A DNA stretch of 64,000 nucleotides from Draconibacterium sediminis (GTDB lineage Bacteria > Bacteroidota > Bacteroidia > Bacteroidales > Prolixibacteraceae). Below, in pieces: positions 1 through 64,000 of this stretch. The translations under genes were made by a program, and so were the position numbers. Every line of letters starts with the position of its first letter. Position 1 is the first letter of the stretch. The stretch is from NCBI RefSeq assembly GCF_000949475.1, contig NZ_JRHC01000001.1, positions 2,294,001 through 2,358,000 on the forward strand, in the 5' to 3' direction. Under the pieces are notes generated by a model. That model was not told the origin of the DNA and did no database searches. It saw only the letters and a program-made list of their open reading frames with translations.

Positions 1-1101
1 TTCCGTCCCAAATAAATGAGCCAACACTTGCAATTGGAATAAGCACCACCCAAACCAGAAACTTTTGAGCGGTTTGGATCACATCTTTCTGCGAGGTAAG
101 AAGTTTTAAAATAAAATTGGTGCCCGTCCAGTAGATTAGGGTAAAAGTAATTGCCAGTCCCAGGCCCCAATAAAGCAGCAGTTTTACTACCTTTTTTAAG
201 TTTTCAATCTGTTTGGCTCCTATAAATTTACCTACCAATGCTTCGCCGGCAAAGGCAAACCCATCGATAAAAAAGGAGAAGAACATTAAAAACTGAAGTA
301 AGATTGAATTAACGGCAAGTACGGTATCGTTGATGCTGGCCGATTTCGAAGTGAAAAAGGTAAATACAACGATAATACAGAAAGTGCGGATGAAAATATC
401 GGAATTTACCTTAAAGAAACTCGACATAAATTTCAGGTCGATAATTCCGGCTTTGGTGACGTTAGGCAACATGCCTCTGTATTTCTTGAGTAACAGAATA
501 ACGGCAGTGACTAATCCTACATATTGCGAAATAGCCGTTCCTAAAGCAACTCCATCTGATTTCATATCAAGGCCAAAAACAAAAAATGCACTCAGCAGAA
601 TATTTACAACATTAACCACAATTGCAATAATCATGGGGTAGCGTGCATTTTGCATACCCAAAAACCACCCGCTAAAAACAAAAAGACTTAAAGCGGCAGG
701 AGCTGCCCAAACGCGGATTCGGAAATAGGCTTCGGCAAGTTTTTCAACTTCTGGGCTTCCGCCTATAACTTTAAAACTTGCCCAGGCAATGGGCGACTGC
801 AGCAGGAGAATAAAAACACTAATAATAATGGTTAGCAACAATGCCCGGACCAAAATCGTAATAGCCTCAGTCGGTTTTTTTTCGCCGAATGCCTGTGCTG
901 TAAAACCGGAGGTGCTCATCCGTAGAAAACCAAACCCCCAGTAAATGATATTAAAAATTACGCTACCCAGTGAAATAGCACCAATGTATACTTCCGATCC
1001 AAGGTGCCCCATCAGGGCCAGATCGATCAATCCCAGCAACGGAACCGTTATGTTACTGATGATATTGGGAAGGGCAAGTTTTAATATGCTCTTATTCATC
1101 C
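1..1101 (-). CDS. MATE family multidrug efflux transporter, C-terminal part cut by window edge
   Basis: The minus strand is open from an ATG at 1101 to the window edge (367 codons). The N-terminus reads MNKSILKLALPNIISNITVP, followed by GLIDLALMGHLGS, the pattern that opens MATE (DinF-like) carriers, where the first helix is followed by a conserved LxDxAMVGHLG-type segment. Members export drugs or metabolites across the inner membrane in exchange for Na+ or H+. The rest is a run of hydrophobic segments. The distal end lies outside the window, so total length and substrate cannot be judged. Family assignment is confident from these motifs; the specific substrate is unknown. Confidence 0.85.
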
Positions 1102-1298
1102 TTTTTATTGAGGGGGCAAAGGTAATATTATTGATCAGGCCATTAAAAAGATAAAAGTAAATAAAATTTTTACGGTCTCTTTTCTGCTTATATACTGGGC
1201 TTTTGGCTCAATCTTTAGAATTAATTCCTTGAAGTTCTGTATTTATTAATTCCTTCTATGAACAATAAAGGATTTCAATGTGTTTTATTATTCGAAGA

Positions 1299-1330
1299 TT
1301 TGGATTAATTCTAAATAGCGTCTATTTTTG
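1299..1330 (+). promoter_or_regulatory. Bacteroidota-type promoter of the Mn-type SOD gene
   Basis: TTTG at 1299-1302 and TATTTTTG at 1323-1330 are separated by 20 bp. This matches the Bacteroidota primary sigma consensus (TTTG, 19-20 bp, TAnnTTTG). The ATG of the gene follows 44 bp downstream. Confidence 0.6.
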
Positions 1331-1374
1331 CTAAAGAGAAATAAACATATTTAAATCTTTAAATAATTATAAAA

Positions 1375-1974
1375 ATGGCATTTGAATTACCAAAATTAGG
1401 ATACGATTACACGGCACTGGAGCCACATATTGATGCAAGAACGATGGAAATCCATCACAGTAAGCACCATGCAGGTTATACTACTAACCTTAATGGAGCA
1501 GTTGAAGGAACTGATCTTGCAGGAAAATCAATAGAAGAAATTTTAAGTGGAGTTTCAGGTCAATCGACAGCAGTACGAAACAACGGTGGTGGATTTTTTA
1601 ACCACAATTTGTACTGGGAAGTAATTGCACCGGGAGGTGCACCGGCTCCGGAAGGAGTTTTATTAGACGCAGTAAATGATTCATTTGGAAGCATAGAAAA
1701 TTTTCAGGAAGCCTTCACCAAGGCAGCTTTGACTCGCTTTGGGTCGGGTTGGGCATGGTTGGTTCTTCAAAACAATAAGCTGGTGGTTTCGTCTACGCCC
1801 AATCAGGATAATCCGCTGATGGATGTGGCCGAAGTTCAGGGAACTCCAATTTTGGGGATTGATGTATGGGAACATGCATATTACCTGAACTACCAAAACA
1901 GACGTCCGGATTATGTGAATGCATTCTGGAATCTCATCAACTGGGATGAAGTCGCCAGGCGGTTTAAAGGTTAG
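1375..1974 (+). CDS. sodA: Superoxide dismutase, Mn-type signature
   Basis: A 199-residue Fe/Mn superoxide dismutase that converts superoxide to hydrogen peroxide and oxygen in the cytoplasm. Metal ligands by alignment to the family are His27 (in MEIHHSKHH), His77 (FFNH), Asp163 and His167 (DVWEH). The second shell is Mn-like: glycines at 71-73 before the second ligand, and Gln144 in the QDNP motif of the C-terminal domain, the place where MnSOD carries its active-site glutamine. It has its own promoter and lies about 250 bp before a second dismutase with Fe-type residues. Metal preference is inferred from these residues only; cambialistic use is possible. Confidence 0.93.
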
Positions 1975-2226
1975 TTGATTTTTGGTTTTTTCCCCGGGGC
2001 AGAGGCTCCGGGGTTTTTATTGCCCTTTTGTGTTGTTTTATGTTAATCAAGATTCTCATTGTGAGAACCATAAGCCTTTTTTGCAACCTTCTCGATGATT
2101 CTGATTCGCCTAAATTTTATTTAAACTCCTTCCAAATTAAACCTCCAGCTAATCCTTTTTGCCCCAAAAACGTTGTACCTTTAACAGACAAAAATCAAAA
2201 TTAGTAATCTTTAAACAAGGAAAATT

Positions 2227-2805
2227 ATGGCATTTAGTTTACCAAAACTTCCATATGCAAATAATGCATTGGAACCAGTAATAAGCGAAAGAACAATCGA
2301 GTTCCACTATGGAAAACATCACCAGGCTTATGTGAATAATCTTAACAACCTGGTGGAAGGAACTGAGTTTGAAAACGCAAGTTTGGAGGACATTGTTAAA
2401 AAGTCCGAAGGTGGAATTTTTAATAACGGAGCACAGGTTTGGAACCACACTTTCTATTTTATGCAATTTAACCCTGATGGTTGTAAAGAGCCCAAGGATG
2501 AATTAAAAGCCGCTATTGATGCCAAATTTGGATCGTTTGATGCTTTTAAGGAAGCGTTCTCGAAAGCAGCTGCCACTTTGTTTGGCTCGGGCTGGGCATG
2601 GTTGGTTGTTGATGAAAGCGGCGAACTGGAAATCGTTCAGACAAGTAACGCCGGCAATCCATTACGCGATGGTAAAAAGCCTATTCTCACCTGCGATGTT
2701 TGGGAACACGCCTACTATCTGGATAAACAAAATGCACGTCCGGCGTATATTGCTGATTTCTGGAAAATTGTTGACTGGAAAGTTGTTTCAGAACGTTTTG
2801 CCTAA
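2227..2805 (+). CDS. sodB: Superoxide dismutase, Fe-type signature
   Basis: A 192-residue Fe/Mn superoxide dismutase. Ligands by family alignment are His27, His74 (VWNH), Asp157 and His161 (DVWEH). The active-site glutamine sits at residue 70 (NNGAQVWNH) and the C-terminal position carries Ala142 (NAGNP), the Fe-type arrangement, opposite to the neighbouring dismutase. The residues match the single Bacteroides enzyme as I know it. A TACCTTTA box at 2176-2183 could be its -7 element. The small winged-helix gene that follows starts 15 bp after the stop and is probably co-transcribed. Confidence 0.93.
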
Positions 2806-2819
2806 AAAAAGGAATAGGA

Positions 2820-2993
2820 ATGAGTACAGATAAAGTACTGGCGGCCTTGCAGGCAGCTGGAAAACCGTTGAAGGCCGGCGAAATTGCTGAAGCTTCAGGG
2901 TTGGATAAAAAGGAAGTAGATAAAGCAATGAAAGTGCTGAAGGCCGAAGAAAAAATTGTGTCACCAAAGCGTTGTTTTTGGGAACCAAAATGA
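2820..2993 (+). CDS. Small winged-helix-like protein
   Basis: 57 residues, ATG at 2820, stop at 2991-2993, starting 15 bp after sodB. The sequence starts [20 protein letters not shown] and ends KRCFWEPK. It has the pattern of a short helix-turn-helix domain: helix, turn around [13 protein letters not shown], recognition-like helix [17 protein letters not shown], then a short wing. Proteins of this size and pattern are common in Bacteroidota and are usually annotated as MarR-like or unspecified transcriptional regulators. Target unknown. The terminator right behind it suggests it closes the sodB transcript. Confidence 0.75.
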
Positions 2994-3002
2994 GGAGAAC
3001 AA

Positions 3003-3034
3003 AAAACGGGATTTTAACAATCCCGTTTTTTTTT
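3003..3034 (+). terminator. Rho-independent terminator after the SOD/wHTH unit
   Basis: A 10-bp perfect stem (AAAACGGGAT at 3003-3012 with ATCCCGTTTT at 3020-3029), 7-nt loop, followed by a T run. Confidence 0.85.
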
Positions 3035-3178
3035 ATCGTTTCAACTAAATACCAATTGTTCTTTAAAAGTGCGTATGGAAATTTAAAGATTACAATGGTT
3101 AATGCCGATACTACAACAAAGGAGCATTCTGAACAAAGTGAAAGAATGCGACATTTTGTTGTTTAATCGGTATAAAAA

Positions 3179-4558
3179 CTATTTTTTCCAGAGATATTCC
3201 ATCTCCTCCAAAGTTTTTCCTTTTGTTTCGGGTACCAGTTTCCATACAAAAATGAAAGACAACACACTCATTAATCCATAAAAACTATAGGTTAATCCGC
3301 CACTAAATTCCATCATTGCCGGGTAGGTAGACGAAATAAAGTAGTTGGCTGCCCACTGTGCTGCAACTGCAACCGCCACTGCTTTTCCCCTGATTTTGTT
3401 GGGAAACAGTTCTGAAATAAGCACCCAGCAAATAGGGCCCCACGACATCATAAATGAGGCGGTATACACAATAATAAAAATTAGTGTGCCGATACCAATT
3501 ACTTCCATAAACGAAAGTGCGCCGATGGCAAACATACCAACTGCCATACCAATCGAACCAACCATCAATAGTGGTTTACGTCCCCATTTGTCGACAGTTA
3601 AAATAGCCACCACTGTAAATACCACGTTTACGAGCCCCATTACAACAGTTTGCATTAACGATGCATCTTTTGCAGCTCCCATACTTTCAAAAATGCGGGG
3701 TGCATAATAAAGTGCCACATTAATACCTACAAATTGCTGGAAAACCGATAACAAAATACCAATGATTATAACCAGTTTTCCGTAAGAGAACAATTTTCCT
3801 GAATGGCTCTGCACACTTTGTTTAATATCATTAAAAATCAATTTGGCGTGTTCTGCTCCGTTTATTTTTGTAAGAATACTAAGTGCTTTGTCGTCCTGGT
3901 TTTTAAGCGCCAGATATCTTGGTGTTTCCGGAACAAAAAATAACAGCACACCAAACAATCCGGCAGGAATAGCTTCCGATATAAACATCCGGCGCCACCC
4001 AATGGTGTTGATCCACTCCAACGATTGTCCGCTGGCAATTCCCCAGTTTACAAAATATACTACCAGCATACCAAAAATAATGGCAAACTGGTTGAGGGCC
4101 ACAAGCCTTCCGCGAATATCGGCCGGTGCAATTTCTCCAATATACATCGGGCTAACTGCCGAAGCCAGTCCAACACCAATACCGCCAATAACACGGTAGA
4201 AGTTGAACATATATAAAAGACCCATTGTAGGTTCGCCTTTTGTAAAAAACAGAAATTCAGGATTTCCCGATCCTAAAGCCGAAACAAAGAAGAGCAATGC
4301 TGCAAGTAGCAAAGTTCTTTTTCTTCCGAGTTTCGATGCCAGTATTCCCGAAATACTGCCACCAATAATGCATCCGATAAGTGCACTTGATATGGTTGCA
4401 CCGTGTGCCAGCGAGTTCAGTCCCAGTCCTTCAATAAGAAAAGCCTGGATCGATTTGTCGGCACCTGAGATAACTGCCGTGTCGTAACCGAAAAGCAAGC
4501 CACCCAAAGTAGCAACCACTGTGATAACTACAATATAAAACGAATTACGCCCTTTCAT
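3179..4558 (-). CDS. xylE: Sugar porter (MFS), probable D-xylose:H+ symporter
   Basis: 459 residues with 12 predicted membrane segments. Sugar-porter motifs are visible: GRKRTLL after helix 2, PETPRYL at the end of helix 6, GRKPLL in the second half and PETKGKTLEEME at the C-terminus. It imports a sugar across the inner membrane with protons. It lies 95 bp behind xylA on the same strand and is the last gene of the xylose unit, so D-xylose is the likely substrate; this is context, since the family also carries arabinose, glucose and inositol. Length fits the family. Confidence 0.88.
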   Translation of the reverse strand: MKGRNSFYIVVITVVATLGGLLFGYDTAVISGADKSIQAFLIEGLGLNSLAHGATISSALIGCIIGGSISGILASKLGRKRTLLLAALLFFVSALGSGNPEFLFFTKGEPTMGLLYMFNFYRVIGGIGVGLASAVSPMYIGEIAPADIRGRLVALNQFAIIFGMLVVYFVNWGIASGQSLEWINTIGWRRMFISEAIPAGLFGVLLFFVPETPRYLALKNQDDKALSILTKINGAEHAKLIFNDIKQSVQSHSGKLFSYGKLVIIIGILLSVFQQFVGINVALYYAPRIFESMGAAKDASLMQTVVMGLVNVVFTVVAILTVDKWGRKPLLMVGSIGMAVGMFAIGALSFMEVIGIGTLIFIIVYTASFMMSWGPICWVLISELFPNKIRGKAVAVAVAAQWAANYFISSTYPAMMEFSGGLTYSFYGLMSVLSFIFVWKLVPETKGKTLEEMEYLWKK

Positions 4559-4602
4559 TTGAATAGTTTAAATTTAGTTTTAAGGTATAAGTAAAAAAAG
4601 CA

Positions 4603-4634
4603 ATTTACTCAGAGCCCGAAGACTCTGAGTAAAT
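4603..4634 (-). promoter_or_regulatory. Perfect 12-bp hairpin between xylA and xylE
   Basis: ATTTACTCAGAG (4603-4614) and CTCTGAGTAAAT (4623-4634) pair perfectly around an 8-nt loop in the 95-bp gap between xylA and xylE. There is no T run, so it is more likely an mRNA-stabilising or processing element that separates the levels of isomerase and transporter than a full terminator. This function is inference. Confidence 0.5.
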
Positions 4635-4653
4635 ATGCTGTATATAATTGCTA

Positions 4654-5979
4654 TTATAAATACCAATTAATTAGTTGTTCGATCAATTCTTGCTTTCCGC
4701 TGATCTGAGCAGGCTCGCCAACTTCTTTGGCAATAGCGTACATATCTTCAATCGTTAATTTTCCGCTTTCAAATTCGGCACCTTTACCTTGGTCGAACGA
4801 AGCATAACGTGCAGCACGCATAGCGCAGTATTGCGAGTCGTTCAGAATTTTGTCAGCAATTACAAGGGCACGTGCAAATACGTCCATACCACCAATGTGT
4901 GAGATGAAAATATCTTCCAGGTCGGTTGAGTTACGACGTGTTTTAGCATCGAAGTTAATACCACCATAAGTAAAACCACCTGCAGGAAGAATCTCAAGCA
5001 TTGCTTCAGTAACTTCGTAAATGTTGGTTGGGAATTCGTCAGTATCCCATCCGTTTTGGTAGTCGCCTTTGTTAGCATCAATCGATCCAAGTAAACCGGC
5101 ATCTGCCGACATTCTCAGGTCGTGAGCAAAAGTATGACCCGCAAGTGTAGCGTGGTTTACTTCAATATTCAATGTAAAGTCTTTTTCCAAACCATTTGCT
5201 TTCAGGAAGCCGATAACAGTTTGTGCATCGTAATCGTACTGGTGTTTTGTAGGCTCCATTGGTTTTGGCTCGATAAAGAAAGAACCGGTGAAACCTTGTT
5301 TACGACCGTAATCGCGGGCCATACGAAGGAATTCTCCAAGGTGTGCCAATTCGCGTTTTGTATCGGTATTGTGCAGGCTCATGTAACCTTCGCGTCCTCC
5401 CCAGAAAGTGTATCCGGTACCACCCAATGCGATAGTAGCATCGATAGCGTTTTTAACCTGAACCGCAGCATTGGCAACCACGTTAAAATCAGGGTTAGTT
5501 GATGCACCGTTCATGTAACGAGGATCGCTGAAAACGTTGGCTGTTCCCCAAAGCAATTTTACGCCTGAAGCAGCTTGTTTTTCTTTGGCGTACTCCACCA
5601 TTTTTTCCAGTTTCTTTTCAATTTCGAAAACTGAACCACCGCCAACAACGTCAACATCGTGGAAACAGTAAAAAGGAGCACCTAATTTTGTGATGAATTC
5701 GAAAGCCGCATCCATTTTTTCTTTGGCTGCATCAATTGGATCAGAAGCACCATGCCAAGGGAAAATTTGTGTGCCACCTCCAAACGGATCATCGCCGGTT
5801 GCACAGAAAGTATGCCAGTAAGCCACTGCAAAACGCAGGTGTTCTTTCATTGTTTTTCCGGCAACAACTCTGTTCTCGTCGTACCATTTAAACGCCATTG
5901 GGTTTTTTGAATCAGGACCTTCGAATTTTATTTGATCGATTCCTTTAAAATACTCTTTGTTTCCTTTTAAAACTTCCAT
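4654..5979 (-). CDS. xylA: Xylose isomerase
   Basis: 441 residues, the usual length of the class II enzyme. It interconverts D-xylose and D-xylulose in the cytoplasm using two divalent metals. Visible family motifs are the catalytic His-containing FHDVD (His107, Asp110), WGGREGY around residue 195, and the metal/substrate segment FIEPKP (Glu237, Lys239). It lies between xylB (59 bp upstream) and xylE on the minus strand. The product feeds xylulokinase. Function is certain from motifs plus context. Confidence 0.97.
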
Positions 5980-6038
5980 CGTAATAATTTTATGAATTGT
6001 TATTTTATCTGTTTTATATTACTCTTTTGATTTGCATA

Positions 6039-7523
6039 TTATTTTATTGCTTTTTCAAGTTCTGCTTTCCAGCTTTCGTAAGCTTCCTGGTAAGCGGCAA
6101 TATTCTGCGTGTTTGGCTCAATTACATCCAGCTTTTTCAGGTTCGAGAAAGCTTCGTTAAACGATTTGTAATAACCTGATCCTACACCTGCTCCACGCGC
6201 TGCTCCAACCGATCCGTCGGTGTTATACAGCTCAATGGTTGCACCCGAAATTCCAGCCAGTGTTTCTCTGAAAATAGGGCTAAGGAACATGTTGGCTTTA
6301 CCGGCTTTAATTACCGATGCATCGATACCAATATTTTTCATGATATCCATACCGTATTTAAATGAGAATACAATTCCTTCCTGCGCCGCACGCAGCAGGT
6401 GTCCTTTGCCATGAATATTAAAGTTGATACCCGAGAAAAGCGAACCGATATTTTTGTTCTGAAGAACGCGCTCAGCACCGTTACCAAAGGGTAGGATAGA
6501 GATACCATCCGATCCGATAGCCACTTTTGACGCCAGCTCGTTCATCGCTTCATACGAAAGATCTTCGGCAACCATTCGTTTCAGCCAGGCATTTAAAATA
6601 CCTGTTCCGTTAATACACAGCAGAACGCCAAGTCGTGGATCTTCCTGCGTATGATTAACGTGCGCAAATGTGTTTACACGCGATTGCGGATCGTATTTAA
6701 TTTCGCTGCTTACACCATAAACCACTCCGGATGTTCCGGCTGTTGTTGCAATTTCGCCAGGATTAAGTACATTGAGCGAAAGTGCGTTATTTGGCTGGTC
6801 GCCGGCTCGGTAACTTACTTTTGTTTTTGTTGAGAGACCAAGGTCGGCAGCCGTTTTAGCGCTTAGCTGGCCTGATGTTGCAAAAGTTGGTACAATTTCA
6901 GGGATAATATCGGATGAAAAACCGTAGTTGTCAAACAGTATTGTAGCCAGGTCGTTTTCTTTGAAATTCCACATAATTCCCTCAGAAAGACCACTAACGG
7001 TAGTTTGTGCTTCGCCGGTAAGTTTCATGGCAATATAATCGCCCGGAAGCATAATTTTATCCACTTTGGCAAAAGTCTCCGGCTCGTTTTCCTTTACCCA
7101 TTTTAGTTTCGACGCGGTAAAGTTACCCGGCGAGTTTAACAGGTTGGTTAAACAACGCTGGCCACCTATTTCCTCGAAAGCTTTATCGCCATAAACAGCA
7201 GCGCGGCTGTCGCACCAGATAATCGACGGGCGTAAAACCTCCTGTTTTTTGTCAACCATTACCAAACCATGCATTTGGTACGAAATACCAATCGATTCAA
7301 TACTTTCTTTATCAATATTCGCGGTAGAGAGTACCTCGGCCAAAGCTAACTTCAGATTTTCCCACCAAAGTTCAGGCTCTTGTTCTGCCCAGCCTGCTTT
7401 GTGTGCGGTAATTTTCATTTCCTGTTTTGGGTAAAACGATGAAGCTACCAGGTTTCCACTGTTTGCTTCTATTAAAGAAACCTTAACTGAAGAGCTTCCG
7501 ATATCGAATCCTAATAAGTGCAT
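6039..7523 (-). CDS. xylB: Xylulokinase (FGGY family)
   Basis: 494 residues. The N-terminal FGGY ATPase-fold signature GFDIGSSSVKVSL is followed by AGWAEQEPELWW and the substrate-side CDSRA segment; the C-terminal domain has AGDQPNNAL and TAGTSGVVYGV. It phosphorylates D-xylulose to xylulose-5-phosphate, which enters the pentose phosphate pathway. It is the first structural gene of the xylose unit: its own promoter (7580-7610) lies between it and xylR. Confidence 0.95.
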   Translation of the reverse strand: MHLLGFDIGSSSVKVSLIEANSGNLVASSFYPKQEMKITAHKAGWAEQEPELWWENLKLALAEVLSTANIDKESIESIGISYQMHGLVMVDKKQEVLRPSIIWCDSRAAVYGDKAFEEIGGQRCLTNLLNSPGNFTASKLKWVKENEPETFAKVDKIMLPGDYIAMKLTGEAQTTVSGLSEGIMWNFKENDLATILFDNYGFSSDIIPEIVPTFATSGQLSAKTAADLGLSTKTKVSYRAGDQPNNALSLNVLNPGEIATTAGTSGVVYGVSSEIKYDPQSRVNTFAHVNHTQEDPRLGVLLCINGTGILNAWLKRMVAEDLSYEAMNELASKVAIGSDGISILPFGNGAERVLQNKNIGSLFSGINFNIHGKGHLLRAAQEGIVFSFKYGMDIMKNIGIDASVIKAGKANMFLSPIFRETLAGISGATIELYNTDGSVGAARGAGVGSGYYKSFNEAFSNLKKLDVIEPNTQNIAAYQEAYESWKAELEKAIK

Positions 7524-7557
7524 GATTATAAGTGATTTTGTTTATTTAGTTATTTAA

Positions 7558-7570
7558 TCTGTTCTGTTCT
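7558..7570. promoter_or_regulatory. Probable XylR operator at the xylB promoter
   Basis: TCTGTTCTGTTCT, identical to the motif at 8656-8668 in front of xylR. It lies 9 bp downstream of the -7 box of the xylB promoter, a repressor-like position. A 13-base identity at both promoters of the locus, and only seen there, supports an XylR binding site. Confidence 0.55.
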
Positions 7571-7579
7571 GATATGGTG

Positions 7580-7610
7580 CAAAAGTAAATCTATTTTGTA
7601 TGATCTCAAA
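7580..7610 (-). promoter_or_regulatory. Promoter of the xylBAE unit
   Basis: On the minus strand TTTG (7607-7610), 19 bp, TACTTTTG (7580-7587): a full Bacteroidota -33/-7 promoter upstream of the xylB start at 7523. Confidence 0.65.
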
Positions 7611-7637
7611 CTTTAAAAAAAATGTTTTATAACATGT

Positions 7638-8627
7638 TTATAGCGACGACCTCAGTTTTAGGGTTGTCGGAATTTCAACATTTACAGGTTTGCCTTTTAC
7701 TATAAACTCGGCTGCTTTTTGCCCCATTTGGGTAAAATCGGTTGATATTACCGTAATACCTTCTTTAACGTATTTTTTCATTGGTGTTTCGTTGTACGAA
7801 ATGACGCCGACTTCGCGGCCGGGTTCAAATCCTTTTTCAGAACACTGATCGAGAAACTTTGCCAACGTTCGATCACTCACCAGAAAATAGAGATCTCCTT
7901 TCTTTAGCTCAAATTCCTCGAAGGTGGTTATCACGCGGTGGTTTAGGTTATATTTTTTACAAAAGCGTTCGAAATGGTTCACAACCTCGCGCGGATGGTA
8001 AGTAAAATCGGGATAGAAAAGTGTAAAACGTTTGTATTTCGAAATGGCGTCTAAATTTTTATCGAGACAATTGTATACGGCTTCACCAAAATTCTGATAA
8101 ACACTCGACTTGCCCTCACCATTAATTTTCCAGTCGATAATAAGCAACTGTTCTTCCGGAATTTTATCAATAATACTTTTCACCTTTTTGTGGTCGAAAT
8201 TCATTACAATGTATTTTGTGTAACGTCCCACGCTTTCGGTAATAATCTTATCAAATAGGTCGATGTTGTAGTGATGAAAATGCAAATCAACACTAATGTT
8301 TTTAGGCAAATGGTTCAGAATAGAGTGATAAAGCACTTCTTTGTATGCCTTAAACGTATCGAGAAACAAAAATATCTTGGTAATTTTTCGGGTAACAAAA
8401 TAACCTCGGTTGGGAACCGATTCCACCACACCTCGTTTTTTAAGCTCGGCATAAGCCTTAAAAACGGTATCTCTCGATAGTTGGCAATCTTTCATTATCT
8501 GATTTACCGAAGGAAGCATGTCGCCTTCTTTTAACTCGTTCCTACTGATAGAGTCGAGAATGGCGTCAACCAATTGCTGAAATTTCAGAACATTTGAGTT
8601 CTTTTCGATCGTGAATTTTATATTCAT
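7638..8627 (-). CDS. xylR: GntR-family transcriptional regulator of xylose use with periplasmic-binding-like sensor
   Basis: 329 residues. The first 80 or so form a GntR winged helix (MLPSVNQIMKDCQLSRDTVF, then KKRGVVESVPNRGYFVT). The remainder resembles the LacI-type sugar-sensing fold, ending GQKAAEFIVKGKPV. Such GntR-LacI hybrids control pentose loci in Bacteroides and respond to sugar. The gene heads the xylose cluster on the same strand. Its own promoter and that of xylB share the 13-base motif TCTGTTCTGTTCT, so auto-regulation is likely. Whether it represses or activates cannot be told from sequence. Confidence 0.88.
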   Translation of the reverse strand: MNIKFTIEKNSNVLKFQQLVDAILDSISRNELKEGDMLPSVNQIMKDCQLSRDTVFKAYAELKKRGVVESVPNRGYFVTRKITKIFLFLDTFKAYKEVLYHSILNHLPKNISVDLHFHHYNIDLFDKIITESVGRYTKYIVMNFDHKKVKSIIDKIPEEQLLIIDWKINGEGKSSVYQNFGEAVYNCLDKNLDAISKYKRFTLFYPDFTYHPREVVNHFERFCKKYNLNHRVITTFEEFELKKGDLYFLVSDRTLAKFLDQCSEKGFEPGREVGVISYNETPMKKYVKEGITVISTDFTQMGQKAAEFIVKGKPVNVEIPTTLKLRSSL

Positions 8628-8655
8628 AAGAATGGTTTTATTTCAGAACCCCTAT

Positions 8656-8677
8656 TCTGTTCTGTTCTACAAATCTA
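8656..8677 (-). promoter_or_regulatory. xylR promoter -7 box with overlapping probable XylR operator
   Basis: On the minus strand TAGATTTG (8670-8677) fits the TAnnTTTG box. TCTGTTCTGTTCT at 8656-8668 begins one base downstream and also forms an inverted CAGAA/TTCTG pair with 8644-8648. Same motif as at 7558-7570. No convincing -33 box at the usual spacing. Confidence 0.5.
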
Positions 8678-8935
8678 ATAATAATAATTGTAATTGCCTC
8701 CAATGTAATACAAGTGTAGAGTAAATAGTACATTAACTGTATTTAACATTTATTAAAGTTGGCCGGCGCAATAGTTCCAAAGCTAACACGTTTTGGAATA
8801 AAAGGGTAGAGTGAGGTTATTTTTTCTAGTGGTTAAGTTTGGTCAGCAATTCTTTTTTAGCCTCAGGTTCTATCCTTTTTTCTTTTAATTTGAATTTAGC
8901 TTATTAATTTTACTTCAGAATAAGAAGTAAAAATC

Positions 8936-9508
8936 ATGATCAAAGAACTTATAACCCGTAATCGCAGTTACCGTCGTTTTGATGAGGCGGTAAAAATTTC
9001 TTCAGAACAAATTACCAAATGGATTGAGTTGGCCCGGCTTTCGGGGAGTGGCAGAAATGCACAACCGTTAAAATATGCCATTGTTACCAAAGCTGAAAAG
9101 TGCGCAAAAATTTTTCCTTTCCTGGGATGGGCCGGCTATTTGACGAACTGGAAAGGGCCGGCAGAAGGGGAGCGACCAGTGGCTTATATTGCTGTAATTA
9201 AAGACCTGAATATTGCCGAAAACCATTACTGCGACGATGGAATTGCCATGCAGAGTATTTTACTCGGAGCTGTTGAAGATGGTTTTGGCGGTTGTATGAT
9301 TGGTTCGGTAAACAAAGCCAAAGTAGCAAAATTGCTGGGGCTGAATGAAAAACAAGAGTTACTATATATTATTGCGTTGGGAAAACCTGCCGAAAAGGTT
9401 GTAATCGATGAGGCTAAAGATGGTAGCATAAAATACTGGCGCGATGAAGATGGAGTACACCATGTACCGAAACGGCCGATTGATGAAATCGTTATTATAA
9501 AGGATTAA
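8936..9508 (+). CDS. Nitroreductase family protein
   Basis: 190 residues. The N-terminal RNRSYRRFDE and SGRNAQPL segments and the central GGCMIGS motif are those of the FMN-dependent nitroreductase fold, which reduces nitro-aromatics, quinones or other electron acceptors with NAD(P)H. The LDKKE-like helices and the C-terminal KRPIDEIVI tail follow the compact subgroup found in anaerobes. It is monocistronic: it reads away from xylR and ends before a repeat-containing gap and a bidirectional terminator. Physiological substrate unknown. Confidence 0.85.
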   Translation: MIKELITRNRSYRRFDEAVKISSEQITKWIELARLSGSGRNAQPLKYAIVTKAEKCAKIFPFLGWAGYLTNWKGPAEGERPVAYIAVIKDLNIAENHYCDDGIAMQSILLGAVEDGFGGCMIGSVNKAKVAKLLGLNEKQELLYIIALGKPAEKVVIDEAKDGSIKYWRDEDGVHHVPKRPIDEIVIIKD

Positions 9509-9591
9509 CAGCATCGAACATTACTGATTCCATGGGAACATATACAGAACTAAAAAGGAACTTAATTATAATTCACAGGATTTGCTAAGAA

Positions 9592-9745
9592 TAGGCTCCC
9601 TTTAATAAGGGGAGCTCCCGTCAGCTGACGGGTGAGGGGTAATTAATTTCAATATTTTGTCTCATTACCCTTTTGTTCCCGACGTAAAGTACGGGATTTC
9701 GCAAGCTCAACTGTCGACATTTTCCCTTAGAAAGGGAAAACAGCT
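9592..9745. repeat. Intergenic repeat-like segment with perfect 16-bp palindrome
   Basis: The gap 9509-9794 holds no gene. It contains GGGGAGCTCCCGTCAGCTGACG-type sequence; CCCGTCAGCTGACGGG is a perfect palindrome. Further on, TAGAAAGGGAAAA follows a TTACCC stretch. Wording is similar to repeats at 34 kb, 36 kb and 44 kb (CCGTCAGC, GCCAGCTGGC, GAGGGG), so I read it as a lone diverged member of the intergenic repeat families of this genome. Confidence 0.45.
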
Positions 9746-9794
9746 TTAACGTTGACCTCAAAAGGATGTGAGTTTGTTGCAGGAAAAGCATAAA

Positions 9795-9819
9795 AAAAGG
9801 ATGGCACTGCCATCCTTTT
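9795..9819. terminator. Bidirectional terminator between nitroreductase and proline dehydrogenase
   Basis: AAAAGGATGGCA and TGCCATCCTTTT form a nearly perfect hairpin. On the minus strand it is followed by a T run directly behind the prodh stop codon; it also faces the nitroreductase gene. Confidence 0.75.
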
Positions 9820-9837
9820 CCGTTTAACTCCTAAAAA

Positions 9838-10749
9838 TTACCCCCTTATAAAAAGTGCCTTAATTATATGTTGAGCCATTTTTGGATTTTCTTTTAATCT
9901 CCGGGTTGAATAGTTAAACCATTTTTCGCCAAACGGAACATACACACGCATTTTGTGCCCGTTGTCGACGATCAGCTGGCGCAGTTCGGGTGTTACCCCG
10001 TACAGCATCTGGAATTCGTACATATTTTTCGGGATATTCATTTCCCCGATCATCTTCATCGATTCCTCAACCAAGTATTTATCGTGAGTAGCAATTCCCA
10101 CGTACATTTTATTTTCGAACATGTATTTCAAGTCCTTCAGGAAATGCTTGCGAACTTCTTCGTATTCTTTAAAAGCAATGTTTTCGGGTTCAACGTAAAT
10201 TCCTTTACACAGTCGGAAACTGATCGGGTAATTGGCGTTGTTCAGGTCGTTCAGTGCAACCAAATCACTTTCGGTACGGCGTAAATACGCCTGAAGCACC
10301 AACCCAACATGTTTGGGAAATTCCTTTCTTAAACGGCGGAAAATATCCAATTCGATATCAACACATTGCGAGTCTTCCATATCAATACGAATGAAAGAAT
10401 CTTTTTGCGCAGCGAACTGAACCACTTCGCGAAGCAGGTTGTAGCACACCTCTTTATCCAGAAGCAACCCAAACATGGTGGGTTTTATCGAGAAGTTACC
10501 TTTTACATTCTCCGAAGTAAAACGCTCAATCACTTCCAGGTATTCGTCACGGTTTTTTTCTGCTTCATCAAGTCTGGTAATAAATTCACCTAAAATATCA
10601 ACCGTAACTTCAATTCCCTTTTCATTCAATAGTTTTGAGGCAAGCAAACCTTCCTCCATCGATTCGCCTGCAATGTACCTTTTCGAGAAAACCCAAACCA
10701 GTTTTTTGGGCATGTAAGGCAGCATATTTGCTATTAACTTATTCAACAT
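9838..10749 (-). CDS. putA: Proline dehydrogenase
   Basis: 303 residues; the single-domain PRODH, not the long bifunctional PutA. It oxidises proline to pyrroline-5-carboxylate with FAD and passes electrons to the respiratory chain. Family motifs are FIRIDMEDSQ, the FRLCKGIYVEPENIAF segment (RLxKGxY, substrate binding), and TRRLKEN near the C-terminus (the RRxxEN motif, residues about 285-290), plus GIATHDKYLVE. No P5C dehydrogenase gene is nearby. The gene name putA is used loosely; prodh is equally fitting. Confidence 0.9.
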   Translation of the reverse strand: MLNKLIANMLPYMPKKLVWVFSKRYIAGESMEEGLLASKLLNEKGIEVTVDILGEFITRLDEAEKNRDEYLEVIERFTSENVKGNFSIKPTMFGLLLDKEVCYNLLREVVQFAAQKDSFIRIDMEDSQCVDIELDIFRRLRKEFPKHVGLVLQAYLRRTESDLVALNDLNNANYPISFRLCKGIYVEPENIAFKEYEEVRKHFLKDLKYMFENKMYVGIATHDKYLVEESMKMIGEMNIPKNMYEFQMLYGVTPELRQLIVDNGHKMRVYVPFGEKWFNYSTRRLKENPKMAQHIIKALFIRG

Positions 10750-10927
10750 TTTATAATTTAGGTAAATACTATTTTTCGCAGCATAAAAATACTATGCGAG
10801 ACTCCCCTCGTGCAATGACGTTTATCATTGGCATATCATGATTTTAGGCAGCTTTTTTATAGAACTTATTGATTATTAATAACATGAAAAAATTGTTAAT
10901 TAGAGTAGGGCATTTCCGCTAAAAAAG

Positions 10928-10935
10928 TATCTTTG
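10928..10935 (+). promoter_or_regulatory. -7 promoter box of the OmpH-like gene
   Basis: TATCTTTG fits TAnnTTTG, about 100 bp before the start codon at 11035. No clear -33 TTTG at the normal spacing. Confidence 0.4.
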
Positions 10936-11034
10936 TCGGGATTTAAAAAGTTGAACCTAAAAATTTATTGAAGATTACAGTTGCCCGTAGCGCGACTTAA
11001 ATTCAGTATATTGATGAAGTAAAAAATAAAAAAG

Positions 11035-11631
11035 ATGAAAGGAACATCGTTAGTAGTTAGTGTAGTGCTTTTTGTTGCAGTTGCAGTTTTGTACGTTTTA
11101 CATTTTACAGGTAACGGCGCCAGTGAAGGAACACCAATTAAAGCAGCTGCCGGAACGGGCGGCGATTTGAAAATCGCTTATATTAAAGCCGATTCGGTAC
11201 TTTTAAATTACACCTTATCGCAAGATTTGCACGATGAGTTTACCAAACAACAGGAGGCTTATACTACTGAGTACGGAACTAAACGCCAGTCGTTTGAAAA
11301 GGAAGCAGCTGCTTTCCAGGAAAAACTTCAGCGCGGGGGCTTTTTGACTGAACAACGTGCCGTTCAGGAACGTGATCGTTTATTGGGTAAAGAGCAGGAA
11401 ATTCAAAAACTTGATCAGGAGCTGTCGACTAAGCTGGCTAAAATCCAGCAGGACAACAACAACAAAATCCTGGACAATATGATGGATTACCTGGATCGTT
11501 ACAACGAAAAAGCCGGTTACGATTACATTTTAAATGGTGCAAACGTATTAGTTGGGCCAGAGGTAAATAATATTACCGCCGATGTTTTAAAGGCATTAAA
11601 CGAAGAATACGAAGCCACAAAAACAGAATAA
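11035..11631 (+). CDS. OmpH/Skp-family periplasmic chaperone-like protein
   Basis: 198 residues. A single hydrophobic N-terminal segment (residues 4-25) acts as signal anchor; there is no lipobox or clear cleavage site. The body follows the OmpH/Skp pattern: a short strand (LKIAYIKADSVLLNY), two long charged helices that would form the tentacle-like coiled coil (about 60-150), and a final strand (YDYILNGANVLVG). Skp-type chaperones escort unfolded outer-membrane proteins. It stands alone here with its own terminator, not in the usual bamA-skp cluster, so it may be one of several paralogues. Confidence 0.85.
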   Translation: MKGTSLVVSVVLFVAVAVLYVLHFTGNGASEGTPIKAAAGTGGDLKIAYIKADSVLLNYTLSQDLHDEFTKQQEAYTTEYGTKRQSFEKEAAAFQEKLQRGGFLTEQRAVQERDRLLGKEQEIQKLDQELSTKLAKIQQDNNNKILDNMMDYLDRYNEKAGYDYILNGANVLVGPEVNNITADVLKALNEEYEATKTE

Positions 11632-11652
11632 TACAACATAAGCATATAGGGA

Positions 11653-11680
11653 AATCCGGGTTAGCGCCCGGATTTTTTTT
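11653..11680 (+). terminator. Terminator after the OmpH-like gene
   Basis: AATCCGGG (11653-11660) pairs with CCCGGATT (11667-11674), 6-nt loop, eight-base T run. Confidence 0.85.
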
Positions 11681-11703
11681 GCTTTTTATTTTAGCTTTGT
11701 CAT

Positions 11704-12885
11704 ATGTTCGCCGATAAATACCTGGAAAAGAATCAGCACAAAATCCTCATCAACGAGTTGCCCGAAGCAGCGCCGGGAATAATTGTTGTAATTCCGTGTT
11801 TGCGCGAAACGGAGTTGACGAAAACTTTGAACTCGCTGAATGAATGTGATTTGCCGGGGTGTATGGTTGAAGTAATTCTGCTTATCAATCAATCGGAGGC
11901 AGCGGACGAAGAAACCATCCGCTTAAATTCTCAAACAAAGGCTGAGGCGGATAAATGGATTGCAGCGCACCAAAAAAGAGGCATTCGGTTTTATGCTGTT
12001 GGCCCCATAAACCTGAAAAAGAAATGGGCAGGAGCCGGATTGGCGCGCAAAAGGGGAATGGATGAAGCCATCAGCAGATTTAATCTCAACGATAACAAAG
12101 ATGGAATTCTGGTGTCGTTGGATGCCGATACGCTGGTGGCAAAAAACTATCTGGTTGAGATTGAGAGGTATTTCAGGGAACACCCGAAACAGGTAGGCGC
12201 TACACTGGCTTTTGAACATCAAAAACAAGAACTGGATGAAAAACACCGCGAGGGGATTGAGCTTTACGAACTGTACCTCGATTATTACAAAAGGGCACTT
12301 CATTATTCCGGATATCCGTATTCGCTGTTCACTATTGGTTCGGCCTTTGCCGTAAAAGCTGAAGCTTACGTTAAACGTGGAGGAATGAACAGGCGACAGG
12401 CTGGCGAAGATTTTTACTTCCTGCAAAACCTGGTACAGATTGGCCGGGTTGGAGAAATCACGTCCACAAAAGTTTATCCGTCGGCACGATTATCGAACCG
12501 GGTGCCTTTTGGTACCGGCCCAATTTTGCAAAAATGGATGAAAGGGGAGGAGGACCTGACACTTACATACAATTTCGAAGCGTTTAAAAACCTGCATCAG
12601 TTTTTTGCTCAAAAAGTTCGTTTATTTAAAATTCATCCAAACGATTATTTGGAGTTTTTGAACGATTTAAATAAGCCAGTAAAGGAATTTCTTGAGCTGG
12701 ATAAATTTAGTATTGAGCTGGAGGATTTAAACAACAATTGTTCGCGTTTGGAAACTTTTCAGGTACGTTTCTTCCAAAAATTCAATGCCTTTAAAATCCT
12801 GAAGTTTCTGAATTTCGCCCACGAAAAATTTTATCAGAAAGCTGATCTGCAAAAGCAGGTTGATCTGCTAAATCAGGAACAATAA
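11704..12885 (+). CDS. Glycosyltransferase family 2 protein
   Basis: 393 residues. The GT-A nucleotide-sugar fold is visible: IIVVIPCLRETELTKTLNSL at the N-terminus, GAGLARKRGMDEAI, and the metal-binding SLDADTLV (DxD-like, around residue 140). The middle FTIGSAFAVKAEAYVKRGGM and GEDFYFLQ match the acceptor-side EDxxF/Y motif of family 2 enzymes. Predicted to be a cytoplasmic or membrane-associated transferase in envelope polysaccharide synthesis; donor and acceptor unknown. A TAGCTTTG box at 11692-11699 lies only 5 bases before the ATG, so the mRNA could be nearly leaderless. Its last 18 bases overlap the convergent zupT gene. Confidence 0.85.
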   Translation: MFADKYLEKNQHKILINELPEAAPGIIVVIPCLRETELTKTLNSLNECDLPGCMVEVILLINQSEAADEETIRLNSQTKAEADKWIAAHQKRGIRFYAVGPINLKKKWAGAGLARKRGMDEAISRFNLNDNKDGILVSLDADTLVAKNYLVEIERYFREHPKQVGATLAFEHQKQELDEKHREGIELYELYLDYYKRALHYSGYPYSLFTIGSAFAVKAEAYVKRGGMNRRQAGEDFYFLQNLVQIGRVGEITSTKVYPSARLSNRVPFGTGPILQKWMKGEEDLTLTYNFEAFKNLHQFFAQKVRLFKIHPNDYLEFLNDLNKPVKEFLELDKFSIELEDLNNNCSRLETFQVRFFQKFNAFKILKFLNFAHEKFYQKADLQKQVDLLNQEQ

Positions 12886-13692
12886 ACTGATCGCCATCAC
12901 TACCATTCCGCCCGTTAACCCGTAAATAGCTATGTGGTGCTCACCGTATTCTTCGGCAGAAGGAAGCAATTCATCGAGCGAAATAAATACCATAATTCCG
13001 GCAACCCCGGCCATAATTACACCAAAAATTACTTCGTGGTTTCCCGAGTTCATAAACGGCATTAACAAAAAATAGGCAAGCAGAGCTCCTATTGGTTCTG
13101 ACAGCCCGGACAAAAAGGAATAGAAAAAAGCCTTTTTACGACTGCCGGTGGCGTAATAAATCGGCACCGAAACGGCAATTCCTTCAGGAATGTTGTGAAT
13201 GGCTATAGCAATGGCGATGGCAACACCCAGAGCCGGATCGGTGATGGCCGACATAAATGTGGCAATCCCTTCCGGAAAGTTGTGTACACCTACCGCCAGG
13301 GCAGTCATTAAGCCCATGCGGTAGAGGCGGTTAAACTTGTACGCCGCTTTTTTATTGTCCATCTCCTCAATCCCCCGAATTTCGTGTGGATTTTCAAAAT
13401 TGGGTATAAATTTATCGATCAGGGCAATTAGCAACATACCTCCAAAAAAAGCGATTACAGTGTATAATGTTCCTTCAAATTCGTTGTAATGGTGAATAAG
13501 ACTTTCTCTGGCTTCCTGAAAGATTTCGACAAAGGAAATGTAGATCATAACTCCCGCAGAGAATCCCAGCGATAACGTAAGAAGCTTGGTGTTAGTGCGT
13601 TTTGCCAGAAATGCAATAGCACTGCCGATACCGGTTGAGAGGCCGGCAAACAAAGTCAGGGAAAGTGCAAGAAGTATATTAGCTGATTCCAT
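12868..13692 (-). CDS. zupT: ZIP-family metal transporter ZupT
   Basis: 274 residues, 8 predicted membrane segments. The characteristic ZIP metal-site helices are present: HNFPEGIATF (helix 4) and HNIPEGIAVSVPIYYATGS (helix 5), both with the His-Asn-x-Pro-Glu-Gly motif. Members import Zn2+, Fe2+ and other divalent metals. The loop between helices 3 and 4 is long and charged, as in bacterial ZupT. A TAATTTTG box on the minus strand (13712-13719) lies 20 bp upstream. The 3' end overlaps the convergent glycosyltransferase by 18 bp. Confidence 0.93.
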   Translation of the reverse strand: MESANILLALSLTLFAGLSTGIGSAIAFLAKRTNTKLLTLSLGFSAGVMIYISFVEIFQEARESLIHHYNEFEGTLYTVIAFFGGMLLIALIDKFIPNFENPHEIRGIEEMDNKKAAYKFNRLYRMGLMTALAVGVHNFPEGIATFMSAITDPALGVAIAIAIAIHNIPEGIAVSVPIYYATGSRKKAFFYSFLSGLSEPIGALLAYFLLMPFMNSGNHEVIFGVIMAGVAGIMVFISLDELLPSAEEYGEHHIAIYGLTGGMVVMAISLLFLI

Positions 13693-13711
13693 TGTTTTCC
13701 AATTGTAATAG

Positions 13712-13719
13712 CAAAATTA
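13712..13719 (-). promoter_or_regulatory. -7 promoter box of zupT
   Basis: On the minus strand TAATTTTG fits TAnnTTTG, 20 bp before the start at 13692. No -33 box evident. Confidence 0.4.
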
Positions 13720-13829
13720 ACAAAAAGAAGATTAATTGAATATTAATATGTGTATAGGTAGTAATGTGTTGAATATTAATTGTTTTGGGGCGGTTTTTGT
13801 AAAACATGTGAATAAAATGTTTTTTCAAC

Positions 13830-13859
13830 TTTGATTTTATATCAAACTTTGTACTTTTG
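13830..13859 (+). promoter_or_regulatory. Promoter of the ferredoxin gene
   Basis: TTTG (13830-13833), 18 bp, TACTTTTG (13852-13859); start codon 38 bp downstream. Confidence 0.55.
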
Positions 13860-13896
13860 CTGAAAACGAGAATGTTTAACTTTAAAATTCATTGTT

Positions 13897-14067
13897 ATGG
13901 CATACAAAATTTCAGACGAATGTATCGCATGCGGTACTTGTATCGATGAGTGCCCGGTTGACGCTATTGCAGAAGGTGATATCTACACCATTGATGCAGA
14001 GCTTTGTACTGACTGTGGCTCATGCGCAGAAGTTTGTCCGGTTGAGGCAATTGCTATTGAAGAATAG
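13897..14067 (+). CDS. 2[4Fe-4S] ferredoxin
   Basis: 56 residues, ATG at 13897, TAG at 14065-14067. Two CxxCxxCxxxCP motifs are complete: Cys9, 12, 15 and 19, then Cys37, 40, 43 and 47. This is the clostridial-type low-potential electron carrier of anaerobes, used with pyruvate:ferredoxin oxidoreductase, hydrogenases or Rnf. It has its own promoter and terminator, so it is expressed alone. The larger open frame that overlaps it in another phase is not coding. Confidence 0.95.
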   Translation: MAYKISDECIACGTCIDECPVDAIAEGDIYTIDAELCTDCGSCAEVCPVEAIAIEE

Positions 14068-14089
14068 TCCGCTCAGCATAAAGACATTA

Positions 14090-14116
14090 AAGCTCGCTTA
14101 TGCGGGCTTTTTTTAT
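14090..14116 (+). terminator. Terminator after the ferredoxin gene
   Basis: AAGCTCGC and GCGGGCTT pair with one G-T wobble across a 4-nt loop and are followed by a T run. Confidence 0.8.
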
Positions 14117-14268
14117 GCCCTATTGTTAGCGCAGATTACTTTTAAAAGGGATCACATTGAAAATCCGGTGGATTGCTATTTTTATTTTCTACAGATATGC
14201 GGCGCCGAGAGGTCTGCTTTTCAATTAACTTCTGTACTTGCGCCTTTTATAATATATAACATATTTTC

Positions 14269-14443
14269 CTTGGGCGATGCAATTGCCTGTTGGCAATTAG
14301 CTTTGCCCAAGGCTGAATTAAACAGCACTTTCAGCGCTGTAGGTTAAAATGCATGATAAGCATTGAGCGCTGAAAGTGCGATTTACTTTAGCCCGGGGCA
14401 TACGATTCCGAATAGCATTCGGAAGAGTTTCGCCCCGGGTTAA
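14269..14443. repeat. Structured intergenic element, copy A: three successive hairpins
   Basis: Three hairpins follow one another. The first is 14269-14311 (CTTGGGC/GCCCAAG with inner AATTGCC/GGCAATT). The second is 14325-14379 (perfect 14-bp arms GCACTTTCAGCGCT and AGCGCTGAAAGTGC). The third is about 14388-14443 (TTAGCCCGGGGC/GCCCCGGGTTAA with inner TTCCGAAT/ATTCGGAA). The second and third recur with the same order and partly the same sequence at 46431-46543. No gene is supported in 14117-14559; open frames here are by-products of the palindromes. Confidence 0.7.
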
Positions 14444-14559
14444 AGATCGGTGAACATCAAAGGCGCAACCATTAAGTTCTTTGAAACTGAATGATCGTTT
14501 GCGCCGCAATTCTCAGGCGTAGTTAGAATAATCCTCCACCAGGAATTCAATATGATTCT

Positions 14560-16155
14560 TTAAAACCCATTCAACTCCATAAAAACAGTTGGTAAGATCA
14601 ATAAAAAGCCAATAACTATTAGCATTAAGGTAAACGAAGCCGCCCATTTAAACCACTTTTCGTAAGGTATACGTGCTACGCCCAAAACCCCGATTAATAC
14701 GCCACTTGTAGGCGTAATCATGTTGGTAAAACCATCGCCCAGTTGAAAGATTACTACGGTAGTCTGGCGCGAAATTCCAATCAAATCCGATATCTGCGAC
14801 ATAATAGGAATGGTTAAGGCCGCCTGTCCCGATCCGCTAGGGATAAACACATTTAGCATGGTTTGTATCAGGTACATAATTCCTACCGTTCCAACCTCTC
14901 CAAAATTTTGCATCGAATTGGAAACATAAAACAGGATGGTATCAATAATTTGTCCGTCTTCAAGAATCACCACTATTCCGCGGGCGAGGCCAACGATCAT
15001 AGCCGCAGGAAGAATGTCTTTGGCACCATCCAAAAAAAGTTTGGTAATGGTATTTGGCGATTTATTGGCCGCAATGCCGGCAAAAACTCCCATGGCAAAA
15101 AAGATGGTTGCAATTTCTTTAATATACCAGCCATGGCCCATTACACCAATTACCAGGAAAACGATGGTGAACGTGAGCAGGGTTAAAATAAAATATTGCA
15201 CCGACCTCCACAGGGTTAAAACGCCCATAACAATAAAAAGCACCGTAGCCACCGGAATGGCCGGAACAGAAAATACATTGTTGCCTATGCTTATTGAACT
15301 TTGCGGGATAGTGATGGAGAATACGATAAGTGCAACAGAAATTATGGACAGAGCAAACCAGGCAGCAGCAGGTTTTATCTTTTCAATTTTAATGGCTGTG
15401 GTTTCGTTGCGCGAGCGCCAGTATGCATCATTTTCGTATACAACAGATTTGGTCGGGTCTTTTCTTATTTTGGTGGCATAACGAAGAATAAACGCAAAGC
15501 CAAAAAAGTTGATCACAACCCACATCAGTATTCGGTATTCCAAACCTGAAAACAAAGGAATGTGAGAAAGTCCCTGCGCAACACCAACGGTAAACGGATT
15601 TAAAAATGCGCCGGCAAAACCCATAGCTGCAGCAATAAAACACAACGAAACACCAACAATTGAGTCGTAACCCATTGATATGGCCAGCGGAACAAAAATA
15701 ATAGTGAAAGCAATGGTTTCTTCACTCATGCCAAAAATGGCTCCAAACAAGCTGAAGATGGTCATTATGGAAACAAGTACAATATTATGAACACCCACAA
15801 AAGAAAGAACTTTCGATCGCTCAAGTCGTTTTAAGCGTTTCAGAAAAGTGTAAATACCAATGTCGATTGCCTTGCTGTCGTTCAATATCCAAAACGAACC
15901 ACCGATTAATAGAATAAGCGCAATTATATTCGAGGTGCTTAAAAAGCCATCGAAAAAGGACGAAAAAACCTGCCACGTTTGCAAATGGCTGTCGGTTTTA
16001 TGAAACGAGCCGGTTTGTATTACACTGCGTTCAACACCATTAACGACAACACTCTCGCGTTCAAATTGACCACCGGGAATTATCCAGGTTAGCAAAGCAC
16101 AAAAAACAATCAGAAAAAATATGATGACGTAGGTATGCGGAACTTTTTTTAACAT
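14560..16155 (-). CDS. YfcC-family (C4-dicarboxylate/basic amino acid carrier-like) membrane protein
   Basis: 531 residues with about 12 membrane segments. It starts MLKKVPHTYVIIFFLIVFCA and has the LLTWIIPGGQFER segment, SGSGQAALTIPIMSQI in the second half and PTSGVLIGVLGVARIPYEKW near the end, all hallmarks of the YfcC/DcuC superfamily. Relatives are annotated as anaerobic C4-dicarboxylate carriers or arginine/ornithine antiporters; substrate is not certain. It is a single gene, convergent with the ferredoxin across the hairpin-rich gap. Confidence 0.85.
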   Translation of the reverse strand: MLKKVPHTYVIIFFLIVFCALLTWIIPGGQFERESVVVNGVERSVIQTGSFHKTDSHLQTWQVFSSFFDGFLSTSNIIALILLIGGSFWILNDSKAIDIGIYTFLKRLKRLERSKVLSFVGVHNIVLVSIMTIFSLFGAIFGMSEETIAFTIIFVPLAISMGYDSIVGVSLCFIAAAMGFAGAFLNPFTVGVAQGLSHIPLFSGLEYRILMWVVINFFGFAFILRYATKIRKDPTKSVVYENDAYWRSRNETTAIKIEKIKPAAAWFALSIISVALIVFSITIPQSSISIGNNVFSVPAIPVATVLFIVMGVLTLWRSVQYFILTLLTFTIVFLVIGVMGHGWYIKEIATIFFAMGVFAGIAANKSPNTITKLFLDGAKDILPAAMIVGLARGIVVILEDGQIIDTILFYVSNSMQNFGEVGTVGIMYLIQTMLNVFIPSGSGQAALTIPIMSQISDLIGISRQTTVVIFQLGDGFTNMITPTSGVLIGVLGVARIPYEKWFKWAASFTLMLIVIGFLLILPTVFMELNGF

Positions 16156-16343
16156 GCATGAATGATTTAAAAAACGTAATATAAGAATTTATATCAGATC
16201 AGGCGAAAGCGAAAATTGAACTATCGGGAGACTGGATTCTATTTTGATACTACTATACTGATAAACATTATGAAAAGTTCTTTTTATGTGATTGATTTTT
16301 CTTAAATTGTTAGAAGTAAATTTAAACGACACACTTAGAAATA

Positions 16344-17420
16344 ATGCGAAACTATTTGATTTTACTCCTCATATCGTTAACAGCATTTGGTAGTTATAGT
16401 CAAAACGTTACCAGCGACAGTACTTCCGTTGCACAGGAAAAAGAAAAGAAAAACTTTAACTTTAACCTGATGCCGTATATGAGTTACAACCGTAACCTCG
16501 AATTTATGTACGGTGTGCTTCCGCTGGCTATGTACCGGCTAAACCCAAACGATACTATTTCTCCAAAATCCTTGTCGGGGATTACCGGTGTTTTTACTAC
16601 CAACGGATCAAAATTTATTGGCTTTTTTAACCGCTGGCACCTGGCGCAAGACACCTGGCGCATTCAATTATATGGGGCTACCGGAAATCATATTTCGCAG
16701 TTTTACTACGATTATGATATTACGCCCGGATTTTACGATTATAAAACAAAGACAAAACTGATTAGTATAGGACTTCAGCGAAAAGTATTGCACACGCTTT
16801 ATGCGGGGATCAGCTATACATATGCGCATCATTTTACGAAATACGAAGATGAGATAATTCCCGATGCAACCACTGATACGCATTCGTTGCAGTACATTGC
16901 TTTGTGGGATACCCGAAACGAAGTGTATTATCCCACCGACGGAAATCAGATACGTTTAAAGTGGAATTCCTTTCCGCAGTGGATGGGCAACGATATTGAA
17001 GCCAATAAAATTATTACCGAGTACAACCAGTATTTTCCTTTTCACGACGGACGCGATGTTCTCGCTGCCCGCTTTTCGGGTACTTTTGGTTTGGGCGATA
17101 TTGCTTTCGAACAGCAGGTTGTTCTTGGTGGTAACGATATTCGTGGCTACTCGGAGGCTAAATACCGTGGCGATGGACTAATGGCAATTCAGGGCGAATA
17201 CCGTTACAATTTTGCCAGTAGAATGGGGTTGGTTGGTTTTGCCGGTTTGGCTACCATTTACGGCTCGCCAACCAAAGATTTCGACTGGGATTTATACCCC
17301 GGATTTGGAGTAGGCTATCGCTATCAGGCTTTTAAATCGGCCAATTTTAACATCGGGTTTGATGCTGCATTGGGTAAAGACGACTGGGGAGTTTATTTCA
17401 GAATAGGAGAAGCATTTTAA
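16344..17420 (+). CDS. BamA/TamA-family outer-membrane beta-barrel protein
   Basis: 358 residues. A Sec signal peptide is visible (residues 1-19, cleavage near SYS-QN). The rest is rich in alternating aromatic strands and ends with a phenylalanine (RIGEAF), as expected for an outer-membrane barrel. The C-terminal half carries the bacterial surface antigen pattern (VVLGGNDIRGYSEAKYRGDG, close to the BamA VRGY motif). POTRA domains are missing, so it is a short barrel-only member. The DUF748 protein starts 24 bp downstream; together they look like a two-gene envelope unit. Confidence 0.8.
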   Translation: MRNYLILLLISLTAFGSYSQNVTSDSTSVAQEKEKKNFNFNLMPYMSYNRNLEFMYGVLPLAMYRLNPNDTISPKSLSGITGVFTTNGSKFIGFFNRWHLAQDTWRIQLYGATGNHISQFYYDYDITPGFYDYKTKTKLISIGLQRKVLHTLYAGISYTYAHHFTKYEDEIIPDATTDTHSLQYIALWDTRNEVYYPTDGNQIRLKWNSFPQWMGNDIEANKIITEYNQYFPFHDGRDVLAARFSGTFGLGDIAFEQQVVLGGNDIRGYSEAKYRGDGLMAIQGEYRYNFASRMGLVGFAGLATIYGSPTKDFDWDLYPGFGVGYRYQAFKSANFNIGFDAALGKDDWGVYFRIGEAF

Positions 17421-17443
17421 TGGATTAGAAACAGCTGCACAGA

Positions 17444-19654
17444 ATGGAAACAAAAGAAGGAAAACAAAAGACCGGAAAACGGAAGCGTATTGTGTTGATA
17501 GTATTGCTGGCATTGACTTTGATTGTAGTGGTAGCACTGGCCCTGGCGCCGGATTTTATTAAAAATTACATCAATAAAAACGGCGCGGAACTTTCAGGGC
17601 GTACAATCACAATCGAAAAAATAAAGTACAATTATTTTACTTCCACTTTACAGGTGTTTAATATGGCCATGTACGAACAAAACAATACCGATGTTTTTGT
17701 AGGTTTCGATACGCTTTTACTCAACCTGAAACCGCTTCGCTTTCTTAAACACGAAATAAATGTGCAGCAATTTCAACTGGTAAATCCTTATTCGCAGGTT
17801 ATCCAAACCGATACGGTATTTAATTTCTCCGATATCATTGAGTTTTTTGATACGGAAGAAGCAGAGGCCGACGAAGATACCACGCAGGCAAAACCGTACC
17901 GTTTGAACCTGAACTTACTGGAGATAAAGAACGGAACGGTGAGTTACACCGATACCAAACTAAATCATAACGTTGCAATGGAAGACATAAGTTTTCTGAT
18001 TCCGCAAATATATTGGGGGGGCGACGAAAGTTCTGCCGATCTGGCGTTTAATGTCGGGCATGGTGGCAGCATCAGCACTGGTTTTGATTATAACTCGAAA
18101 ACGGGCAATTTTTCAGGCGATATCAAATTAAACAAACTGGTTCTAAACATCGCATTACCCTATATCAAAGAGTACATGCAGTTTAATAAAATGGAGGGAA
18201 CACTTGATGCAACGGCGAAGTTTAACGGAAATGAGAATGATCTGACAAACTTTTCGTTGAGCGGAAATGCAGTGGTTGATAGCCTGATGTTTACTGACCT
18301 GAACGATAAAAACGTATTGGGAGTAGCAAAAGCCACGCTGGATTTAAGCCATTCGAAACCCTTGTTGTACCAGGCTGAAATTGGGAAAATCGAAATAACC
18401 CGGCCTTATGTATATTTTGCTTTGATCGACTCCTTGTCCAACTTCGAAAAAATGATAGTGCCGGTGGAGGCTGAAACAGTTGCTGACACGACTGAAAGCG
18501 AAGAAAACGAACCTTACGATATTATAATCGATAAACTTGTGATTGATGATGGACTTATCGATTTTAGCGATCAACGTTTGCAGGAGGTTTTTAACTACGA
18601 ACTGTCGCAGGTGCATGTCGATATGGATTCGCTCTCACTAAACAGCAACTGGCTGGAGATTAATTCGAATATGAAACTGAATAAACGAGGCAACCTGGAA
18701 GCTGAACTGGGTTTGAATCCTTACGATCCGTTTCAGCATATTGAGCTGAATTATGTGTTGTCCGATTTTCAGTTGCCCGATATTAATATTTACTCGAAAC
18801 ACTACGCCGGACTGCCCATTTTATTTGGCGATATGTATTACCGCAACAAAACATCCATCATTAATAAACAGCTGAACAGCGAAAATGAACTGGTAATCCG
18901 TAATGTTGAAATGGGCCGAAAATCGGGAGGATTGTACGATATTCCAATAAAGCTTGCCTTGTTTATTCTGAAAGACAAAAATGGTGATGTAATCCTTGAT
19001 ATTCCGGTAACCGGCGATTTGTCGGATCCAAGGACCGATGTGGGAAAAATTGTATGGAACACTTTTAAAGGATTTATGGGAAAGATAGCATCCTCTCCTT
19101 TCAGGGCACTTGGAAATTTGCTGGGTGCCGATCCAAAAGAACTGGAAGAAATTACGCTGGCATACAGCGATACCACATTAACGCGCAAACAACATCGTTC
19201 GCTCGATTTATTGCTGGAGTTGGAACAACAAAAACCGGGGCTGCTGATTGAGATGCAATATATGAACGACCGGAAGTTGGAACGTATCGATGCTGCTGCA
19301 CAACTTGTTCAAGATAATTACACCAAAGAAACAGGTAAGAACCCAAGAAGAAACAACAAAGAATACCTCGAATATTTGAAAAATGAAACACAACGCGATT
19401 CGCTGGTGATGCAGGATTACGAACGCCTGCTTGCTCCCGAAACAAAGGTTGACAGCGTAATCATTTCCCGCGAAAACAATCGTATACAAATGGTAAATAG
19501 TTATTTGCACGAACATAACGACTCAACTACGATTCGTGTGCTGGAATACGACGAAGATGAAGTGCTGAATATTGGCAGCCGTCCACAATTCAAAATTTCA
19601 TATAAACTGGCAGAAGATGAGGCTCCCCTGGATGATTCTCAAAGTGGTCAGTAG
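17444..19654 (+). CDS. DUF748 / AsmA-like envelope protein
   Basis: 736 residues. One N-terminal membrane anchor (residues 14-35, VLIVLLALTLIVVVALALAP) is followed by NGAELSGRTITIEKIKYNYF, the typical start of DUF748 proteins. Many short beta repeats follow, and a charged helical C-terminal part (about 575-700). AsmA/DUF748 proteins span or face the periplasm and are thought to move lipids between membranes; that role is a family inference. It follows the BamA-like gene by 24 bp, so the pair may serve outer-membrane assembly or lipid transfer. Confidence 0.78.
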   Translation: METKEGKQKTGKRKRIVLIVLLALTLIVVVALALAPDFIKNYINKNGAELSGRTITIEKIKYNYFTSTLQVFNMAMYEQNNTDVFVGFDTLLLNLKPLRFLKHEINVQQFQLVNPYSQVIQTDTVFNFSDIIEFFDTEEAEADEDTTQAKPYRLNLNLLEIKNGTVSYTDTKLNHNVAMEDISFLIPQIYWGGDESSADLAFNVGHGGSISTGFDYNSKTGNFSGDIKLNKLVLNIALPYIKEYMQFNKMEGTLDATAKFNGNENDLTNFSLSGNAVVDSLMFTDLNDKNVLGVAKATLDLSHSKPLLYQAEIGKIEITRPYVYFALIDSLSNFEKMIVPVEAETVADTTESEENEPYDIIIDKLVIDDGLIDFSDQRLQEVFNYELSQVHVDMDSLSLNSNWLEINSNMKLNKRGNLEAELGLNPYDPFQHIELNYVLSDFQLPDINIYSKHYAGLPILFGDMYYRNKTSIINKQLNSENELVIRNVEMGRKSGGLYDIPIKLALFILKDKNGDVILDIPVTGDLSDPRTDVGKIVWNTFKGFMGKIASSPFRALGNLLGADPKELEEITLAYSDTTLTRKQHRSLDLLLELEQQKPGLLIEMQYMNDRKLERIDAAAQLVQDNYTKETGKNPRRNNKEYLEYLKNETQRDSLVMQDYERLLAPETKVDSVIISRENNRIQMVNSYLHEHNDSTTIRVLEYDEDEVLNIGSRPQFKISYKLAEDEAPLDDSQSGQ

Positions 19655-19682
19655 ATTGATTACCTGTTTGATGAAATAAATG

Positions 19683-19719
19683 AAGGATCGTCCCGAAAAT
19701 GCGGAACGATCCTTTTTTA
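19683..19719. terminator. Terminator after the DUF748 gene
   Basis: AAGGATCGT (19683-19691) and ACGATCCTT (19706-19714) with a T run; it also lies behind the convergent methyltransferase. Confidence 0.8.
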
Positions 19720-19729
19720 TTGTAAATGC

Positions 19730-20503
19730 TTAAATCTTCTTTCCAATATAAAACACGTAACCATAAAGATCCTTGTACTTATGGTACAATTCTTCTTCGT
19801 ATCGTTGGTTGGCAATAAAACCCTCGGCAGCTTTGTTACCGGCGTGTTCTTTTAGGAAAGTTTCCTGTGCCCTGATTTGTGGCTTGTAAAAATACTCGAT
19901 CCAGCAGTTATCGGGTAAAATAAACGATGCCACGGGTACATAACCGGCTTGCTGCATTTGTGCCACTTTATTCGGAATAGTATCGATGCCGGGATAAGCA
20001 TCCATCCAAAAATCCTGTATTTCCTGAGGACGCTCCTCGGTAAACCACGATGCTTCACTCACCGCTACGTATCCTCCCGGTTTCAGAAACGCTTTCCACT
20101 CGCGCAGGCCGCGCTCAAAACCAATGTTGTAAATGGCACCTTCCGACCAGATTAAATCCAATTCTTCCGCCTGAAAAGGCAGCTGATCCATCGAACCAAC
20201 AATCCCTTTTACGCGCTCCTGCAGATTGTGCTTCTGTGCATTTTTGTTAAACAGGTCGATAAAAGTGGGGAAGAGGTCGAGCCCCTTTATTTGTCCCGGT
20301 GTATGTTGCGCTAAAATCATGGTTTGCCCGCCGGTACCACAGCCCAGGTCAGCAATCTTTGCTTCTTTGCCAAGCTTGTCAATAAAACTCAAAGCTTTAA
20401 TGGTTACTTCCGGGCTTCCCGGCCCCTGGCGTTCGAGGAGTGAAAAATATTCGCAAATTAAACCTAAATCGAAATCGTGTATAGATGAATTATCGTTACT
20501 CAT
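19730..20503 (-). CDS. SAM-dependent class I methyltransferase
   Basis: 257 residues from the ATG at 20503; an upstream in-frame ATG at 20530 would add nine residues (MVFGTIFKK), but homologues as I know them begin at [20 protein letters not shown]. The SAM-binding glycine motif is clear ([15 protein letters not shown]), followed by the acidic GLDLFP and the [14 protein letters not shown] strand. The substrate is not evident; small-molecule methylation is typical for this Bacteroidales family. Monocistronic. Confidence 0.85.
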
Positions 20504-20799
20504 TTTTTTAAATATTGTGCCAAAAACCACTCATTTGTATCGTTTTTGGGTTTTAGGCGGTTTCAAATAAAAAGATATAAAAATTACCACTGACAGGAAA
20601 CTGTCAGCGATTAACGAATGGATAACCAAAGGCCGGCTGCCAAAGGTTATTTACTTCACGGAATCCAAATTAATTTTAAACATGCAAAAGTTTTACAGGT
20701 TTAAAATTAGTTATTTTCGCAAAAAAGTAAACAACACTCAACATTTTTCAAACTTATATGTTGGACTGAGACTGTTTGGATAGTAAGATGATTTAGAAA

Positions 20800-21309
20800 A
20801 TGAAGAAAAGTTTTTATAGTTTGTTTAGCGGCATTATTGTCCTGTTTTATGTATTGAATGTTAACGCCCAGGAGCACAACGATCATGATGATCATGAACA
20901 CCACGACCATACACACGGACACAAAACCGAAATAGGAATTGGAAATTCTCTCGTGTATTTCTTCGGAGAAGAAGAGCTTAGTTATGGTTTGCATATTCAT
21001 GTTGTCAGAAATATCGGTCATTCGAATTTTGGAATGGGACTGGCCTACGAACGAATTTTTGATGAACATACCCATAACACCATTGGAGTGGTTGGTAGTT
21101 ATACACCTATTGACCGGCTTCATTTTGCCTTAACGCCCGGAATTGCTTTTGAAGGCGAAGACTGGGAGGAGAAAAACTTCGCCCTGCACTTCGAAACAGC
21201 CTACGATTTCCAGGTCGGTAATATCCACATGGGACCAATGGTAGAGCTGGGTTATAATTTCGAGCACGTGCATTTAAGCATGGGATTACACATCGGTTTT
21301 GGCCTGTAA
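20800..21309 (+). CDS. His-rich secreted beta-barrel-like protein
   Basis: 169 residues. A signal peptide (1-23, ending NVNAQ) is followed by a metal-binding-like run of His and Asp at residues 25-41 (about ten His, with D/E/T between). The mature part has eight or so short amphipathic strands with aromatic edges and ends FGL, compatible with a small outer-membrane barrel. No named family recognised. It lies about 200 bp before the siderophore-type TonB receptor on the same strand. A role in metal sensing or binding is plausible but only inferred from composition and position. Confidence 0.7.
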   Translation: MKKSFYSLFSGIIVLFYVLNVNAQEHNDHDDHEHHDHTHGHKTEIGIGNSLVYFFGEEELSYGLHIHVVRNIGHSNFGMGLAYERIFDEHTHNTIGVVGSYTPIDRLHFALTPGIAFEGEDWEEKNFALHFETAYDFQVGNIHMGPMVELGYNFEHVHLSMGLHIGFGL

Positions 21310-21454
21310 TAACATAATCCCCAAAACAGGGGATGCAAAATTCTGAAAATATTAAATTCGTTGCCGGTAATATGCTGGCAATCTTTCTTTTATGTGGTAT
21401 GTAAGTGCTGCCTGTCCGATCTGTGGCAACACCTGATTTCACTACAATAGGGGA

Positions 21455-21485
21455 TTGTGCACCCTTTTGTATCCCTCTATTTTTG
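21455..21485 (+). promoter_or_regulatory. Promoter of the TonB receptor locus
   Basis: TTG (21455-21457), 20 bp, TATTTTTG (21478-21485). This places transcription start near 21491 and excludes the earlier alternative start codon at 21455, supporting translation from ATG 21518. No Fur-like box was recognised. Confidence 0.6.
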
Positions 21486-21517
21486 CGAACGCTACTTTGA
21501 TAGAATTCGTGAAAACA

Positions 21518-23950
21518 ATGAGGGTAAAAACAATTTCTGGAAATAATTTTTTAAAAAATATCCTGCTGAGCTTGTCGGTGGTTTTGCTTTTGCAGCAAAA
21601 TGTTTGGGCGCAATCTGCCGAAAAGGTGGAGCTCGCCGGAATTGTTCAAACGGCTGATGGCGAAACATTGCCGGGAGTGAATCTGGTTCTTAATCCGGGC
21701 AATAAAGGTGTAACCACCGATATCAACGGGGAATTCACTTTTCAAAATATTTCATCCGGTACATATAAGTTGCAGGTGAGCTGCATCGGTTTTCAATCGC
21801 TCAACCGGGAAGTACAGGTAAAAGACGAAAAGTCGCCTGCCTTGCAACTGGTTTTGGTGCCTGAAAATTACATGATCAACGATGTGGTGGTGAGTGGGAA
21901 ATCCGCTACACGGCGTGTAATTGAGCAGGCCTACCAGGTTTCTTCGGTATCTACCAAAGAATTGTTCAACAGCACAAGCGATGCAAAATCTGTATTAGAT
22001 CGAATTCCCGGTGTGCGTATTCAGGAGGAAGGCGGTTTGGGCTCCGACCTGAGTTTTACGCTAAACGGTTTTTCCGGCGACCAGGTGAAGTTTTTTATGG
22101 ACGGAATTCCGATGGATAACGCCGGATCGATGACACTGGGCGATCTGCCGGTAAATATGATCGAGCGAATTGACGTGTACAAAGGCGTGGTGCCGGTTTG
22201 GCTGGGTACCGATGCATTGGGTGGAGCGGTGAATATCATTACCAACCGCACCAATAATTATCTCGATGCATCCTATGCTTACGGATCGTTTAACACCCAT
22301 CGTGCGTCGTTGAATGGCGCTTATACCAACGAAGAAACAGGATTTACCTTCCGCGGCAATTTGTTTTACAATTATTCCGACAACCATTATAAAGTATGGG
22401 CGCGAATTGTGGAAAACAATACGGTTGTGGATACGGCCTGGGTGCGTCGTTTTCACGATCGTTACCGCTCCGGTTCGTTAAAACTGGAAACCGGACTGGT
22501 GGATAAATCATTTGCCGACCAGTTACTACTGGGCTTTATGCTTTCGGCAAACGACAAGCAGGTGCAGCACGGCGCTACCATGAATACCGTTTACGGCGGT
22601 ATTGTTCGGAACAGCCAATCGGTGATGCCCACATTGCGCTACAATAAAAAAGATTTGCTGACCGAAGGATTGGATGTAAGCCTGTACAGTGCCCTGAACC
22701 GGAGCCGGTCGGAAGTGATCGACACGCTGCAGGGGGTGCGATACAACTGGCTGGGAGAACAATCGATAATTTATACATCCAATGGTGAGCGGTCGACAGA
22801 TGGGGAGTTTTACCGCACTTTCACCACACTTGACGAAACTGATTTTAATACCCAGCTAAATGCCGGTTATGCATTGAGTACCCGCAGTTCGCTGGCATTA
22901 AATTACTCATTGAATTATTTTCACCGAAAAGCACACGACACGGAGCACCCCGACGAGCCGGCCAACCGTTTTCCTAAAGATCTGACAAAACAGGTACTTG
23001 GCCTGGCTTACAAATTCGATTTGAATAATAAATGGAGTACCACGCTGTTTGGAAAAATGTATCACATTCATGCCGCTACCTCAAAACTGTTCGATTTTGC
23101 AATGGAAACCCAGCGTGTTGAGGCGGTGGATAACAAACAGTTCAACTTTGGCTACGGACTGGCGACCAGCTATTTTGTGATGCCGGAATTGCAGCTGAAA
23201 TTCTCGTACGAGCATACTGCCCGAATGCCCATGCCCGAAGAAATTTTTGGCGACGGTTTGTTTGTGGAGGCCAATCCCGATCTCGGGCCGGAGCAAAGCG
23301 ATAATATCAACCTGGGAGCAGCGTTTAGCACACAAAAATTGGGTAATCATCATTTGTCGGTTGGAAGTAGTTTGATCTACCGCGAGGCAAAAGACCTGAT
23401 CTATACCGTTGTTACGGTTTCCAGTCCGCAAACACGTTACGATAACCTCAGCGACACGCGTGTGCTGGGCGTAGAAGGAAATCTGCAATACGCCTGGAAA
23501 GACGTTTTCCACGCTGGAGCCAATGTAACTTACCAGGATATTACCGACCGTGCAAAGCTGATCTATAACGAGTCGTACACCGGATCAGGCTGGCAAACCA
23601 ATTACCACTATGGTTTTCGTTTGCCTAACAAACCGTATCTGTTTGCCAATTTTAATGCAGGAGCAACGGCTAAAAATGTGCTGGTCGATGGTTCAACGCT
23701 AAACGTCAACTACTTTGTAAATTTTGTGGAGAAATACTTTTTAACCTGGACTGAACTCGGGGCCGGCAGCGACAAGTATATCATTCCGCGCCAGGTTTCA
23801 CACGATATCGAACTCAGCTATTCGCTACAGAACGGTAAATACAACATTGCCGCCGAATGCCGCAATTTATTCAACGAAAAACTTTACGACAAATATTACT
23901 TACAAAAACCCGGACGCTCGTTTAGCATCAAGCTCCGGTATACGATCTAG
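21518..23950 (+). CDS. TonB-dependent outer-membrane receptor, XusA-like (siderophore/iron type)
   Basis: 810 residues from ATG 21518. Order of parts: signal peptide (ending VWAQS); carboxypeptidase-D-like beta-sandwich typical of Bacteroidota receptors (VELAGIVQTADGETLPGVNL to about residue 105); plug domain (SVLDRIPGVRIQEEGGLGSD, RIDVYKGVVPVWLG, DALGGAVNIITNR); then the 22-strand barrel ending SIKLRYTI. It takes a ferric chelate or similar ligand through the outer membrane with TonB energy. The next three genes (DUF4374 lipoprotein, PepSY protein, diflavin reductase) make an iron-chelate function likely; compare XusA of Bacteroides thetaiotaomicron. The exact ligand is unknown. Confidence 0.92.
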   Translation: MRVKTISGNNFLKNILLSLSVVLLLQQNVWAQSAEKVELAGIVQTADGETLPGVNLVLNPGNKGVTTDINGEFTFQNISSGTYKLQVSCIGFQSLNREVQVKDEKSPALQLVLVPENYMINDVVVSGKSATRRVIEQAYQVSSVSTKELFNSTSDAKSVLDRIPGVRIQEEGGLGSDLSFTLNGFSGDQVKFFMDGIPMDNAGSMTLGDLPVNMIERIDVYKGVVPVWLGTDALGGAVNIITNRTNNYLDASYAYGSFNTHRASLNGAYTNEETGFTFRGNLFYNYSDNHYKVWARIVENNTVVDTAWVRRFHDRYRSGSLKLETGLVDKSFADQLLLGFMLSANDKQVQHGATMNTVYGGIVRNSQSVMPTLRYNKKDLLTEGLDVSLYSALNRSRSEVIDTLQGVRYNWLGEQSIIYTSNGERSTDGEFYRTFTTLDETDFNTQLNAGYALSTRSSLALNYSLNYFHRKAHDTEHPDEPANRFPKDLTKQVLGLAYKFDLNNKWSTTLFGKMYHIHAATSKLFDFAMETQRVEAVDNKQFNFGYGLATSYFVMPELQLKFSYEHTARMPMPEEIFGDGLFVEANPDLGPEQSDNINLGAAFSTQKLGNHHLSVGSSLIYREAKDLIYTVVTVSSPQTRYDNLSDTRVLGVEGNLQYAWKDVFHAGANVTYQDITDRAKLIYNESYTGSGWQTNYHYGFRLPNKPYLFANFNAGATAKNVLVDGSTLNVNYFVNFVEKYFLTWTELGAGSDKYIIPRQVSHDIELSYSLQNGKYNIAAECRNLFNEKLYDKYYLQKPGRSFSIKLRYTI

Positions 23951-23974
23951 AATATTCAATAAAAATTCAAAAAT

Positions 23975-25204
23975 ATGAAAAGAGTAAAACTATTACCCCT
24001 ATTAACCATGACTGCTTTACTGGCAGCAGGAACGCTGTTGTTTAGCGCTTGTAGCGATGAGAACGAAGTGCCGGAAATGATTACCGGCGAAGCAAATTAT
24101 GCTTTAAGCCTGGCTTACCAGGGCACCGAAGGAAATTACACTTATTACACCGTGTTGTTCGAAGATGTAATGAGCGGAAGCCTTTCGGCTGTTGGGCAGG
24201 GCATCGATCATTTGGGGTATTATACCTACAATCAGGTGGACGATCGTATTTATGCCACCGGAGGTTTTGAGCTGACCGATATTATTGCACTGGAAAAAAA
24301 TACCGATGGCGAACTGGTGGAAACCGGAGGAAACTCGTCGTTTGGCAATAGCCTGCAGGACGTTGTGGAAGCTGAAGACGGAATGTTATTGGCGATTGAA
24401 ATGGCATCATCGTCGGATGTGATTACACTGCATCGTATTAATGCTGAAACAGTAACTGCCGAAAGCTCGGTAAGTACTGCCGTTTCTGAAATTACAGATC
24501 AATCCGGCCCGTCGTATTCGGGAATGGTACAAAGTGGCGATTTCCTGTTTGTAAGTTTTTACATCAGCGACCCAACCACATACACCACCGCGCACACCGA
24601 TGTGGCTCAGGTAGCTGTTTTTAGCTATCCCGGGTTGCAGTTTGTAAAAGTTATTGAAGACGATCGTACCGGCCCGATCGGAGGTTTTGGTACAAAATCA
24701 GGATTGATAAAAGACGAAACCGGGAATGTGTATGCCTTGTCGCATACCAATCCTGCCAATGGATTTAGCCAGTTTACAAAAGATCCTGCGATTTTGCGTA
24801 TTAACAGTGGCGACAGCGAATTCGACAGCAACTACATCTTCGATTTTAATACCGTTACCGACAGCCTGACGACAGCGCACCTTGTTTATTTGGGCAACAA
24901 CAAAGTTTTTGTTGAAATGAATACCGCGAAACGAAGCGAGCAGTCGGCATGGGCAGATGGTCCGTTAAAACCCGCTGTTCTTGATCTTTCGGCAAAAACA
25001 ATTGATTATATCAGCGGAGTGCCGGAGCATTCAGGATTGGGTCGTAAACTGGCATCAACAAGTTTATACGATGGCCAGCACATTTACATGGTTGTTCCTG
25101 AAGATGTAAATTCATATGTCTATCAAATCGATCCGGTAAATTACACGGCAACAAAAGGGGCCGAAGTGCAGGCCAATTTCACTGCCGGTTTCTTTAAATT
25201 TTAA
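23975..25204 (+). CDS. DUF4374 surface lipoprotein, XusB-like
   Basis: 409 residues, 24 bp after the receptor. A type II signal peptide with lipobox ends LFSAC, so it is lipidated at Cys26 or so, followed by DENE, an acidic tail that is often a surface-export signal in Bacteroidota. The body is made of repeating beta segments (GYYTYNQVDDRIYATGG, DEFLFVSFYISD-like, NKVFVEMNTA), consistent with a beta-propeller, as in DUF4374. In Bacteroides the equivalent protein (XusB, as I recall) binds ferric siderophores at the cell surface and hands them to its receptor. That role is inferred from family and order. Confidence 0.82.
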   Translation: MKRVKLLPLLTMTALLAAGTLLFSACSDENEVPEMITGEANYALSLAYQGTEGNYTYYTVLFEDVMSGSLSAVGQGIDHLGYYTYNQVDDRIYATGGFELTDIIALEKNTDGELVETGGNSSFGNSLQDVVEAEDGMLLAIEMASSSDVITLHRINAETVTAESSVSTAVSEITDQSGPSYSGMVQSGDFLFVSFYISDPTTYTTAHTDVAQVAVFSYPGLQFVKVIEDDRTGPIGGFGTKSGLIKDETGNVYALSHTNPANGFSQFTKDPAILRINSGDSEFDSNYIFDFNTVTDSLTTAHLVYLGNNKVFVEMNTAKRSEQSAWADGPLKPAVLDLSAKTIDYISGVPEHSGLGRKLASTSLYDGQHIYMVVPEDVNSYVYQIDPVNYTATKGAEVQANFTAGFFKF

Positions 25205-25237
25205 TTTGACACTAAAAACACTTGTAGTTCATAAACT

Positions 25238-25279
25238 GATCTCCGTGTTCCGCTATGTGGGGCATGGAGATCCCTTTTT
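25238..25279 (+). terminator. Terminator-like hairpin between the DUF4374 and PepSY genes
   Basis: GATCTCC (25238-25244) and GGAGATC (25266-25272) pair around a 21-nt loop and are followed by CCTTTTT. The loop is long and the gap to the next gene is 190-260 bp, so it may attenuate rather than stop transcription, keeping the inner-membrane part at lower level than the outer-membrane pair. Confidence 0.5.
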
Positions 25280-25468
25280 AAAATTCATGCGAATCAAAAG
25301 TTGAACAACATTTTAGGGCAAAACCCTTGATTTTACCTCAAAGCCTAAAGGATGATCAAGGATTTTCTCGCTTTCTTCCTTCAGGATCGAGGTGAAGAAG
25401 GGAGAAAAATCAGCTATCAATTACGAGCTCAACTATTGATTCGAAACATTAAAAAATTACTGCAAAGC

Positions 25469-26638
25469 ATGCAAAACTGGAAAGCGCTTGTTCGAAAGTT
25501 ACATCTCTGGCTGGGTTTAGCCTCAGGCCTAATCGTTTTTATTGTGAGTATAACCGGCTGCATCTATGTTTCTCAAAACGAAATAATGAAAGCCGTGGAA
25601 CCGTGGCGAACGGTTGAAGCAAAAGACCAGGCTTTTGTACCACCCAGTCAACTGGTTGACACTGCCTCGTTTTACATGCCGGGGAAAACACCGTCGGGAT
25701 TGACATACGAAGACGAAACGGGCGCAGCTGCTGTGGGGTTTTATTATACCGAAAACGACAAGATGGATTTTGGCGTTGTATTTCTCGATCCTTATTCAGG
25801 GGAAATGCTGCACAAAAAGGAAGGAGTTTTGCATGGTGGTTTTAATTTCTTTCAGTTCATCATAAAAGGACACCGTTTCCTATGGCTCCCGCCGGCAATC
25901 GGAAAACCGGTGGTGGGAATCGGAGTTCTGCTGTTTGTGGTATTGCTGATTACCGGAATTATTATGTGGTGGCCGGTGAAATGGAACGCCAAAAACCGCG
26001 AAAGGAGTTTCCGTATAAAATGGTCGGCAGGGTGGAAACGGCTGAACCTCGACCTGCACAATGTTCCCGGGTTTTATGCAGCCTTGTTTCTGCTGATCAT
26101 CGCCTGCACCGGCCTGGTGTGGAGTTTTAAGTGGTTCGAACATGGCGTTTATTACGTGGCATCAGGAGGGGAGAGCAAAGCTGCGCATGAGCATCCGCAC
26201 TCCATTGTTCAGCCGGCTTCTTCGGTAACTGCTGATAGCATTCCGGCCATCGACAGGGCTTTTTATCTGGCACTGGAACAATACCCGGATCCAAAACGCA
26301 TTTATATGACGCCGCAATTGCGTGAGGCCGACGATGCCATTGAAGTGGTTTTGTATAAACACCAGGGGCGCTATTACCATCACGATGAGTATTTTTTCGA
26401 TCGTTACACCTTAGAACTACTGGAAGTGGAAAAATACGATGAGGCCGGTTTTGCCGATAAGCTCGATCATATGAATTACGATCTCCATACCGGGGCAATC
26501 TGGGGGCTGCCCGGAAAAATACTCGTTTTTATACTGGGACTGGTGAGTGCCAGCTTGCCGGTTACCGGATTTTTTGTGTGGTACAACAAACGCAGAAAAA
26601 GTAATCGGCAAGCGCATTTGTTACAATCGAAGCTGTAA
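25469..26638 (+). CDS. PepSY-associated membrane protein, XusC-like (ferric-chelate reductase type)
   Basis: 389 residues from the ATG at 25469 (MQNWKALVRKLHLWLGLASG, the usual family start); an in-frame ATG at 25352 would add 39 residues without family resemblance. Four membrane segments are visible (LGLASGLIVFIVSITGC, GVLLFVVLLITGIIMWWP, FYAALFLLIIACTGLVWSF, LVFILGLVSASLPVTGFFVW), with PepSY-like periplasmic domains between them. His residues in the helices (LHLWLGL, HNVPGF, NYDLHTG) fit heme ligation. PepSY_TM proteins of this kind are thought to reduce or release iron from chelates at the inner membrane. The diflavin reductase gene starts 2 bp after its stop. Confidence 0.82.
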   Translation: MQNWKALVRKLHLWLGLASGLIVFIVSITGCIYVSQNEIMKAVEPWRTVEAKDQAFVPPSQLVDTASFYMPGKTPSGLTYEDETGAAAVGFYYTENDKMDFGVVFLDPYSGEMLHKKEGVLHGGFNFFQFIIKGHRFLWLPPAIGKPVVGIGVLLFVVLLITGIIMWWPVKWNAKNRERSFRIKWSAGWKRLNLDLHNVPGFYAALFLLIIACTGLVWSFKWFEHGVYYVASGGESKAAHEHPHSIVQPASSVTADSIPAIDRAFYLALEQYPDPKRIYMTPQLREADDAIEVVLYKHQGRYYHHDEYFFDRYTLELLEVEKYDEAGFADKLDHMNYDLHTGAIWGLPGKILVFILGLVSASLPVTGFFVWYNKRRKSNRQAHLLQSKL

Positions 26639-26640
26639 AT

Positions 26641-28185
26641 ATGTTTTTCAAAAATCTCTTTTCGCATCCGGCAGAATCGGCGCCGCTTATGGTTTTGTAC
26701 GGCACAAAATCGGGCAACTCAAAAACTGTGGCGGAAGAACTGGCGAAGCAGCTGATCCGGCAAAATATTGAGCACCGGGTGAGCAGCATGTCGAAAGTTA
26801 AACCGCAACAATTAAAAGATGTGGAGCGAGCGTTGCTGGTGGTAAGCACGCACGACGATGGTGAGCCACCGGTAAAAGCAAGGAAGTTTTACAGGCAGTT
26901 ACAGGCAGCTGATATGCCAGGTTTGGAACAACTGCAGTTTGCCGTTTGTGCTTTGGGCGATTCAAGCTACGACAGCTTTTGTGAGGCCGGAAAAACATTG
27001 GAGAGTCGTTTACTGGAGCTGGGCGCAAAAGAAATACTGCCACGAAAAGATTGCGACGAAGAGTTTGCACAGCCGGCAGTGGAGTGGATAAAAGAGGTGC
27101 TGACCCGACTAAAAAAGGGAGAGGAATTGACAGATGAGATCGAATTGGAAAGCTCAAAATGGTACAACGGCACCTTAAAGCAGCGTGAGGTATTATCGGT
27201 AGATGCCGAAAACAATTCCACTTATCACCTGGAATTTGAATGCCCGGAAGCAGCCGGAAATTATAAAAGTGGCGATCTGCTGGATGTAATTCCTGAAAAT
27301 CCTGCAGATCTGGTTCTGGCGCTTTGCGAAAAGTTAGAGGCACCACAACTGGCAGCTGCTTTTGCAACAGAAAAAGAAATTACACGCGTAAATCGGCAAT
27401 TGTTAAAGGCTTATGCCGGAGCGACATTAAATAAATCGCTGGCTGAATTGCTTACTCAAAATGAGGCGTTGAATACCTATCTGAAAAATGCAAATGTACT
27501 TGATCTGCTTAACGATTTTCCGGCAGAAATTTCCGGCGAAAAGCTGCTTTCGTTGTTGCCTCCAATCCGCATCCGGCAGTTTTCGATAAGCAGCGTGCCC
27601 AATGCCGAAACACCAATTGATCTGATGGTAAAAACCGTACGTTTTCAGTTCAACGGTAAAAAACATTTGGGAGCAGCTTCCAGCTGGTTAAACGAAAGTA
27701 GTACGCCGGGAAGTCCAATTCGTTTTCGCCTGGCAGCAAATCCCGATTTTCACATGCCGGCCGATAGTAATACTCCGATACTTATGATCGCCGCCGGAAC
27801 CGGAGTGGCACCATTTCGCGCCTTTGTTCACGAGCTGGAGCAACAGCATTTCCCTGCAAACGCCTGGTTGCTTTGGGGAGAGCAGCTGCATCATCACGAA
27901 AATCGCTACTACTCCGAATTCAGTGCAATAAGTCAACAGCACGGCAACTTTTTGTTCGATGCTGTGGAATCGCGTAATCAGCAAAAACCAATGTATGTGC
28001 AGGATTGGCTACTGGAAAAACACCACGAATTAGCGGCCTTTATCAATCACGGTGCGCATGTTTATGTCTGCGGCTCAAAAGCAATGGGCGAGGGCGTTGA
28101 AAAAGCCCTGCAGCAAATCTTTCCGGATTCCGCAGCCTGGGAAATTTTTAAATCTTCCGGACGGTATCACTGGAGTTGTTATTGA
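26641..28185 (+). CDS. Diflavin reductase (CysJ/cytochrome P450 reductase-like)
   Basis: 514 residues: an FMN flavodoxin domain (1-165; YGTKSGNSKTVAEELA and STHDDGEPP), then an FAD/NADPH ferredoxin-reductase module (210-514; FAD motif RQFSISSVPN, NADPH motifs AAGTGVAPFRAF and VYVCGSKAMGEGV). It ends GRYHWSCY; a terminal aromatic residue stacking on FAD is typical. Electrons would run NADPH, FAD, FMN to an acceptor. It is not accompanied by cysI (sulfite reductase hemoprotein). Instead it starts 2 bp behind the PepSY gene, so the likely acceptor is the heme of that protein or imported ferric iron. That is inference. At 514 residues it is shorter than most CysJ proteins (about 600). Confidence 0.82.
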   Translation: MFFKNLFSHPAESAPLMVLYGTKSGNSKTVAEELAKQLIRQNIEHRVSSMSKVKPQQLKDVERALLVVSTHDDGEPPVKARKFYRQLQAADMPGLEQLQFAVCALGDSSYDSFCEAGKTLESRLLELGAKEILPRKDCDEEFAQPAVEWIKEVLTRLKKGEELTDEIELESSKWYNGTLKQREVLSVDAENNSTYHLEFECPEAAGNYKSGDLLDVIPENPADLVLALCEKLEAPQLAAAFATEKEITRVNRQLLKAYAGATLNKSLAELLTQNEALNTYLKNANVLDLLNDFPAEISGEKLLSLLPPIRIRQFSISSVPNAETPIDLMVKTVRFQFNGKKHLGAASSWLNESSTPGSPIRFRLAANPDFHMPADSNTPILMIAAGTGVAPFRAFVHELEQQHFPANAWLLWGEQLHHHENRYYSEFSAISQQHGNFLFDAVESRNQQKPMYVQDWLLEKHHELAAFINHGAHVYVCGSKAMGEGVEKALQQIFPDSAAWEIFKSSGRYHWSCY

Positions 28186-28230
28186 GTGGAAAGTTGGGAG
28201 TCGGAAGTTGGAAAACCGAAGAGATGGCCA

Positions 28231-28282
28231 ACTCGTAACTTGCAACTTGTGTCTTGCAGCTTCTTTAATCCTTCATCCTCTC
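28231..28282. repeat. Short degenerate heptamer array
   Basis: ACTCGTA/ACTTGCA/ACTTGTG/TCTTGCA-type units at 7-bp spacing, running into TTTAATC/CTTCATC units. First member of the heptamer family that fills gaps from here to 43 kb. The rest of the gap 28186-28425 shows nothing else. Confidence 0.6.
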
Positions 28283-28425
28283 ACTTGGCTTGCCCCAGCT
28301 TAAAGAAATAAATCTTAAAAAGTAGCGGGTAAATCAATCATACACTTTTCTATTAAGCAACTTATAGTTAAATTGCAATACAAGCCCGGATTACAAATCA
28401 ATCCTGCGCTATAAATAGAAAAAGC

Positions 28426-29127
28426 ATGGAATTTATAGATGCACTCAAATATGGAGCTATTGGATTATGCGCTATCCTTTTTGCTCTTTCAACCAAATTG
28501 CTGTTAAAGGAACAAGACCGCAATGATGATGCGCGTCAGCCCATTTTAAACACCATTAAATGGTTTCTGGTTGTCTCCTTGTTAATGGCGGTGTTTTTTG
28601 GTATAACCGAGTTTCTGAAACCGGATAAAACAAATGCGACGCTGGAAAATGCGATAACAAAGGTATGGGAATCTCATTATTCAGAATATACCACTGATAC
28701 AACATTACTGTTAAAAGCACAGCGGGTAAAAGAAGGTGACAACGAATGGGAGGGAACGGCAGATCCGGACAAAGTGTGTGAAGATATTATTTCGGAACTG
28801 GAAATGTGCATGAACGAGCGATCGAGCATTGAATTTGAATTTTACACCTATATTATTCGTTTAAAAAAGGAGATAAATGATAAAGGAGGAACGATAAATG
28901 TTGATTTTAATCCCGACAATAACAAAAAGGACGTTTATGAAATTCTCGAATTCATATTTATAAACCTCGAATTAACCGCTAATCAGAGCTTAAACGACGA
29001 TGAAGTGCGTTCATTGTGGAAACAATACAAACGATCGTGGTCGACTAAAAATTTTAAGTTTATCGATTATTGGGATGTTGCACAATTGGTACGCGAATAC
29101 CTGGATAAGTTTTACCCAAACGAATAG
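28426..29127 (+). CDS. Membrane-anchored protein of unknown function
   Basis: 233 residues. Two N-terminal membrane segments (8-25, AIGLCAILFALSTKLLL; 46-62, FLVVSLLMAVFFGITEF) are followed by a soluble, acidic, helical C-terminal part of about 165 residues (WESHYSEYTTDTTLLL ... LVREYLDKFYPNE). I recognise no domain. It stands alone between two repeat-rich gaps. Composition is like a genuine gene (regular codon use, no low complexity). Confidence 0.65.
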   Translation: MEFIDALKYGAIGLCAILFALSTKLLLKEQDRNDDARQPILNTIKWFLVVSLLMAVFFGITEFLKPDKTNATLENAITKVWESHYSEYTTDTTLLLKAQRVKEGDNEWEGTADPDKVCEDIISELEMCMNERSSIEFEFYTYIIRLKKEINDKGGTINVDFNPDNNKKDVYEILEFIFINLELTANQSLNDDEVRSLWKQYKRSWSTKNFKFIDYWDVAQLVREYLDKFYPNE

Positions 29128-29310
29128 ACTATCTCCCAAAAAAAAATCTTGTTGCTTTTCGATACTAAGAAGTTGAAATGTTTCATTTCTGATATATTAG
29201 GACGAGTTTCACAGTGCCGTTCCCCTTGGGAAGGGCGATTTAGAGGGATTGATCTTTTTACTTCAAAATACTTTGCCATTCATAAATCCTCCGATCCGTC
29301 GGCTGACGCA

Positions 29311-29380
29311 TCTTGTAACTCGCAGCTCCAATTAATCTTTCATCCTTTATCAATCATCCTTTCACTCATCTTGCCACAGT
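29311..29380. repeat. Heptamer array, 10 units
   Basis: Ten consecutive 7-bp units in phase, from TCTTGTA and ACTCGCA through TTCATCC, TTTATCA and ATCATCC to CCACAGT. Degenerate, not identical. Part of the gene-free gap 29128-30103. Confidence 0.6.
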
Positions 29381-29422
29381 AGTTCCTCCCTCGCTATGAC
29401 TTTTTCCCGGGTGAAACTCAGT

Positions 29423-29470
29423 AGCGGACAATGAATTTATTTATCCCGGTACGATTCATTACTGTCCGCT
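29423..29470. repeat. GCAGCGGACA stem-loop repeat, copy 1
   Basis: AGCGGACA (29423-29430) and TGTCCGCT (29463-29470) with a loop holding TCCCGG(T/C)A(C/T)GATT. Four further copies at 34036, 35789, 44505 and 44874 have longer arms (GGCAGCGGACA/TGTCCGCTGCC). Confidence 0.7.
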
Positions 29471-29549
29471 GCCCTTACTTCACTCGGTTTGATGTCATTG
29501 CGATACCGATGAGTAAGCGAATCGGTAGAAGCAATCTCTAGCAGCTAGC

Positions 29550-29626
29550 GACTCGCAGCTCGTAACTCGTAGCTTTCTTTAATCCCTAATCCTTAATCAA
29601 TCATCCTTCCATTCGGCTTGCCACAG
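29550..29626. repeat. Heptamer array, 11 units
   Basis: GACTCGC, AGCTCGT, AACTCGT, AGCTTTC, TTTAATC, CCTAATC, CTTAATC, AATCATC and on to GCCACAG: eleven units in unbroken 7-bp phase while the unit sequence drifts. A GTCATTGCGAT...GAAGCAATCTC repeat lies just before it (about 29500-29540). Confidence 0.6.
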
Positions 29627-29676
29627 TCGTTCCTCCCTCGCAATGACAGTACCGGTTTATATCCCTGTCAGCAAAT

Positions 29677-29857
29677 GCCCAGTGCCCAATGACCAGTGCC
29701 AGTGACCAGTGCCCAGTGACCAATGACTAATGACCAATGACTAGCGACTCGTAGCTCGCGACTCGCAGCTGTCTTTAATCCTTCCTCCTTTTGCCTTTCT
29801 CCTTTTTCCTTGATTCATCCTTCATCCTTTATCAATCATCCTTTCACTCATCTTGCC
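29677..29857. repeat. Long heptamer array, about 26 units
   Basis: GCCCAGT, GCCCAAT and GACCAGT units change stepwise to GACTAGC, GACTCGT and AGCTCGC, then to TTTAATC, CTTCCTC, CATCCTT and TCTTGCC. All are in 7-bp phase with one single-base slip (29698-29703). The unit type changes but the period does not. Non-coding on both strands. Confidence 0.7.
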
Positions 29858-29911
29858 ACAGTCGTTGCTCCCTCGCAATGACAGTTCCGGTTTATACCCC
29901 CGTCAGCAAAT

Positions 29912-30016
29912 GCCCACTGACCAATGCCCAGTGCCCAGTGCCCAATGACCAATGACCAATGACTAGCGACTCGAAGCTCGCAGCTTTCTTTCATCCTTCA
30001 TCCTTCATCAATAATC
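29912..30016. repeat. Heptamer array, 15 units
   Basis: GCCCACT, GACCAAT, GCCCAGT (twice), GCCCAAT, GACCAAT (twice), GACTAGC, GACTCGA, AGCTCGC, AGCTTTC, TTTCATC, CTTCATC (twice), AATAATC: the same order of unit types as in the preceding array, so the two arrays look like diverged copies. Ends about 90 bp before the permease gene. Confidence 0.7.
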
Positions 30017-30103
30017 TTTCATAACCATGTAACCAACAACAACTTCGTGCGTCTTTAAAATATCCGGTCCATTCATCTCCGGAAAACTAAAGCTATTGAA
30101 AAC

Positions 30104-32527
30104 ATGATTAAAAACTTATTGAAACACAGCTTGCGGGCGCTGAAAAAGCAAAAAGGATACGTTGCCATCAACATTCTGGGTTTGGCCATTGGTATTGCCT
30201 GCAGTATTATTATCGCACTCTTTATTATCCACGAGTTAAGTTACGATCAGTACCACGAAAACAAAGACCGTATTTACCGGGTAAACTTAGACGGTAAGAT
30301 TGGCGAACAGGAAGTGAATGCCTCTTATTCGGCATCGATACTGGGGCCAACTATGGCCGATGAATTCCCCGAGGTGGAAAAATTCTGCCGCTTAAATAAC
30401 TGGGGCGAAGCCGTTGTAAAAAGGGAAGATATCGCTTTTGTAATCGACGATTTTGCCGAGGTGGACTCTACCTTTTTCCAGCTGTTCTCCATTCCTTTGC
30501 TTCGGGGCGACAGCAAAACCGTGTTGAATGAACCCCATACCATGGTGCTGTCGGAATCTACCGCTAAAAAGATCTTTGGCAACGAAGATCCGATAAATAA
30601 AATGGTGCGGGTAAACACGGGGCAAGATCCGTACCGCATAACCGGAGTAATGGCCGATTTCCCGGAGGAAACGCATTTAAATGCCAATATCCTCACGTCG
30701 TTTATGACCAACAACAGAGCCGACGATCCCGAATGGATGAACAACAGTTTCTCCACTTATGTGTTGCTAAAACCCAATACCTCGCCCGAGAGTGTGGAGG
30801 CACGTTTCCCGGGATTGATTGAAAAATACGTTGGGCCGCGGGTGCAGGAACTATTGGGAATAATGCTCGAGGATTTTCTGGCGCAGGGCAACCGTTACAA
30901 TTATCACCTGCAGCCATTAACAAAAATACACCTTATGCCCGAGGTCGAGCACGAAGTAAAACCTGCCACCGACCCCAAATACCTGGTTATTTTCAGCAGT
31001 GTGGCTATTCTTATCATCGTTATTGCCTCCATCAATTTTATGAATCTTTCCACCGCACAGGCCACAAAACGCGCCAAAGAAATTGGGGTGAAAAAGGTGA
31101 GCGGATCATCAAAAGGAATGCTTATTCTGCAGTTTCTTACCGATTCAACCTTGATTTCGTTTATTGCACTCATTCTGGCTGTGGCCATTGTTTTTGTGTC
31201 GCTGCCGTTTTTTAACGACGTTTTCGATACGCAGGTGCGGTTCAATATCATCGAACATTTCTACTACATTCCCCTTCTTATACTTTTTGCCTTGTTTGTG
31301 GGTTTTGTGGCAGGTGCTTACCCGGCCTTTTATCTTTCGTCGTTTAATCCCAATACGGTGTTGCGCGGAAAACTTCGCGACGGGGCAAAAAACGGAAAAC
31401 TACGCCGCATCCTGGTGTCGGTACAGTTTCTTATTTCCATTATTCTTATTGTGGGAACCATTATTATGTACCGCCAGCTAACCTACATGGTAAATAAAGA
31501 TGTTGGTTTTGGGAAAGACCGCTTAATGGTTATTCAAAGTGCCGGATCTGTTGGCGACCAGGTAAAAGCCTTTAAACAGGAAATTCTGAAAATACCGGGT
31601 GTGCAGAATGTTTCGGCATCAACGGCTGTTCCGGGGCACAACAATAACAACAACGGTTATATGTTGGAAGGCCACGACGGGCAAACCTACCTGATGCAAA
31701 CCGCTTATGTTGATTACGATTTTCTGGAAACCTACGGCATGGAACTAAACAAAGGCCGCTTTTTCAACCGCGGGTTTGGTGCCGATAACGAAGCTTGTGT
31801 GGTGAATCAGAAAACCATTGATGAGTTTGGTATCGGCGATTACACGCAAACCCGCTTTATTGTTCCGTTTTCCGATGAGGGTGATAAAAAATTTATGCCC
31901 ATTATCGGGGTGTGTAACGATTTCCATTTTAAATCGCTGCACGATCGTATAGGCCCTTATGTAATGCGCTTTAAGGAAGCCGACAATAACTGGGGGTATA
32001 TTTCGGTGAAATTTAATACCGATGCACCGGCCTCGGCCATTAACCAGATTGAAGAAAGCTGGAAACGATTTGCGGCCAACAACCCGATGCGTTACTTTTT
32101 TATGGACGAAGATTTTGCGCACATGTATAAATCCGAAAGGCAAAACGCCAAACTATCGGTGGTATTTGCCATCCTGGGGATTTTTATTGCCGCACTCGGT
32201 TTGTTCGGACTTACCTCGTTTACCGTTGAGCAACGCACCAAGGAAGTGGGTGTACGCAAAGCACTGGGAGCTTCGGGTTACAGTATTTTTTACCTTATTT
32301 CGAAAGAAATCGTTATCCTGGTTTGTGTGTCAACCTTGGTGGCCAGTCCGCTTATTTACTGGGTGGCCAGCAACTGGCTGCATAACTATTATTACCGCAT
32401 CCATCTCGGAGCGCTCGAGTTTATTGTTGGTTTTATTGCCGCCATTTCCATTGCGCTGCTTACCATCAGTTATAAAACACTGCAAACTCTGCGGATTAAC
32501 CCGGCGCATACCTTGAGGTATGAGTAG
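30104..32527 (+). CDS. FtsX-like ABC transporter permease
   Basis: 807 residues with the double MacB_PCD-FtsX architecture common in Bacteroidota: anchor helix (ILGLAIGIACSIIIALFIIH), periplasmic domain (about 45-280, ELSYDQYHENKDRIYRVN start), FtsX core (AILIIVIASINFMNLSTAQA, EIGVKKVSGSS), a second periplasmic domain, and a final FtsX core (FGLTSFTVEQRTKEVGVRKA). Such permeases act with an ABC ATPase in mechanotransmission across the envelope or lipoprotein/antimicrobial export. No ATPase gene is near, so it is an orphan permease. An 8-bp tandem array begins directly after its stop codon. Confidence 0.9.
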   Translation: MIKNLLKHSLRALKKQKGYVAINILGLAIGIACSIIIALFIIHELSYDQYHENKDRIYRVNLDGKIGEQEVNASYSASILGPTMADEFPEVEKFCRLNNWGEAVVKREDIAFVIDDFAEVDSTFFQLFSIPLLRGDSKTVLNEPHTMVLSESTAKKIFGNEDPINKMVRVNTGQDPYRITGVMADFPEETHLNANILTSFMTNNRADDPEWMNNSFSTYVLLKPNTSPESVEARFPGLIEKYVGPRVQELLGIMLEDFLAQGNRYNYHLQPLTKIHLMPEVEHEVKPATDPKYLVIFSSVAILIIVIASINFMNLSTAQATKRAKEIGVKKVSGSSKGMLILQFLTDSTLISFIALILAVAIVFVSLPFFNDVFDTQVRFNIIEHFYYIPLLILFALFVGFVAGAYPAFYLSSFNPNTVLRGKLRDGAKNGKLRRILVSVQFLISIILIVGTIIMYRQLTYMVNKDVGFGKDRLMVIQSAGSVGDQVKAFKQEILKIPGVQNVSASTAVPGHNNNNNGYMLEGHDGQTYLMQTAYVDYDFLETYGMELNKGRFFNRGFGADNEACVVNQKTIDEFGIGDYTQTRFIVPFSDEGDKKFMPIIGVCNDFHFKSLHDRIGPYVMRFKEADNNWGYISVKFNTDAPASAINQIEESWKRFAANNPMRYFFMDEDFAHMYKSERQNAKLSVVFAILGIFIAALGLFGLTSFTVEQRTKEVGVRKALGASGYSIFYLISKEIVILVCVSTLVASPLIYWVASNWLHNYYYRIHLGALEFIVGFIAAISIALLTISYKTLQTLRINPAHTLRYE

Positions 32528-32591
32528 GGATTGAAGGACTGAAGGATTGAGGGATTGAGGGACTGAAGGATTGAAGGACTGGAGGACTGAA
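32528..32591. repeat. Perfectly phased octamer array abutting a stop codon
   Basis: Eight 8-bp units (GGATTGAA, GGACTGAA, GGATTGAG and close variants). The first unit begins at the base after the TAG of the permease gene. Unlike most arrays here the period is 8, not 7. Confidence 0.75.
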
Positions 32592-32827
32592 TGTTGGAAT
32601 GCGTAAATGCGTGAATGATTTAATGCTTTAATGAGCAATAGCATTGTGAAATTGCCTACTGCGATTTTGCCAACTGCCTACTTGTCGCAGATTGATTTTA
32701 AGATTGATGGAGATTGAATGAGATTGAAGGACTGAATATTGGAATGCTTAAATGCGTGAATGATTTAATGCTTTAATGAGCAGTAGCTTTGTAAAATTGC
32801 CCACTGCTATTTTGCCAACTGCCTACT
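32585..32827. repeat. 98-bp direct repeat, two copies (32585-32682 and 32730-32827)
   Basis: Both copies run from GACTGAAT through AATGATTTAATGCTTTAATG to CCAACTGCCTACT, with about ten scattered differences. The 47 bp between them holds AGATTGAT-type units. Confidence 0.7.
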
Positions 32828-32890
32828 ACTTGTAACTTGCAACTTGCAACTTGTAACTTGCAGCTTGCAACTTGTGTCTTGTAACTTGCA
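32828..32890. repeat. Heptamer array ACTTG(T/C)A, 9 units
   Basis: ACTTGTA, ACTTGCA (twice), ACTTGTA, ACTTGCA, GCTTGCA, ACTTGTG, TCTTGTA, ACTTGCA in strict 7-bp phase. A related array at 33660-33735 in the second copy of the same block has different unit order. Confidence 0.75.
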
Positions 32891-32974
32891 TGAGATTGAA
32901 GGAAGCTATTAGCCGCTAGCCTCTGGCTACTAGCTTCTTTCATCCTTAATCGATAATCCTTTGAAATATTTTTT

Positions 32975-33100
32975 TGCACCGTGGCTTTAGCCCGGTGTAT
33001 TTTTGTGAGAACAAGAAAGGCTTTAGCCATTAATATTCTCATTAAAGGCTAAAGCCTGCACGCTATTTTCTCCTATATCACCGCCCTGAAGGACGGTGCA
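32975..33100. repeat. REP-like element with GCACCG termini, copy 1
   Basis: About 126 bp: outer arms TGCACCGT and ACGGTGCA, an inner stem AGGCTTTAGCC/GGCTAAAGCCT, and terminal hairpins CACCG...CGGTG. Copies 2 (33816-33941) and 3 (44286-44412) are nearly identical; a worn copy lies at 48133-48221. The size and hairpin layout recall REP/BIME elements mobilised by REP-associated tyrosine transposases; no such transposase is visible in the window. Confidence 0.75.
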
Positions 33101-33226
33101 AAATTGTTGCCTTCGCCTGAATCCTCTCGCATGGTGTTGGATTGCCACGGTCGTTCCTCCCTCGCGATTGCGACACGATCCATCAGCCGACGGAAGGAGA
33201 AACAATCTAATCTGCCGAAAGTCATT

Positions 33227-33505
33227 CTATCCAAGCGTAAACCATAGAATGGAACCCAGCAGAATTAAAAAAGAATACAGATAAAGTGATCGAAGGTTAA
33301 ATTTTGTTTTTATCCACAACATCAAAGTAGTGATTAGAAGCCCAAACAATCCTGCCAGCATTGGGAGCCAGAGGATCTCGAAAACTATGTCGGAGCCTTT
33401 AATACCCGATAAATCGACACGTGACGTCACCGCCCAGTAAATGACCACTACTACCGATAAAATCAAGATAATTTTGGGAATATTGGACGTATTATTTATC
33501 GCCAT
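33227..33505 (-). CDS. Small membrane protein of unknown function, bracketed by direct repeats
   Basis: 92 residues from ATG 33505 (MAINNTSNIPKIILILSVVV); the open frame continues four codons further to a TTG, which I do not choose. Three membrane segments (10-27, 41-62, 72-90) joined by short loops with a KTKFNLR basic turn. No family recognised. It lies on the minus strand between the two copies of a block of about 300 bp (32.80-33.10 and 33.64-33.94 kb), so it could have entered or could leave by recombination between them. Confidence 0.6.
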   Translation of the reverse strand: MAINNTSNIPKIILILSVVVVIYWAVTSRVDLSGIKGSDIVFEILWLPMLAGLFGLLITTLMLWIKTKFNLRSLYLYSFLILLGSILWFTLG

Positions 33506-33633
33506 TTCGTAATTCAATTATGATTTACACGTCAGATACATCTGCTTTCACGTTATTATCGATTAAAGGTTACAATTATTCGTTGGCCCTTAGGGCGAAA
33601 TAAACAATTCAGCAGCAATCTTACAAGCTGGAA

Positions 33634-33941
33634 TATTGCCAACTGCTATTTTGCCAACTGCCTACTACTTGTACCTTGCAACTACTTTACCTTGCAACTT
33701 GTAACTTGCAACTTGTGTCTTGTAACTTACATGAGATTGAGGGAAGCTATTAGCCGCTAGCCTCTGGCTACTAGCTTCTTTCATCCTTATTCAATATTAC
33801 TTTGAAATACTTTTTTGCACCGTGGCTTTAGCCCGGTGTATTTTTGTGAGAACAAGAAAGGCTTTAGCCATTAATATTCTCATTAAAGGCTAAAGCCTGC
33901 ACGCTATTTTCTCCTATATCACCGCCCTGAAGGACGGTGCA
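33634..33941. repeat. Second copy of the heptamer + REP block
   Basis: Repeats 32797-33100: ATTGCCAACTGCTATTTTGCC wording, heptamer array, GAAGCTATTAGCCGCTAGCC segment, then the REP-like element (33816-33941). The REP part is almost identical between copies, while the heptamer part has diverged by unit changes. Confidence 0.7.
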
Positions 33942-33957
33942 AAAAAATCTGTCAGCA

Positions 33958-34446
33958 CGCGAATCCTTATACGAGGAAAAGATTGCTTCTCCGCCAGCTG
34001 GCGGATCGCAATGACATTGTTTGTTAGTCATGGGCGGCAGCGGACAATGAATGATTTAATCCCGGCACGATTTACCACTGTCCGCTGCCCTGATGCCATA
34101 AACAGCGCCTGTCATTACGAGCGTAGCGAAGTAATCTGTTTAACCACCCCGTCAGCGAAAGGATATTTTTTATTCATGACAGTGTTTAATGTCGCTGCCA
34201 CCCCTCCTGAGAGGAGGGGAAATTATCAAGACAAAGATTTCTCCTCCTTTGAGGAGGAGTACCGCTGATGTAGTGCAACGGAATCAGTGGGGAGGTGGTG
34301 CCTGTGTTACTTCTCCACCAACTCCTAGCTAGAAGCTCGCAGCTGGTTTCTCAACTTTTTCCTTGTTATGTTTTATTTTATGTAAACAAATGTTATTTTA
34401 GTGCCTCATAACCCGGTCACAGAGAGAAGATTCATTGCGTTGATAG
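33958..34446. repeat. Large direct repeat, left copy (489 bp)
   Basis: Runs from CGCGAATCCTTATACGAGG to AGAAGATTCATTGCG. It contains a GCAGCGGACA stem-loop (34036-34089), a CGCTGCCACCCCTCC...GGGGAGGTGGTG element (34194-34300) and a short heptamer segment (near 34317-34345). The right copy lies at 35711-36255. Together they bracket the lipoprotein gene 34672-35640. Apart from the heptamer segment the copies are nearly identical, so the duplication is recent or kept uniform by conversion. Confidence 0.85.
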
Positions 34447-34607
34447 GGCCCCTGGGAAGAAATTGGATTAGCCATTTGTAAACGATTATCCGTCAGCTGG
34501 CGGATTTAAAAACGATTACAAATGGATATATCATTAAGGATAAACACCTTATAAGAAATTTAGAAATTAATGCTATAAGCGATATAAGTGTAATACTCTT
34601 ATATATA

Positions 34608-34615
34608 CGTTATAG
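34608..34615. other. Boundary motif GTTATAGC upstream of the bracketed lipoprotein gene
   Basis: GTTATAGC here and its reverse complement GCTATAAC at 35658-35665 face each other just outside the gene 34672-35640. This is the orientation expected for the ends of an attC-type recombination site at the two sides of a cassette. With only 8 bases it could be chance. Confidence 0.35.
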
Positions 34616-34671
34616 CCAATTTAAAAAAAACACAATAGCAATTTCTAAATATTAACCTATAAAAAGCAAAA

Positions 34672-35640
34672 ATGAGAAAATTAAGTTTCCTTGTTCTATT
34701 AGTCCTTGCATTAGGGTTACAATCTTGTATGCTTACCGCATATATGGTAGCGAAAGAACAACTGGCACTAAATCCAAAAGTATTAAATTGTCTTAAAGAT
34801 GAAAAAGTTGTAATTGCTACAATGGAATATCCCAAAAAAGCATCAGCAGAAGACATAGAAAAAATCGACAGATTAAATGAGTTTACAGTCAACATGTTAA
34901 AAGAGCATTGGACTTATTGTGAGATACACGATGTGATGCCTTTTGAGGAAGCTAAGAAATTTGTTTGGAAAAATCGTGGCTATCATTTGTTGTCTATTAA
35001 TAACACAGGATATAGGATTGTTACTAATGGTCCAATACCTCAAAGAGGTGATGGGGATTATGGTTCAATCGGAATAGAATTGGATTATTTTGTTAGTGCC
35101 ATGAAATCAAAACCTGCAGCCTTTGAGTTTCCATTTACCATGGGCGAAAGTTTTATAAACGAAGTATCAACTTATGCTTCAATAATGGCATTTCAGGATA
35201 TGTTAAAACAAATTGAGACAAAAAAGATACCGAGTCAACAAAGTTTTCCTAAAAATGGGAAAAGAAACACTGATAAAATAAAGAATAAAACATTGCTGAT
35301 TCCAGAATATATGGTTAATAACAAATTGGGAGAAGAAGGGATAAAGAAATATTACAAATATGATTTTGAAATTTGCAGCAAAGAAAAATTTGAAGAAGCC
35401 ATATTAAACGGATTAGAAGGATATGTTTTTCCTCTATATAACACAGTGCCTGCCGGGAAAGCTACATTTAACCAGTTTATGATTTACGACTCAGAAACAT
35501 GGGAGTGTTACCTTGCTCTACGTTTCGCGCAAAATGGTGCATCCAATTACAAAATTTTTGCATCGAAAGATTATCATGATTTCCTGAAAATGAACAAAAA
35601 AACATGGAAAAATATAGCAAAAGGAATGAAATCTGTATAA
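34672..35640 (+). CDS. Lipoprotein of unknown function in a repeat-bracketed insert
   Basis: 322 residues with a type II signal peptide (lipobox LQSC at residues 16-19, MRKLSFLVLLVLALGLQSCM). The mature protein is soluble, rich in Lys and Glu, without a domain I know. Segments such as FVWKNRGYHLLSINNTGYRIV and YVFPLYNTVPAGKATFNQFM suggest a mixed alpha/beta fold. It is more AT-rich than the genes outside the accessory region. It is bracketed by large direct repeats and by GTTATAGC/GCTATAAC, signs of acquisition as a unit. Confidence 0.75.
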   Translation: MRKLSFLVLLVLALGLQSCMLTAYMVAKEQLALNPKVLNCLKDEKVVIATMEYPKKASAEDIEKIDRLNEFTVNMLKEHWTYCEIHDVMPFEEAKKFVWKNRGYHLLSINNTGYRIVTNGPIPQRGDGDYGSIGIELDYFVSAMKSKPAAFEFPFTMGESFINEVSTYASIMAFQDMLKQIETKKIPSQQSFPKNGKRNTDKIKNKTLLIPEYMVNNKLGEEGIKKYYKYDFEICSKEKFEEAILNGLEGYVFPLYNTVPAGKATFNQFMIYDSETWECYLALRFAQNGASNYKIFASKDYHDFLKMNKKTWKNIAKGMKSV

Positions 35641-35710
35641 TATAGTAGAAAAATACTAGCTATAACAAAGTGCAAATTGCATAGCCGGGTTTGGTGGTGC
35701 CCCGCTACCG

Positions 35711-36255
35711 CGCGAATCCTTACACGAGGAAAAGATTGCTTCTCCGCCAGCTGGCGGATCGCAATGACATTGTTTGTTAGTCATGGGCGGCAGCGGACAA
35801 TGAATGATTTAATCCCGGCACGATTTACCACTGTCCGCTGCCCTGATGCCATAAACAGCGCCTGTCAATACGAGCGTAGCGAAGTAATCTGTTTAACCAC
35901 CCCGTCAGCGAAAGGATATTTTTTATTCATGACAGTGTTTAATGTCGCTGCCACCCCTCCTGAGAGGAGGGGAAATTATCAAAACAAAGATTTCTCCTCC
36001 TTTGAGGAGGAGTACCGCTGATGTAGTGCAACGGAATCAGTGGGGAGGTGGTGCCTGTGTTACTTCTCCACCAACTCATAGCTAGCGGCTTGCAACTCGT
36101 AGCTAGAAGCTCGTATCTTTCTTCCACTTTTGCCTTTCTCCTTTTTCCTTTTGTCTTGAAATCTTTTTCCTTGTTATGTTTTATTTTATGTAAACAAATG
36201 TTATTTTAGTGCCTCATAACCCGGTCACAGAGAGAAGATTCATTGCGTTGGATAG
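35711..36255. repeat. Large direct repeat, right copy (545 bp)
   Basis: Same content as 33958-34446, but about 55 bp longer. The extra length lies almost wholly in the heptamer segment (36073-36175: AACTCAT, AGCTAGC, GGCTTGC, AACTCGT, AGCTAGA, AGCTCGT, then T-rich units), which shows that heptamer number changes between otherwise near-identical copies. Confidence 0.85.
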
Positions 36256-36355
36256 ACCCTTATAATTAGCTTTTATGCTAAAATCGCTATCGATTTAAAG
36301 AGATAATGACAACTAATTAATTAGACTTATTAGTAACAATTAAAAGATATTAGAT

Positions 36356-36562
36356 ATGGCAAGATTATTTAAACAAGGAGACGTAGTAAGATTGAAATCT
36401 GGGGGACCTAAAATGACAATTGAGAATTATTACGTACATGTGGGAATTAGTTCATCAAGCGTAAGTGACCATCTTGTAGACTGTACATGGTTTGATAATA
36501 ATGGTGTTCTACAATCTAGAACCTTTGAACAAGATTCTTTAAAGAAAGAAGATGATGAATAA
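36356..36562 (+). CDS. YodC-family (DUF2158) small protein
   Basis: 68 residues. The sequence FKQGDVVRLKSGGPKMTI followed by CTWFDNNGVLQSRTF is the DUF2158/YodC pattern, a small SH3-like beta barrel of unknown function found across bacteria. Its 3' end overlaps the next gene by 11 bp, so the two are translationally coupled. First gene of the one-direction accessory array. Confidence 0.85.
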   Translation: MARLFKQGDVVRLKSGGPKMTIENYYVHVGISSSSVSDHLVDCTWFDNNGVLQSRTFEQDSLKKEDDE

Positions 36563-37055
36563 AAAAGGATACCTATTCATAATTGGGATACTTTTATTCA
36601 TGTTAATCATATGGATTTTTTATCCTTTCATCTTAAATATATTCTTCGAATCAAATAATGACAGAGGAGTCTTCGGTGATTCTTTTGGAGCATTGAATGC
36701 ATTAATTTCAGGTCTAGCGTTTGGAGGGATTATTTATACTATACTTCTTCAACAAGGTCAGCTCAATATGCAAAAGGAGGAATTAATTCTACAACGAAAA
36801 GAGCTTGAATTGACAAGACAAGAATTAAACAGAACTGCAGATGCACAAGAGAAATCAGAAAAAGCATTATCACGACAAGCTGAGAATATGGAACTAACTT
36901 CCAAAATATCAGCTTTAAGTGCATTATTTAATGCATATAATAATTCCTTACATAGAGAATCGGGACTGAATTGGGAAGAAAGAGAAGAAGTTAAGAAAAA
37001 GGCAAAAAAGATTTCAAACAGTTTAGAAGAATATACTCAAAAAGTTATAAAGTAA
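36552..37055 (+). CDS. Membrane protein with coiled coil, unknown function
   Basis: 167 residues (two in-frame ATGs at 36552 and 36555). Two membrane helices (7-29 and 49-66) are separated by NDRGVFGDSFGALNALISG, a motif I know from a widespread family of small membrane proteins often found in accessory and defence-rich regions. A long charged coiled coil follows (68-120, KEELILQRKELELTRQELNR) and a helical tail. Coupled to the YodC gene by overlap. The function is not established; a defence or stress role would be speculation from the family's usual surroundings. Confidence 0.72.
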   Translation: MMNKKGYLFIIGILLFMLIIWIFYPFILNIFFESNNDRGVFGDSFGALNALISGLAFGGIIYTILLQQGQLNMQKEELILQRKELELTRQELNRTADAQEKSEKALSRQAENMELTSKISALSALFNAYNNSLHRESGLNWEEREEVKKKAKKISNSLEEYTQKVIK

Positions 37056-37217
37056 GAGGACGTGACAGGCTTTGTATTATTTGGTGGGATTTGGTGTTAG
37101 ACTTTCTATGGTTTTTCTCGTCTCAGTTCAGTTCTAGAGGACAATGTACTCTGAAATCCGCTTCGCAACCGGCTCAAACCTTTTTACTAAATTTTGATTC
37201 AGAATATAATCTCAGAT

Positions 37218-37427
37218 ATGGAAATTAGAAGATACCGAATTGTTGCAGAACAACTACTCAAAGAAGAAAAGCCGATTTCAATCGAAAAATTGGCTGTTCT
37301 TACCAATATGCCTTTACAGGAAATTGAACAAATACTAAAAGAGTTCAATTCATTGGGATTTCTTGTAAACAAAGATAATTTCAACAGCATTATTCTTACG
37401 GGCAAGGCAAAAACAAAAAACTCATAG
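37218..37427 (+). CDS. Small winged-helix-like protein
   Basis: 69 residues from the ATG at 37218 (MEIRRYRIVAEQLLKEEKPI); an earlier TTG would add eight residues. Pattern of a winged helix: ISIEKLAVLTNMPLQEIEQILKEFNSLGFLV, then a two-strand wing (NKDNFNSIILTGK). It may be DNA-binding. Its stop is 3 bp before the next membrane gene, so the two form a unit; the regulator may act on that unit. Confidence 0.65.
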   Translation: MEIRRYRIVAEQLLKEEKPISIEKLAVLTNMPLQEIEQILKEFNSLGFLVNKDNFNSIILTGKAKTKNS

Positions 37428-37430
37428 ATT

Positions 37431-38051
37431 ATGAAAGATCATACTTACATTATTTCTGGGTTAATTGGTTTTCTATTGACAGGGCTAAGCATACTCTATG
37501 GAAGGTACAAACTGAATCACAAATTAGTTCTTAAAAAGCCGCAATACCTTATTTGGTACTCTTTGTCCTATGGAATATTAGCAGGGATACTTTCATATTT
37601 TATATCAACCGGAAATCTTAAAATAAATGATTTTCAGCCTAGTGAAACACCATACCTTGTTGCAATATGTGTTGGTTTGACTATTAAATCTTTATCTAAA
37701 AGTTCTTTAATGAATTTTCCAATCGGGGACAAGAAAGTACCCATTGGACCGAAACTTGTTTTCGACTACTTAGACGATTTTTTATTGAAACGACTTAATG
37801 ACCATATTGATGAACAATTAGTTGTAGTAATTAAAAGAGTATCAAAAAAACTTAAATCTGGAAATAGAACTTTAAGAGTTCAAGATGAATTAATAAATGA
37901 AGTCACGCCGACAAATTTTACTGTGATTGAGAGGAGTAGCTATATGAAAGAAATTTCCTCTTTGAGAAAACCGTTTGACAAATGCCGGTATTTTGCAGAC
38001 AAGTTTGGGATTTGTAGATTAGAGATGCTTGAAAAGAATCTGGATGAATAA
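37431..38051 (+). CDS. Membrane protein of unknown function
   Basis: 206 residues, starting 3 bp after the winged-helix gene. Two or three membrane segments in the first 90 residues (HTYIISGLIGFLLTGLSILY, LIWYSLSYGILAGILSYF, TPYLVAICVGLTIKSLS), then a soluble basic part with PIGPKLVFDYLDDFLLKRLND. No family recognised. Followed by a GC-rich spacer of the type described at 38061-38100. Confidence 0.65.
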   Translation: MKDHTYIISGLIGFLLTGLSILYGRYKLNHKLVLKKPQYLIWYSLSYGILAGILSYFISTGNLKINDFQPSETPYLVAICVGLTIKSLSKSSLMNFPIGDKKVPIGPKLVFDYLDDFLLKRLNDHIDEQLVVVIKRVSKKLKSGNRTLRVQDELINEVTPTNFTVIERSSYMKEISSLRKPFDKCRYFADKFGICRLEMLEKNLDE

Positions 38052-38060
38052 AAATAAAAA

Positions 38061-38100
38061 CACTAGTTCCGCCACTACCACTCAAACCCCTTCGCGTGGT
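38061..38100. repeat. GC-rich spacer motif, copy 1
   Basis: CACTAGTTCCGCCACTACCA followed by CCCCTTCGCGTGGT, starting ten bases after the stop codon. Related in position, composition and wording to the spacers at 39237, 40163 and 40463. Confidence 0.45.
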
Positions 38101-38149
38101 TAAGAGATAATCAGTGCCGACTAAATAAAAATCAAAAACTCAAACCAAA

Positions 38150-39232
38150 ATGGCTGATAAGAAACTTTACAATTTAAGGCAAATTCAAATTTGGTGTGTT
38201 CTTGGATCACCATTTGTTGCCGGGATTCTTATTTCTCAGAATTACTCCAAATTTGGAGAAGGAAGAAAAAGCACACTTTGGATTTTTATTGGAACACTAT
38301 GGACGCTGGCATTATTTGGAATTGCAATGTTAATGCCCGATGGAACTACCAGAAGTGCAGGAATGCTTATTCCTTTACTAAATGGAGCGCTTATCCATCC
38401 AATTGTTGATCGGCTTCAGGGAGAAAGAATAAGAACCCACTTTGAGAATGATGGATGTAAAAGTTCAAATGGATTACCCATTGTATTATCCTTAATTCTT
38501 ATGGCATTAATACTAACGCCAACCATACTTCTCGACCGTATTTCAAATACAAATAACTATTTACGTGCTGATTTTAATGGTAATGGCGTTCTCTATTCGC
38601 ACAATACATCCGTTGAAGAAGTTGATAAACTTGGAAATATCTTGACCAGAGTTGAATATTTTAGTCCCGAAAACCCGGTCGAAGTAGTTTTTGAGGATTG
38701 CGATTCGGTGATTGAACTAAAACTGGTATCTGATAAAGACTATTTTAATAATTCGGAGTTTTTAAATGAGATACAATCCGTTTTTAAACATGTAAGTTTA
38801 TATGATTTTTCAAAACCAGTTGGATTCAATTTAATTGATAAATACCTTAAAAAGGAAAAAAGAATTCATCTTAGTCAAAGCGATAGTATTCAATACCTAA
38901 TGGAGTCGGTTCCTTTTGTCGATAACGAAAATTTCAGACTTTACTATGATATTATGATTCCTGAACCTGAAAGAGCAAAATTTCAGGATTTAATTCTACA
39001 ATTAGATAATCTTTTCCCGCATCAGTATCAATATAGTTTCATCTGTGAAGTTGCTGACAATTCATTCCTGCTTAATCTTTATATTCCGAAAACGGAGTGG
39101 AATAATCCAAAACTTATTTCAGAGGCAAAATTGCTTAAAACTGAATTAAACCAGGCGGACTTTAGCAAACCATTTAGAGTTAAATTATTTGAAAACTCTG
39201 AAACTAATTATGAAGAATTTGAAATTCAATAA
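38150..39232 (+). CDS. Membrane protein of unknown function
   Basis: 360 residues. Four hydrophobic segments in the first 135 residues (IWCVLGSPFVAGILI, LWIFIGTLWTLALFGIAML, GMLIPLLNGALIHPIV, PIVLSLILMALILTPTIL), then a soluble C-terminal domain of about 220 residues, probably extracytoplasmic, with repeated DFSKPVGFNL and DFSKPFRVKL phrases that point to an internal duplication (about 225-245 and 340-355). No family recognised. Confidence 0.65.
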   Translation: MADKKLYNLRQIQIWCVLGSPFVAGILISQNYSKFGEGRKSTLWIFIGTLWTLALFGIAMLMPDGTTRSAGMLIPLLNGALIHPIVDRLQGERIRTHFENDGCKSSNGLPIVLSLILMALILTPTILLDRISNTNNYLRADFNGNGVLYSHNTSVEEVDKLGNILTRVEYFSPENPVEVVFEDCDSVIELKLVSDKDYFNNSEFLNEIQSVFKHVSLYDFSKPVGFNLIDKYLKKEKRIHLSQSDSIQYLMESVPFVDNENFRLYYDIMIPEPERAKFQDLILQLDNLFPHQYQYSFICEVADNSFLLNLYIPKTEWNNPKLISEAKLLKTELNQADFSKPFRVKLFENSETNYEEFEIQ

Positions 39233-39236
39233 AAAA

Positions 39237-39270
39237 CACCGCTGCACCGCTACACCTCCGCTGGCGCGAA
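39237..39270. repeat. GC-rich spacer motif, copy 2
   Basis: CACCGCTGCACCGCTACACC followed by TCCGCTGGCGCGAA, beginning five bases after the stop codon. The remainder of the gap up to 39340 is AT-rich leader. Confidence 0.5.
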
Positions 39271-39340
39271 TTTGTAAACCATACTACTAAATATAAACCA
39301 ATAACATTCAATAACAACACTACTAATTTAAACTTACAAA

Positions 39341-39520
39341 ATGAAAACAAACATTACTATTTACATCGTAAGCCTTGTAATACTGATGGCAGGAATAATT
39401 TTAACTGTTGAGAATCCCGATTCAGGAAGAATGCAAATGATAGCCGGAGGGGTAACCTTTTTAGGACTTACACTGAATATCTTGGGTTTTACGTTGCGCA
39501 TCAGGCAAAAAAGAAATTGA
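39341..39520 (+). CDS. Small two-helix membrane protein
   Basis: 59 residues: helix 1 (5-23, ITIYIVSLVILMAGIILTV), short polar loop NPDSGRMQ, helix 2 (34-52, IAGGVTFLGLTLNILGFTL), basic end RIRQKRN. Clear ATG with an A-rich leader, and a stop 26 bp before the RDD gene. Looks like a real small protein, possibly an RDD-gene partner; function unknown. Confidence 0.6.
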   Translation: MKTNITIYIVSLVILMAGIILTVENPDSGRMQMIAGGVTFLGLTLNILGFTLRIRQKRN

Positions 39521-39546
39521 ACAAACGCTAACCGATAAACAAAACC

Positions 39547-40158
39547 ATGACCAGAGAAGAACGTCTTAAATTCTGCAAAATTTGCGAGAACAAACGAATG
39601 AGCTTGCAAGAGGGGCTTATTTGCATGATCAGCGGCAAAGTTGCCGATTTTGAAGAAAGCTGCCCACACTTTAAAGAAGATGCACGTGCCAAACAGGAAA
39701 TAGCCTCCCGCGACGAATATAACGTTTTGATAAAAGACTCTGCCGATACCGGCAAACGTTTTGCCAACCATATCCTGGATCGGATTTTTGCCTTTATCTT
39801 CATGTTGGTAGTATTTTTTACACTGGGAGTTGTAACAGAAATAGTAAGGCCGGGAGCTATAGACAGTATTGTCGACAATACCTTTTTGCTATACTGCATG
39901 GTTTTTCTGATCTATTACCTGTATTTTGTAATTTCTGAAGCTAGCACGGGCCGCACATTGGGCAAATTAATTACCGGCACAAAAGTAGTTACCATCGATG
40001 GAGAACAACCCGGTTTTGCTACCATTTTACTGCGGTCCATTTGCCGCTTTATTCCCTTCGAGGCTTTTTCATTCCTCACCGAATCGCAAACCGGCTGGCA
40101 CGACCGCTTATCAAAAACCCGTGTGATTGTGGTAAAAAAACAAAAAATTAAAACATAA
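39547..40158 (+). CDS. RDD-family membrane protein with N-terminal Cys-rich segment
   Basis: 203 residues. The N-terminal 45 residues carry four cysteines (KFCKICENK, LICMISG, ESCPHF), arranged like a small metal-binding motif. From residue 75 the RDD domain follows: NHILDRIFAFIFM (with Arg and Asp), two further helices, and GRTLGKLITGTKVVTIDGEQ, the family signature. RDD proteins are membrane proteins linked to Na+/H+ antiport in a few cases; function here unknown. Confidence 0.8.
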   Translation: MTREERLKFCKICENKRMSLQEGLICMISGKVADFEESCPHFKEDARAKQEIASRDEYNVLIKDSADTGKRFANHILDRIFAFIFMLVVFFTLGVVTEIVRPGAIDSIVDNTFLLYCMVFLIYYLYFVISEASTGRTLGKLITGTKVVTIDGEQPGFATILLRSICRFIPFEAFSFLTESQTGWHDRLSKTRVIVVKKQKIKT

Positions 40159-40162
40159 ATAC

Positions 40163-40204
40163 CACCGCTACCGCACCCCCGAAACTTCGGGGCATCGAGC
40201 AGTG
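40163..40204. repeat. GC-rich spacer motif, copy 3
   Basis: CACCGCTACCGCACCCCCGA followed by AACTTCGGGGCATCG. CCCCGAAACTTCGGGG is a palindromic hairpin. Starts four bases after the stop codon. Confidence 0.55.
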
Positions 40205-40238
40205 TTAATAAAAACCACTAATAACTAAATCAAATAAG

Positions 40239-40451
40239 ATGACCGACAAACAAGTAACAAAAGTAATTGGATTCATTTATTCTATCGGAGCAGTAATGGT
40301 GCTTGTGGGCGCATTTTTCAGACTTCAACATTATCCATACGGATTATCACTGTTGTTCCTGGGATTCATGTTTGGTGCAGTAAGCAGTGCTTTTGATATC
40401 TCCAGGTTAAAGAAGAAAATAAAACGATTGGAAAAACAACTACATCAATAA
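40239..40451 (+). CDS. Small GldL-like membrane protein
   Basis: 70 residues. VTKVIGFIYSIGAVMVLVGA and FRLQHYPYGLSLLFLGFMFG resemble the two N-terminal helices of GldL, the inner-membrane motor protein of type IX secretion, but the long cytoplasmic part is missing; a short coiled tail RLKKKIKRLEKQL ends it. It may be a GldL-derived orphan helix pair. Homology is suggested, function not. Confidence 0.65.
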   Translation: MTDKQVTKVIGFIYSIGAVMVLVGAFFRLQHYPYGLSLLFLGFMFGAVSSAFDISRLKKKIKRLEKQLHQ

Positions 40452-40462
40452 CTGGAGTAAAA

Positions 40463-40502
40463 CACCGCTGCCGCGCCCCCGAAACTTCGGCGCATCGCAT
40501 GG
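40463..40502. repeat. GC-rich spacer motif, copy 4
   Basis: CACCGCTGCCGCGCCCCCGA followed by AACTTCGGCGCATCGCATGG; closest to copy 3, sharing the CCCCCGAAACTTCGG hairpin and the GCATCG end. Confidence 0.55.
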
Positions 40503-40563
40503 TTTTTGCTCCGTCGATGCAGAATTGTAATTCACACGAATAAATAAACCCAAAAAGAAAATC

Positions 40564-40710
40564 ATGGAAGTACTAATTCCCGTACTCGTTATTGTAATCT
40601 CTGTTTTAGTTTTACGTGCTGTTGGCTCCTGGATGCTGCGGATAAATGATGTAATTGATCTGCAGAAAGAGATTTTGCAGGAGTTAAAAAAGATGAATAG
40701 TCCGAAGTAG
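40564..40710 (+). CDS. Very small single-helix membrane protein
   Basis: 48 residues: one helix (4-20, LIPVLVIVISVLVLRAV) and a charged helical tail (NDVIDLQKEILQELKKMN). ATG at 40564, TAG at 40708-40710. Same orientation and spacing style as the neighbours. Unknown; short length makes it less certain. Confidence 0.5.
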   Translation: MEVLIPVLVIVISVLVLRAVGSWMLRINDVIDLQKEILQELKKMNSPK

Positions 40711-40984
40711 GGTAGCAATTCGCTGCCCCGATTGAAACACCGGGACACCTCCTTTTGCAAAAGAAGGACGAGTCATAATCCCGTAGGGATTTGATTTTAG
40801 TAAGCCCGGATGAATGATCCGTCGGCAGACGGAGCGAGAAATCCGGGGGTAAAAGATAAACAGGTAAAGGCGCATCAGCCAAAGCCAATCAGGGCGGGGA
40901 AGATCTATGCGCCGCAATTAGCAAAGTTAAATCACCACCCCGTCAGCGAAAGCATATGAATCATCAAAGTTAAAATCTCACATC

Positions 40985-41035
40985 GCTGCCACCCCTCCTG
41001 GCAGGAGGGGAAATTAAATCAGAGGGGAGGTGGTG
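40985..41035. repeat. CCACCCCTCC/GGGGAGGTGG element, short copy
   Basis: CGCTGCCACCCCTCCTGGCA ... GAGGGGAGGTGGTG; longer relatives at 34194-34300, 35947-36053 and 44678-44816 contain an extra internal hairpin (CTCCTCC/GGAGGAG) and ACCGCTGATGTAGTGCAACG. The rest of the gap 40711-41167 shows no gene; it includes ATCCGTCGGCAGACGGA-like wording near 40819. Confidence 0.6.
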
Positions 41036-41167
41036 TTTTATTTTATCACCTCAATCGACCATAGTTCAAAACAGGATTTGCAAAAGCCCACAATTTACCA
41101 TAACTTGTATACTTATTAACCAAATACTATAAAACGTAACCTTTTTAATAACTAAAACCCACAAATT

Positions 41168-41659
41168 ATGGCAACCAAAACACCTACGGGGATTCCCGAG
41201 CCGGTAATTAACGAGGCTAGCCAGTTAATTACAAATGCACTTATCGTTTTAAAACCTTATTTAATTGCTTTAACGCCCCACGAGCGGCAGATCAGCGCCA
41301 AAATCAGCGATCGTTCCTATCCTTTTGTAGAAAAAACATGCGATTATACGCTTTTGGCCCCTGAGTATGTTCCTCAATACATGGATGCCGAAAAGCTGCG
41401 CACCGATCTGCAGGTTCACGACCAGCTGATTGAACTGCTGCGCATAAGCAAGCAGCTTACCAACGGACTAGATGATTCGGCATTAAAAACCGGTGGCGAT
41501 AGTTTCACCAATGCCCTGAATTATTACAACTCGGTTCGGCAGGCATCGCGCATTAATGTGCCCGGAGCCAAAAGCATTTACGAAGATTTGAAAAAACGTT
41601 TTATCCGAAGCAATTACGCTAAGGATTCAGGGCAAAATGAACAGCCGGAAGAAGATTGA
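41168..41659 (+). CDS. Unknown protein, paralogue of the gene at 42230
   Basis: 163 residues, soluble and mainly helical, no signal peptide. It aligns along its whole length with the protein at 42230-42718: LKPYLIALTPHER, PFVEKTCDYTLLAPEYVPQYMD, VHDQL, YYNSV and PGAKSIYEDLKKRF all have close matches. I do not recognise a named family, but the pair looks like a Bacteroidota-specific four-helix protein. The two paralogues are separated by the 21-bp tandem array. Confidence 0.75.
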   Translation: MATKTPTGIPEPVINEASQLITNALIVLKPYLIALTPHERQISAKISDRSYPFVEKTCDYTLLAPEYVPQYMDAEKLRTDLQVHDQLIELLRISKQLTNGLDDSALKTGGDSFTNALNYYNSVRQASRINVPGAKSIYEDLKKRFIRSNYAKDSGQNEQPEED

Positions 41660-41790
41660 TTCATTCTTTATATAACAGGATTATTTATTTTTAAGGGAGC
41701 ATCCATTGTGGTGTTCCCTTTTCTTTTGCTCAAAAACAAAAGATACGGAGTAGCTAACACCCTTTTTGTGCAACAAAAGTACTGTTACTA

Positions 41791-42063
41791 CCTTCTGAAG
41801 CACAAATTCCGCCTTCGGAAGCCGAATTGACACCTTCAGAAGCTCAAGCTTCAGCTTCGGAAGCCGAAATTCTACCTTCGGAAGCTCAACGTCCGGCTTC
41901 GGAAGCTCAACGTTCAGCTTAAAAAGCTCAAACGACACCTTCAGAAGCTCAAGTTTTAACATTTGAACGCGGAGCTTCAGCTTCAGAAGCCCGAACGATA
42001 CCTTCGGAAGCCCAAAGAGTACCTTCGGAAGGTAGAGCGACACCTTCGGAAGTACCCCCTTAA
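41791..42063. repeat. 21-bp tandem repeat, 13 units
   Basis: Thirteen units of exactly 21 bp, consensus (C/G)CTTCGGAAGCTCAACGNNN. Each begins with a near-palindrome CCTTCGGAAGC. Units 7 and 9 are the most worn. Read on the plus strand it would give a (P/A)SEAxxx peptide repeat but has an in-frame stop in unit 7 and no start codon; the minus strand is open but gives an implausible Leu/Lys/Val-rich peptide. I take it as non-coding. 21 is three times 7, the period of the other arrays. Confidence 0.8.
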
Positions 42064-42229
42064 ATTCTCGAAAGGGCTTGAGGTGGATTTGTTTATGTGC
42101 TGTGTATCAGTGATATGTCGCAAAGCATAAAAATTACACACTACGTGTTTTGGCAGAAAGGAAAGTGGTGTTGTAAATTCGGTTCAGTGTTAAACAATAA
42201 TAATTTTTAATCTATTAAAACACACAAAA

Positions 42230-42718
42230 ATGGATAACAAAATCAATTTTACCATTCCGGCCGAAACAGTTACACTGGTTAACGAATCACTGGCAACGAT
42301 TTCCACGGCCCTGAAACCTTACCTGATTGCCTTGTCGCCCGATGAGCGCCGCGAACTCCCCAAAATGAGTGACAAAACCCAGCCTTTTGTTGATAAAGCG
42401 CTCGATTACCTGAGCCGTGCGCCGGAATTTGCACCTCCGTATATGGATGTTGACGGTATGCGGAACGATATGACGGTACATAACCAGCTGATGCCGCTGT
42501 TGCGCCAGGTACGTATGTTGTCGGATAACCTCGACGATACCACCATGGAAGCCGGTGCCGAAAGTTATATGGCCGCACTGATGTATTACAATTCGGTGAA
42601 AATGGCGGCTAAAATGGATATCCCGGGAGCCAAATCGATATACGACGACCTGAGTAAACGTTTTGAAAAAACAACTACGGGAAGCGAAGAAACACCAGTA
42701 GAAACAGAAACAAGATAA
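42230..42718 (+). CDS. Unknown protein, paralogue of the gene at 41168
   Basis: 162 residues, helical and soluble. Shared blocks with its neighbour: LKPYLIALSPDERRELPKMS, PFVDKALDYLSRAPEFAPPY, VHNQLMPLLRQVRML, YYNSVKMAAKMDIPGAKSIY. The C-terminal tail is acidic and Thr-rich. Tandem duplication is clear. A terminator follows at 42770. Confidence 0.75.
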   Translation: MDNKINFTIPAETVTLVNESLATISTALKPYLIALSPDERRELPKMSDKTQPFVDKALDYLSRAPEFAPPYMDVDGMRNDMTVHNQLMPLLRQVRMLSDNLDDTTMEAGAESYMAALMYYNSVKMAAKMDIPGAKSIYDDLSKRFEKTTTGSEETPVETETR

Positions 42719-42769
42719 TATTCCCGGGTATGTGAGCGGGGCGGTTGTTAATTTTTTCGGTAGATCAGA

Positions 42770-42800
42770 AGATGCATCGGTAACGGTGCATCTTTTTTTG
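42770..42800 (+). terminator. Terminator after the paralogue pair
   Basis: AGATGCATCG (42770-42779) and CGGTGCATCT (42784-42793), one wobble, 4-nt loop, T run. Confidence 0.8.
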
Positions 42801-42820
42801 TGCCCTTTTAGATTGCTAAT

Positions 42821-42946
42821 GACCAATGACCAATGACCAGTGACCAATGACCAGTGACCAATGACCAATGTCCAGTGCCCAGTGACCAGTGACTAATGAC
42901 CAGTGACCAATGACCAATGTCCAATGACCAATGTCCAATGTCCAGT
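42821..42946. repeat. Heptamer array GACCA(A/G)T, 18 units
   Basis: Eighteen consecutive 7-bp units with no slip: GACCAAT and GACCAGT mixed with GTCCAAT, GTCCAGT, GCCCAGT and GACTAAT. Variation is limited to positions 2, 4 and 6 of the unit. It is the cleanest array of the window and lies between the terminator and the leader of the next gene. It is continuous with CACCTTCGCTCAACTTTTTCC-type wording seen elsewhere. Confidence 0.85.
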
Positions 42947-43065
42947 TCCACCTTCGCTCAACTTTTTCCTTGATTCATCCATCAATTCTTTCACAAATCC
43001 TTTTATTCCATTCAAACAATTCCTATTTTGAAGGGGTTAATAGCAATGAATCACACCTGCAAATT

Positions 43066-44040
43066 ATGAAAACAAATTACACCCTGCTTATTGGCCTCAT
43101 CGTTTTGGTACTCACCAACTGTACTAATCCAAAACAAACGCAAGATAAAGCTGTGCCCGAATCCGCTGAAAAGCCTACCCTTTACGGTAACTACGTAAAC
43201 GATACTTATGCCATACGCCACGAGGGATACGACTGGGTGGCGGTAAGGGTAAAAGAAGGTGCTGATAATTCCATTTATGTATCGGTGCGTTCGCGTGCCG
43301 ATAAAAATAACCCAACCTGCTCGTTTGATGCACGGGCTTTTAAAACCGATGATAACACCTATGAATCGGTGAACGAGGGCAAGGCTATCGTTTACTCCTT
43401 TTCCAACGATTCGTTAACCATTTCCACTAAAAACGAGGCCGACGAAAACATGCTTTACTTCTTTTGCTCAGGTGGAGCCACATTTGCCGGAAGCTACACA
43501 AAAATTGATGAGCCGCTCGATACCAACCAGGTTGATAAAACATCGTTTATTAAGGTTTTACGTTTACAGGATGTTGGTTTTACGGTTTCCTCTATCCGAA
43601 ATAACAAGGCAAACACCTTTACTGTAAGCACTTTTGGCCTGCCACACGACTACAACGAAACCTTCGAAATTACAGGTTCGCGGGTAACAGATGCCGAGGT
43701 GGAAGACCTGAATGCCGACGGATCGCCCGAATTATTTGTGTATACCCAATCGGATGGCAGCGGGAGTTACGGCAATGTGTATGCTTTTTCGGTGAATAAT
43801 TTAAAGTCGATGAGCCAGGTGAATTTTCCACCGGTAGCCGAAAACACCGAGCTAAACAAAGGTTATATGGGGCACGATGCGTTTGCCGTGGTTGAGAACC
43901 GCCTGGTGCAACGTTTTCCGGTATATAACGATGGCGACAGCAACGCCAATTCAACCGGAGGTACACGGCAAATAAGTTACAAACTTACCGAAGGCGAAGC
44001 CATGCGCCAGCTGAAAGTTGATAGGGTTAGTGAGTACTGA
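43066..44040 (+). CDS. Lipoprotein with C-terminal PliI-like lysozyme-inhibitor domain
   Basis: 324 residues from ATG 43066; a longer frame reading through the heptamer tail is not believable. Lipobox VLTNC near residue 19. Residues 30-150 form a beta-rich domain of unknown type (YGNYVNDTYAIRHEGYDWVA). From about 165 on, DVGFTVSSIRNN, EVEDLNADGSPELFVYTQSD, NKGYMGHDAFAVVENRLVQR and GDSNANSTGGTRQISYKLTE closely follow the PliI family, periplasmic inhibitors of invertebrate-type lysozyme known from Aeromonas. The expected role is protection of the wall against host lysozyme. Recognition is from memory of the family. Confidence 0.7.
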   Translation: MKTNYTLLIGLIVLVLTNCTNPKQTQDKAVPESAEKPTLYGNYVNDTYAIRHEGYDWVAVRVKEGADNSIYVSVRSRADKNNPTCSFDARAFKTDDNTYESVNEGKAIVYSFSNDSLTISTKNEADENMLYFFCSGGATFAGSYTKIDEPLDTNQVDKTSFIKVLRLQDVGFTVSSIRNNKANTFTVSTFGLPHDYNETFEITGSRVTDAEVEDLNADGSPELFVYTQSDGSGSYGNVYAFSVNNLKSMSQVNFPPVAENTELNKGYMGHDAFAVVENRLVQRFPVYNDGDSNANSTGGTRQISYKLTEGEAMRQLKVDRVSEY

Positions 44041-44041
44041 A

Positions 44042-44113
44042 TTAGTTATTGAGTGAATAAGTTATTGAGTGAATGAGTGAATGAGTTATTGAGTGAATTA
44101 GTTATTGAGTGAA
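44042..44113. repeat. Octamer array, 9 units, abutting a stop codon
   Basis: TTAGTTAT, TGAGTGAA, TAAGTTAT, TGAGTGAA (twice), TGAGTTAT, TGAGTGAA, TTAGTTAT, TGAGTGAA: strict 8-bp phase starting one base after the TGA of the preceding gene. The last codons of that gene (GTTAGTGAGTACTGA) resemble the unit, which may show how the array arose. Confidence 0.75.
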
Positions 44114-44285
44114 TGCGGAAAAGTTTTGTGCTACCCGGTAACTGCTTCCCAATCTTCAGCACTTAAATTGTATGACGGAGTGTGGGGCTTGAATTTTAAA
44201 TTGCAAAATGCTAAACAGTTATATGGCCAAGCGCCCACCAACTGTAGCTTACAGCCGGCAACTGGTAGCTTCCTTTATCCTTTGA

Positions 44286-44412
44286 TGCACCGTGGCTTTA
44301 GCCCGGTGTAATTTTGCGACAACAAGAACGGCTTTAGCCATTAATTTTCTCATTAAAGGCTAAAGCCTAAAATGCTATTTACTCCTAAATCACCGCCCTG
44401 AAGGACGGTGCA
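44286..44412. repeat. REP-like element with GCACCG termini, copy 3
   Basis: Same layout as 32975-33100: TGCACCGTGG start, AGAACGGCTTTAGCC/GGCTAAAGCCT stem, CACCGCCCTGAAGGACGGTG end. It is followed, as after copy 2, by a CTGTCAGCA(C/T)GCGAATCC segment and a block like the large direct repeat. Confidence 0.75.
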
Positions 44413-45055
44413 AAAAAATCTGTCAGCATGCGAATCCTTACGAGGAATAGATTGCTTCTCCGCCAGCTGGCGGATCGCAATGACATTGTTTGTTGGGGGT
44501 ACCCGGCAGCGGACAATGACTTATTCATCCCGGCATGATTTATTTTCTGTCCGCTGCCCTGACATTATACTATCGCGTCATTGCGATACCGATGAGTTTT
44601 TACGAATCGGGAGAAGCAATCTCGCAACCACCCCGTCAGCGAAAGCATATGGATCATCAAAGTTAAAATCTCATATCGCTGCCACCCCTCCTGCCAGGAG
44701 GGGAAACGTTCGTGGTAAGTTTTTTCTCTTAACAATAAAATGAAATGCATTAGTTTCTCCTCCTGTGAGGAGGAGTACCGCTGATGTAGTGCAACGGAGT
44801 CAGTGGGGAGGTGGTGTTTGAGATTGCTTCAGTCGTTCCTCCTTCGCAATGACGATATTCGTTTAAAAAGGCCGGCAGCGGACAAAATTATATCTTTCCG
44901 GCATGATTCTCTACTGTCCGCTGCACTGCTCCTGTATATACCGCGTCATTGCGATGCCGATGAGTTTTACGAATCGGGAGAAGCAATCTCTCGCAGCCGG
45001 CAACCAGCGGTGCGCAGCCGTAATTCATCCTTCATCTTTAATCGATAATCCTTAC
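44413..45055. repeat. Gene-free mosaic of repeat families
   Basis: Holds a partial relative of the large direct repeat. In order: CGAATCC...GATTGCTTCTCCGCC, GCAGCGGACA stem-loop (44505-44558), GTCATTGCGATACC...GAAGCAATCTC (44578-44625), CCACCCCTCC/GGGGAGGTGG element (44678-44816), TCGTTCCTCCTTCGCAATGAC, a second GCAGCGGACA stem-loop (44874-44924) and a second GCGATGCC...GAAGCAATCTC (44945-44993). No gene supported. Confidence 0.7.
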
Positions 45056-45916
45056 TTAGCCCAAATAGGTTTTCAATGATTTACTTCGTGATGATTTTTG
45101 TAAACGTCGGATGGCCTTTTCTTTTATTTGCCGCACCCTTTCGCGGGTCAGTCCAAATCGTTCTCCGATTTCCTCCAGTGTCATTTCCCTGCAACCAAGA
45201 CCAAAAAATAATCTGAGAATGTCGTTCTCGCGCTCTACCAGTGTATCCAATGCGCGGTGTACCTCTTTCTCCAGTGATTCCCGCATAAGTGCACGGTCGG
45301 CGTTTGGCGAATCGTTATTTACCAAAACATCCAAAAGACTATTTTCATCGTTATACACGAAAGGGGCGTCAACTGAAACATGTCTTCCTGATACGCGTAG
45401 CGTAGTGGTAATTTTTTCGGCAGGTAACTCCAGTATTTCGGCTAGTTCTTCCGGCGATGGCTTTCGTTCGTGTTCCTGCTCAAATTTTGCCATTGCCCTG
45501 TTTATTTTATGCAACGAACCTACCTGGTTTAATGGCAAACGAACAATGCGCGATTGTTCAGAAATTGCCTGAAGAATGGATTGCCGAATCCACCACACTG
45601 CATAGGAAATAAATTTAAACCCACGTGTTTCATCAAACTTCTGACCGGCTTTAATCAGTCCGAGGTTTCCTTCGTTTATCAGATCGGGTAGGCTCAATCC
45701 CTGATTTTGGTATTGTTTTGCCACCGATACAACAAAACGCAAGTTTGCCCTGGTTAATTTCTCCAAAGCCTCTTGATCGCCTTTTTTAATTCGTTGTGCC
45801 AATTCAACTTCTTCCTCAACAGAAATAAGTTCTTCCTTACCAAGTTCCTGCAAATACTTGTCTAAAGAAGCACTTTCACGGTTCGTAATCGACGTTGTAA
45901 TTTTTAGCTGTCTCAT
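45056..45916 (-). CDS. rpoD: RNA polymerase sigma-70 factor, RpoD/SigA type
   Basis: 286 residues from ATG 45916 ([20 protein letters not shown]); an upstream in-frame ATG at 45973 adds an unlikely 19 residues. All parts of the short Bacteroidota primary factor are present: region 1.2 ([20 protein letters not shown]), 2.3-2.4 ([20 protein letters not shown]), region 3, and 4.2 ([20 protein letters not shown]). It recognises the -33/-7 promoters marked in this window. It may be the housekeeping factor or a close paralogue; Bacteroidota often have more than one, and its place at the edge of a repeat-rich region leaves that open. Confidence 0.9.
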
Positions 45917-46324
45917 AGTTTTCCTAAAAAAGCGTGCAATAAGTACATGGTTAAAACCGAACCCAATAACCACCCTTCTTTGGGGTTAAATCAAGTTGTA
46001 CCGATATGGTCGAAACCCTCGTACCGAAACACGCACATTATAAAATTGTGTAACATAGCCTTTATGCCATACTTAAAAAGTATGCATTATTATCTCTCCT
46101 GCGAATAGTGACTCCGATTTTTGGTGGTGAGGTGGTTCGATTTTTCCACAGCTATTACTACGAAAGAAATGCAGGCTTTGTTGCAATGCACGATGTTTGA
46201 TTTCAAACGAATGTAAGAATGGTGTTAAAAGGTTAGTTAGCTGGTTTTTGCAACGATTTGAAGAAGCGGTAGAATAAAGGTGAGGGTACTTTGGATTGGC
46301 AAGGTTGTAACTCCTCTTTGCAGC

Positions 46325-46785
46325 AAAAAACATTCATGATTCCGGTGAATCACCAACAGGGATGAAAGTAATGCAAATTTTCAGCGAACTCTCCCTCATT
46401 CCTTCTCTTCGGGAGCTACCCTTTATATACAAATATTACGGACTTTCAGCCCGATATTTTATTTGATTAAAAGAATAAGCGCTGAAAGTGCGTAATATTT
46501 GAGCCCAGGGCAAAGTAATTCAACGAATTACGTCGCCCTGGGTCATGATGATATGATTTGGATCGTCCGGCGAAAGAAAATGATCGAAGCTAATTGGTAC
46601 TCCCGGACGAAATTTAAATCAGAAAAAGATGTGTATAAAGGGTAGTCGGGAGAAGAGAGGGACGATTGTGTCGAAGCCATAATCAGGGCGAGTCAATAAA
46701 TTTTGAAGTACATTTTGCTACAAATTGTTATTGGACTTTCAGAAAAAACATTAATGATTTATGGAATCACCAACAGGGATGAAAG
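46325..46785. repeat. Structured element, copy B, flanked by 43-bp direct repeats
   Basis: Flanks 46325-46368 and 46743-46785 share AAAAAACATT and GAATCACCAACAGGGATGAA with a few differences between. Inside, an outer imperfect inverted repeat (TACCCTTTATA near 46418, TATAAAGGGTA near 46639) encloses three hairpins. The first is 46431-46500 (20-bp arms with one mismatch, AAATATTACG... and ...CGTAATATTT). The second is 46503-46543 (GCCCAGGGC/GCCCTGGGT with inner GTAATT/AATTAC). The third is 46563-46610 (TCGTCCGG/CCGGACGA). The first two match copy A at 14325-14443. It looks like a non-autonomous mobile element. Confidence 0.7.
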
Positions 46786-46916
46786 GACATCAATATTGTT
46801 TCACGCAAAGAAAAGAAGAAGCGCAAAATTCGCAAAGGTATAGAATCTGTTTTGCGTGCTTTGCGAAATTTAGTGATCTCTGCGTGAACTTTTTTGTTTT
46901 TACCAAAGTAACTTTC

Positions 46917-46950
46917 AGAAAAAAGGCCCGACGAACTGTCAGGCCTTTTG
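46917..46950 (-). terminator. Terminator behind the lipoprotein gene
   Basis: AAAAGGCC (46921-46928) and GGCCTTTT (46942-46949); on the minus strand it is followed by a T run. Confidence 0.8.
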
Positions 46951-46973
46951 TATTGGCGTATAAAATCAACTTC

Positions 46974-47555
46974 TTACCGTTTGCCTTTCAGCATTGTTAT
47001 GGTTCCTTCCCAGTAATGGTGCGAGTTATTGTCTTCCGTACTGTTGTAATCATCCGACCATCCGCCACCTGTGGCTCCTTCAAATCGTCCGGTTCCTCCC
47101 AATATTTCAAATTCATCTCTCCAGTAATTCACCACATAATCGGGGTGGTCGTCCAATGGCGGCGAAACTACTGCTCCTTCAATCGAAACAAATAGCGAAT
47201 CGCCGTTGTCGGCTATAATATAAGCATCGGTATTCCCGTAAAAAATAGAGTCTCCACTGGCTGTTGCGCCAAGAATACAAAAATCAAAATGAATGGTTGA
47301 AACGCCCACATGTGTTCCTTCGCCCACTCCGTCAACTATAACATTTGTGGTGCCGGGACATTTGTCGCCGGGAGGCATGTAAGTTCCCAGGTAATGCACT
47401 TTAAAAGGTACGGTTACCATTTTCATGTCTCCATCTTTGTCGGAGCCGTACTTACCACTTTTGAGGTCGTTTGTAACATCTTCATTGAAATCTGCACAGG
47501 CAAAACACAGGCTGACGCAGAAAACCAGACACAGCAATTTTCTGAAGTTTTTCAT
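46974..47555 (-). CDS. Secreted lipoprotein-like beta protein of unknown function
   Basis: 193 residues. Signal peptide with Cys in LCFACADF (probable lipobox near residue 20). The mature part is acidic and beta-rich, and includes EILGGTGRFEGATGGGW, a phrase typical of the allene-oxide-cyclase-like/lipocalin-like barrel in which GGTGxFxGATG closes a turn. WRDEFE and HHYWEGTITML complete the strands. No enzymatic residues identified. Single gene with its own terminator. Confidence 0.7.
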   Translation of the reverse strand: MKNFRKLLCLVFCVSLCFACADFNEDVTNDLKSGKYGSDKDGDMKMVTVPFKVHYLGTYMPPGDKCPGTTNVIVDGVGEGTHVGVSTIHFDFCILGATASGDSIFYGNTDAYIIADNGDSLFVSIEGAVVSPPLDDHPDYVVNYWRDEFEILGGTGRFEGATGGGWSDDYNSTEDNNSHHYWEGTITMLKGKR

Positions 47556-48329
47556 AATTGGTAATTTTTGGTTAATAAAAAGTCCGGTTTTTCCACAACT
47601 GAAAATGGAAGTAACTCTTCATACGAATATTTCCGAATAAAAGTTATCCTATGGGTTTTGTAGGAAGAAAATTGATTGCAGTGAAGTTTGGTCTGTAATC
47701 CTCCGTTCTGATTGTAGTATCAGCAGATCTCTTTTAGCAAAAGGTGGATGTGCTTCGAAGCCCAGTCTCTGATGGCTTCAGTACTGCTCCCGGAAAATGT
47801 TTTTTTGAATGAAATATTAGATGAAAAAAGAAGGGGAAAGCTCTATGGACGCTTTTTGAAGATGATTGATAATTTACAAACCCCTAAACACAAAACCAAT
47901 CATAAATACAGAAGTCGCTTTCCCCTATTTTATCTTTAGCAAGAGTCGTACCATAACTGAATGAGGTCTGACCTTTAGATGTTTAACAAAATATTCCATT
48001 TTTAATCCTTCTCTATTTGGGAATTATTTCCTCATTTGAGTCCGTTTTCTACACCCGAATCATAAGAAAATCTGCGGGGAGGAGGTATTTAGTTTGCTTC
48101 AGTGGTTCCTCCCTCGCAATGACTTTTCTTTTTGCGCCGTAGTTTTGGCCATTAATAATTTCTTTAAAGGCAAAAGCCTATACTCTTCATTTTTCAATAT
48201 CACCACCCAAAAGAACGGTGCTAAAGTGCTGCTTCAGCGCGAATCCTTAAGCGTGGTATGTGGTTTATAATTAAACGTTGCCCTTACGGACAACGCTTAT
48301 ACGTTCCGAATCTTTGGCCCTGTGCATAT
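47556..48329. other. Gap with a worn REP-like copy and an inverted repeat
   Basis: A worn relative of the GCACCG element lies at 48133-48221 (TGCGCCGTAG, TTAAAGGCAAAAGCC, AGAACGGTGC). It is preceded by TTCCTCCCTCGCAATGAC and followed by CAGCGCGAATCCTTAAGCG, wording shared with the blocks at 34, 36 and 44 kb. An AGGGGAAAGC/GCTTTCCCCT pair (47832-47841 and 47921-47930) encloses a short open frame that I do not accept as a gene. No functional gene seen. Confidence 0.5.
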
Positions 48330-49754
48330 CTATTCAGCCGGTTTAATATTCTGGTTGATGCGGAATAAATTGCCCGGATCGTATTTCTTTTTTATCACCG
48401 ACAGGCGCTCGTAGTTTTTCCCGTAGGCCGATTTTACCAGGTCGGTTCCTTCTTCGCCCAAACCGGCAAAATTTACATACAACCCACCGGGCGAAAAATC
48501 CTTCAGGTCATCCAGAAATTCGCGGGAATAGCTTATTACTTCATCGTTTGCTGCGGCATCGGCCCAAATGGCATCAATGCTAAACAGGTAATTCGATTGC
48601 CGTCCGGAGAAAGGAGTGGCATCGTCTTTTACGCGGCTCATGGCTCCTCCAATGTGCCAAATGGCGATCAGCACCATTGGTTGCGGCGGATTGCTCGCTT
48701 TTGGAACAATGGCATCGATAGATTTTGTATCCAACCGGTTAATGTATCTCGATTTAAAATAATAGAGTTGTTCGCCTTTCGGGAAGAAAGGATCGAACAT
48801 GGTTTGCAGTGTAGTCCAGGGCAGGGGCGTACTCAGGTCGACCAGTGGCGTACTGAGTTCGCGTAAAGGTTTAAGCAATTGTTCTCCTTTTTCCACTTCA
48901 CCGGAATGAACAGCAAGAAGGATAAGTACGCGTCTGCCATGCGCTTCTTCGGGGAAATCAGGAACCGGGGGAATGGTCCAGAACATGGCAGTTGAGGATA
49001 TTTCGTCGGGCGATTCATCCATAAAAGCCTGCCATGCCGGTAAGATTTTCGGGGCTTCTTCGGCAGGGTAAAAAGGCGCACACAAAGTTACCAATGGCCC
49101 AACCGGGTACACTTGATACTGGAACGAAGTAACCACGCCAAAATTTCCACCGCCGCCACGCACGGCCCAAAACAGATCGGAGTTTTGTTTTTCGCAGGCG
49201 GTAATAAATTGTCCGTCGGCAGTTACCACATCCACCGATACCAGGTTGTCGATACTCAATCCGTATCTTTTTCGGAGATGACCCAAACCGCCCCCCAGCG
49301 TTAAGCCGGCAATTCCGGTTGTCGATACCACTCCGGATGGAGCAACGAGCCCGAATACCGATGTTTCGCGGTCGAGATCGGCAATGGTAACGCCGCCTTG
49401 CGCATAAACGGTTTTTTTCTCCAGGTCGACCCGAATACCTTTCATTTGCGAGAGATCGATCATTAGGCCACCATCGTTCGAGGCGCTGCCACCAACATTA
49501 TGGCCGCCACCGCGCACCGACACCAGGATGTCGTTTTCGCGGGCAAAATTTACCGATGCAATAACATCGGCCACTCCCGAACACTGTGCTATAAGTGCCG
49601 GTTTTTTGTCGTGCATGCCGTTCCAAATCTGACGAACTTCGTCGTAATTCGAATCTGCGGCAGTTACCAATGCTCCACCCAACGATGCGCTAAAATCATC
49701 GATCAGCTGCTGACCGATGTTTGTTTTGTTACCGGATTTTGTAATAATTTCCAT
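48330..49754 (-). CDS. FAD-linked oxidase, berberine-bridge-enzyme-like
   Basis: 474 residues. N-terminal FAD-binding PCMH domain with VRGGGHNVGGSA (His85 in the position that binds FAD covalently in the family), GLTLGGGLGHL, and a C-terminal BBE segment (NYERLSVIKKKYDPGNLFRI). The cysteine partner of the bicovalent type is not obvious, so single covalent attachment is likely. Such enzymes oxidise sugars, alcohols or secondary metabolites with oxygen. No signal peptide. Presence in a mainly anaerobic-looking genome, together with two SODs, suggests oxygen contact. Confidence 0.88.
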   Translation of the reverse strand: MEIITKSGNKTNIGQQLIDDFSASLGGALVTAADSNYDEVRQIWNGMHDKKPALIAQCSGVADVIASVNFARENDILVSVRGGGHNVGGSASNDGGLMIDLSQMKGIRVDLEKKTVYAQGGVTIADLDRETSVFGLVAPSGVVSTTGIAGLTLGGGLGHLRKRYGLSIDNLVSVDVVTADGQFITACEKQNSDLFWAVRGGGGNFGVVTSFQYQVYPVGPLVTLCAPFYPAEEAPKILPAWQAFMDESPDEISSTAMFWTIPPVPDFPEEAHGRRVLILLAVHSGEVEKGEQLLKPLRELSTPLVDLSTPLPWTTLQTMFDPFFPKGEQLYYFKSRYINRLDTKSIDAIVPKASNPPQPMVLIAIWHIGGAMSRVKDDATPFSGRQSNYLFSIDAIWADAAANDEVISYSREFLDDLKDFSPGGLYVNFAGLGEEGTDLVKSAYGKNYERLSVIKKKYDPGNLFRINQNIKPAE

Positions 49755-50420
49755 GACTTTATAATTTTTGGTTAAAAACTAAAAACTTACGCATGCCTGT
49801 TTCACAACAATTGAGCATTGCCGACATGGCAAAACATTTGTGCGAAATATTATCCTGGTAATCAAAGCTTAATTGAGTGGGAGTTACTATGCGCGGGATG
49901 GTGAGTTGCTACCTCATACAGCTACCTGCGAAGAGAGAAATAAGTGTTTCACTTAGTTGTAAAAACAGTGTTGCCTTACTTTTTACATGAACTTCAATAC
50001 AAAATATTGGAGGTATGCTTTTTTAGCTTTTTCGGGTTTTATGCCGGGGGTTATGTGGTAATTCATAATGAGCGGCATAGTGCAGTTTTTACAAGTTCAG
50101 TATAAAGTGTAACATGCGCTGTAAAGAATTGTTCATCAGGTAAATGTACTAATTTGTTTATTGCTTGTGATTACGTGTATCGCGAAGAAATCTGATCCAT
50201 ACATACCATGTTTTCATCCATATTTCATCCTGCCACAGTTGTGAGCTATTTATTCCTGAAAGTTTACCATCGGTTGCTGCAAATGGCACTGGCCACGTTA
50301 TTTGGTATCCTTTTTAAAGGTTGTAACGTATAAAACGGTTGTGTTATAGAAATCTCAATCCTGATCCGCAATATTCCTGATCCCTGTTGCCTGTTTTAAG
50401 TTTCACCAAATAAAAATAAC
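49755..50420. other. 665-bp gap without recognised genes
   Basis: AT-rich sequence with no open frame of believable composition and no hairpin beyond chance. It separates the divergent oxidase and NTF2-like genes and must contain both leaders. Confidence 0.4.
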
Positions 50421-51332
50421 ATGAAAAAAATTGCCTGCCTTTTACTGGTGCTTGTATGGGGCACCTGCGCCTTTGCGCAAACCAAAAACGGAACAGTGTA
50501 TTCGGATCACGAATACATAACCAAAACACGCGAAATGTGGAAAGCCTTTCAGGATGGCGACGCAGTAGCTTTTCAAAGCTTTTTTGCCGACAGTGTTTAC
50601 CGCTCGATGAACGGAACCTGGAGCAGGGTATCAAACGAGGTGTTTAAAAATGCTGCCGAATCGTGGAGCAAAGCTTACGAAAACCTGGAGGTAAAAGATG
50701 ATAAGCCGGCTTTCCCGGATGCAATTGAGTACAAAGAGGGTGGCACCTGGGTGCAGGATTGGTTGTTGTTTACCGGCACTCACATTGAAAGTGGCATCAA
50801 TATAGCGGTGCCGTATCATAACTTGTATATGTTTAACGACGAAGGGAAAATTGCAAATATCGGTTTCTATTTCCCAACCGCCACTTTTGATGCTATTCGT
50901 AATAGTAGCACAACTTCTGAAAACGGTGAAGTGTATGATAATCATCCGTACATTACCAGGGTGCGCAAATTGGTTAATGCCTATTGCAACGAAAACCTTG
51001 ATGAGCTGGTTGATTTTTATGCCGAAAATGCGCGGTTCAGCGATTTAACCATGGATTGGAACGAATCGTTTGGCCTCGATGAAGCTAAAAACGGCTGGAT
51101 TTCGAATTTTGAAACTTACGATAACATCACATTAAAACAACAGGGCTATCCCGATTGTATCCACTATAAAAACGGAGACATGATGGTTGTTTATTCGTGG
51201 TGGACCTGGTCGGCCGTTGTTTCGGCTACCGAAGAGAAACTGTCGATTCCGGTAATGATGACGAATTATTTTAATAAAGATGGAAAAATAATGAATCAAA
51301 GTCTTTATATGCGAACCGACGAGCGGGAATAA
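50421..51332 (+). CDS. Secreted protein with two SnoaL/NTF2-like domains
   Basis: 303 residues: signal peptide (1-19, ending CAFAQ), then two related halves. YSDHEYITKTREMWKAFQDG (about 27-46) matches YDNHPYITRVRKLVNAYCNE in the second (about 175), and FYFPTATF/SLYMRTDE end each half. SnoaL-like domains are small cone-shaped folds that bind or convert small molecules; function here unknown. First of several NTF2-like secreted proteins between 50 and 57 kb. Confidence 0.75.
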   Translation: MKKIACLLLVLVWGTCAFAQTKNGTVYSDHEYITKTREMWKAFQDGDAVAFQSFFADSVYRSMNGTWSRVSNEVFKNAAESWSKAYENLEVKDDKPAFPDAIEYKEGGTWVQDWLLFTGTHIESGINIAVPYHNLYMFNDEGKIANIGFYFPTATFDAIRNSSTTSENGEVYDNHPYITRVRKLVNAYCNENLDELVDFYAENARFSDLTMDWNESFGLDEAKNGWISNFETYDNITLKQQGYPDCIHYKNGDMMVVYSWWTWSAVVSATEEKLSIPVMMTNYFNKDGKIMNQSLYMRTDERE

Positions 51333-51373
51333 TATTATACCCGATACTTATTCATATAAAACTTTTTAGAGCT

Positions 51374-51402
51374 AAAGGCCATCCGGTCTGGATGGCCTTT
51401 TT
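51374..51402 (+). terminator. Terminator after the tandem SnoaL-like gene
   Basis: AAAGGCCATCC (51374-51384) and GGATGGCCTTT (51390-51400), 5-nt loop, T run. Confidence 0.88.
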
Positions 51403-51608
51403 GTAGTCGTAATTTTAATAAAGCTTCAACTACGCGTTCCTTTTCCCACTTTTATTTCGTGCGGCTTATTCCGGTACTCCATTGTTTTAGCTCTCGCCGG
51501 GCGGTTGGTGTCTTTCATTGAAAATCTTTTTGTGTGCTTTTAATTTCTGTAAACAATATTTACCTTTAGAACACTTCAAAATCAAAGAGATAACATATGG
51601 TTTTTATC

Positions 51609-52172
51609 ATGAAAAATATAAAACTGCTTTTCACACTGCTATTCTTGTTGCCTGTTGGCGCCTGTATTTTTAACAACGACGACGATGAGCTGCACTTGTA
51701 CCTTTTTGTAGAAAACAGTACCGAAACCGATGGCGTATTGATTTCAGGTCCGGAGCCACCGGTAATTCAAATTGATTTTCCAACCTATCGGTACGATGAG
51801 GAAATGAAAACGCTGAATGGCATTATCGATTTTGAAATTAATAGGAATCTGAAACTCATTTATGGAAGCGGAGCCTGTTTAACCGGTACTGCCGGAGCCG
51901 GTTGTGCCAGCGGACTGGAAGGAGTTTATGAAATACCGTTTGAGCATGGATTGTTTGAGCTATTAAAAATTGAAGACGATGGTACCATACGTTTTATTTA
52001 TAAGGATGAGGTTTTTAGTTTACGTGTAAATGAACAACATACTGAAGTTATGTCGCGTATGGATACGGTTGAGGTGGAGGGAGTTAACAGCATCTCCGAA
52101 ATTACCCGTACAAAAACTATTTCGAATTATGGTTTTCTGGAAAAGGGAGATATTAGTTCGTGGGAGTGGTAA
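51609..52172 (+). CDS. Lipoprotein of unknown function
   Basis: 187 residues from ATG 51609 (a possible earlier ATG at 51597 only adds MVFI). Lipobox LPVGAC at residues 14-19 or so, followed by IFNNDDDE, an acidic stretch consistent with surface exposure in Bacteroidota. Beta-rich mature part with CLTGTAGAGCASG (two cysteines, perhaps a disulfide). No family recognised. Confidence 0.7.
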   Translation: MKNIKLLFTLLFLLPVGACIFNNDDDELHLYLFVENSTETDGVLISGPEPPVIQIDFPTYRYDEEMKTLNGIIDFEINRNLKLIYGSGACLTGTAGAGCASGLEGVYEIPFEHGLFELLKIEDDGTIRFIYKDEVFSLRVNEQHTEVMSRMDTVEVEGVNSISEITRTKTISNYGFLEKGDISSWEW

Positions 52173-52192
52173 CAAACAGCTGCGGATAAAAG

Positions 52193-52232
52193 AAAAGGCC
52201 ATTCCGGAAACAAGTTCCCGAAACGGCCTTTG
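52193..52232. terminator. Bidirectional terminator
   Basis: AAAGGCC (52194-52200) and GGCCTTT (52225-52231) with an inner TTCCGGAA-like part, between two convergent genes. Confidence 0.65.
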
Positions 52233-52259
52233 TAAAAACCTTCTAAGTAATACGTTTAA

Positions 52260-53003
52260 TTATTTGGTTGCAAAAAGTTCTGAAAGTAGTTCGTAGCCTT
52301 CAACATTTTTTAGTTTTTGAGCCAATTCTTCTTCCAATATATTTTTATCGCCTCCCAGTTTCCTGAACCGGTCAACATACGCCTGAGCTGCTTCTCTATT
52401 TCCGCGGTCAACTTCGCAAAGTGCCAGCATATACAAAGTACCCTGATCGTATGGTCGGTAGCGAATGGCTGACTCGAAATGTTTGATTGCCTTTTTGGTT
52501 TTCCGGTCGAAGAATAACTTCTCAGCACCTTTTGTAAAATGATCCTGGGCAATTACGGTAAAATCGCGATTTTCAGCTGACGATTCGGTCATTCCAAGTT
52601 TTACCTGAATGGCTATTTCTTTTTCCATAGCCACCGGAGTTCCATTGTTTTTGCCCGGCATCCACATGTAATCGGTTTCTTCCAGTATACTTGTTATAAG
52701 GTTATCAACTGTTGGCGAAACGCTGTTTACAATCTGAATATCCGATAAACTTCCATCGGCATTTACTGTAAACTTAACTACTTCGGTACCTTCAGCAGAT
52801 CCACCAAAATCGGCATCGTATTTAAAATTATTGGCGATGTAGGTTTTTAGCGAATTTGTATTGTCAACAGGGCTATACTTCACCGCTGTAAACTTGGGAG
52901 GTGTTACTTCCACATCTGTCATCATGTAGGGAGGTACATTTTCTTGTGCATAAGCAAACATGGTTGCCAACATACAAACGAATAATAATTTAATTGTTTT
53001 CAT
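52260..53003 (-). CDS. TonB C-terminal-domain protein with TPR-like tail
   Basis: 247 residues. A cleavable signal peptide (1-19, ending FAYAQ) stands where TonB has its membrane anchor. Residues 50-135 follow the TonB C-terminal fold (LKTYIANNFKYD, VVKFTVNADGSLSDIQIVNS). Residues 160-235 form two TPR-like helix pairs (KKAIKHFESAIRYRPYDQGT). As it lacks the TM helix and Pro-rich spacer it cannot be a classic energy transducer; it is probably a free periplasmic relative. It reads convergently with the lipoprotein gene. Confidence 0.8.
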   Translation of the reverse strand: MKTIKLLFVCMLATMFAYAQENVPPYMMTDVEVTPPKFTAVKYSPVDNTNSLKTYIANNFKYDADFGGSAEGTEVVKFTVNADGSLSDIQIVNSVSPTVDNLITSILEETDYMWMPGKNNGTPVAMEKEIAIQVKLGMTESSAENRDFTVIAQDHFTKGAEKLFFDRKTKKAIKHFESAIRYRPYDQGTLYMLALCEVDRGNREAAQAYVDRFRKLGGDKNILEEELAQKLKNVEGYELLSELFATK

Positions 53004-53278
53004 GACTTTGAGTTTTAATAGTTTTCAAATACTTGTTTTTAATTGTTTTAATATCTCTGTTTTCATTGTTTTTACTTGCCAAAATAATATCCATAATCTG
53101 AATGTTTTGGACCTAACTAATAGCTAAAAAATATAGGGTTTATTGTGTTGGGTTAGTTCTTCAAATTGTCATCCATTGAACTGTTATATGCAAATTTACG
53201 GCACAAGAGGGTACAGGTGTTATCAATTTTGATTCAAAAAAGAATAAAAAAAGATCATTAAGTATTTAATAGGTAGTT

Positions 53279-54388
53279 TTATGCTTTTATCATTTCCGCC
53301 TGGAAGCTGGAAGGTTTTATTCCGTACTCTTCCTGGAAACATTTCGAGAAGTAGGATGGGCTGCTAAAACCGGTATCGAAAGCAATTTCAGAGATGTTGC
53401 CGCTTTTGTCGCGCAACAGTTGTTTGGCACGATTAAGGCGATACGTTTTAATAAACGAATTTGGCGACTGCGCAATAAGCATTTTCATTCTTCTGTAAAT
53501 CTGCGATTTGCTGCATCCCAGGTGTTGTTCGAGCATTGAGGCATGCAGGTCGTGATTTTTCCAGTGTTTTTCCATATAATCCATAAGTGTGGTTAAAAAC
53601 CGCGCATCGTCGGGCGAAACCGATTTTATACGATCTCCTTTAATCACCACTTTCATGCTTTCGCTTTGAAATAAATTTCGTACTTCGAGGGTAGCCAGTA
53701 TTTGCGTTGTGGCAACGTAACACAAACGTTTGGCTAGTTTTACCGATTGCTGAAATTCGCTATTGCTAATATTTTCGAGGAAACATCCGCTTATGCCCAC
53801 TTTAAGAAATAATTTTCGTTGCAGGTTACCTAGGATAGGCGCAAATTCTTTATGAATTTTTAAGGCACAATAAACCGCAGCACTGGCTGTTTCGAAAGTT
53901 AGTTGCGATGCATATTGATCGCGAACAATAAAGGTTCCTTTAAAGTGTTTGCAATAATCAATTACCAGTTTTTTGAACAACCTTACCAGTGCACGTCGTT
54001 CGTCTAATTCTAAACCGTACAGTTCGTTCGAATCGATACTTAGTGCCACTATAGTTGTAAGCGGCTGTGTGTTCATGTTGTTTATATCGACCATTTCTGC
54101 CTGGGGTTGCGATTGTATTTGTTTGAGAAAAAAATCAATAACCCGCGAGTCAACTTCAACAATGTGGTTGGTAACATTGCCATGTTCTTTCTTATGCAGT
54201 TCTTCGATACACGAGCGGTTGGGGGCCTCAAATAAACAAAAGGCAACCTTTCGTTTTTCGTCGAACCAGTAACCTAGTTTCCGGCAATTGTACAGGTGTT
54301 GAACTTTAATATCCTTAAGGTGCTTTTGTGCTATTGCTTCGGATTGGGTATCACCATTTAGCTCGTGATTATCGATAAAGTAGGGCAT
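53279..54388 (-). CDS. Three-domain regulator: DUF4242, cyclase-like domain, AraC-type DNA-binding domain
   Basis: 369 residues. 1-90: DUF4242 (nickel-binding-like) fold (RKLGYWFDEKRKVAFCLFEA, then EVDSRVIDFFL). 105-255: pattern of a class III nucleotidyl cyclase (LTTIVALSIDSNELY, ASAAVYCALKIHKEF, KVGISGCFLENISNSEFQQS, VKLAKRLCYVATTQIL), but the second metal-binding Asp of the usual GDG turn is replaced (IVRDQYASQ), so catalysis is unlikely. 265-369: AraC helix-turn-helix pair (LEQHLGCSKSQIYRRMKMLI and ISEIAFDTGFSSPSYFSKCF). A ligand-sensing transcription factor is inferred. Its targets may be the secreted-protein genes next to it. Confidence 0.8.
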   Translation of the reverse strand: MPYFIDNHELNGDTQSEAIAQKHLKDIKVQHLYNCRKLGYWFDEKRKVAFCLFEAPNRSCIEELHKKEHGNVTNHIVEVDSRVIDFFLKQIQSQPQAEMVDINNMNTQPLTTIVALSIDSNELYGLELDERRALVRLFKKLVIDYCKHFKGTFIVRDQYASQLTFETASAAVYCALKIHKEFAPILGNLQRKLFLKVGISGCFLENISNSEFQQSVKLAKRLCYVATTQILATLEVRNLFQSESMKVVIKGDRIKSVSPDDARFLTTLMDYMEKHWKNHDLHASMLEQHLGCSKSQIYRRMKMLIAQSPNSFIKTYRLNRAKQLLRDKSGNISEIAFDTGFSSPSYFSKCFQEEYGIKPSSFQAEMIKA

Positions 54389-54754
54389 ATTCTCAAGCTT
54401 TTAATTAATGGTTAAACACCGGGGATTTTCCAGAATGTATATATGGATAATGGGTTAACAGGATTACAGTATTAGAGAACGCTTGCCTGATGAAAAATGT
54501 TCAAAGTCAAAGATTTAATTACTAAAAATGATTGGCACCGGAGATTGGATTTGTTTCATTCGGATTATGTAGCAATAAACAGAAATTAAATGGTTTTTAT
54601 CAGCGGTTTGGTGAAAAAAGTCGGTAGTGGGTTTATTGGGTCTGCTGTTTAATAATGCATTGTTTTTCAGGTGTTTATTTCGTAACTTATAAAGTCTGAA
54701 ATTCAGGCAGGCCGGGGCGGTCTGTTTGTAGGTAGTAACTAAAATCAAACAATT

Positions 54755-55090
54755 ATGGAATGTTTTATCGAATTGTGGAGTGCAAGAGATGCCTGGACAC
54801 AACTGTCGCATGACGAGCGTGGCAGTTACCTTGAACAAATCGGGCCGCATGTGCAGGCCTTGCTCAACAAGGGAGTAGAAATTGTTGGCTGGGGCGTAAA
54901 CGATGAGGCCACAACCCATCGGGCTAACTTCGATTTTTATGCCGTCTGGAAATTTCCAACATTGGATATGAAGAAAGAATTTGAAGCCCTTGTGATGGAA
55001 GCCGGCTGGTACAACTATTTTCACCAGGAAAACGTGTCGGGAGAATTGACTACTCCCGATGAAATTATTGGCAAACTCATTTCAATGTAA
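54755..55090 (+). CDS. DUF6616-like small protein
   Basis: 111 residues: MECFIELWSARDAWTQLSHD, VEIVGWGVNDEATTHRANFD, FYAVWKFPTLDMKKEFEALV. A compact alpha/beta protein of ferredoxin-like (dimeric barrel) pattern that I associate with DUF6616. Function unknown; similar proteins bind small ligands. It reads away from the three-domain regulator and is followed by two lipoprotein genes at 51 and 19 bp, probably one unit. Confidence 0.65.
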   Translation: MECFIELWSARDAWTQLSHDERGSYLEQIGPHVQALLNKGVEIVGWGVNDEATTHRANFDFYAVWKFPTLDMKKEFEALVMEAGWYNYFHQENVSGELTTPDEIIGKLISM

Positions 55091-55141
55091 GTATTCTCAA
55101 AAATCACCATAACTTTAACTCAAATCAAAATTACTAATCAA

Positions 55142-55648
55142 ATGAAAACCATTTCAATCCTTTTAACCGTAGGTTTGTTCGTGCTTGCTGCATGTACAAA
55201 CAATGCTGAAAAGCCACTTTCTGAAACAGAAAAAGAAGTTTTAGCCCAAGAGGTGCAAACCACCATTAATACCATGATGGATGGTATGAAAAACATGGAT
55301 GTAAACCAGGCCTTCGAAGCAAACTTTTTGCTGGATAAAGATTTTAAGTACATCGGAATTCGCGGTGAGACGATGAATGTGGATGCTTTTACCAAAGAGG
55401 TTCATGGGATATTCGATAATCTTGAAAAAGTAGATTTTAGCTTTTCATCTCCCGATATTCGGATAGTTACCCGCGATGTTGCAATTGTTACCATGCCCTA
55501 TAAAGGAAAATTTTATTTCCCGGGCTCTTCGATAAGCTTTCCTGAATGCGGAAGTACACTGGTGCTGCAAAAGAAGAGTAATAAGTGGGAGGTGATTCAT
55601 TTTCATGAATCGCTGCAGGAATCGGAGTTTATTACCACAGATTTATAA
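55142..55648 (+). CDS. NTF2/SnoaL-like lipoprotein
   Basis: 168 residues. Lipobox LAAC near residue 18. The mature part has the SnoaL/DUF4440 pattern: an N-terminal helix pair (EKEVLAQEVQTTINTMMDGM), FEANFLLDKDFKYIGIRGET, VDFSFSSPDIRIVTRDVAIV and KWEVIHFHES at the end. Likely a small periplasmic ligand-binding protein. Paired with the next gene, 19 bp apart. Confidence 0.75.
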   Translation: MKTISILLTVGLFVLAACTNNAEKPLSETEKEVLAQEVQTTINTMMDGMKNMDVNQAFEANFLLDKDFKYIGIRGETMNVDAFTKEVHGIFDNLEKVDFSFSSPDIRIVTRDVAIVTMPYKGKFYFPGSSISFPECGSTLVLQKKSNKWEVIHFHESLQESEFITTDL

Positions 55649-55667
55649 CAGGTAAAATTTATATTCT

Positions 55668-56168
55668 ATGAAAAACTTAAGAATCATATCTATCCTGTCG
55701 TTTATTCTGTTTGTTACAGCATGTAATTCCCCACAGGTTAAAACTGATGACGGAACTTTAAATGATCAGGAAAAGGAAACCATTATCGCTGAAGTAATGG
55801 CTGTCTCTTCAAAATGGATTGATGACAATAATGCTATGGATCCTGACCGGGCAATAGAGTTTTGGTCGACTTCGGACGATTTAAGATTTGCTGAGTTCGG
55901 TGATTTTTTTGCCAATCGCGATTCTATTCACTCCACGCTAAAAAATTATTATGCTTCTTCGCGAAGTATGGATGTGAAATGGCTTTCGCGCGATGTTCGT
56001 CCGTTAGCTAAAAAGATTGCATTGCTTTCCGGTAAATTTAAGTTTAAACTTGAATTTCAGAACGATACTGTTTTTGAAGGTATAAATGCTTTTACGGCAA
56101 CAATGATAAAGGAGGAAGGAAAATGGTCGCTGATCCAGGGACATGAATCAACCAAAATGCCGGAGTAG
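55668..56168 (+). CDS. NTF2/SnoaL-like lipoprotein, paralogue of the preceding gene
   Basis: 166 residues. Lipobox VTAC near residue 19. Same layout as its neighbour: NDQEKETIIAEVMAVSSKWI, then FWSTSDDLRFAEFGDFFANR, VKWLSRDVRPLAKKIALLSG and KWSLIQGHES. The pair arose by duplication. A strong bidirectional terminator follows. Confidence 0.75.
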   Translation: MKNLRIISILSFILFVTACNSPQVKTDDGTLNDQEKETIIAEVMAVSSKWIDDNNAMDPDRAIEFWSTSDDLRFAEFGDFFANRDSIHSTLKNYYASSRSMDVKWLSRDVRPLAKKIALLSGKFKFKLEFQNDTVFEGINAFTATMIKEEGKWSLIQGHESTKMPE

Positions 56169-56193
56169 CGTAGAGCACTTAACAGGAACAAAT

Positions 56194-56228
56194 AAAGCAG
56201 CCATAATAAGTTGAATTATGGCTGCTTT
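56194..56228. terminator. Bidirectional terminator
   Basis: AAAGCAGCCATAAT (56194-56207) and ATTATGGCTGCTTT (56215-56228): perfect 14-bp stem, 7-nt loop, between convergent genes. Confidence 0.85.
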
Positions 56229-56248
56229 ATTTATAGGATTAAATTCTT

Positions 56249-57004
56249 TTACAAATCTGCAACTTGCAAATAAATCTGGTCGTCCATTAGGCTGGAAGCT
56301 TCTTCTGGAAAATTGTCGGTAATTGTTTTCCAGGCTTCACTATCGTGTATGGCATCGTAGATTTCCTGATTTATCCAGTTGCCTTTTATAAAGTAGTTGA
56401 ACTCGTCGTTACTGTCCGGAACCACCTTCATTACCGTATAACCACAATCCCAGAAACCCATTTCGGCAATGGCCTGATTCAAATTATTCAGGGCATCCAG
56501 CAGTGTGTCAATCGACTTGTCTTCAGGTACTTTTAGCAAATGCAGGCTGGCCATATTTTTATCGTTTTTATTGGGTAAGTGTGTGCTGTGGCAGTAATGC
56601 ATCAGCCATTTTCCATTTTCTTTTTTTAATACATAATTTTCATTTGCCTCGATATTCATGGTTGCGCCGCCACTCTCAATTGCAGCATTAAACTGAAGGA
56701 GAACCAGCGCCATATCGCCAACCACTTCCGTTTTATCGATATCAAGTGTAATGTTTAGGTTGGCTCCTTCCATCGATTTTACCGACGCAATCAGGCCATC
56801 GAGATCAGCATGATCGAAACCGGTTTCGTACACACTAAAATCTGTTGTGCATAATGCGCGCATGGCATCGTAGTTGAATTCTTCCATGGCGTTAAAAAAG
56901 TCGTTTAAAGTAGTTTCAACGGCAGCTTTTTCCTGCTCGGGATCAACAGTTTGACAAGCCATTAGCAGAGCTAAAAGCCCAAAAAGAAGAAATAAGTTTT
57001 TCAT
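56249..57004 (-). CDS. NTF2/SnoaL-like lipoprotein with extra C-terminal domain
   Basis: 251 residues. Lipobox LMAC (about residues 13-16). 20-140: SnoaL-like (EKAAVETTLNDFFNAMEEFN, MRALCTTDFSVYE, GKWLMHYCHSTHL). 150-251: a second part with SLHLLKVPEDKSIDTLLDAL and ELNYFIKGNWINQEIYDAIH-like text that resembles small antibiotic-biosynthesis-monooxygenase or ferredoxin-like domains; that match is weak. Third NTF2-like lipoprotein in 2 kb, on the opposite strand. Confidence 0.7.
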   Translation of the reverse strand: MKNLFLLFGLLALLMACQTVDPEQEKAAVETTLNDFFNAMEEFNYDAMRALCTTDFSVYETGFDHADLDGLIASVKSMEGANLNITLDIDKTEVVGDMALVLLQFNAAIESGGATMNIEANENYVLKKENGKWLMHYCHSTHLPNKNDKNMASLHLLKVPEDKSIDTLLDALNNLNQAIAEMGFWDCGYTVMKVVPDSNDEFNYFIKGNWINQEIYDAIHDSEAWKTITDNFPEEASSLMDDQIYLQVADL

Positions 57005-57133
57005 AATAGTTGTGATTAAAGTTTCCCACTAATACGTGAGAACACGATAAAGGTTAACCCCGCAATTTTTTGTTTTTCCGGGCCCGAATTTGATTAGCTG
57101 ATATCCATCATTCCAAAATCAGGATGTAAAAGG

Positions 57134-57163
57134 TTGATTTATGCATGCATTTTTGTACCTTTT
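57134..57163 (+). promoter_or_regulatory. Probable promoter of hutI
   Basis: TTG (57134-57136), 19 bp, TACCTTTT (57156-57163; last base differs from consensus). Start codon 27 bp downstream. Confidence 0.45.
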
Positions 57164-57190
57164 TAAAACAAATAGAATAACAGCACAGGA

Positions 57191-58444
57191 ATGAAACTAT
57201 TACTTGAAAATATAAAAGAGCTGGTTCAGGTTGAAGATCAACCCGTTTTGTTCAGAGCCGGAAAAGAAATGGCAAAAGTGAATATCCTAAAAAATGCCTT
57301 TCTGATTATCCGCGATGAATTGATTGAGGACTTCGGGACAATGGATCAGCTAAAAGATAGATATTTTGATGATGACCTGCTGATAGAGATCGACTGCTCG
57401 AACCGGCTGGTTTACCCCAGTTTCTGCGATTCACACACGCATCTGGTTTATGCGGCACCTCGCGAAAAAGAATTTGTGGACCGCATAAAGGGCTTGTCGT
57501 ACGAAGAGATTGCGCGCCGGGGAGGAGGAATATTGAATTCGGCCAAACTGTTGCACGAAACTTCGGAAGATGAGCTGTACGAAAGTGCCATGGAGCGCGT
57601 TTTGGAGATTGTAAAAATGGGAACCGGTGCAGTGGAAATAAAAAGTGGTTATGGCCTGAACACCGAAGATGAATTGAAAATGTTGCGTGTTATTCAACGG
57701 ATTAAACGCACTTCGCCCATTTGTGTGCGCGCCAATTTTCTGGGGGCACATGCCATTCCCTTGGAGTATAAAAACAATCCGGCAGAATATGTCGATATCA
57801 TCATCAATGAAATGATTCCGCAGGTAGCTGCCGAAGAACTGGCCGACTTTATTGATGTATTTTGCGACCGGGGTTTTTTCTCGGTGGAAGATACTGAACG
57901 AATTCTTATGGCCGGTTTGAAATACGGTTTACGGCCAAAAATCCATGCCAACGAACTGGGGTTGACAGGTGGTATTCAGGCCGGGGTAAAATACAATGCC
58001 CTTTCGGTCGATCACCTGGAATATGTGGGAGAGGAAGAAATTGCAGCGCTAAAGGATTCGGAAACCATGCCGACAGTATTACCGGGAGCAGCATTCTTTT
58101 TGAATATGAAATTGTCGCCGGTGCGCGAAATGATAGAAGCCGGTTTGCCGGTGGCACTGGCATCCGATTTTAACCCGGGATCATCGCCCAGCGGAAACAT
58201 GAGTTTGATTTCGGCAATGGGCTGCATCAACTTTAAAATGTTACCTGAAGAAGTGATTAATGCCACTACGTTAAATACGGCCTACGCCATGGGAATTAGT
58301 GAAAGCTACGGAAGTATTGCCCGCGGAAAGATTGCGAACCTGTTTATTACCAGCGAAGTTCCGGGAATTGAGTATCTGCCGTATGCTTATGGTTCAAACC
58401 TGGTAGAAACGGTGATCATTAACGGTGAGGTGCAGAACTTCTAG
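57191..58444 (+). CDS. hutI: Imidazolonepropionase
   Basis: 417 residues, the normal length. It hydrolyses 4-imidazolone-5-propanoate to N-formimidoyl-glutamate, third step of histidine degradation. Amidohydrolase motifs are all there: DSHTHLVYAAPR (metal-binding HxH), IKSGYGL, KIHANELGLTGG, and SDFNPGSSPSGNM. The gene for the next step, a fused formiminotransferase-cyclodeaminase, follows 325 bp downstream; hutH and hutU are not in the window. Confidence 0.95.
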   Translation: MKLLLENIKELVQVEDQPVLFRAGKEMAKVNILKNAFLIIRDELIEDFGTMDQLKDRYFDDDLLIEIDCSNRLVYPSFCDSHTHLVYAAPREKEFVDRIKGLSYEEIARRGGGILNSAKLLHETSEDELYESAMERVLEIVKMGTGAVEIKSGYGLNTEDELKMLRVIQRIKRTSPICVRANFLGAHAIPLEYKNNPAEYVDIIINEMIPQVAAEELADFIDVFCDRGFFSVEDTERILMAGLKYGLRPKIHANELGLTGGIQAGVKYNALSVDHLEYVGEEEIAALKDSETMPTVLPGAAFFLNMKLSPVREMIEAGLPVALASDFNPGSSPSGNMSLISAMGCINFKMLPEEVINATTLNTAYAMGISESYGSIARGKIANLFITSEVPGIEYLPYAYGSNLVETVIINGEVQNF

Positions 58445-58769
58445 GTTTAGCTTTCAATATTGGATTTACACCAGTGATTTGTCTGGAAGGATATTCTTAC
58501 AGAAAGTACATACAGATTGATGGAAGATTGAGTTAGATTGATGGTGCTCAAATCGATCTTTATCAATCTCTTCAATCTTATCAATCCTCAAGATATTTCA
58601 TTTCTAGTGCTCAAATTAGATTGATTTTGAAAAATACTACCTGATGATAAATCATGAACAATCACTGCAAAAAATCATGCGCTAAGTCTACGTGTATTTC
58701 TATTTTCGTATTGTCAAGGGAATACAAACTTCGGGCTTCCGGCTTCGGACTCCCGACTAAAATTAAACT
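58445..58769. other. Gap between hutI and the formiminotransferase gene
   Basis: No gene. Contains AGATTGATGG, AGATTGAGTT and TCAATCT repeats (about 58512-58600) that are partly inverted and partly at multiples of 7 bp, a weak member of the heptamer-like sequences. Confidence 0.4.
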
Positions 58770-60467
58770 ATGAAAAAGATAATCGAATGCGTTCCAAACT
58801 TTTCTGAGGGGCGCGATATGAGTATAATCAAGGAAATTACCAATGCTATTGAAAGTGTTGCCGATATAAGTTTGCTGGATGTTGATCCGGGAAAAGCCAC
58901 CAACCGCACAGTGGTAACTTTTGTTGGTACGCCGGATGATGTGATTGAAGCTGCTTTTCGCGGTATAAAACGCGCTGCCGAGTTGATCGATATGAGTCAG
59001 CACCATGGTGAGCATCCGCGTTTTGGAGCCACCGATGTTTGTCCCTTAGTGCCCGTTGCCAATGTAAGCATGGAAGAAGCCATTGAATACGCCCGAAAAC
59101 TCGGACAACGAGTTGGCGAAGAACTTGGAATTCCTGTGTTTAGCTACGAGTTTGCTGCGTTTAAAGAAGAACGCCGCAGTTTGGCCAATTGTCGCTCAGG
59201 AGAGTACGAGGCTTTAAAAGAGCGCATTACCACCGAGCGTTGGAAACCTGATTTTGGTCCGAATAAATGGAACGATCGGGTAGCCGGAAGTGGAGCCACG
59301 GCAATTGGAGCACGTAACTTTTTGGTAGCATACAATATAAATTTAAATACAACATCAACCCGCCGCGCCAATGCTATTGCTTTTGATATTCGTGAGGCCG
59401 GACGTGTAAAACGCGAAGGAGATCCAATTACCGGAAAAATTGTTACTGATGAAAACGGTGAGCCGGTTCGTATTCCTGGCAGTCTGAAAAAGACCCGCGC
59501 CATTGGTTGGTACATCGAAGAGTATGGAGTGGCTCAAATCTCCATAAATCTAACGGATATTACAGTTACGCCCGTTCACATAGCTTTTGATGAAACCAGT
59601 AAAAGAGCTACCGAACGAGGAATTCGTGTAACCGGTTCAGAGTTGGTGGGATTAATCCCGCTTCAGGCGATGTTAGATGCGGGGAAATATTTTTTGCGCA
59701 AACAAGAACGTTCAACAGGTATTTCGGATGAGGAGATCATAAAGATTGCGATCAAATCATTGGGGCTGGATGAACTTGGGCCATTCGATCCTAAAAAGAA
59801 GATCATTGAATATGTGATCGAAGATAAATCGGCGAAAAAGCTGATTGATATGACTCTAACTCAGTTTAAAGATGAAACAGCTTCTGAATCGCCGGCTCCT
59901 GGTGGTGGTTCTATTTCCGCTTATGTTGGTGCTTTAGGTGGAGCCCTGGGTGCTATGGTGGCCAACTTATCGGCACATAAACGTGGCTGGGATGAGCGTT
60001 GGGAAGAATTCTCAGACTGGGCTGAAAAAGGCAAATACTACCACACCGCATTGCTGAACTGTGTGGATGAAGATACCGATGCTTTCAATAAAATTATGGC
60101 TGCTTTTGGATTGCCAAAATCCAGCGAACAGGAAAAAGCCGAACGCAAACTAGCCATTCACGATGCTACAAAAAATGCCATTGAAGTGCCGTTAAAAGTG
60201 ATGCAGCTGGCGCACGATTCGCTGGAGGTGATGCAGGCCATGGCCGAAGTTGGTAATCCGAATTCGGTTTCAGATGCCGGGGTAGGGGCTTTGTGTGCGA
60301 GAACGGCAGTTCACGGTGCTTACCTGAATGTAAAAATCAATGCAGCTGGTTTTGCCGATGCTGAATACCTGGAGAAGGCTTTGACAAAAGCAGAGAATTT
60401 GCTGAAGGCAGCTAAAGAAAAAGAGGCGGCAATTCTGGAAATCGTAAATAAAAAGATTGAAGGTTAA
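58770..60467 (+). CDS. ftcD: Bifunctional glutamate formiminotransferase / formimidoyl-tetrahydrofolate cyclodeaminase
   Basis: 565 residues, two enzymes in one chain as in animals and many Bacteroidota. 1-300: formiminotransferase (ECVPNFSEGRD, HHGEHPRFGATDVCPLVPV). 350-565: cyclodeaminase (ESPAPGGGSISAYVGALGGA and GNPNSVSDAGVGALCAR). It takes the formimino group of N-formimidoyl-glutamate onto tetrahydrofolate and then makes 5,10-methenyl-THF and ammonia. It completes histidine breakdown started by hutI. Confidence 0.95.
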   Translation: MKKIIECVPNFSEGRDMSIIKEITNAIESVADISLLDVDPGKATNRTVVTFVGTPDDVIEAAFRGIKRAAELIDMSQHHGEHPRFGATDVCPLVPVANVSMEEAIEYARKLGQRVGEELGIPVFSYEFAAFKEERRSLANCRSGEYEALKERITTERWKPDFGPNKWNDRVAGSGATAIGARNFLVAYNINLNTTSTRRANAIAFDIREAGRVKREGDPITGKIVTDENGEPVRIPGSLKKTRAIGWYIEEYGVAQISINLTDITVTPVHIAFDETSKRATERGIRVTGSELVGLIPLQAMLDAGKYFLRKQERSTGISDEEIIKIAIKSLGLDELGPFDPKKKIIEYVIEDKSAKKLIDMTLTQFKDETASESPAPGGGSISAYVGALGGALGAMVANLSAHKRGWDERWEEFSDWAEKGKYYHTALLNCVDEDTDAFNKIMAAFGLPKSSEQEKAERKLAIHDATKNAIEVPLKVMQLAHDSLEVMQAMAEVGNPNSVSDAGVGALCARTAVHGAYLNVKINAAGFADAEYLEKALTKAENLLKAAKEKEAAILEIVNKKIEG

Positions 60468-60501
60468 TAAATTTTACGCGCTTAGCGCATAAACAAAAAA
60501 C

Positions 60502-60539
60502 TAAGGCGGTGAAAGCAAATTTCATCGCCTTAATTTTTC
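60502..60539. terminator. Bidirectional terminator overlapping the end of the DUF5995 gene
   Basis: TAAGGCGGTGAAA (60502-60514) and TTTCATCGCCTTA (60520-60532), one wobble, T run on the plus side. The stop codon of the minus-strand gene (60522-60524) is inside the stem. Confidence 0.75.
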
Positions 60540-61274
60540 AATTTTATCGGCAACCGTGCCTCGTTCGGTCCAGCGTATTACACGGAACAAAAAGCGGATG
60601 ACTTTCCCGGGATCCGTTATTAGCCGGGTTTTATTAGCTACTTTTTTATCTCTGACTGTAATTGTTTTCGGCCAGTCGACTTTTTCAACTGCAGCTATTT
60701 CTTTGGCAAATTTCCAGGCTCCGTTACGCGCGATTTTCATACTAAAATCCAACAGTAAATTATCGGCCTGCCCCAACCACGAAAGGAGTTTTCGAAGAAA
60801 TGGCCAGATGGAAGAAAGTCCGTTTTGCACTTCGTCTACCATCGAAGCAAGAATGTCGTTTATCCGGTTAAAATCATCTTCCAACTCAGCGATGTTATTG
60901 CTTTTTGAAATTTCTGCCGCCGCAATACCAAGATCGAGATTAATATGGGCGTTCATTCCTAATAAAAGGTGTTGAACCACCAGCAGATTACTGTTTCGGG
61001 TTTCCGTAAAGGCAATCGCCCACGATTGAGTTACCGGCTCATTGTTCTTCCATGCAAAATAGGCATCGATGTAGCGCTTCGCAAAAACAACATCCAGCTT
61101 TTCCATTCGCGGGCCATCATCAAAATAATTATTCTGAATTTCCTCTTTTACCTTAACCGTTACTTTTTGGTAGAGCACAGCAAAATACCCCTGCGTACTA
61201 GCTGTTTTCAACGATTCTTCAATTATGGAATCCAGGATAAGGATAACGTCGTCGATGCTTTCGATTGGTTTCAT
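60522..61274 (-). CDS. DUF5995 family protein
   Basis: 250 residues, soluble and mainly helical. The stretch QGYFAVLYQKVTVKVKEEIQ, then FDDGPRMEKLDVVFAKRYID, and VVQHLLLGMNAHINLDLGIA are the DUF5995 signature; the HLLLGMNAHINLDL segment with its His residues may bind metal. Function is not established for the family. Single gene, convergent with ftcD. Confidence 0.82.
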   Translation of the reverse strand: MKPIESIDDVILILDSIIEESLKTASTQGYFAVLYQKVTVKVKEEIQNNYFDDGPRMEKLDVVFAKRYIDAYFAWKNNEPVTQSWAIAFTETRNSNLLVVQHLLLGMNAHINLDLGIAAAEISKSNNIAELEDDFNRINDILASMVDEVQNGLSSIWPFLRKLLSWLGQADNLLLDFSMKIARNGAWKFAKEIAAVEKVDWPKTITVRDKKVANKTRLITDPGKVIRFLFRVIRWTERGTVADKIEKLRR

Positions 61275-61392
61275 TTAGTGCTTATTTTGTTGATGTTATT
61301 ATTAAGCAACAACAAAACGAGGCAAGTGTTGAAATTATGCGCTATGCGGATCAAACCGCAAAGCGCATGGAGCAAAGAAATGACAATATTAT

Positions 61393-61770
61393 TTAATTGT
61401 TTTCCTGTGGCTGGTAGTTCTTCTGCAGACTTACAAGTACAACAATTCCCAATCGTGTTAAGGCAAACACCAGAATTCCGCACAAAGGAGCAACCAGGGC
61501 TATTTTTAATCCGTCGGCAAAAACACTTGGCGCGACATCGCCCATTGCCTGAACTTTATCGAATATCATAATCAGTCCGAAAGTACGCCCCAAAAATCCC
61601 CAGGCTACCGCAAACCAACTTATTTGCTTCATTAGTTCAATGGTCTTGTATTTTTCCCCCTTCATTAAAATTCCACGCACAAACAGCCCAATTAATATCA
61701 AAAATGTAAGTACAATAATGTAAGTAAAAGCAGGGCCGCCATCGTTTAGTTTTTCAATCAGTGCATTCAT
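61393..61770 (-). CDS. MotA/TolQ/ExbB-family proton channel-like protein
   Basis: 125 residues from ATG 61770 (MNALIEKLNDGGPAFTYIIV); an earlier in-frame start at 61824 is less likely. Three membrane segments: 15-33, 50-70 (SWFAVAWGFLGRTFGLIMI) and 86-110 (LKIALVAPLCGILVFALTRL). GLKIALVAPLCG corresponds to the conserved TM3 of ExbB/TolQ. There is no exbD/tolR or tonB gene beside it, and it is short for the family, so its role is open. Confidence 0.75.
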   Translation of the reverse strand: MNALIEKLNDGGPAFTYIIVLTFLILIGLFVRGILMKGEKYKTIELMKQISWFAVAWGFLGRTFGLIMIFDKVQAMGDVAPSVFADGLKIALVAPLCGILVFALTRLGIVVLVSLQKNYQPQENN

Positions 61771-61981
61771 AATTTTAGTTTTTAAATAAATACTAATCAA
61801 ATGTATGTCAGAAAATGATCGCATTTATTTTATTGCGACAGATGGAAGATTCTGTACGTGTTTTTCCAAAATTAAGCTTATAAACCGAAATTGAAATGTT
61901 ATAAATGCAACAATGCGAAGAAAACCCGCAATTCGTCGCTAAAAAAATGCCGGTTCACTAAAAATAAGTAGTATTGTATTA

Positions 61982-63067
61982 ATGAACTTTTGGAAGAAAA
62001 TAAATTTTAAAACGATTCTTTTCCATTCGCTGTTCTGGGTGGCGGTATGGTTTTTCTTTTTCTATTTTTTTAGCTACAATTCGGATAAAGTTGATTATGC
62101 GCTGTGGTTTTCGAGCGGATTATTGCCGCTTACCATTGCCGTTACCTACTTTGTTAATTACCGCCTTATTCCGCGGTATTTGCTGGCTAAACATTACTGG
62201 AAGTTTGCGCTGTACAGTTTTTACACTTTCGTTTATATTTCCTATGTCATCTCGTTGCTTATTTACACTTGCCTGATTTTGGTACTTAAATTTAATCTGG
62301 ATGAGATGCCGCCAATGAGCAAAAACTTCTTCTTTGTTTTGCTGCTGGTTATTATAGTTGTTGGCGTAATTAGTTTTGTAAGTATTCTGAATCAGAGTTT
62401 TAAAACCGCCACGGCAAACAAGGAGTTACAGAACAAAATACTTGAAACGCAGCTTCAGTTAAAGGAGCAGGAGTTGCATTATTTAAAACGCCAGATTCAT
62501 CCGCACTTTCTGTTTAATACTTTAAATACGATATATGGTTTTGCCTTAAAACAGTCGAAACAAACGCCCGATATTATTCTGAAACTCTCGAATTTGCTTG
62601 ATTATATATTGTATCAGGTAAATAAGCCACTTGTAAGTTTGAAAGAAGAGGTGCTGCATATTCAGGAGTACATCGAGCTGGAAAAAGTACGTTTTCAGGA
62701 TACGCTGAAGGTGGATTTTAAATCGACAGAAGTGGACGAGGAAATTCAGGTGGCGCCAATGTTGTTGATTCCTTTTGTTGAAAATGCCTTTAAACATGGT
62801 AACTTAGTAGATGGATTTTTGAGCATTAAAATTGAAGTGCGGGTAGACAATGACTGCCTGGAATTTGAAATTGGAAATTCGTTTATTGATGAGGGTAACG
62901 AGCACAAAAATGGTGGGCTGGGACTTTTGAATATTCGAAAACGACTGGATTTGAATTATCCGAACAATTATGAGCTGGTGCACGAGATAAAAGAAAGCTG
63001 GTACAGCGCGAAACTTGTTATTTGCGACCTGGCAAAAACTGAACAATCGAACCGGAAAAATGACTAA
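61982..63067 (+). CDS. LytS/YehU-type sensor histidine kinase
   Basis: 361 residues. Four membrane helices (14-30, 41-60, 74-102, 116-134), a coiled linker, then the His_kinase domain: phosphoacceptor His173 in RQIHPHFLFNTLNTIYGF and the ATP-binding N box VENAFKHG (about residue 265-272) followed by GGLGLLNIRKRL. It autophosphorylates and passes the phosphate to the LytTR regulator encoded directly behind it (8-bp overlap). Signal unknown. Confidence 0.92.
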   Translation: MNFWKKINFKTILFHSLFWVAVWFFFFYFFSYNSDKVDYALWFSSGLLPLTIAVTYFVNYRLIPRYLLAKHYWKFALYSFYTFVYISYVISLLIYTCLILVLKFNLDEMPPMSKNFFFVLLLVIIVVGVISFVSILNQSFKTATANKELQNKILETQLQLKEQELHYLKRQIHPHFLFNTLNTIYGFALKQSKQTPDIILKLSNLLDYILYQVNKPLVSLKEEVLHIQEYIELEKVRFQDTLKVDFKSTEVDEEIQVAPMLLIPFVENAFKHGNLVDGFLSIKIEVRVDNDCLEFEIGNSFIDEGNEHKNGGLGLLNIRKRLDLNYPNNYELVHEIKESWYSAKLVICDLAKTEQSNRKND

Positions 63068-63773
63068 AAAGATACGCTGCATAATAGTTGATGACGAGCC
63101 CATGGCGCGCGAAATTCTGGAGAGCCATCTCCGGAAGATCGAAACCGTAAAAATTGTTGCGTTGTGTAAAAATGCTGTCGAGGCTTTTAATGTGATTAGC
63201 AGCCAAGCGGTTGATCTGGTTTTTCTGGATATAAATATGCCGGAAATTTCGGGCCTGTCGTTTGCCAGGTCGATTAACAATGCGGTGAAAGTAATTTTCA
63301 CCACGGCTTATCGCGAGTATGCTGTTGATGGTTTCGATTTGCAGGCAGTGGATTATTTGCTGAAACCCATTTCGTTTGGCCGCCTGATGCAAAGTATTAA
63401 TAAATACCTGAGTGAAAATCAGCAGGTGGATTTTGAAGAACCTGCGCGAATTCAGCCCGAAAAAAGCGAGTCGATCTTTGTGCGCTCCGACCGCAAAATG
63501 ATAAAAATAAGTTTCCCGGAGATCCTATACATCGAAAGTCTGGCCGATTATATAAAGATCCATTTGGTTGATAAAACCATTGTAACCCGCGAAACCATTT
63601 CGAGTATTGAAGCCAAATTGCCACAGCAGGATTTTCTACGTGTGCACCGCTCGTTTATTGTGGCTGTGAATGCGATTGATTCGTTTACTGCCGAAATCAT
63701 TGAAATTGGTAAAAAGCAAATCCCTGTTAGCCGCAGTTATAAAGATGCGGTAATGAAAAAACTTCAATCTTAA
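63060..63773 (+). CDS. LytTR-family response regulator
   Basis: 237 residues from ATG 63060, overlapping the kinase gene by 8 bp. Receiver domain 1-120 (IIVDDEPMAREIL; phosphoacceptor Asp57 in VFLDINMPEISG; FTTAYREYAVDGF). LytTR DNA-binding domain 145-237 (IFVRSDRKMIKISFPEILYI, then DFLRVHRSFIVAVNAIDSF). Regulates transcription in response to the kinase. Targets are not evident. Confidence 0.93.
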   Translation: MTKKIRCIIVDDEPMAREILESHLRKIETVKIVALCKNAVEAFNVISSQAVDLVFLDINMPEISGLSFARSINNAVKVIFTTAYREYAVDGFDLQAVDYLLKPISFGRLMQSINKYLSENQQVDFEEPARIQPEKSESIFVRSDRKMIKISFPEILYIESLADYIKIHLVDKTIVTRETISSIEAKLPQQDFLRVHRSFIVAVNAIDSFTAEIIEIGKKQIPVSRSYKDAVMKKLQS

Positions 63774-63802
63774 ATTCAATTTTTCTTTTTATTTGACAAA
63801 TG

Positions 63803-63848
63803 TGACCATGTAGTCATATTTATTCCTATATTTGTGACCAGGTAGTCA
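63803..63848 (+). promoter_or_regulatory. Two TetR-type operators flanking a -7 box
   Basis: TGACCATGTAGTCA (63803-63816) and TGACCAGGTAGTCA (63835-63848) are near-identical inverted repeats (TGAC-N6-GTCA) with centres 32 bp apart, three helical turns. TATATTTG (63827-63834), a -7 box, lies between them. The regulator gene begins 5 bp later. Auto-repression by the TetR protein is likely. Confidence 0.7.
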
Positions 63849-63853
63849 TAATT

Positions 63854-64000
63854 ATGCCAAAAGAAACATTCATAAAACTGAAAAAAGAAAAGAAAAAGCA
63901 GATCACAGACGCTTTTTTAAGGGAGTTTGCCGTAAAGACCTACGACGAAGCTTCCATTTCGATGGTGGTAAAACAGTTGGGAATTGCCAAGGGCAGCGTT
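63854..64000 (+). CDS. TetR-family transcriptional regulator, N-terminal part
   Basis: 49 codons up to the window edge. MPKETFIKLKKEKKKQITDA, LREFAVKTYDEASISMVVKQ and LGIAKGSV give the TetR helix-turn-helix, with the typical GIAKGS turn before the recognition helix. The ligand domain lies outside. The preceding operators suggest auto-regulation; a transporter or enzyme gene is expected downstream. Confidence 0.85.
   Translation, partial: MPKETFIKLKKEKKKQITDAFLREFAVKTYDEASISMVVKQLGIAKGSV

Follow-up and report, generated by a model that had tools for sequence, protein, structure and literature searches.

How does a row of 7-bp units change its sequence along the array and stay in register? The question is raised by the non-coding region at 29311-30016 of the window, the 64,000-nucleotide stretch of Draconibacterium sediminis DNA analysed here. 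The initial annotation likened the region to the short tandemly repeated heptamers of filamentous cyanobacteria (STRR) and suggested a special mechanism that preserves phase in 7-nt steps.

Layout of the heptamer stretches

Four heptamer stretches were analysed by autocorrelation, with 300 dinucleotide-preserving shuffles per stretch as the null. Lag-7 identity reached 0.44, 0.51, 0.63 and 0.74 in stretches 1 to 4, respectively, exceeding shuffled sequence in each (z scores in Table 1), although stretch 1 taken alone is a weak signal. This excess bears out the description of the stretches as consecutive 7-bp units. Lag-14 identity was likewise raised (z 1.8, 2.9, 9.2 and 7.3), as was lag-21 identity in stretches 3 and 4 (z 5.7 and 4.6); besides 7 and 14, no further lag within 3-20 gave z > 2.5 in any of the four.

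The stretches are flanked on the 5' side by a 233-aa ORF without a Pfam family, which ends at 29127, and on the 3' side by a MacB/FtsX-type permease, which starts at 30104. The ORF listing contains no ORF of at least 80 aa between these two positions; the arrays are non-coding, as annotated, and their position rules them out as coding sequence. An assembly artefact is an unlikely source of the arrays, since the relative G009 carries an orthologous array of another length in the same place.

The change of words is best followed in stretch 4, which opens with the units TGCCCAC TGACCAA TGCCCAG TGCCCAG TGCCCAA TGACCAA TGACCAA TGACTAG and continues with CGACTCG AAGCTCG CAGCTTT CTTTCAT CCTTCAT CCTTCAT CAATAAT. 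In-phase word drift is therefore real, and with units passing through several word families along the array, the region is rightly distinguished from a simple microsatellite. The wording "strictly phased" overstates the case a little: the units do drift in phase, but extra, partly doubtful lag switches occur. The one-base slip reported for stretch 3 was recovered as a switch to lag 6 near 29699; a second, doubtful switch lies in the same stretch, and stretches 1 and 2 have one each. The succession of dialects said to be common to two arrays was also found, 29699-29790 matching 29914-30005 at 79% over 92 nt.

Table 1. Repeat features of the window and arrays of the period-42 class.
Feature	Position	Strand	Remarks
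Heptamer stretch 1 (weakest)	29311-29380	+	CTCGCAG-type to CATCCTT-type words; lag-7 z 2.7
Heptamer stretch 2	29550-29626	+	AGCTCGT/AACTCGT to ATCCTTA; lag-7 z 4.8
Heptamer stretch 3	29676-29857	+	~26 units, four dialects, one clear single-base slip; lag-7 z 11.6
Heptamer stretch 4	29911-30016	+	dialect succession as in stretch 3; lag-7 z 10.5; G009 ortholog 14 + 7 bp shorter
Composite block, 122 nt, three tandem copies	29332-29935	+	starts 29332, 29579 and 29814; spacing 247 and 235
REP-like element, copy 1	29373-29400	+	GCCACAGT.GTTCCTCCCTCGC.ATGAC; 2 mismatches
REP-like element, copy 2	29620-29647	+	genome motif search
REP-like element, copy 3	29855-29882	+	1 mismatch
Segment with a long palindrome, between stretches 1 and 2	29395-29520	+	AGCGGACAATGAAT...ATTCATTACTGTCCGCT; fold z -4.9
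Period-8 array	32528-32591	+	GGACTGAA/GGATTGAG; lag scan
Heptamer array ACTTGCA/ACTTGTA	32813-32888	+	lag scan
Heptamer array ACTTGTA/CCTTGCA	33667-33728	+	paralogous to the 32813-32888 array; lag scan
Heptamer array AATGACC	42818-42944	+	18 units; G009 ortholog ~5 units
Period-8 array	44038-44114		lag scan
Period-42-class arrays	41790-42052 (window); L048:7404-7690; L055:14515-14647; L178:8519-8805; L153:3617-3758; L172:4994-5208		

Composite block and REP-like element

A 122-nt composite block comprises the terminal part of a heptamer stretch, the REP-like element GCCACAGTCGTTCCTCCCTCGCAATGAC and the DNA following that element; its outer copies are 61% and 88% similar to the middle one. Duplication of this block is the simplest account of the dialect order shared by stretches 3 and 4. 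In PMC3733652, CGTC-tagged REP elements are described as short, palindromic and intergenic, and as occurring in Bacteroidetes too, without a dedicated transposase. The GTCATTGCGAGG-type element of the window is similarly short, palindromic and intergenic, and may be of this kind.

That heptamers and a REP-like element occur together in one tandem block speaks for an alternative in which small mobile elements (REP-like units moved by Y1/HUH transposases) carry the arrays along, the heptamers being passengers or remnants. The element has six genome-wide matches with at most 3 mismatches, five of them inside the window within 19 kb (29373-48123), which fits such mobility, but copies clustered locally are also what duplication would give. 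An GTCATTGCGAG-type element stood beside the array in one (L030) of 22 loci viewed by eye, with about 350 bases inspected for each. Across the 37 species of the genus, 35 of which have Y1_Tnp by profile search, the number of heptamer-word hits is correlated with that of Y1_Tnp genes (rho 0.50, p 0.0017), and the correlation persists in the 31 species that are at least 90% complete (rho 0.48, p 0.0065). As Y1_Tnp is one of two families examined and neither value takes account of relatedness, the correlation is a lead only. In G005, the eight listed of its 11 Y1_Tnp genes do not adjoin its listed arrays, the nearest being about 4 kb away. Overall, we regard carriage by mobile elements as unlikely.

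The palindromic stretch between stretches 1 and 2 folds far better than its shuffles (Table 1). Three heptamer arrays folded on both strands (six folds) did no better than shuffles, with z from -0.5 to +2.7, and there is no Rfam match at the gathering threshold within 28000-45000. RNA structure was rejected for the arrays on these two grounds.

Arrays across the genome and the genus

Three further heptamer arrays and two period-8 arrays of the window (Table 1) had been missed in the initial annotation. Outside the window, evenly spaced samples of contig C1 totalling 400 kb yielded no intergenic lag-7 array at the detection threshold; word searches nonetheless find heptamer words elsewhere in the window's genome, in which heptamer arrays are sparse. 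The 400-kb samples of G005 and G008 held seven intergenic lag-7 arrays each, and those of G034 and G024 one each. Over the 2 Mb sampled from five species, intergenic arrays numbered 16 at lag 7, 6 at lag 14, 4 at lag 8, 3 at lag 21 and 11 at lag 42, with two each at lags 10, 13, 16 and 41 and one each at lags 4, 20, 24 and 47. Lags 5, 6, 9, 11 and 12 gave none in these samples, and neither did shuffled sequence. An indel-tolerant scan, which included coding DNA and is less sharp, returned 6, 14, 30, 19 and 10 for lags 5 to 9.

The search of related genomes for the same units that had been suggested was positive: 29 of the 37 congeneric species carry one or both of two word families, the range being from none to many hits. 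The word GACYARYGACYARYGAC is present in 21/37 species, the window's included, with 131 hits, compared with 13/37 species and 37 hits for its backwards control, some of which are themselves heptamer arrays (e.g., L025). In other families of the order, the word occurs in 2 of 24 genomes and the control in none of them. The word GATRYTGGATRYTGGAT was found in 25/37 species of the genus and its control in 0/37. Phylum-wide, GACYARTGACYARTGACYART occurs in 14 of 395 genomes (window's included) and is not special outside the genus, because its backwards control matched more of them (23/395).

Two side observations concern the form of the arrays. Period-8 arrays drift in phase like the heptamers (GGATTGAA, AAATTGTC and similar), also at L143:19165-19235 and L178:8289-8342. 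In G008, L132:3155-3765 keeps a near-continuous heptamer phase over about 610 bp with many dialects and a higher-order repeat of about 160 bp.

A second class of intergenic arrays has a period of 42 (41, 21) bp and a sequence that differs from array to array (Table 1). Several of its units hold a hairpin, with z from +0.6 to -5.7 against mononucleotide shuffles (17 arrays, one of period 47), and 8 of its 11 regions lie between convergent genes, compared with 85 of 650 gaps (p 7e-6). The literature search gave no description of this class; its arrays may be terminators or protein-binding arrays.

Length change between relatives and paralogs

Unit gain and loss was assessed between the window's genome (G000) and G009, which is colinear with the window region, 11 of the 14 matched ORFs being 90-99% identical. 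The G009 ortholog of stretch 4, also located before the permease, is shorter by 14 and 7 bp (net 21). A second array pair has gaps of 14 and 7 bp one way and 7 and 21 bp the other, with a net difference of 21 bp in its well-aligned part and further gaps of 2, 16, 8, 6, 1, 2 and 13 bp in its poorly aligned right-hand part. Gaps of 18 and 7 bp (net 25) separate a third pair, and the 42818 array differs by a net 86 bp, with 18 units in G000 and about 5 in G009.

Multiples of 7 account for 7 of the 15 internal gaps of three array pairs (p 0.0027) and for 7/19 when the 42818 pair, which has four gaps, is included (p 0.013). Across all gaps of all alignments the count is 8/39 (p 0.18), which adds 20 gaps from a G000/G009 alignment running over non-equivalent blocks. 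Paralogs within G000 show a length difference of 2 bp between the arrays at 32.8 and 33.7 kb, and one tract exceeds its 56-bp counterparts by 39 bp. The comparison thus gave a mixed outcome: changes of 7, 14 and 21 bp do occur, but other differences are not multiples of 7, including the net values of 25 and 86 bp between orthologs and 39 and 2 bp between paralogs. Since multiples-of-7 gaps coexist with other gap sizes, unit-step change is likely but is not the only kind of change.

Drift, phase and the question of a special mechanism

The decay of similarity along the arrays was quantified in 27 arrays, including those of the window. At distances of one to eight units, unit identity was 0.708, 0.646, 0.565, 0.522, 0.494, 0.463, 0.433 and 0.397. 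A simulation with one-unit gain or loss and 0.6 substitutions per slip, read with the same detector, gave 0.767, 0.632, 0.557, 0.508, 0.471, 0.448, 0.432 and 0.416 (rmse 0.025; the best among the 23 settings reported). Mixed or longer slip sizes fitted worse (rmse at least 0.064; 0.048 in a run without the detector). Lag-7 mismatches in 24 sampled arrays comprised 230 transitions and 214 transversions and covered all base pairs (A/G 119, C/T 111, A/T 89, G/T 53, A/C 36, C/G 36). Given the simulation fit and this spread mismatch spectrum, the drift requires no more than ordinary slippage and ordinary mutation. In the 42818 array, multi-unit block structure was not significant (p 0.12).

Phase breaks were first counted as 3 per 804 mismatches in the genus and 3 per 1393 in cyanobacterial loci, which looked like a strong deficit; outside the arrays, the baseline between G000 and G009 is 11 indels to 230 substitutions in 3,567 aligned intergenic bases. 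The first detector recovered 11 of 160 and 106 of 688 planted single-base indels. The indel-tolerant scan recovered 35/120 and 213/516 and reported 17 and 121 excursions. With only 7-41% of planted single-base indels recovered, phase breaks are not demonstrably rarer than expected, and unusual phase-keeping was dropped as an explanation. The special phase-keeping 7-nt mechanism put forward in the initial annotation is thereby not upheld: a comparable profile arises from one-unit slippage plus point mutation, and the rarity of breaks is not demonstrable.

A related proposal is dedicated templated addition, in which a reverse transcriptase or specialised polymerase would add one heptamer after another and make errors in doing so. 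Long in-phase chains of changing heptamers, the longest spanning some 610 bp in G008 and containing 3 phase excursions, and the preference for period 7 in the ungapped scan would suit such an enzyme. Reverse transcriptase genes do not follow the arrays: RVT_1 is found in 19 of 37 species, has no match at E 1e-5 in either G000 or G009, and its count shows no relation to heptamer-word hits over the 37 species (rho 0.17, p 0.31; Mann-Whitney p 0.65), nor to summed word hits in the 31 species at least 90% complete (rho 0.09, p 0.62). The tracking gene that the initial annotation had proposed looking for therefore did not emerge among reverse transcriptases. The spread of mismatches over all base pairs and the sufficiency of the slippage simulation also count against templated addition, which we consider very improbable. 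Mutagenesis of the diversity-generating retroelement type is not supported, with no RVT_1 match in G000 (E 1e-5) and no adenine-specific changes.

Gene context

Gene context was examined for 30 sampled arrays of period 7, 8, 10, 14 or 16, of which 25 could be placed between two ORFs, giving 19 regions (11 from G005; one shorter than 100 bp). The ORF calls have a minimum of 100 aa and miss short genes. Ten regions are co-directional, eight convergent and one divergent, compared with 410, 85 and 155, respectively, of the 650 sampled gaps that measure 100 bp or more. Convergent gaps are thus favoured (8/19 against 85/650, p 0.0014), and divergent gaps hold 1/19 array regions against 155/650 (p 0.057). 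Such a distribution is more in keeping with DNA that is tolerated at a distance from promoters than with a signal at start codons.

It bears directly on the reading of the arrays as regulatory sites, for instance bound by protein as RNA or DNA near start codons, a role argued for the TAACTGA repeats of a Beggiatoaceae genome in PMC4679880. Two window arrays do end 88 and 122 bp before plus-strand genes (30104 and 43066). The preference for convergent gaps with a single divergent region, the variation of unit number between close species, and the lack of both RNA structure beyond shuffles and Rfam matches in the folds and interval described above all point the other way, and a regulatory role seems quite unlikely.

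Relation to known heptamer repeats

Heptamer repeats as such are known. As cited in PMC4679880, a 2007 survey found that heptamers outnumbered the other classes of long simple repeats in most genomes surveyed. The work on long simple sequence repeats (LSSR; Mrazek et al. 2007), as cited there and in PMC4692102, reported intergenic tandem heptamers as over-represented relative to other unit lengths and proposed slippage of the polymerase, possibly involving a contact of 7 nt. LSSR, as cited, have tandem units of 5-11 nt in many copies, as do the window arrays, which differ by their strong unit drift and larger duplicated blocks. PMC4692102, which deals with GGGAATC and GGGGA(C/T)T arrays, refers to the 2007 work for the over-representation of heptameric repeats and states that detailed literature on them was lacking.

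PMC4679880 (2015) describes TAACTGA arrays, interspersed with other heptamers, in marine Beggiatoaceae, 15 Cyanobacteria and 5 Bacteroidetes. Two Cyanothece strains differ there mostly by 7-nt increments, and in the BOGUAY Beggiatoaceae genome most TAACTGA repeats lie just before start codons. The arrays studied here are alike in being heptamer arrays, Bacteroidetes included, but the window units listed for stretches 3 and 4 and for the 42818 array differ from TAACTGA, and the sampled arrays occupy mostly convergent or co-directional gaps (18/19) rather than start-codon-proximal positions as described for BOGUAY. The remark that such arrays are not described for this group thus fails for heptamer arrays in general, given the five Bacteroidetes of that paper, and stands for multi-dialect drift, of which we found no description. 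In the open-licence literature, with subscription papers mostly outside the search, long in-phase multi-dialect drift with composite blocks is not described for this group, which does not prove these two features new; the kind itself is already known.

The likeness to cyanobacterial STRR extends to the 7-bp step, the intergenic site, the drifting degenerate words and the GAC(C/T)A(A/G)T family, whereas the host is a member of the Bacteroidota, with gene content including a TonB receptor and DUF4374, and not a cyanobacterium. The word family is indeed common in cyanobacteria, which supports the comparison made in the initial annotation: the 24-nt word GACYARTGACYARTGACYARTGAC occurs in at least 118 stretches of named genomes, and 104 of those listed have cyanobacterial titles. 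The other 14 listed comprise Mucilaginibacter (2), Bacteroidetes (3), Prolixibacteraceae (1), Planctomycetes (2), Gemmatimonadota (2) and single stretches from Victivallales, Verrucomicrobiales, Nitrospinae and Marinobacterium.

For comparison, 80 of the at least 118 loci were analysed, 72 of them cyanobacterial, a set picked for the word and so biased. The 72 cyanobacterial loci contain 157 lag-7 arrays in 545 kb, which are more homogeneous than those of the genus (one-unit identity 0.85 against 0.71). Words are partly shared with cyanobacteria beyond the permutation null at the word level (0.286 against 0.168 +/- 0.037); at the array level, sharing is 10/21 against 5.5 +/- 2.0 (null maximum 12), and 12 against 10.5 in a looser set.

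Other features of the cyanobacterial arrays were seen in passing. Within heptamers, positions separated by two carry the same base less frequently than column permutation gives (0.200 against 0.276, z -5.4; 54 de-duplicated arrays from cyanobacterial loci among L191-L270), and the genus arrays weakly show the same trend (0.211 against 0.234, z -1.6; 25 arrays). At L197:7410, L204:506, L206:5348 and L208:4998, arrays seem by eye to flip in phase to reverse-complement words (e.g., TTTGTCA-type to TGACCAA-type), an apparent flip that would give long imperfect hairpins.

Similar words, GAC(C/T)A(A/G)T among them, recur in Cyanobacteria, Bacteroidota, Planctomycetes, Gemmatimonadota, Verrucomicrobiales and further groups, which might reflect a replication or repair property common to unrelated phyla that favours 7-bp steps and certain heptamers. 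Such a property is unlikely, and the larger number of genomes matched by the backwards control in the phylum-wide search (23/395 against 14/395) tells against its recurring-word part. If the property were real, the genus would let its genetic basis be mapped, the number of Y1/HUH transposases being the sole lead.

Proposed origin and implications

Taken together, the arrays are probably near-neutral satellite DNA of the long simple-sequence-repeat kind, produced by slippage of 7-bp units, mutation and block copying. A heptamer array would first appear by chance, and whole 7-bp units would then be gained or lost through slipped-strand mispairing or unequal exchange. Point mutations would alter single units, and local duplication of the altered units would let the word drift with the register mostly kept. 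Larger blocks, each an array with a REP-like element, would be duplicated in tandem and pass the dialect order between arrays, and the array DNA would be tolerated where little is disturbed, chiefly between convergent genes.

This account rests on observed ortholog differences, some of 7, 14 or 21 bp, on block duplication, on the decay of similarity and on the gene-context bias. Slippage at replication would be the motor, and the arrays would be close to neutral. Slippage leaves the step size of 7 unpredicted, and the sampled arrays favour lag 7 in the ungapped scan. The words shared with cyanobacteria count against slippage as the whole story, as slippage alone does not predict them.

Drifting phased heptamers need no exotic enzyme, and slippage with mutation is thus a useful null model for similar finds. 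The genus offers related species with many or no hits, together with orthologs of unequal length, in which the rates and causes of array change are measurable.
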